Shown here: positions 1-12,108 of the stretch, piece after piece
Position numbering within the stretch: position 1 is the first letter of the stretch
Layout: the number at the start of each line of letters is the position of its first letter
Source: Lactiplantibacillus brownii
Lineage (GTDB): Bacteria > Bacillota > Bacilli > Lactobacillales > Lactobacillaceae
Length of the DNA: 12,108 nt
Direction of reading: 5' to 3'
NCBI RefSeq assembly: GCF_031085375.1
Contig: NZ_JAVCWF010000009.1
Location: 1-12,108 of the forward strand
The notes under the pieces: generated by a model
Told to the model about the DNA's origin: nothing
The model's database searches: none
Seen by the model: the letters and a program-made list of their open reading frames with translations, nothing else
Position numbers and translations under genes: made by a program

Positions 1-936
1 ATGAGCAATGAATTAGTCAAATATGACCCTGAATTAAATACAATCCCCTTGCGAAGGTTTACTCCTGTAGAAATGAACTTGTTCTTTTCTGTAGTTTCTA
101 GAATGCGTGATAAAGGTGATGATACTGTTAGATTTACCTTTGATCAGTTAAAAGAGTTAAGTGCCTATAAGCCAACCGCAAATAATCGGTTTATTGATGA
201 CATACAAAGTACATATCAAAAAATACTAGGTCTTAGATTTGGCTCTCGAAGTAAAGATGGTCTTGATAGAGAGATGTTTGTCATGTTCACTCGATTTGAA
301 ATTAAGGGATCTGCAGACGTTCCTTATGTTGATATTCAAATTTATCCCAAAGCGTTGAAACTTCTAAATAATCTCGAAAGTTGGGTTCGTTATGCTTTGA
401 CAGAGTTCCGAGATTTAAAGAGTAGTTACGCAAAAACAACTTTTCGTATTCTTAAACAATTCCGAACCACTGGTTATGCTTATTTTTCTAAAAATGATTT
501 CTTTGAACTACTAGATATTCCACAAAGCTATTGGAGTAAGCCTGCGAACGTTGAATCTAGGGTTATTCGCCCAATTAAGGAAGAACTAACCCCTTTGTTT
601 AGAGGCCTAACTATACGAAAAAAATATGGTAAAGGTCGTGGGAAACCAGTGATTGGTTATACTTTTACTTGGAAGCCTGAAAGAAAAGACGCTAACGACT
701 TCTCACAAGGTCAATTTCAAGATGAACGTCAAAAACTCTTTAACATTCAGCATAATGGTGAATTAACAGAACAGGAAAAATGGCGTGCCATTGATAAAGT
801 TAAGGGGTTAACTCTAGGTTCTACTGAAAAGCAAGCATTGGCTGTCAAACAAGCCGAACATGATAAAAAAATAAGAGATCAAGCAAGACAAGAAGCACTT
901 GCTGAACTCCGAAAGGGGTTTGGAAATCATGCCTAA
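1..936 (+). CDS. repB: Replication initiator protein RepB (Rep_3 family), 311 aa
   Basis: Plasmid replication initiator that binds the iterons and opens the theta origin. The sequence looks like a Rep_3 initiator: an N-terminal winged helix over about residues 1-130 (FTPVEMNLFFSVVSRMR, then FDQLKELS), a second winged helix over about 135-220 (SSYAKTTFRILKQFRTTG, FFELLDIP, RVIRPIKEEL) and a charged, Lys/Arg/Glu-rich C-terminal region like the RepB C-terminal domain of lactic acid bacteria. The 311 aa length is normal for the family. The start is fixed by AAGGAGG at 12095-12101, 7 bases upstream across the circle junction, and by the promoter and iterons before it. Its last 8 bases overlap the start of the DUF536 gene, so the two are co-translated. 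The -35 box lies just beyond the last partial iteron, so RepB probably represses itself (inference). Confidence 0.96.
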   Translation: MSNELVKYDPELNTIPLRRFTPVEMNLFFSVVSRMRDKGDDTVRFTFDQLKELSAYKPTANNRFIDDIQSTYQKILGLRFGSRSKDGLDREMFVMFTRFEIKGSADVPYVDIQIYPKALKLLNNLESWVRYALTEFRDLKSSYAKTTFRILKQFRTTGYAYFSKNDFFELLDIPQSYWSKPANVESRVIRPIKEELTPLFRGLTIRKKYGKGRGKPVIGYTFTWKPERKDANDFSQGQFQDERQKLFNIQHNGELTEQEKWRAIDKVKGLTLGSTEKQALAVKQAEHDKKIRDQARQEALAELRKGFGNHA

Positions 937-1507
937 AACTATTAGAGAACTTGCTGACGAATTGAAGGTCTCTAAACAAACTATTCAATACCACTACCAA
1001 AGACTACCAACAAAGAACCGACAAAAAGATAGTCAAGGTACAAACATGATCAGCCTTACAGCTGAAAGGATTATTAGGGACAAGGTAGCAAAGCCTTTGG
1101 TAGCAAATACCCAACAAACAGGTAGCAAAAAAGTGACAAAGACTAGCAAAGAAAATAATGAGCTAATTGCCACTCTAAGAAGAGAAATAGAAGATTTAAA
1201 GTCTCAACGTGACAAACAGCTTGCTACCAAAGACCGACAAATAGATCATCTAACAAAATTGGTGGATCAGCAGCAACAATTACAATTAGCAACAGTAGCA
1301 GATAACCGTCGATTAAAAGATCATGTACAAAAGCTAAGTGGGCAACTAACTCAAAAAACTAACGACAACTTGTCGACCGGAAATGATCTTTTTAACATCC
1401 AAGATAAAAAAAGCAAAATAGCTAAACAGAAGATTGTTAAATCTGGTAGTAATAAAGATGGCATACACACAAATAGAGCTATTAAACGTTGGTGGAAATT
1501 CTGGTAA
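929..1507 (+). CDS. DUF536 replication-associated protein (RepB operon partner), 192 aa
   Basis: Accessory protein encoded with repB on many lactobacillus and lactococcal theta plasmids, thought to influence copy number or stability; its exact biochemistry is not settled. Residues 1-25 form an HTH of the type IRELADELKVSKQTIQYHYQ. The DUF536 signature lies in the middle: KDRQIDHLTKLVDQQQQLQL, within a predicted coiled coil over roughly residues 75-145. The tail ends in the aromatic RWWKFW, typical of the family. I chose the ATG at 929 rather than a TTG at 899, because GAAAGGGG at 911-918 precedes the ATG and 929 gives the standard overlap with repB. A related protein is encoded at 8505-8993 on the other strand. 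No clear terminator follows the stop codon. Confidence 0.9.
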   Translation: MPKTIRELADELKVSKQTIQYHYQRLPTKNRQKDSQGTNMISLTAERIIRDKVAKPLVANTQQTGSKKVTKTSKENNELIATLRREIEDLKSQRDKQLATKDRQIDHLTKLVDQQQQLQLATVADNRRLKDHVQKLSGQLTQKTNDNLSTGNDLFNIQDKKSKIAKQKIVKSGSNKDGIHTNRAIKRWWKFW

Positions 1508-1632
1508 AAGTTAATGTAAGCCTTAAGGTTTCAACTAAAGCAATTTACGAATAATTTTATTTTTGAGGTAATAAGATATAGAATGGCACTAACTTGTCGT
1601 TTAATATTCATAAAAATTATGGGGGAGTAGCT

Positions 1633-2868
1633 GTGATAAAAACCAAGATAACTAGTCTTGTCGTCATTGGGTTGATTTTGGGGGCAGGCTTATGGTTATA
1701 TGGCAATATTGATGATGATGTTATGACTACAAAAACTGATAGTCAAACAACTAAGGCAGTAAAGCAGGCAAAATCATTAAGTCAACAGTACCAATATAAA
1801 GAAGCAAAATCAGTGTTATCGGGGCACAAAGGAACAACAGTTGATCATCTAAAAAAGAGTATTAATAAGCAACAGTCAAAGTTGGTCACGTGGGATGATC
1901 CGACAAAAATTTCACATCTTTTTTATCATTCACTAATTGTTGATCCTGGTAAAGCTTTCTCATCTAAGCAGGCACAGGGATACAAAGATTATATGGCGAC
2001 CATCGACGAATTTATGCCGATGCTGAATCAGTTATATGATAATGGCTATGTATTAATTAACTTTAAAGATATCATTTCGATTGATAAACAAGGGAAGGTG
2101 ACTTTCAAACCAGTCAAATTACCTGAAGGCAAGAAGCCTTTAATTATATCACAGGATGATGTTAACTATTATGAGTATATGAAGAATTCTGGATTTGCAG
2201 ATAAATTAGTCGTCAATAAGCAAGGTGATGTTAAAAATCAATATACCAATAATGGTCAGAAGAAAATTGGTGATTATGACATGGTACCGATTATTGATAC
2301 CTTCATCAAAAAGCATCCAGATTTCTCATACGGTGGCTCAAAGGGTGTGATTGCTGAAACGGGTTATAATGGGGTGCTAGGTTATCGTTCATCAAAGAGT
2401 CAATATGGTGATACAAAAAAGACACATCGCGAAGCTAAGAAAGCGACAAAGGTTGCTAACGCTATGAAAAAGGAAGGTTGGCAGTTTGCATCGCATTCCT
2501 GGGGTCATATAAATATGACTACGGCCAGTGTTGATGATATCAAAAAGGACACTGCACTTTGGCAAAAGGAAGTACAACCAATTGTTGGTAAAACACCAGT
2601 ATTGATTTTCCCATTTGGAGCAGATATTGGCTCATTTACAAATTATACAAATGATAATGCAAAGTACACTTATCTTAAGAGTAGCGGTTTCAGTATTTTC
2701 GATAATGTTGATGCGTCACAGACATCATGGGGTCAATTAACAAATGATTATTATCGTAATGCGCGGATAAATGTCGATGGTATTCGTTTACATGAAACAA
2801 TGACTGGTGAGAACACGGTTCTAAATGACTTCTTTAATACAAAAGATTTTTATCATCGTGATAAATAA
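1633..2868 (+). CDS. Membrane-anchored polysaccharide deacetylase (NodB-like) family protein, 411 aa
   Basis: Probable cell-surface carbohydrate esterase or a non-catalytic relative. A single hydrophobic segment at residues 7-24 after a KTK motif looks like an uncleaved signal anchor. The body is Lys- and Gln-rich to about residue 85, then carries a NodB-like domain: IISQDDV with the Asp pair at 175-176 (motif 1, usually TFDDG), SHSWGH with H288 and H292 (motif 2), FPFGADIG at about 326-333 (motif 3) and RLHE near residue 387. The Asp-His-His metal ligands are therefore present, but motif 1 is atypical. The start is the GTG at 1633: GGGGGAG (1621-1627) lies 5 bases before it, and the first residues then lead directly into the membrane anchor. 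A TTG at 1594 is open but has no such site. Substrate unknown; peptidoglycan or an exopolysaccharide is plausible. The gene stands alone. Confidence 0.82.
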   Translation: MIKTKITSLVVIGLILGAGLWLYGNIDDDVMTTKTDSQTTKAVKQAKSLSQQYQYKEAKSVLSGHKGTTVDHLKKSINKQQSKLVTWDDPTKISHLFYHSLIVDPGKAFSSKQAQGYKDYMATIDEFMPMLNQLYDNGYVLINFKDIISIDKQGKVTFKPVKLPEGKKPLIISQDDVNYYEYMKNSGFADKLVVNKQGDVKNQYTNNGQKKIGDYDMVPIIDTFIKKHPDFSYGGSKGVIAETGYNGVLGYRSSKSQYGDTKKTHREAKKATKVANAMKKEGWQFASHSWGHINMTTASVDDIKKDTALWQKEVQPIVGKTPVLIFPFGADIGSFTNYTNDNAKYTYLKSSGFSIFDNVDASQTSWGQLTNDYYRNARINVDGIRLHETMTGENTVLNDFFNTKDFYHRDK

Positions 2869-2871
2869 TGA

Positions 2872-3009
2872 AGAGCGCGAGACAAAAGTCGTCAACAAAA
2901 AATTGGGTTATTTTTCAAACAGTTAGACAACACTATCACTCTTCATCAACGTAAGTTAGATTTGTTGAAAGAACAGAAAAAAGGCTTTTTACAAAATATG
3001 TTTGTATAG
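2872..3009 (+). pseudogene. 3' remnant of a type I restriction specificity subunit gene (hsdS)
   Basis: From about 2887 the frame reads [14 protein letters not shown], then [17 protein letters not shown], ending NMFV and TAG at 3007-3009. This is the hallmark C-terminal end of HsdS subunits from lactic acid bacteria: the last conserved helix after the second target-recognition domain. Only about 40 codons remain, with no start codon or ribosome binding site, and an in-frame TGA at 2869-2871 cuts it off directly behind the deacetylase gene. No hsdM or hsdR is present. HsdS plasmids of this group recombine often, so this is most simply a scar of a lost hsdS gene. The stop codon begins the motif AGGGTCTATAAT, which recurs twice elsewhere in the plasmid. 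Confidence 0.85.
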
Positions 3010-3019
3010 GGTCTATAAT
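3008..3019 (+). repeat. AGGGTCTATAAT boundary motif, copy 1
   Basis: This 12-bp motif overlaps the hsdS remnant stop codon. An identical copy lies at 9454-9465, just after the DUF3923 gene, and a variant (AGGGTCCATTAT) at 3656-3667 overlaps the stop codon of the membrane-protein gene. All three sit at the 3' end of a rightward gene, and two of them precede the shared hairpin block. Confidence 0.6.
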
Positions 3020-3054
3020 CTCCATTTGATAAAAATTACAAAGAAGGGACAAAG

Positions 3055-3657
3055 ATGACTTTGCCTATCTTATTTTCTTGGCCTATGACATTTTTTGCAT
3101 TCATATTGCTAACTATATCTGATTTTTTATATTTAAAACATGAAATAAAAAGACTAACTGATACAAAAAAGACTCTAACAATTATTACCCTTCTATTTTC
3201 ACTTTCAGTAAGTATTTATGTTGCCGCATCTATTGGTCACATTGTAACTAAGGACTATTCAAGTAATACAACTTTTTTTATTTTCGGCTTCGAATCAATA
3301 ACGATTACATTAACAAGTTTATTTTTTCTATTTATTACAGCAAAAAAAAATATTTTAGACAGAAAAGAAACTATACACCTGGCCCAACAAAAATATTTTG
3401 GGCACAATTTAATCATGTTTTTTTCTATGGTTCACTATGTAACAGGATTAACTGATCTTGTATTTATATTTAGTCTCATATATCTACCGGAGTTTCTTGA
3501 CTATCTACTTCCAATCCCAAATAATTATCCAGGTAACGTTATTTTCCTTAATCTTCAAAGTTTATTTATTATTATTAGTGTATTCGTCATACCCTTTTTA
3601 TTATTAATCTGGGTGCCAAAATATTTCAGAAAACAATTAAGTAAAACAAAAAAATAG
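3055..3657 (+). CDS. Five-helix integral membrane protein of unknown function, 200 aa
   Basis: I do not recognise a family. Hydrophobic segments lie at about residues 5-27, 40-63, 73-96, 116-145 and 163-187, separated by short charged loops (LKHEIKRL, AKKNILDRKE), and the tail is basic (YFRKQLSKTKK), suggesting a cytoplasmic C-terminus. No cysteine-rich, ATP-binding or transport signature is visible. The ATG at 3055 is supported by GAAGGG at 3043-3048. The gene follows the hsdS remnant directly and converges on mazEF; both share the hairpin at 3698-3738. It is more AT-rich than repB and full of A and T runs, suggesting separate ancestry. Its position matches that of the DUF3923 membrane protein in the second cassette. 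An immunity or stress role would be a guess. Confidence 0.75.
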   Translation: MTLPILFSWPMTFFAFILLTISDFLYLKHEIKRLTDTKKTLTIITLLFSLSVSIYVAASIGHIVTKDYSSNTTFFIFGFESITITLTSLFFLFITAKKNILDRKETIHLAQQKYFGHNLIMFFSMVHYVTGLTDLVFIFSLIYLPEFLDYLLPIPNNYPGNVIFLNLQSLFIIISVFVIPFLLLIWVPKYFRKQLSKTKK

Positions 3658-3738
3658 GGTCCATTATTACAAAATAACCCCTCGAAAACATTGAAAGAAT
3701 AACCCCCAATATCTATAATATAGATATTGGGGGTTATT
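3656..3738 (+). repeat. Shared gene-end and hairpin block, copy 1
   Basis: From the variant boundary motif at 3656 through the hairpin, this block matches 9454-9536: both contain ATAACCCCTCGAAAACATTG, then AAAGAATA and the long stem. It joins a rightward membrane-protein gene to a leftward TA operon in both places, although the genes on either side are unrelated. Confidence 0.8.
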
Positions 3739-3740
3739 TG
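3698..3740. terminator. Bidirectional terminator between the membrane-protein gene and mazF
   Basis: There is a perfect 18-bp stem (3698-3715 with 3721-3738) around the loop TAATA. The right arm is followed by TGTTTTAATATT for rightward transcripts; on the other strand the stem ends AGGTTATT-like with TTCTTTC beyond it. It can end both the gene at 3055 and mazEF. Compared with the copy at 9496-9536, one stem pair is A-T here and G-C there. Confidence 0.8.
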
Positions 3741-3766
3741 TTTTAATATTAAAGAAATGACTTCTT

Positions 3767-4111
3767 CTATTTGTCATCAATACTAAACAATAATTTGTAC
3801 AAAGTGATTATTTCTTCTAGTTCTTCACGCGATACATGATCGACAATAGTTTCATCAGTGACATGTCTTGCCCGTAAATCTAAGGCTATGGTTTGATCTA
3901 ATAATACTTTTCCATATACTGTTTGACTACTAGTTAGTCGATGATACATTGGAAAATTACGCTTGGTACTGCTAATTGGAGCCACAATCGTCATGTTACT
4001 TGTCTGACAGACTAGATCATTGCTTAGAGCAATGGCTGGTCGCTTATTCATCTGTTCATGACCACGGCTTGGATTAAAGTTAACATAAAATATATCACCT
4101 TGGCTTACCAT
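3767..4111 (-). CDS. mazF: MazF/PemK-family endoribonuclease toxin, 114 aa
   Basis: Toxin of a type II TA pair: a ribosome-independent, sequence-specific mRNA ribonuclease. Family marks are clear: GDIFYVNFNPSRGHEQ at residues 5-20, KRPAIALSND at 23-32 with the catalytic Arg at R24, and VAPISST at 43-49 with the catalytic Ser/Thr position around S47-S48, followed by the conserved LLDQ segment. The 114 aa length is typical. The ATG lies inside the end of mazE (7-base overlap, 4105-4111), which gives translational coupling. It is transcribed leftward and ends at the shared hairpin at 3698-3740. The RNA recognition sequence cannot be deduced. Confidence 0.93.
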   Translation of the reverse strand: MVSQGDIFYVNFNPSRGHEQMNKRPAIALSNDLVCQTSNMTIVAPISSTKRNFPMYHRLTSSQTVYGKVLLDQTIALDLRARHVTDETIVDHVSREELEEIITLYKLLFSIDDK

Positions 4112-4368
4112 TGAAGTTCATTGCCTTCTGACTTTCCCCAATCAAGCTCGTGATCCCTTTCCCCGTCATCTTTCCAATCCTTAAATAGTTCGTGAATATT
4201 GGTTGGGTTCTTTTTTATTGGTGTTAAAACAATTGATCCATTTTCAATGGTTATTGTCATATCTTGGTTATCATCTAATTTCAGTTGTTTAATAATTTGG
4301 CTAGGAATTCTAGCAGCTTTCGAGTTTCCCCACTTTGCTAAGCGTGTTTGTTCTTTAATAAGTTCCAT
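4105..4368 (-). CDS. mazE: MazE-family antitoxin (AbrB-type DNA-binding domain), 87 aa
   Basis: Antitoxin that neutralises MazF and, with it, represses the operon. The N-terminal half is a swapped-hairpin AbrB/MazE fold: TRLAKWGNSKAARIP at residues 8-22, followed by QIIKQLKLDDNQDMTITIEN and VLTPIKK. The acidic, Trp-containing tail (HELFKDWKDDGERDHELDWG) is the expected toxin-wrapping segment. I chose the ATG at 4368 because GGAGGAG lies just upstream (4374-4380 on this strand) and the alternative upstream start would add 27 residues with no family resemblance. The operon promoter with an internal palindrome lies at 4401-4429. The start codon is 85 bases from that of the divergent recombinase gene. 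Confidence 0.93.
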   Translation of the reverse strand: MELIKEQTRLAKWGNSKAARIPSQIIKQLKLDDNQDMTITIENGSIVLTPIKKNPTNIHELFKDWKDDGERDHELDWGKSEGNELQW

Positions 4369-4400
4369 ATTTTCTCCTCCTAAACTATTATCACAAGTCA

Positions 4401-4429
4401 AGTATATCCCGTGTAGATACACAATGCAA
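4401..4429 (-). promoter_or_regulatory. mazEF promoter with a palindromic operator in its spacer
   Basis: On the minus strand there is TTGCAT (4424-4429), a 17-base spacer and TATACT (4401-4406). The spacer contains the palindrome GTGTA-GA-TACAC (4411-4422), well placed for autorepression by a MazE-MazF complex. The site also lies 25-53 bases before the divergent recombinase gene, so repressor binding could affect both. Confidence 0.65.
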
Positions 4430-4453
4430 ATATTCTTACTGGAGGTCATTTAC

Positions 4454-5041
4454 ATGCAACAAGTTGTCTTACCCATAAAAGATTCAAACGTTCTTAAAGA
4501 GGTTCAAGATACGTTACTCAATAACTTTAAAGCTGGCCGACGTAACTATACGATTTTTCAAGTTGGTAAAGCGACGCTACTGCGAGTGAGTGACGTTATG
4601 GGCTTAAAACAGGCCGATATTTTTAATCCGGACGGTTCTATTAAACAAAATGCGTTTATTCATGACCGAAAAACTGGTAAACCTAATACCTTGTACCTTA
4701 AACCTGTTCAAACAGAGCTCTTATTGTACCGTCAATGGCTGCTTGATCATAAGCTGGATTCTGAATGGCTCTTTCCTTCAATTCAACACCCAGAACGCCA
4801 TATTACTGAAAAACAGTTCTACAAAATTATGAGTAAGGTTGGCGATCTATTAGGAATTAATTATCTAGGTACTCATACGATGCGCAAAACTGGGGCTTAT
4901 CGTGTTTACACGCAATCAAATTACAATATTGGCCTAGTCATGCACTTACTAAATCACTCAAGTGAATCAATGACTTTAGCTTATTTAGGCTTGGATCAAG
5001 CAAGTACAGAAAACATGTTGAACCAAATTGATTTTGGGTAA
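4454..5041 (+). CDS. Short tyrosine recombinase (catalytic domain only), copy 1, 195 aa
   Basis: Site-specific DNA recombinase of the XerC/phage-integrase superfamily. The catalytic set is complete: R44 in LLRVSD, K73 in DRKTGK, H141 and R144 in HTMRKT, H168 in LLNHSS and the nucleophile Y177 in LAYLGL. The R144-H168-Y177 spacing (24 and 9) is canonical. At 195 aa it lacks the N-terminal core-binding domain of ordinary ~300-aa integrases; only about 30 residues precede the catalytic domain. The ATG at 4454 has GGAGGT at 4441-4446, 7 bases upstream; a longer open frame reads back over mazE and is not supported. The second copy at 10247 differs by two residues (Q2R, S172A). The natural target is unknown. 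It could resolve multimers, move the cassette or invert DNA. Confidence 0.9.
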   Translation: MQQVVLPIKDSNVLKEVQDTLLNNFKAGRRNYTIFQVGKATLLRVSDVMGLKQADIFNPDGSIKQNAFIHDRKTGKPNTLYLKPVQTELLLYRQWLLDHKLDSEWLFPSIQHPERHITEKQFYKIMSKVGDLLGINYLGTHTMRKTGAYRVYTQSNYNIGLVMHLLNHSSESMTLAYLGLDQASTENMLNQIDFG

Positions 5042-5058
5042 ATTAGTTTGATTTTGTT

Positions 5059-5073
5059 GTCGCCAACGGCGAC
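5059..5073 (+). other. Hairpin after the recombinase gene
   Basis: GTCGCC-AAC-GGCGAC forms a 6-bp stem 17 bases after the stop codon. TTTTT follows only some 15 bases later, so it is a weak terminator candidate. In the second copy (10852-10866) one stem base is changed, leaving a 5-bp stem. Confidence 0.4.
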
Positions 5074-5105
5074 TTCTGATACAGGTTTTTAATGGGTCTA
5101 GCACA

Positions 5106-5138
5106 ACATAGAATAAATTCTATGTGTAAGTGCGCATT
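5106..5138 (+). other. oriT: oriT-like site with a MOBQ-type nic region, copy 1
   Basis: A perfect 9-bp inverted repeat, ACATAGAAT-AA-ATTCTATGT (5106-5125), is directly followed by GTAAGTGCGCATT (5126-5138). Known nic regions of the RSF1010/pSK41 (MOBQ) group have this design: an inverted repeat, then a core of the type TAAGTGCGC. The nick would fall within or beside GTGCGC (by homology). No relaxase is encoded here, so mobilisation would need a helper in trans. The identical core occurs at 10899-10931. Confidence 0.75.
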
Positions 5139-5170
5139 GACCTCGTTTTACTCGGTCTGCTGATAACCAT

Positions 5171-5486
5171 AGAGTCGATTTTTCCCGTCGTTGAATTGAA
5201 TGTATTTTTAATTAAATTATGCTTACACTTAACTAATCTTGTTATGATTTAAATTTTTGCAGAGATTCTTTGTAAACTTAGCAACAAAATTTTACAATCT
5301 ACCTTAAGGCCCTCATTTCCCTTTGGGTCTAATGATTTCCAAATAGAAAACAACGAACATAGTGAGGCCTTAGCAAACACAATACTAGTCAATACCCAAT
5401 TTACAATAGTGATTCGAAAGTTACGAACGTCAGTGAGTTACTCTAGGTAAGTGCTTTAGCACTTACTATATATAATATGAACAAAG
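5171..5486. other. Gene-free stretch after oriT copy 1, with small hairpins
   Basis: No credible gene. Up to about 5310 it resembles the DNA after the second recombinase (10964-11160), but copy 1 lacks the roughly 50 bases at 11045-11100 and the 64-aa gene that follows there. It also holds an imperfect stem AAGGCC(C)TCA...TGAGGCCTT (about 5304-5373) and the perfect hairpin GTAAGTGC-TTTA-GCACTTAC at 5447-5466. Two short motifs related to ACGAACG...GTGAG lie at about 5372 and 5433. Confidence 0.5.
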
Positions 5487-5720
5487 GTAATTCACAAACT
5501 TTACACTCACATAAACGCTCATATATCAACGTTATCAAGCCACTAACTAGCGGGATAAATATTTCATGGTCAAACATTATCTAATTCTACACGTTTAACA
5601 CCAAGCAATCGCACGTCATAACACACCGTATAGCCCCACTAAAACGACTTCTAAGAGGCTTTGAACTATGTCACGTGTATTTACCTTGATATGCTAAAAC
5701 GTCTTAAATCGTATTTTAAA
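5487..5720. repeat. Non-coding block of about 235 bp, copy 1 (function unknown)
   Basis: This matches 6623-6855 in long conserved runs (GTAATTCACAAACTT, AGCGGGATAAATATTTCA, CACCAAGCAATC, CACGTCATAACAC, TTCTAAGAGGCTTTGAACTA) separated by diverged stretches. No reading frame is conserved. Each copy is followed by a ~12-bp hairpin whose loop is AATTAA. The pattern of conserved islands suggests function (structured RNA, centromere or binding sites), but I cannot name it. Confidence 0.7.
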
Positions 5721-5750
5721 ACAGGCTCGTCAAATTAATGACGGGCCTGT
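5721..5750 (-). terminator. Hairpin with AATTAA loop after the non-coding block, copy 1
   Basis: ACAGGCTCGTCA (5721-5732) pairs with TGACGGGCCTGT (5739-5750) with one G-T pair around AATTAA. On the minus strand it is followed by TTTTAAAATACG, a modest terminator tail. No leftward gene remains to its right, so it may be a leftover. The sequence from here to the next hairpin shows no gene. Confidence 0.45.
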
Positions 5751-5841
5751 CTGTATGCTGGAATTTTCACACTATTATGAAGTGGATGTGTCATTATGTC
5801 GGAGACACAAGCTTGATTATAGCACTATGCAAACTTGGTGT

Positions 5842-5876
5842 AAAAACAAAAAAATGAGCACCCGGGTAAGTGCTCA
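5842..5876 (-). terminator. Strong leftward Rho-independent terminator without a visible gene
   Basis: The minus strand reads TGAGCAC, an 8-base loop, GTGCTCA, then a T-rich run of 13 (TTTTTTTGTTTTT). It is a textbook terminator for leftward transcription. The DNA it should serve (5877-5970) holds only a small GTCCC/GGGAC hairpin and then the insertion element, so its gene has probably been lost. Confidence 0.65.
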
Positions 5877-5970
5877 CCAAGAAGTTGTCACATTGAAACG
5901 AAATACCATGAGTCCCGACTGATGGGACAACTCTATTTTAGATCATTCTAATTAAATTGCAATATTAAAA

Positions 5971-6498
5971 GAGAGCGTAAAATATCTTGTGTAAATGCAT
6001 AAAAGATTTCTGAATTGTATAGAAATAGGGAATGCCTTCCCTTATGATATTTAGTAATCACAGAAAACATCACAGGAGGCATTCCCCATGAATGAACTTA
6101 CCACAGAAATTATCGCTGCACTAGCCCAAAAGCAAGATTTGGACGAAGTTTTTCGTCACCACCTCGAAATTGCGATTAACCAGCTGCTTCAAACCGAATT
6201 TACTCACTTTCATGGACTTTCCACCAGCTATCCGGCAATCACTATACTCCACTAACCTGATTGAGAACTTTAATAAGCATCTCAAGCGCACCACCCACCA
6301 CAAAGAACAATTTCCAACCGAAGATTCACTGGATCGCTTTCTGGTTTCTCAGTTTAATGTTTATAACGAGAAGTCTATGAAGCGGATCCACCGAGGGTTC
6401 AAAGGACTCCAGGACACCTTGGAAGCATCATTTATTTAAGTTAGATACATATTATATGTACGAAGGCATTTCATTTACACAAGATTCTTGACGCTACC
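5971..6498 (+). mobile_element. Internally deleted IS256-family element, 528 bp
   Basis: The ends form 27-bp imperfect inverted repeats: 5971-5997 and 6472-6498 match at 22 of 27 positions, sharing AGCGT near the tip and TCTTGTGTAAATG inside. Between them is the start and the end of an IS256-type transposase gene with the middle missing (a full element is about 1.3-1.4 kb). The flanking octamers TATTAAAA and TGATACTT do not form a target duplication. With both ends present it could in principle be moved in trans by a related transposase. Confidence 0.85.
6088..6439 (+). pseudogene. IS256-family transposase remnant, deleted and frameshifted
   Basis: The ATG at 6088, preceded by AGGAGG at 6074-6079, begins MNELTTEIIAALAQKQDLDE and continues through HHLEIAINQLLQTE, the normal N-terminus of lactobacillus IS256-type transposases. 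After about 6195 the reading frame shifts: this frame runs into a stop at 6253-6255, while the adjacent frame carries the authentic C-terminus (LLTFMDFPPAIRQSLYSTN, LIENFNKHLKR, then RFLVSQFNVYNEKSMKRIHR, ending EASFI at 6439). A full transposase is about 390 aa; roughly 37 N-terminal and 80 C-terminal residues remain. The DDE catalytic domain is essentially lost except its last helix (STNLIENFNKHLKR). The junction lies near 6196-6207. No active enzyme is possible. Confidence 0.88.
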
Positions 6499-6622
6499 TG
6501 ATACTTGCGCAAGCAAGTTATTTGTCACGAACGAACGTGTGAGTGAGTTGCTCTTGGCTTCCCTTGGAGCCGTCAAGGGAAAACAACGGAGCGCTTAGCG
6601 TAGGCGTTAGTATAATAGCAGA
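6499..6622. other. Gene-free stretch between the IS element and the second non-coding block
   Basis: No gene found. It contains CACGAACGAACGTGTGAGTG at about 6527 and CGGAGCGCTTAGCGTAGGCG at about 6588. These resemble short motifs at 5372, 5433, 11568 and 11765, a low-level family that recurs near the repeated blocks and the origin. No function can be assigned. Confidence 0.4.
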
Positions 6623-6855
6623 CGTAATTCACAAACTTAAAACGTACATAAACGTTGTTATATCAACATTATTAGAATAAAAGTAGCGGGATAAATATTT
6701 CACGACCAAATAGTATCTAATCTATACGTTCAACACCAAGCAATCACACGTCATAACACTTCGTATAGCCCCGTTAAAATGAGTTCTAAGAGGCTTTGAA
6801 CTATGTCACGTAAATTATGTCACGACTAGCTAAAACTTCTTATAACGTATTTTAA
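6623..6855. repeat. Non-coding block of about 235 bp, copy 2 (function unknown)
   Basis: This is the diverged partner of 5487-5720, by eye around three-quarters identical, with several exactly shared runs. It has an extra internal direct repeat, ATGTCACG (6802-6809 and 6817-6824). It ends next to the AATTAA-loop hairpin at 6867-6896. The deleted IS element lies between the two copies. Confidence 0.7.
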
Positions 6856-6861
6856 CGTAAT

Positions 6862-6906
6862 AAAAACCAGCAGACTACAATTAAGTAATCTACTGGCCTG
6901 CTTTTT
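6862..6906. terminator. Bidirectional terminator after the small unknown gene
   Basis: CCAGCAGACTAC (6867-6878) pairs with GTAATCTACTGG (6885-6896) with two G-T pairs around AATTAA. The stem is followed by TTTTT on the plus strand (6902-6906) and by TTTTTATTACG on the minus strand. It ends the leftward gene that stops at 6905. Confidence 0.7.
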
Positions 6907-7177
6907 ATGACTTTTCTTTCTCAATTCCCCACTCAGCAGCATTTAACTTATCCTTAACGTCAAGGTCTTTGTTGGCCGCAACAGTAACCTCATTATCATT
7001 TTTACAATGAGTAAATCTATCTGGGTCAAACAAAAGCATCTTATTATAAAACTTTTCACCATCAACGATTGTTCCTACACGCGTCCCATCGTTTTCAACA
7101 TCTAAACTTATAGGTGTACCCGATAAACTTTTAATAACTTCGTCCTTACTCATATATTCTTTATTAACTTCTGTCAT
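6905..7177 (-). CDS. Small hydrophilic protein of unknown function, 90 aa
   Basis: Not recognised. It is soluble and acidic, with no membrane segment, signal or cysteine pattern (a single Cys at about residue 58). The first half (EYMSKDEVIKSLSGTPISL, GTRVGTIVDGEKFYN) looks like a compact alpha/beta domain; the last 30 residues are charged and probably helical. The ATG at 7177 has AAGGTGG about 8 bases upstream; an internal Met at residue 9 is a less likely start. It is transcribed leftward and ends directly in the hairpin at 6862-6906. It is not linked to the YxeA-like gene upstream: about 245 bases with a strong hairpin separate them. Confidence 0.7.
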   Translation of the reverse strand: MTEVNKEYMSKDEVIKSLSGTPISLDVENDGTRVGTIVDGEKFYNKMLLFDPDRFTHCKNDNEVTVAANKDLDVKDKLNAAEWGIEKEKS

Positions 7178-7301
7178 TTAAATGACCACCTTACTTTTAT
7201 ATTTGAATAGACTTCCTCTATCCACTTTATAATATAACGATCAAGTGATAATAAATCACAATATAATAAAATAACTTAGTTAACATAATCCCCATTAATC
7301 A

Positions 7302-7347
7302 AAGTACCCCTACTAACACCGTGTTAGCAGGGGTACTTGTTTTTTAC
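7302..7347 (+). terminator. Very strong rightward terminator in an unexpected orientation
   Basis: AAGTACCCCT (7302-7311) and CTAACAC (7313-7319) pair with GTGTTAG (7321-7327) and AGGGGTACTT (7329-7338), with one mismatch, followed by GTTTTTT on the plus strand. The flanking genes both run leftward, and the minus strand has a poor T run (ACTTTGATTAATG). Confidence 0.7.
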
Positions 7348-7422
7348 TTTGTGAAATTAAATTGGTCTAGGTAAAACGATCAAATCAAAGCCTATTTTAA
7401 CAGCATTCTTATTTTAGGAAAG

Positions 7423-7800
7423 TTAGTGAATTCTAGCCAATGGTGGAACCTGATCACGGCTAACTTTCTTATAATTAGTCACACCAAATTTAGGATTATA
7501 TGTAATTCTAATGATCTGTCCCTTATGAAATGGCCCTAAATCATCAGCAACCGTGTGAACCTCTAACCGTTGCCGATTCCCATACTTATCTTTAGCAATA
7601 CCACGATAAACATAGCCGTTCTGTGTAATCCCAACCGGAACTGTTACAGGAAATGATTCACTACTACCATTAACTCGCATGTAGTAATAATCACCACCAT
7701 ACCGATAAATATGCCACCCAATACTTAAAACTGTAACTCCAACTAGGAAAACAACCAAGACACTTTCTATCCAATGATTTTTAATTGCAGACTTACTCAA
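7423..7800 (-). CDS. YxeA-like (DUF1093) membrane-anchored protein, 125 aa
   Basis: A small secreted or membrane-tethered protein of the DUF1093/YxeA type, whose function is unknown. A hydrophobic segment at about residues 12-31 is followed by an extracytoplasmic domain with the family pattern: DYYYMRVNG, GYVYRGIAKDKYGNRQRLEV, a Gly-Pro-Phe-Lys-Gly turn (LGPFHKGQIIRITYNPKFGV) and the ending YKKVSRDQVPPLARIH, matching the usual VP..A terminus. I chose the TTG at 7800, because AGGGGG lies 8 bases before it; a TTG at 7806 is only 2 bases from that site. No lipobox Cys follows the segment, so it is probably anchored by an uncleaved helix. No linked operon partners. The only nearby RNA signal, upstream, is the structured RNA candidate that starts about 500 bases away. 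Confidence 0.8.
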   Translation of the reverse strand: MSKSAIKNHWIESVLVVFLVGVTVLSIGWHIYRYGGDYYYMRVNGSSESFPVTVPVGITQNGYVYRGIAKDKYGNRQRLEVHTVADDLGPFHKGQIIRITYNPKFGVTNYKKVSRDQVPPLARIH

Positions 7801-8017
7801 AAACAAATCCCCCTAAACTCTATAAAAACACTTAAAACTAACTTGACTTTGGTTTCGCCCTTTGCTGTTCAGAACGCTTGAACCTGAGCGGGATATAGTT
7901 TTCCCCTTGTTTTGCGAAGAAGAAAACTTTTTGTTGTTCGTCACGAATCACCGTCACGTAAAAACACTTGTATTGTTACTATTGCGCTTGTAGATTAGCC
8001 TAACTAATTTAGCCTAT
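7801..8017. other. Gene-free stretch between the YxeA-like gene and the RNA candidate
   Basis: No gene seen. It contains an AT-rich 7-bp hairpin, AGTTTTC/GAAAACT (7897-7903 with 7922-7928), followed by TTTTGTTGTT on the plus strand: a weak rightward terminator. Around 7966-7995 the plus strand has TTGTAT, 17 bases, TAGATT, a poor promoter match pointing towards the RNA candidate. Confidence 0.35.
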
Positions 8018-8041
8018 AAAAAAAGCACCCTTTATAGGTGC
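8018..8041 (-). terminator. Leftward terminator of the structured RNA candidate
   Basis: On the minus strand GCACC, a 7-base loop, GGTGC (8025-8029 with 8037-8041), then seven T (8018-8024). A competing 8-bp stem, CCTATAAA/TTTATAGG (8013-8020 with 8031-8038), would occupy the T run; whether this acts as a switch is open. Confidence 0.6.
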
Positions 8042-8350
8042 CAGCAATCATTTATTTTTAGTTGTTTGGATCACTGGCCTTGCGTAATCGCCCTGTACTT
8101 TCGTACTGCTTTACCGCCCGCCCCGTACGTGGGGCCACCGTTCGGAACCAACCTAAATACAAGTATAGGTTAATTCCTAGTGGGAGTTTATAGCGGCGGC
8201 TCTCACTTGACCTGTCGACTTGTTTCATTAGCTCCGCTAACCGGCTGTCAGTCCTCGAAAGGTAAGATTAGTTGGCTTGGCTAGAATGTTGCCACTCTAG
8301 TAACGGGGCTTGGCTCCCCCGTGATCCAGAAAAATTCAACTCTACCCACT
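8018..8350 (-). ncRNA. Candidate structured non-coding RNA, about 330 nt, family not identified
   Basis: This GC-rich island is packed with stems and has no reading frame. An 8-bp long-range helix closes it (8067-8074 with 8321-8328, GGATCAC/GTGATCC). Read on the minus strand, inner elements include CTAGAGTG-GCAA-CATTCTAG (8281-8300, an 8-bp stem with a GNRA tetraloop that pairs fully only on this strand), GTAC-GAAA-GTAC (8095-8106), GCCCC/GGGGC (8120-8135), AACCTA/TAGGTT (8150-8171) and TTAGC-GGA-GCTAA near 8230. A terminator with seven U follows (8018-8041). Possible promoter: TGTGTT, 17 bases, TAAGAT (8357-8385). One stem near 8180-8215 fits the plus strand better, so orientation is not certain. 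It lacks recognisable RNase P, tmRNA or group II domain V signatures. Confidence 0.5.
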
Positions 8351-8378
8351 TGAAAAATCTTACAATAGTAGGTAAAAT
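8350..8378 (+). promoter_or_regulatory. Rightward promoter for a short RNA
   Basis: TTGAAA (8350-8355), a 17-base spacer and TAAAAT (8373-8378): the best-looking promoter in this region. Transcription from about 8385 would meet a terminator after only ~55 bases. Confidence 0.55.
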
Positions 8379-8384
8379 GAACAC

Positions 8385-8439
8385 ATAAACTTTGATAAGG
8401 GTTATGTGTTCCCCCGGTGGTGACCGAGGGAATTTTTTT
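8385..8439 (+). ncRNA. Candidate small RNA of about 55 nt
   Basis: It lies between the promoter at 8350-8378 and a terminator at 8409-8439: stems TTCCC/GGGAA and GGT/ACC with a CC/GA internal loop, then seven T. No start codon with a plausible frame is present. The DNA also contains the palindrome GAACACATAA/TTATGTGTTC (8379-8388 with 8402-8411), which overlaps the start site and could be an operator. It runs divergently from the structured RNA candidate. Confidence 0.4.
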
Positions 8440-8468
8440 GTCTATTCAATTTAGTTACAAACAGTATT

Positions 8469-8506
8469 ATACCCCTTTGCCGATAATATGACAAAGGGGT
8501 ATTTTT
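8469..8506. terminator. Terminator at the end of the second DUF536 gene
   Basis: A perfect 11-bp stem ATACCCCTTTG/CAAAGGGGTAT (8469-8479 with 8492-8502). The T run is better on the plus strand (TTTTT at 8502-8506), so it may act in both directions: for the leftward gene ending at 8505 and for rightward readthrough of the short RNA. Confidence 0.65.
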
Positions 8507-8993
8507 AACGTCTTAGCCAGCCGAATAAGCCCTTTTTAAGCGTTTTTGTTTCTTCCCACTTAGAATTACTCTCGGTAGGCTTTAAAACGTCTGTATCGTC
8601 GTTTTGCGAGGGGCTATCGTCCTTTGAGGGGGTGTTGTTCGTAGAGGTATCAAGTAATTTTTCGTTTTGACGGTTAGTAGACAAATTGAGCTGTTGTTGC
8701 TGGTCAAGTAATTGAGTTAGCTTTTCAATTTGTCTATCCTTTTTGTCTAGTTGACGTCGAATTATATCAAGAACTTTATCGTCAATTGGTGACGTTTTTT
8801 CTTGTTTAGCCTTGGTGTTACTATTTGCATAGTATTTACGAATAGCATTGACAGCACTATCGTCAATTACATATCTATCATTGCTGTCTTTTGAGGGTTT
8901 TTCGTTGTCATCAAGCATATCAATGATTTGATAAACCCTTGCACGTGATATCTTCAAATCTTTAGCTATTGAAGATATTGTCTTATTTGCCAT
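8505..8993 (-). CDS. Second DUF536-type protein, not linked to a rep gene, 162 aa
   Basis: Related to the protein at 929-1507. The N-terminal HTH is TISSIAKDLKISRARVYQII (residues 4-23), the DUF536 signature is KDRQIEKLTQLLDQQQQLNL (about 84-103) inside a coiled coil, and a Ser/Asp-rich linker leads to a basic, aromatic tail (KKGLFGWLRR). The shorter length comes mainly from the linker. The ATG at 8993 is preceded by AAAGGA. Unlike its paralogue it has no initiator gene or iterons beside it, and a palindrome, TTAAC-ATA-GTTAA (9030-9042), lies in its upstream region as a likely operator. It is either a leftover from a second replicon or a free-standing regulator; the sequence does not decide. 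Confidence 0.82.
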   Translation of the reverse strand: MANKTISSIAKDLKISRARVYQIIDMLDDNEKPSKDSNDRYVIDDSAVNAIRKYYANSNTKAKQEKTSPIDDKVLDIIRRQLDKKDRQIEKLTQLLDQQQQLNLSTNRQNEKLLDTSTNNTPSKDDSPSQNDDTDVLKPTESNSKWEETKTLKKGLFGWLRR

Positions 8994-9029
8994 TTTACGT
9001 CATCCTTTACGTTAGTCTATACGTTTATA

Positions 9030-9042
9030 TTAACATAGTTAA
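9030..9042 (-). promoter_or_regulatory. Palindromic candidate operator before the second DUF536 gene
   Basis: TTAAC-ATA-GTTAA, perfect 5-bp arms, 37-49 bases upstream of the start codon. On the minus strand it overlaps a possible promoter: TTCACC, 17 bases, TATAAA. Binding by the HTH protein encoded downstream is an inference. Confidence 0.4.
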
Positions 9043-9143
9043 TCAAGGTGAACACTGAACGAGGGCTTAGAACACGTCTCTCAACATATGATATATATCC
9101 TATCGCGGAGATTTTTAAGAATAGTGGCTGTTTTGGCTCGATA

Positions 9144-9172
9144 TGGACGGCTGCCTTTCTGACCAGTATAAT
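9144..9172 (+). promoter_or_regulatory. Promoter of the DUF3923 gene
   Basis: TGGACG (9144-9149), a 17-base spacer and a consensus TATAAT (9167-9172). It gives a leader of about 55 bases to the gene at 9232. Confidence 0.55.
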
Positions 9173-9231
9173 TCTATTACGCCAATTAGTTAGTACATAT
9201 TACTACCAAAAGAAGGAGTAACCCCAAACAC

Positions 9232-9444
9232 ATGAAATTAAAAGTTTGGTGGCTAAGCAATCTTATTTGGCTAATCATCTTCAGTATATTAAGCTTTGTA
9301 ATTTTCATTAGAAAAGTTGCTGGTGCTGGAACGATTCAAACGCCAGCAACTAAATTAGCTGCTTTTATTGTGCTAGTGGTTTTCTTTATTGTTATCATCT
9401 TGATCCAACTTGTCTTACTGCTATTTGTTAAGCATAGAAAGTAA
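9232..9444 (+). CDS. DUF3923-family small membrane protein, 70 aa
   Basis: A two-helix membrane protein of unknown function. The first hydrophobic segment is at about residues 6-26 after KVWW, then a short loop with RKVAGAGTIQTPATK, then a second segment at about 44-66 and a basic end (KHRK). The WWLSN start and the AGAGTIQTP loop resemble the DUF3923 family of Firmicutes. The ATG at 9232 is preceded by AGAAGGAG (9211-9218), with a rather long gap of 13 bases. It is monocistronic and convergent with dinJ-yafQ, sharing the hairpin at 9496-9536. This is the same position as the five-helix protein in the first cassette, although the two proteins are unrelated. Confidence 0.8.
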   Translation: MKLKVWWLSNLIWLIIFSILSFVIFIRKVAGAGTIQTPATKLAAFIVLVVFFIVIILIQLVLLLFVKHRK

Positions 9445-9453
9445 AACTAAATC

Positions 9454-9536
9454 AGGGTCTATAATTCACAAATAACCCCTCGAAAACATTGAAAGAATAG
9501 CCCCCAATATCTACATTATAGATATTGGGGGCTATT
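9454..9536 (+). repeat. Shared gene-end and hairpin block, copy 2
   Basis: This starts with the AGGGTCTATAAT motif (9454-9465) and includes the same ATAACCCCTCGAAAACATTG stretch and hairpin as 3656-3738. It lies between a rightward membrane-protein gene and a leftward TA operon in both copies. Confidence 0.8.
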
Positions 9537-9540
9537 TTAA
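9496..9540. terminator. Bidirectional terminator between DUF3923 and yafQ
   Basis: A perfect 18-bp stem (9496-9513 with 9519-9536) around the loop CATTA, followed by TTAATTTATT on the plus strand. Relative to the copy at 3698 the fifth stem pair is G-C instead of A-T: both arms changed together, so the stem has been preserved. Confidence 0.8.
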
Positions 9541-9572
9541 TTTATTCTTTTATAAGTGCCCCTAAACTATAG

Positions 9573-9875
9573 CTATTGATTCAAGATTTCATGGGAGCCA
9601 GTTGCAACCAATAACAAAATCAATTCATCATGATCTAGCTGATAAATAACAATCCAGTTGTCATAATTTTTACCATAGCTCCCATATCTGGCAGGGTGAA
9701 ATTCACGATAGCCACGCCAATTTCCTTTTAATGCATGATCTTTAATCTGTTTCAAAACAAGTACATCTTGTTCAACAATTGCTTCTAAACAAGGCTTCAA
9801 GACAGTTATTGGGAAATGTTTTTTGACTAGTTTTTTTAATTCACGTTCAAAAGATTTGGTCTGTTTAATTTGCAT
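9573..9875 (-). CDS. yafQ: YafQ-type (RelE superfamily) mRNA interferase toxin, 100 aa
   Basis: Toxin of a type II pair that cleaves mRNA on the ribosome. Family marks: an N-terminal helix pair (SFERELKKLVKKH), DHALKGNWRGYREFH with catalytic-type His at 47 and 60, DNWIVIYQL with D72 and W74 in place of the usual Asp-Trp pair, and TGSHEIL with H95 near the C-terminus. The stretch between H60 and D72 is a few residues longer than in E. coli YafQ. The gene starts inside the antitoxin gene (11-base overlap, 9865-9875) and ends about 35 bases before the shared hairpin. The toxin should be active, as no key residue is missing apart from the inserted Asn in the D-N-W pair. Confidence 0.9.
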   Translation of the reverse strand: MQIKQTKSFERELKKLVKKHFPITVLKPCLEAIVEQDVLVLKQIKDHALKGNWRGYREFHPARYGSYGKNYDNWIVIYQLDHDELILLLVATGSHEILNQ

Positions 9876-10143
9876 CTAACTTATCGATCCAATCTTCAAA
9901 GTCAGTCAATGAACCAATGTTTTTGACCTGCCCTGTTTCTGCTTCTTTTTTAGCGGCTAAGGCTTCCGGAGAATCTAAAAAGCTGACTAATCGAACTTCA
10001 TTATTGGCCGCTTTAACTAACGATAAGCGTATATACTCAGAAACGGTTAGCCCTTGTTTTGCTAGATTAGCTTTAGCCCGTTCACTAATGTCAGGTGTTA
10101 CACGAGTTGAAATTGTCTTGTTTTTAATAATAGTATTACTCAT
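9865..10143 (-). CDS. dinJ: RelB/DinJ-family antitoxin (ribbon-helix-helix), 92 aa
   Basis: Antitoxin and autorepressor for the YafQ-type toxin. Residues 9-45 form a ribbon-helix-helix domain (TISTRVTPDISERAKANL, GLTVSEYIRLSL). The C-terminal part, with SLTDFEDWIDKL, is the probable toxin-binding segment. The ATG at 10143 has AAAGGAGG 9 bases upstream, a strong site. The promoter is at 10183-10211. It is divergent from the second recombinase gene with 103 bases between the two start codons. It is unrelated to mazE, which takes the same place in the first cassette. Confidence 0.9.
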   Translation of the reverse strand: MSNTIIKNKTISTRVTPDISERAKANLAKQGLTVSEYIRLSLVKAANNEVRLVSFLDSPEALAAKKEAETGQVKNIGSLTDFEDWIDKLDAN

Positions 10144-10182
10144 TCTAATCCGCCTCCTTTAAGTTTACCATCGTACTACATT

Positions 10183-10211
10183 ATAATATTCGATTTTTAG
10201 GTTTTCTGCAA
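10183..10211 (-). promoter_or_regulatory. dinJ-yafQ promoter
   Basis: On the minus strand TTGCAG (10206-10211), a 17-base spacer and TATTAT (10183-10188). I see no perfect palindrome in it, so the operator is not identified. Confidence 0.55.
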
Positions 10212-10246
10212 CTAAATTAATTTTAAAGTAAAGGAACTAACAGCTT

Positions 10247-10834
10247 ATGCGACAAGTTGTCTTACCCATCAAAGATTCAAACGTTCTTAAAGAGGTTCAA
10301 GATACGTTACTCAATAACTTTAAAGCTGGCCGACGTAACTATACGATTTTTCAAGTTGGTAAAGCGACGCTACTGCGAGTGAGTGACGTTATGGGCTTAA
10401 AACAGGCCGATATTTTTAATCCGGACGGTTCTATTAAACAAAATGCGTTTATTCATGACCGAAAAACTGGTAAACCTAATACCTTGTACCTTAAGCCTGT
10501 TCAAACAGAGCTCTTATTGTACCGTCAATGGCTGCTTGATCATAAGCTAGATTCTGAATGGCTCTTTCCTTCAATTCAACACCCAGAACGCCATATTACT
10601 GAAAAACAGTTCTACAAAATTATGAGTAAGGTTGGCGATCTATTAGGAATTAATTATCTAGGTACTCATACGATGCGCAAAACTGGGGCTTATCGTGTTT
10701 ACACGCAATCAAATTACAATATTGGCCTAGTCATGCACTTATTAAATCATTCAAGTGAAGCCATGACTTTAGCTTATTTAGGCTTGGATCAAGCAAGTAC
10801 AGAAAACATGTTGAACCAAATTGATTTTGGGTAA
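10247..10834 (+). CDS. Short tyrosine recombinase (catalytic domain only), copy 2, 195 aa
   Basis: Nearly identical to the recombinase at 4454-5041, with two replacements (R instead of Q at residue 2, A instead of S at 172) and no change in the catalytic set (R44, K73, H141, R144, H168, Y177). Upstream DNA is unrelated to that of copy 1: the ribosome binding site here is AAGGA at 10231-10235, 11 bases from the ATG, weaker and further away than the GGAGGT of copy 1, so expression probably differs. The gene is divergent from dinJ. It is followed by the same hairpin and oriT-like site. Two intact copies on one small plasmid, with little divergence, indicate a recent duplication or fusion. Confidence 0.9.
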   Translation: MRQVVLPIKDSNVLKEVQDTLLNNFKAGRRNYTIFQVGKATLLRVSDVMGLKQADIFNPDGSIKQNAFIHDRKTGKPNTLYLKPVQTELLLYRQWLLDHKLDSEWLFPSIQHPERHITEKQFYKIMSKVGDLLGINYLGTHTMRKTGAYRVYTQSNYNIGLVMHLLNHSSEAMTLAYLGLDQASTENMLNQIDFG

Positions 10835-10898
10835 ATTAGTTTGATTTTGTTGTCGCCAACAGCGACTTCTGATACAGGTTTTTAATGGGTCTAGCACA

Positions 10899-10931
10899 AC
10901 ATAGAATAAATTCTATGTGTAAGTGCGCATT
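10899..10931 (+). other. oriT: oriT-like site with a MOBQ-type nic region, copy 2
   Basis: The same 9-bp inverted repeat (10899-10918) followed by GTAAGTGCGCATT (10919-10931), identical to copy 1 at 5106-5138 and in the same orientation. No relaxase gene lies nearby. Confidence 0.75.
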
Positions 10932-10963
10932 GACCTCGTTTCACTCGGTCTTCTGATAACCAT

Positions 10964-11207
10964 GAAATCAGTTTTTGCCGTTGTTGAATTGACTGTATTT
11001 TTAATTCAATTTATGTTTGCACCTAAACTAAGATTGTTATGTTTTAAATATTTAAAAAGTGTTACGGATTACGCTGTTTTAAGCCAATTTTTTTAATCGT
11101 TCTGTGCAAAGAATCTTTATAAGTTTGGTAACAAATTTTGAATAACGGTACTGTAAAATCTGTAAATCTAAACTGAAATCATTATTTTGATGTCAGGAGT
11201 AATTAGG
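10964..11207. other. Gene-free stretch between oriT copy 2 and the 64-aa gene
   Basis: It is weakly similar to 5171-5310, with shared pieces such as TGTATTTTTAATT and a GCA..GA.TCTTT..AA.TT stretch. It has an extra segment of about 50 bases (around 11045-11100) containing TTACGGATTACGCTG. A promoter for the next gene may lie at 11128-11157 (TTGGTA, 18 bases, TACTGT), but the match is poor. Confidence 0.4.
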
Positions 11208-11402
11208 ATGGACGAAAAGAAAGTATTAAAACCAATTAATGAAGTGCTTGCTGATCCTTGGCAAGTTGATATTCAAGAATTGTTTGAAGCTTCTGTCAAT
11301 GAACCTGACGAGATTAAAAAGAATTTGTATGATTCCTTATACACTTATATTTTGCAAAAAAGACAAGAAGATATTATTAATCGTCCTGGCTTCGTTATTT
11401 AA
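11208..11402 (+). CDS. Small acidic protein of unknown function, 64 aa
   Basis: Not recognised. It is hydrophilic and probably all helical: VLKPINEVLADPW, then VDIQELFEASVNEPDEIKKN and LYDSLYTYILQKRQEDIINR, ending PGFVI. No membrane segment or cysteine. I chose the ATG at 11208 because AGGAG at 11195-11199 lies 8 bases upstream; in-frame starts at 11187 and 11190 have no such site. A clear terminator follows within 10 bases of the stop codon, so it is a compact single-gene unit between oriT copy 2 and the origin. The equivalent place after oriT copy 1 has no such gene. A role in copy control or mobilisation can be imagined from position only. Confidence 0.75.
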   Translation: MDEKKVLKPINEVLADPWQVDIQELFEASVNEPDEIKKNLYDSLYTYILQKRQEDIINRPGFVI

Positions 11403-11408
11403 CCCTCT

Positions 11409-11435
11409 AAAAGCCTGCTGAGGGCTTTTTGTTTT
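11409..11435 (+). terminator. Terminator of the 64-aa gene
   Basis: AAAAGCC (11409-11415) pairs with GGCTTTT (11423-11429), followed by TGTTTTG. Its place just after the stop codon at 11400-11402 supports that small gene. Confidence 0.75.
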
Positions 11436-11872
11436 GCTTTGGTATAAATGTATATGAATGGTCTTAAAATCGCTAGAAACGAAAAATAAGACCCTTAAAA
11501 ACGAACATAGCAGCTAAAATCTTTTTTAGATTCAAAAAACTAACTGTTTGCTGTCAATGGTAGCGGACGAGCAAAGCGTGGGAGCATAAGGAATTGACAG
11601 CTCTAAACCAGTCTTAACACTGAATTGGCGAAAGCCAAAGTTTCTATAAAACTTTGCTTTCCTGCCTAACGGCGAGTGAAAAAGCGGTTAAGCTGGCTCA
11701 GCTTGGACGGGGTTCGGGGCGTTAGCGCCCGGTTAAATGTGGCTTGTCACTCCTTTGCAGGCAACGAACGAAGTGAGGCGCAAAGAGCGTAGCGAATGAA
11801 GTTTAATGTGAGCCTGTTTTTGGGCTCACTCCTTTGTATTTTTGTTTTAGATTTTGATCTTGTACACTGGTG
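11436..11872. other. Gene-free leader of the replication origin
   Basis: No gene found. It contains small stems (GGGCG-TTAG-CGCCC near 11717, GTGAGCC/GGCTCAC near 11807-11829, an AAAGTTT/AAACTTT pair near 11638-11657) and short G+C-rich motifs such as CGAACGAAGTGAGGCG near 11766 and GCGTAGCG near 11788. Such DNA is common upstream of RepB iterons in this plasmid group; I can assign no individual function. Confidence 0.45.
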
Positions 11873-11915
11873 CCTCTTTTAAACCTCTTTTATAAACCTC
11901 TTTTAAACCTCTTTT
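11873..11915 (+). repeat. Four CCTCTTTT direct repeats in the origin
   Basis: CCTCTTTT occurs at 11873, 11884, 11897 and 11908 with spacings of 11, 13 and 11 bases, mostly joined by AAA. Its regular near-helical spacing and AT-rich surroundings suggest an opening region or protein-binding array 40 bases before the iterons. Confidence 0.75.
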
Positions 11916-11955
11916 AGACCCCTATTGTGCCTTACTCCCCCAAGGCGTACAGAAG

Positions 11956-12059
11956 TTTATCGACTACATTTTGTCTGTTTATCGACTACATTTTGTCTGT
12001 TTATCGACTACATTTTGTCTGTTTATCGACTACATTTTGTCTGTTTATCGACTACATTT
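11956..12059 (+). repeat. RepB iterons (origin of replication), 4 full and 1 partial 22-bp repeats
   Basis: Four exact tandem copies of a 22-bp unit beginning TTTATCGACTACATTTTG start at 11956, 11978, 12000 and 12022; a fifth, beginning at 12044, matches for 16 bases. This is the standard iteron array of the pUCL287-type theta origins of lactic acid bacteria, bound by the Rep_3 initiator encoded immediately downstream across the circle junction. Confidence 0.95.
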
Positions 12060-12060
12060 A

Positions 12061-12108
12061 TTTACTCCTGTATTCAAATAAGGTAGTATTATTCAAGGAG
12101 GTTATTTT
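12061..12108 (+). promoter_or_regulatory. repB promoter and ribosome binding site
   Basis: TTTACT (12061-12066), a 17-base spacer and TAGTAT (12084-12089); then AAGGAGG (12095-12101), 7 bases before the ATG at position 1 once the circle is closed. The -35 box abuts the partial fifth iteron, a layout expected for repression by RepB. Confidence 0.8.

Follow-up and report, generated by a model that had tools for sequence, protein, structure and literature searches.

How two nearly identical recombinase blocks came to lie on one Lactiplantibacillus brownii plasmid, each beside a different toxin-antitoxin (TA) pair, was the question raised by the window, the whole stretch of 12,108 nt analyzed here.

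Two Modules Share One Layout and Carry Different TA Pairs

An earlier note had described twin cassettes, and this layout was borne out: two modules have the same order of parts and different TA pairs (Table 1). The recombinase copies starting at 4454 and 10247 were 99% identical over the reported 300 nt, the 717-bp blocks (4454-5170 and 10247-10963) matched at 98%, and the hairpin blocks (3651-3739 and 9449-9537) were 88% identical, i.e., 12% different. Contig C10 of the same genome matched the 717-bp block 4454-5170 at 90%. The sharp edge of similarity noticed at the recombinase start codon was confirmed in both 717-bp matches (the second copy and C10); it is the onset of homology between the modules and need not be a crossover point. 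Pfam assignments also agreed with the claimed difference in cargo, MazE and PemK (MazF) at 3767-4371 versus YafQ and a RelB-like antitoxin at 9573-10143. On the other hand, the membrane-protein gene that had been counted as a common part proved to be two different genes, one for a 200-aa protein without Pfam family and one for a 70-aa DUF3923 protein. Because these left genes are different, they are cargo rather than a shared module part. The common hairpin block was retained in part: the hairpin is present, but a 28-bp two-arm site and then a linker come before it in the block.

The stem of hairpin 1 is perfect and 20 nt long (3698-3738), and the hairpin is a putative terminator. MicroRNA families were rejected as its identity, their Rfam scores being far under the cut-offs. 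The repeat in the downstream block resembles an oriT, and about 130 bp of the block's first copy stands alone on other plasmids. A module would be a plasmid recombination and maintenance unit composed of a core site, a linker with hairpin, a TA operon pointing at the hairpin and a small single-domain recombinase.

Table 1. Features of the two modules and of the predicted fusion partners in the window.
Feature	Position	Strand	Basis or remark
Relic half site	3008..3024	+	left arm and spacer TCTCCA joined to DNA without right arm
Left cargo of site 1, 200-aa membrane-like protein	3055..3657	+	no Pfam family; stop codon overlaps site
Core site 1	3656..3683	+	left arm 3656-3666, spacer 3667-3672 (TTACAA), right arm 3673-3683
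Linker and hairpin 1, terminator-like on + strand	3684..3739	.	compensatory pairs in relatives
MazF/PemK toxin	3767..4111	-	PF02452
MazE antitoxin	4105..4371	-	PF04014
Tyrosine recombinase copy 1, 195 aa, catalytic domain only	4454..5041	+	PF00589
Downstream block common to both modules, with oriT-like repeat (about 5096-5140)	5042..5170	+	717-bp comparison
Left cargo of site 2, DUF3923 protein, 70 aa	9232..9444	+	PF13061
Core site 2	9454..9481	+	left arm 9454-9464, spacer 9465-9470 (TTCACA), right arm 9471-9481
Linker and hairpin 2	9482..9537		
YafQ toxin	9573..9875	-	PF15738
RelB/DinJ-type antitoxin	9865..10143	-	PF04221; TIGR02384 under its cut-off
Tyrosine recombinase copy 2, 195 aa	10247..10834	+	PF00589
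Downstream block, second copy	10835..10963	+	717-bp comparison
Predicted partner A, p256-like half, 5797 bp	3672..9468	.	junction in L142, L014, L139
Predicted partner B, piece 1 (repA, DUF536/repB-like gene, deacetylase, membrane gene)	1..3671		
Predicted partner B, piece 2 (DinJ-YafQ, recombinase 2, iteron-like repeats)	9469..12108		

A Xer-Like Core Site Marks the Left Border

The 28-bp site inside the hairpin block reads AGGGTCTATAA-6 bp-AATAACCCCTC, an 11-6-11, Xer-like arrangement in which two 11-bp arms are imperfectly inverted around a 6-bp spacer. Core sites 1 and 2 were called from the pattern match plus the break-point profile over relatives. In its own genome the core pattern (at most 2 mismatches) had three occurrences, two of them on C9 and one on C10, and none on other contigs; C3 and C4 hold blocks with deviating left arms. 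Left of the 200-aa membrane gene, relatives carry other DNA than the region of the relic half site. Literature searches listed no description of the 28-bp site, and the left-arm sequence turned up in three listed papers, each about other organisms.

The break points were then compared across relatives. Where identical left flanks were joined to different TA modules, 63% of 109 pairs (53 sites) had their first mismatch within the 6-bp spacer, 12% of the same-left pairs in the right arm and 6% beyond it. The counts of arm and spacer sequences in the site set omit the 26 of 111 sites without a 28-mer starting AGGG at the fixed offset, and four block matches without recognizable right arm were excluded. 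Among same-left/different-right pairs (115 pairs, 57 of 111 sites), left-arm columns were 0.93-1.0 identical, with one polymorphic column at 0.79. Identity in the first four spacer columns was 0.66, 0.68, 0.51, and 0.74 in these 115 pairs versus 0.43, 0.63, 0.36, and 0.44 in random site pairs. Since same-left pairs are more alike than random pairs within the spacer too, and some of them break only later (12% and 6%), a single crossover at one base does not account for all junctions. Similarity to the window began at the site in 60/60 of the best 60 plasmid rows for the MazEF half and in 50/60 of the best 60 for the DinJ-YafQ half.

Geometry and natural break points thus agree in indicating a candidate Xer-type site (two 11-bp arms, 6-bp spacer, exchange at the spacer). 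As judged from the sequences, the left border is the only one with a signature of site-specific recombination, and the exchanged DNA would be that left of the site, namely the cargo and the other plasmid half. Plain homologous recombination in the 90-bp and 717-bp blocks could also build mosaics with no site-specific event. Both blocks are alike enough to recombine, and association with TA type decreases gradually over the hairpin and linker (0.70, 0.48, 0.38, 0.34), so some exchange probably occurs there. However, homologous breaks would scatter over the block, whereas the observed left flanks stayed almost identical to the end of the left arm, with most breaks in the spacer, and similarity among the relatives listed starts at the site. 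Homologous recombination is thus an improbable sole source of the mosaics.

Within the site set, an open frame of at least 60 codons ended near the left side in 70/111 (11 of these within the site edge), 30/111 were without such a frame, 7 had it in the opposite direction and 4 were too close to a contig end. A cargo gene abutting the site is therefore frequent, not general.

A Small Recombinase Accompanies the Site

The residues R44, K73, H141, R144, H168, and Y177 were invariant in 80/80 uninterrupted 195-aa relatives, and the catalytic set R-K-H-R-H/W-Y of PF00589 was also kept in 21 protein rows of alignment A2. Viral contigs contributed five recombinase relatives, three of which served as protein alignment rows. 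In NCBIfam equivalog searches the 195-aa recombinase scored far below the cut-offs for XerA (48.7 vs 220 bits), XerS (24.3 vs 267), XerC (22.6 vs 335), and XerD (21.7 vs 330).

The exact site pattern was found in 60/301 Lactobacillaceae genomes searched, and the reversed control pattern gave 0 in every genome row printed. The recombinase was present in 51/60 site-bearing genomes versus 60/241 site-free genomes (Fisher p 9e-18); the other 9/60 site-bearing genomes had no recombinase match at the limit used. Among the relatives surveyed, the proposed borders do occur together: 86/97 distinct full-length recombinase genes have the block, 82/86 of them at a near-fixed distance of 697-762 bp, and 5 of the 11 genes without block start <900 bp from a contig end. 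The 195-aa tyrosine recombinase is presumably the enzyme acting at the core site, and dimer resolution would be its routine job.

The host XerC/XerD could instead act on the site, as on pdif modules, with the plasmid recombinase incidental. This is unlikely. The site does resemble the sole dif-like match on contig C1 of the same genome, obtained with a dif pattern of other Firmicutes, in its 11-6-11 geometry and its inner left arm (TATAA), and the 9/60 genomes without a recombinase match fit a host enzyme. On the other hand, the right arm AATAACCCCTC is unlike TTATGTAAAC of the C1 match, the distance between block and recombinase is near-fixed, and site and gene co-occur.

The Plasmid Is Probably a Cointegrate

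Fusion of two plasmids, each with one site-TA-recombinase module, is the best explanation of the twins, and sequence comparison makes it probable that the plasmid is a cointegrate of p256-like and pUCL287-like plasmids formed at the core sites by the 195-aa tyrosine recombinase. The plasmid p256, which carries the MazEF module, matched window 3654-5970 at 96-97%; the two pieces of the pUCL287-like partner B total 6311 bp. Both predicted un-fused junctions occur in other plasmids, A in L142, L014, and L139 (97%) and B in L015 only (94%). L142 and L014 differ from the window in the spacers of their readable sites, and L015 has a shorter junction site, indicating that these relatives are not direct parents.

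Most likely, the recombinase binds both arms and exchanges strands in the spacer. Exchange between two plasmids would give a cointegrate with two directly repeated sites, and exchange between repeats in one molecule would resolve dimers and cointegrates. In the window, site 1 to site 2 would correspond to plasmid A and site 2 round to site 1 to plasmid B. Neighboring site pairs were in direct orientation in 28/29 cases on 19 records, or 17/18 without five multimeric records; the one opposite pair is in L154. The multimers L014, L019, L153, L155, and L157, and L018 in part, have identical direct sites still unresolved, and may be assembly products or a sign of weak resolution.

Tyrosine recombinases are often intolerant of spacer differences. 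The window's two sites differ in spacer, which counts against this reading. Distinct sites on one record (multimer copies aside) had different spacers wherever both were readable, but this may be no more than chance, as random pairs were equal in only 0.119.

Simple duplication of one module within the plasmid, with later TA replacement, was already disfavored and is very improbable: the 717-bp blocks are 98% identical, as a duplication would leave them, but the hairpin blocks differ by 12%, relatives of each half occur apart, and both un-fused junctions exist. Beyond the fusion itself, we tentatively consider a Lactobacillales plasmid assembly system in which the small recombinase and the 28-bp site might fuse and resolve replicons, the variable spacer might be a compatibility code stabilizing some fusions, and fusion at one border with resolution at the other, core site versus recombinase gene, might substitute one TA pair for another; plasmids would then shuffle replicon, cargo, and addiction module independently.

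TA Replacement Probably Involves a Second Crossover

The idea of cargo exchange between constant borders stood insofar as TA pairs vary: a listing of what lies between the same borders gave six kinds of TA pair, with toxins of four Pfam families. The visible crossover, on the other hand, swaps DNA left of the site. The 200-aa left gene was joined to MazEF (window), DinJ-YafQ (L015, L165), and PrlF-PemK (L163, L164), and the DUF3923 gene to MazEF in L139, L142, and L014. No association between left flank and TA type was detectable (nearest-neighbor agreement 0.24 vs 0.27 shuffled). TA type and recombinase were partly linked (0.55-0.59 vs 0.26 in shuffles), and in 32 pairs the TA classes differed despite recombinase genes at least 98% identical.

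Those 32 pairs, together with the TA-free modules L016 and L152, would suit a recombinase that moves TA cassettes directly, using the core site at one end and a second site at the recombinase start at the other, in the manner of integrons. Such direct movement has little probability, because inspection by eye of the 70 bp preceding the recombinase showed no second arm pair, each TA class has its own leader, and TA class and recombinase are partly linked. Moreover, in the tandem TA of L049 the two pairs are separated by a truncated remnant of a recombinase, as expected after a deletion. L060 is the other tandem TA record.

For one TA pair to replace another, a second crossover, by homology, is probably required. 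Replacement could proceed by homologous fusion in the near-identical recombinase genes followed by core-site resolution, or in the reverse order. Crossovers inside the recombinase gene would predict 5′-3′ fading of the TA association, but agreement was flat (0.58 to 0.55). Mismatches in the recombinase gene showed no 5′ bias. At bases 197-294 the mean identity difference did not exceed that of shuffles, and it was weak at 99-196 and 295-392. With flat association and no 5′ mismatch bias, the analysis of the recombinase gene did not locate the right-hand break. An apparent second crossover point, suggested by recombinase copies ending at base 43, was also discarded. In the two contigs inspected (L046, L094) such copies continue into one common insertion-sequence-like end, and that end likewise lies ahead of a copy starting at base 29 (L097); insertion therefore accounts for them. 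The copies ending at base 86 (L041, L049) have one common deletion.

Relation to Known Systems and Distribution

Integrons combine a tyrosine recombinase and a constant platform with variable cargo. Here, in contrast, the cargo would be whole plasmid parts, and the recombinase lies beyond the TA pair and has the catalytic domain only; the window has core sites 1 and 2 and a single relic half site, with no site array seen. The pdif modules of XerC/XerD have 28-bp 11-6-11 sites, TA cargo, and alternating site orientation. On Acinetobacter plasmids they are described as genes flanked by Xer sites on mosaic plasmids (PMC7399989), a likeness to the present case. The present modules differ in having their own recombinase gene beside the site, arms that are imperfect inverted copies of each other, and mostly direct rather than alternating orientation.

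In XerS/difSL and XerH/difH, a single tyrosine recombinase gene adjoins its site with inverted arms (PMC5357621), as here. XerS (356 aa) and XerH (354-362 aa) act on chromosomes, and the difSL center is 11 bp, whereas the present system is plasmid-borne, with a 195-aa recombinase and a variable 6-bp spacer. Large plasmids with their own recombinase also have the site adjoining it (PMC5357621), and multimer resolution systems share this placement and the plasmid stability context; cer of ColE1, by contrast, uses host XerCD and accessory proteins. A swappable TA pair between site and enzyme is present here and is not described for multimer resolution systems in the available text of PMC5357621. 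In pRC12 and pRC18, recombinase and TA form the region common to both, and the accessible portion of that report mentions no core site or exchange at it (PMC7117683).

Site, recombinase, and swappable TA pair seem to be a kit for rebuilding plasmids from parts in lactic acid bacteria. If the mechanism holds, it would account for much of the mosaic plasmid structure in food and gut lactic acid bacteria and would offer a predictable fusion point for vectors; addiction-module exchange between plasmids would be directly testable. Block or recombinase matches were found in 1274/72,556 plasmid records, and in 894 of these the match spanned 80% or more of the joined query.

Module borders and toxin-antitoxin cargo

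The window corresponds to contig C9 in a 3.35-Mb genome of 11 contigs, and its nearest plasmid records belong for the most part to Lactiplantibacillus. It has the look of a complete 12.1-kb plasmid, with a replication gene at base 1 and, at its far end, direct repeats of 22 bp. The twin layout of two toxin-antitoxin (TA) modules claimed in an earlier note was borne out by repeat, Pfam and block comparisons. The membrane-protein genes that it had placed left of the two hairpin blocks are cargo genes that differ from each other.

Positions of features in the window
Feature	Position	Detail
Core site 1	3656-3683	left, 200-aa membrane-like protein gene; right, MazEF
Core site 2	9454-9481	left, DUF3923 gene; right, DinJ-YafQ
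MazEF half query	3300-5041
DinJ-YafQ half query	9232-10834
p256 match	3654-5970	starts two bases before site 1
Predicted circle A	3672-9468	5797 bp
Predicted circle B	9469-12108 + 1-3671	6311 bp
Relic left half site	3008-3024	spacer TCTCCA
Duplication, ~200 bp	5475-5681 and 6612-6816	79-89% in pieces; flanks transposase-like remnant
Bacillus-plasmid RNA (Rfam RF01691)	11550-11610	74.2 bits; gathering score 31

A survey of 139 sequences yielded 97 distinct full-length recombinase genes. The hairpin block lay upstream on the same strand in 86 of them, at a distance of 697-762 bp in 82; five of the 11 genes without it started less than 900 bp from a contig end. The DNA between block and recombinase was sorted into TA classes with no mutual similarity at the threshold used: Phd-YafQ (33/86), DinJ-YafQ (18/86), MazEF (15/86), a PemK-toxin class (11/86; annotated PrlF-PemK in record L019) and a Gp49/HigB-like toxin class (4/86). 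The five single cases were tandem TAs (L049, L060), a YefM-YoeB-like pair (L092), DinJ-YafQ plus an extra 403-aa frame (L093) and a module without a TA (L016). At the protein level, four Pfam families cover the toxins, PF02452 including MazF and PemK, and PF15738 both YafQ toxins. In both L060 and L049 the two tandem operons lie between site and recombinase; those of L049 are separated by an 86-bp recombinase remnant. Among 60 evenly spaced rows out of 1274 plasmid records, the block was joined to a nearly full recombinase in 20 (9 Phd-YafQ, 3 PrlF or PrlF-PemK, 3 MazEF, 2 DinJ-YafQ, 1 Phd/YefM antitoxin alone, 2 without TA) and to a partial one in two more.

Nearest-neighbour agreement with TA class was measured on 81 modules for the recombinase and 75 for the site (shuffles, 0.26-0.28). 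Right of the site it was 0.38 in the linker, 0.48 and 0.70 in the 5′ and 3′ hairpin halves and 0.96 on the TA side; at the site it was 0.33 (left arm), 0.275 (spacer) and 0.34 (right arm). The left flank gave 0.24, reached by 139 of 200 shuffles in the 75 site modules, and its mean identity difference was reached by 19 of 200. Values were 0.55-0.59 along the recombinase gene and 0.58 downstream, and 32 pairs carried different TA classes on recombinases at least 98% identical.

Probable exchange point within the core site

The hairpin block contains the core site AGGGTCTATAA-NNNNNN-AATAACCCCTC, and block matches fell into two classes, starting at block base 4-6 or at base 22. We aligned 111 sites with full flanks on the right arm and compared 115 same-left/different-right pairs from 57 sites. 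Left-arm identity was 0.93-1.0 per column, save one polymorphic column (0.79). Across the spacer it was 0.66, 0.68, 0.51, 0.74, 0.89 and 0.94, against 0.43, 0.63, 0.36, 0.44, 0.72 and 0.86 in random site pairs. The loss of identity is thus spread across the spacer rather than placed at one base, a pattern expected of 6-bp strand exchange, we infer. Same-right/different-left pairs showed only background identity outside the left arm. At a stricter left threshold (109 mutually non-independent pairs, 53 sites), the spacer held the first mismatch in 63% of cases and the right arm in 12%; it lay further right in 6%, before the left arm in 4%, and within the left arm in 15%, always at the polymorphic column. 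Simulated breaks at the spacer's first base put it in the spacer in 91%, and breaks at the left-arm edge put it in the left arm in 80%.

Next to the 200-aa gene in record L166 (CP120663) is a sequence resembling the site whose arms form a perfect palindrome (AGGGTCCATT and its complement), as would suit a single protein that recognises both. In the window, the relic half site follows an apparent 3′ end of hsdS, and the adjoining DNA upstream of the 200-aa gene differs in relatives.

Probable fusion of two plasmids

Plasmid similarity also begins at the sites, in best-60 sets where many rows are near-identical plasmids. With the DinJ-YafQ half, 50 of the best 60 of 1297 records started in the interval from 25 bp left of the site to the spacer end, 36 of them no more than 5 bp from the first base of the site; six extended into DUF3923 and four started further right, one limited by the record's own start. 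With the MazEF half, all of the best 60 of 450 records started in this interval, 54 within 5 bp.

If exchange at its two sites formed the window, un-fusing it would give circles A and B. Records L142, L014 and L139 (97%) matched the A junction (DUF3923, site, MazEF) without a break, L139 being a 5.0-kb record with the gene order of A; L015 (94%) did so for the B junction (200-aa gene, site, DinJ-YafQ). The p256 match falls on the A half, and p256 represents a separate replicon type. B includes genes for a replication protein and a DUF536 protein. NZ_MF383377.1, taken as pRC12, matched 41% of the window at 94%; pRC12 is described as pUCL287-like, with repA and repB (PMC7117683). None of 1746 matching records covered at least 80% of the window, in a collection that may omit the window's own record. 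Of 29 pairs of neighbouring sites on 19 records, 28 were directly oriented (17 of 18 without five multimers). These counts are limited by redundancy and multimers among the plasmid records and by how few whole plasmids were read. Judged from sequence, the window is quite probably a two-plasmid cointegrate formed at the core sites by the 195-aa recombinase; our confidence was slightly lowered by the comparison of spacer columns with random pairs.

Record L017 (NZ_CP065811.1), circular and 3802 bp long, combines a single core site with genes for a malolactic enzyme and a transporter; it has no annotated replication gene and is possibly an excised circle.

Recombinase and hairpin

The recombinase comprises a catalytic domain only. 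NCBIfam Xer models scored far below their cut-offs, and the solved structures matched at sequence level were of XerD (E 0.0016-0.0017). At E ≤1e-40, it was present in 51 of 60 genomes with the exact site pattern versus 60 of 241 without. Enterococcus (L151) and Lactococcus pLd5 (L150) carry similar sites with related recombinases at a distance of 0.7-2.4 kb and no TA annotated in the interval. There the site directly follows a methylase or hsdS gene, and other genes separate it from the recombinase.

Hairpin pairing was preserved by two-sided changes at two positions among the 111 sites (A-T 60/G-C 33; C-G 81/T-A 21), and the hairpin fits a terminator on the + strand.
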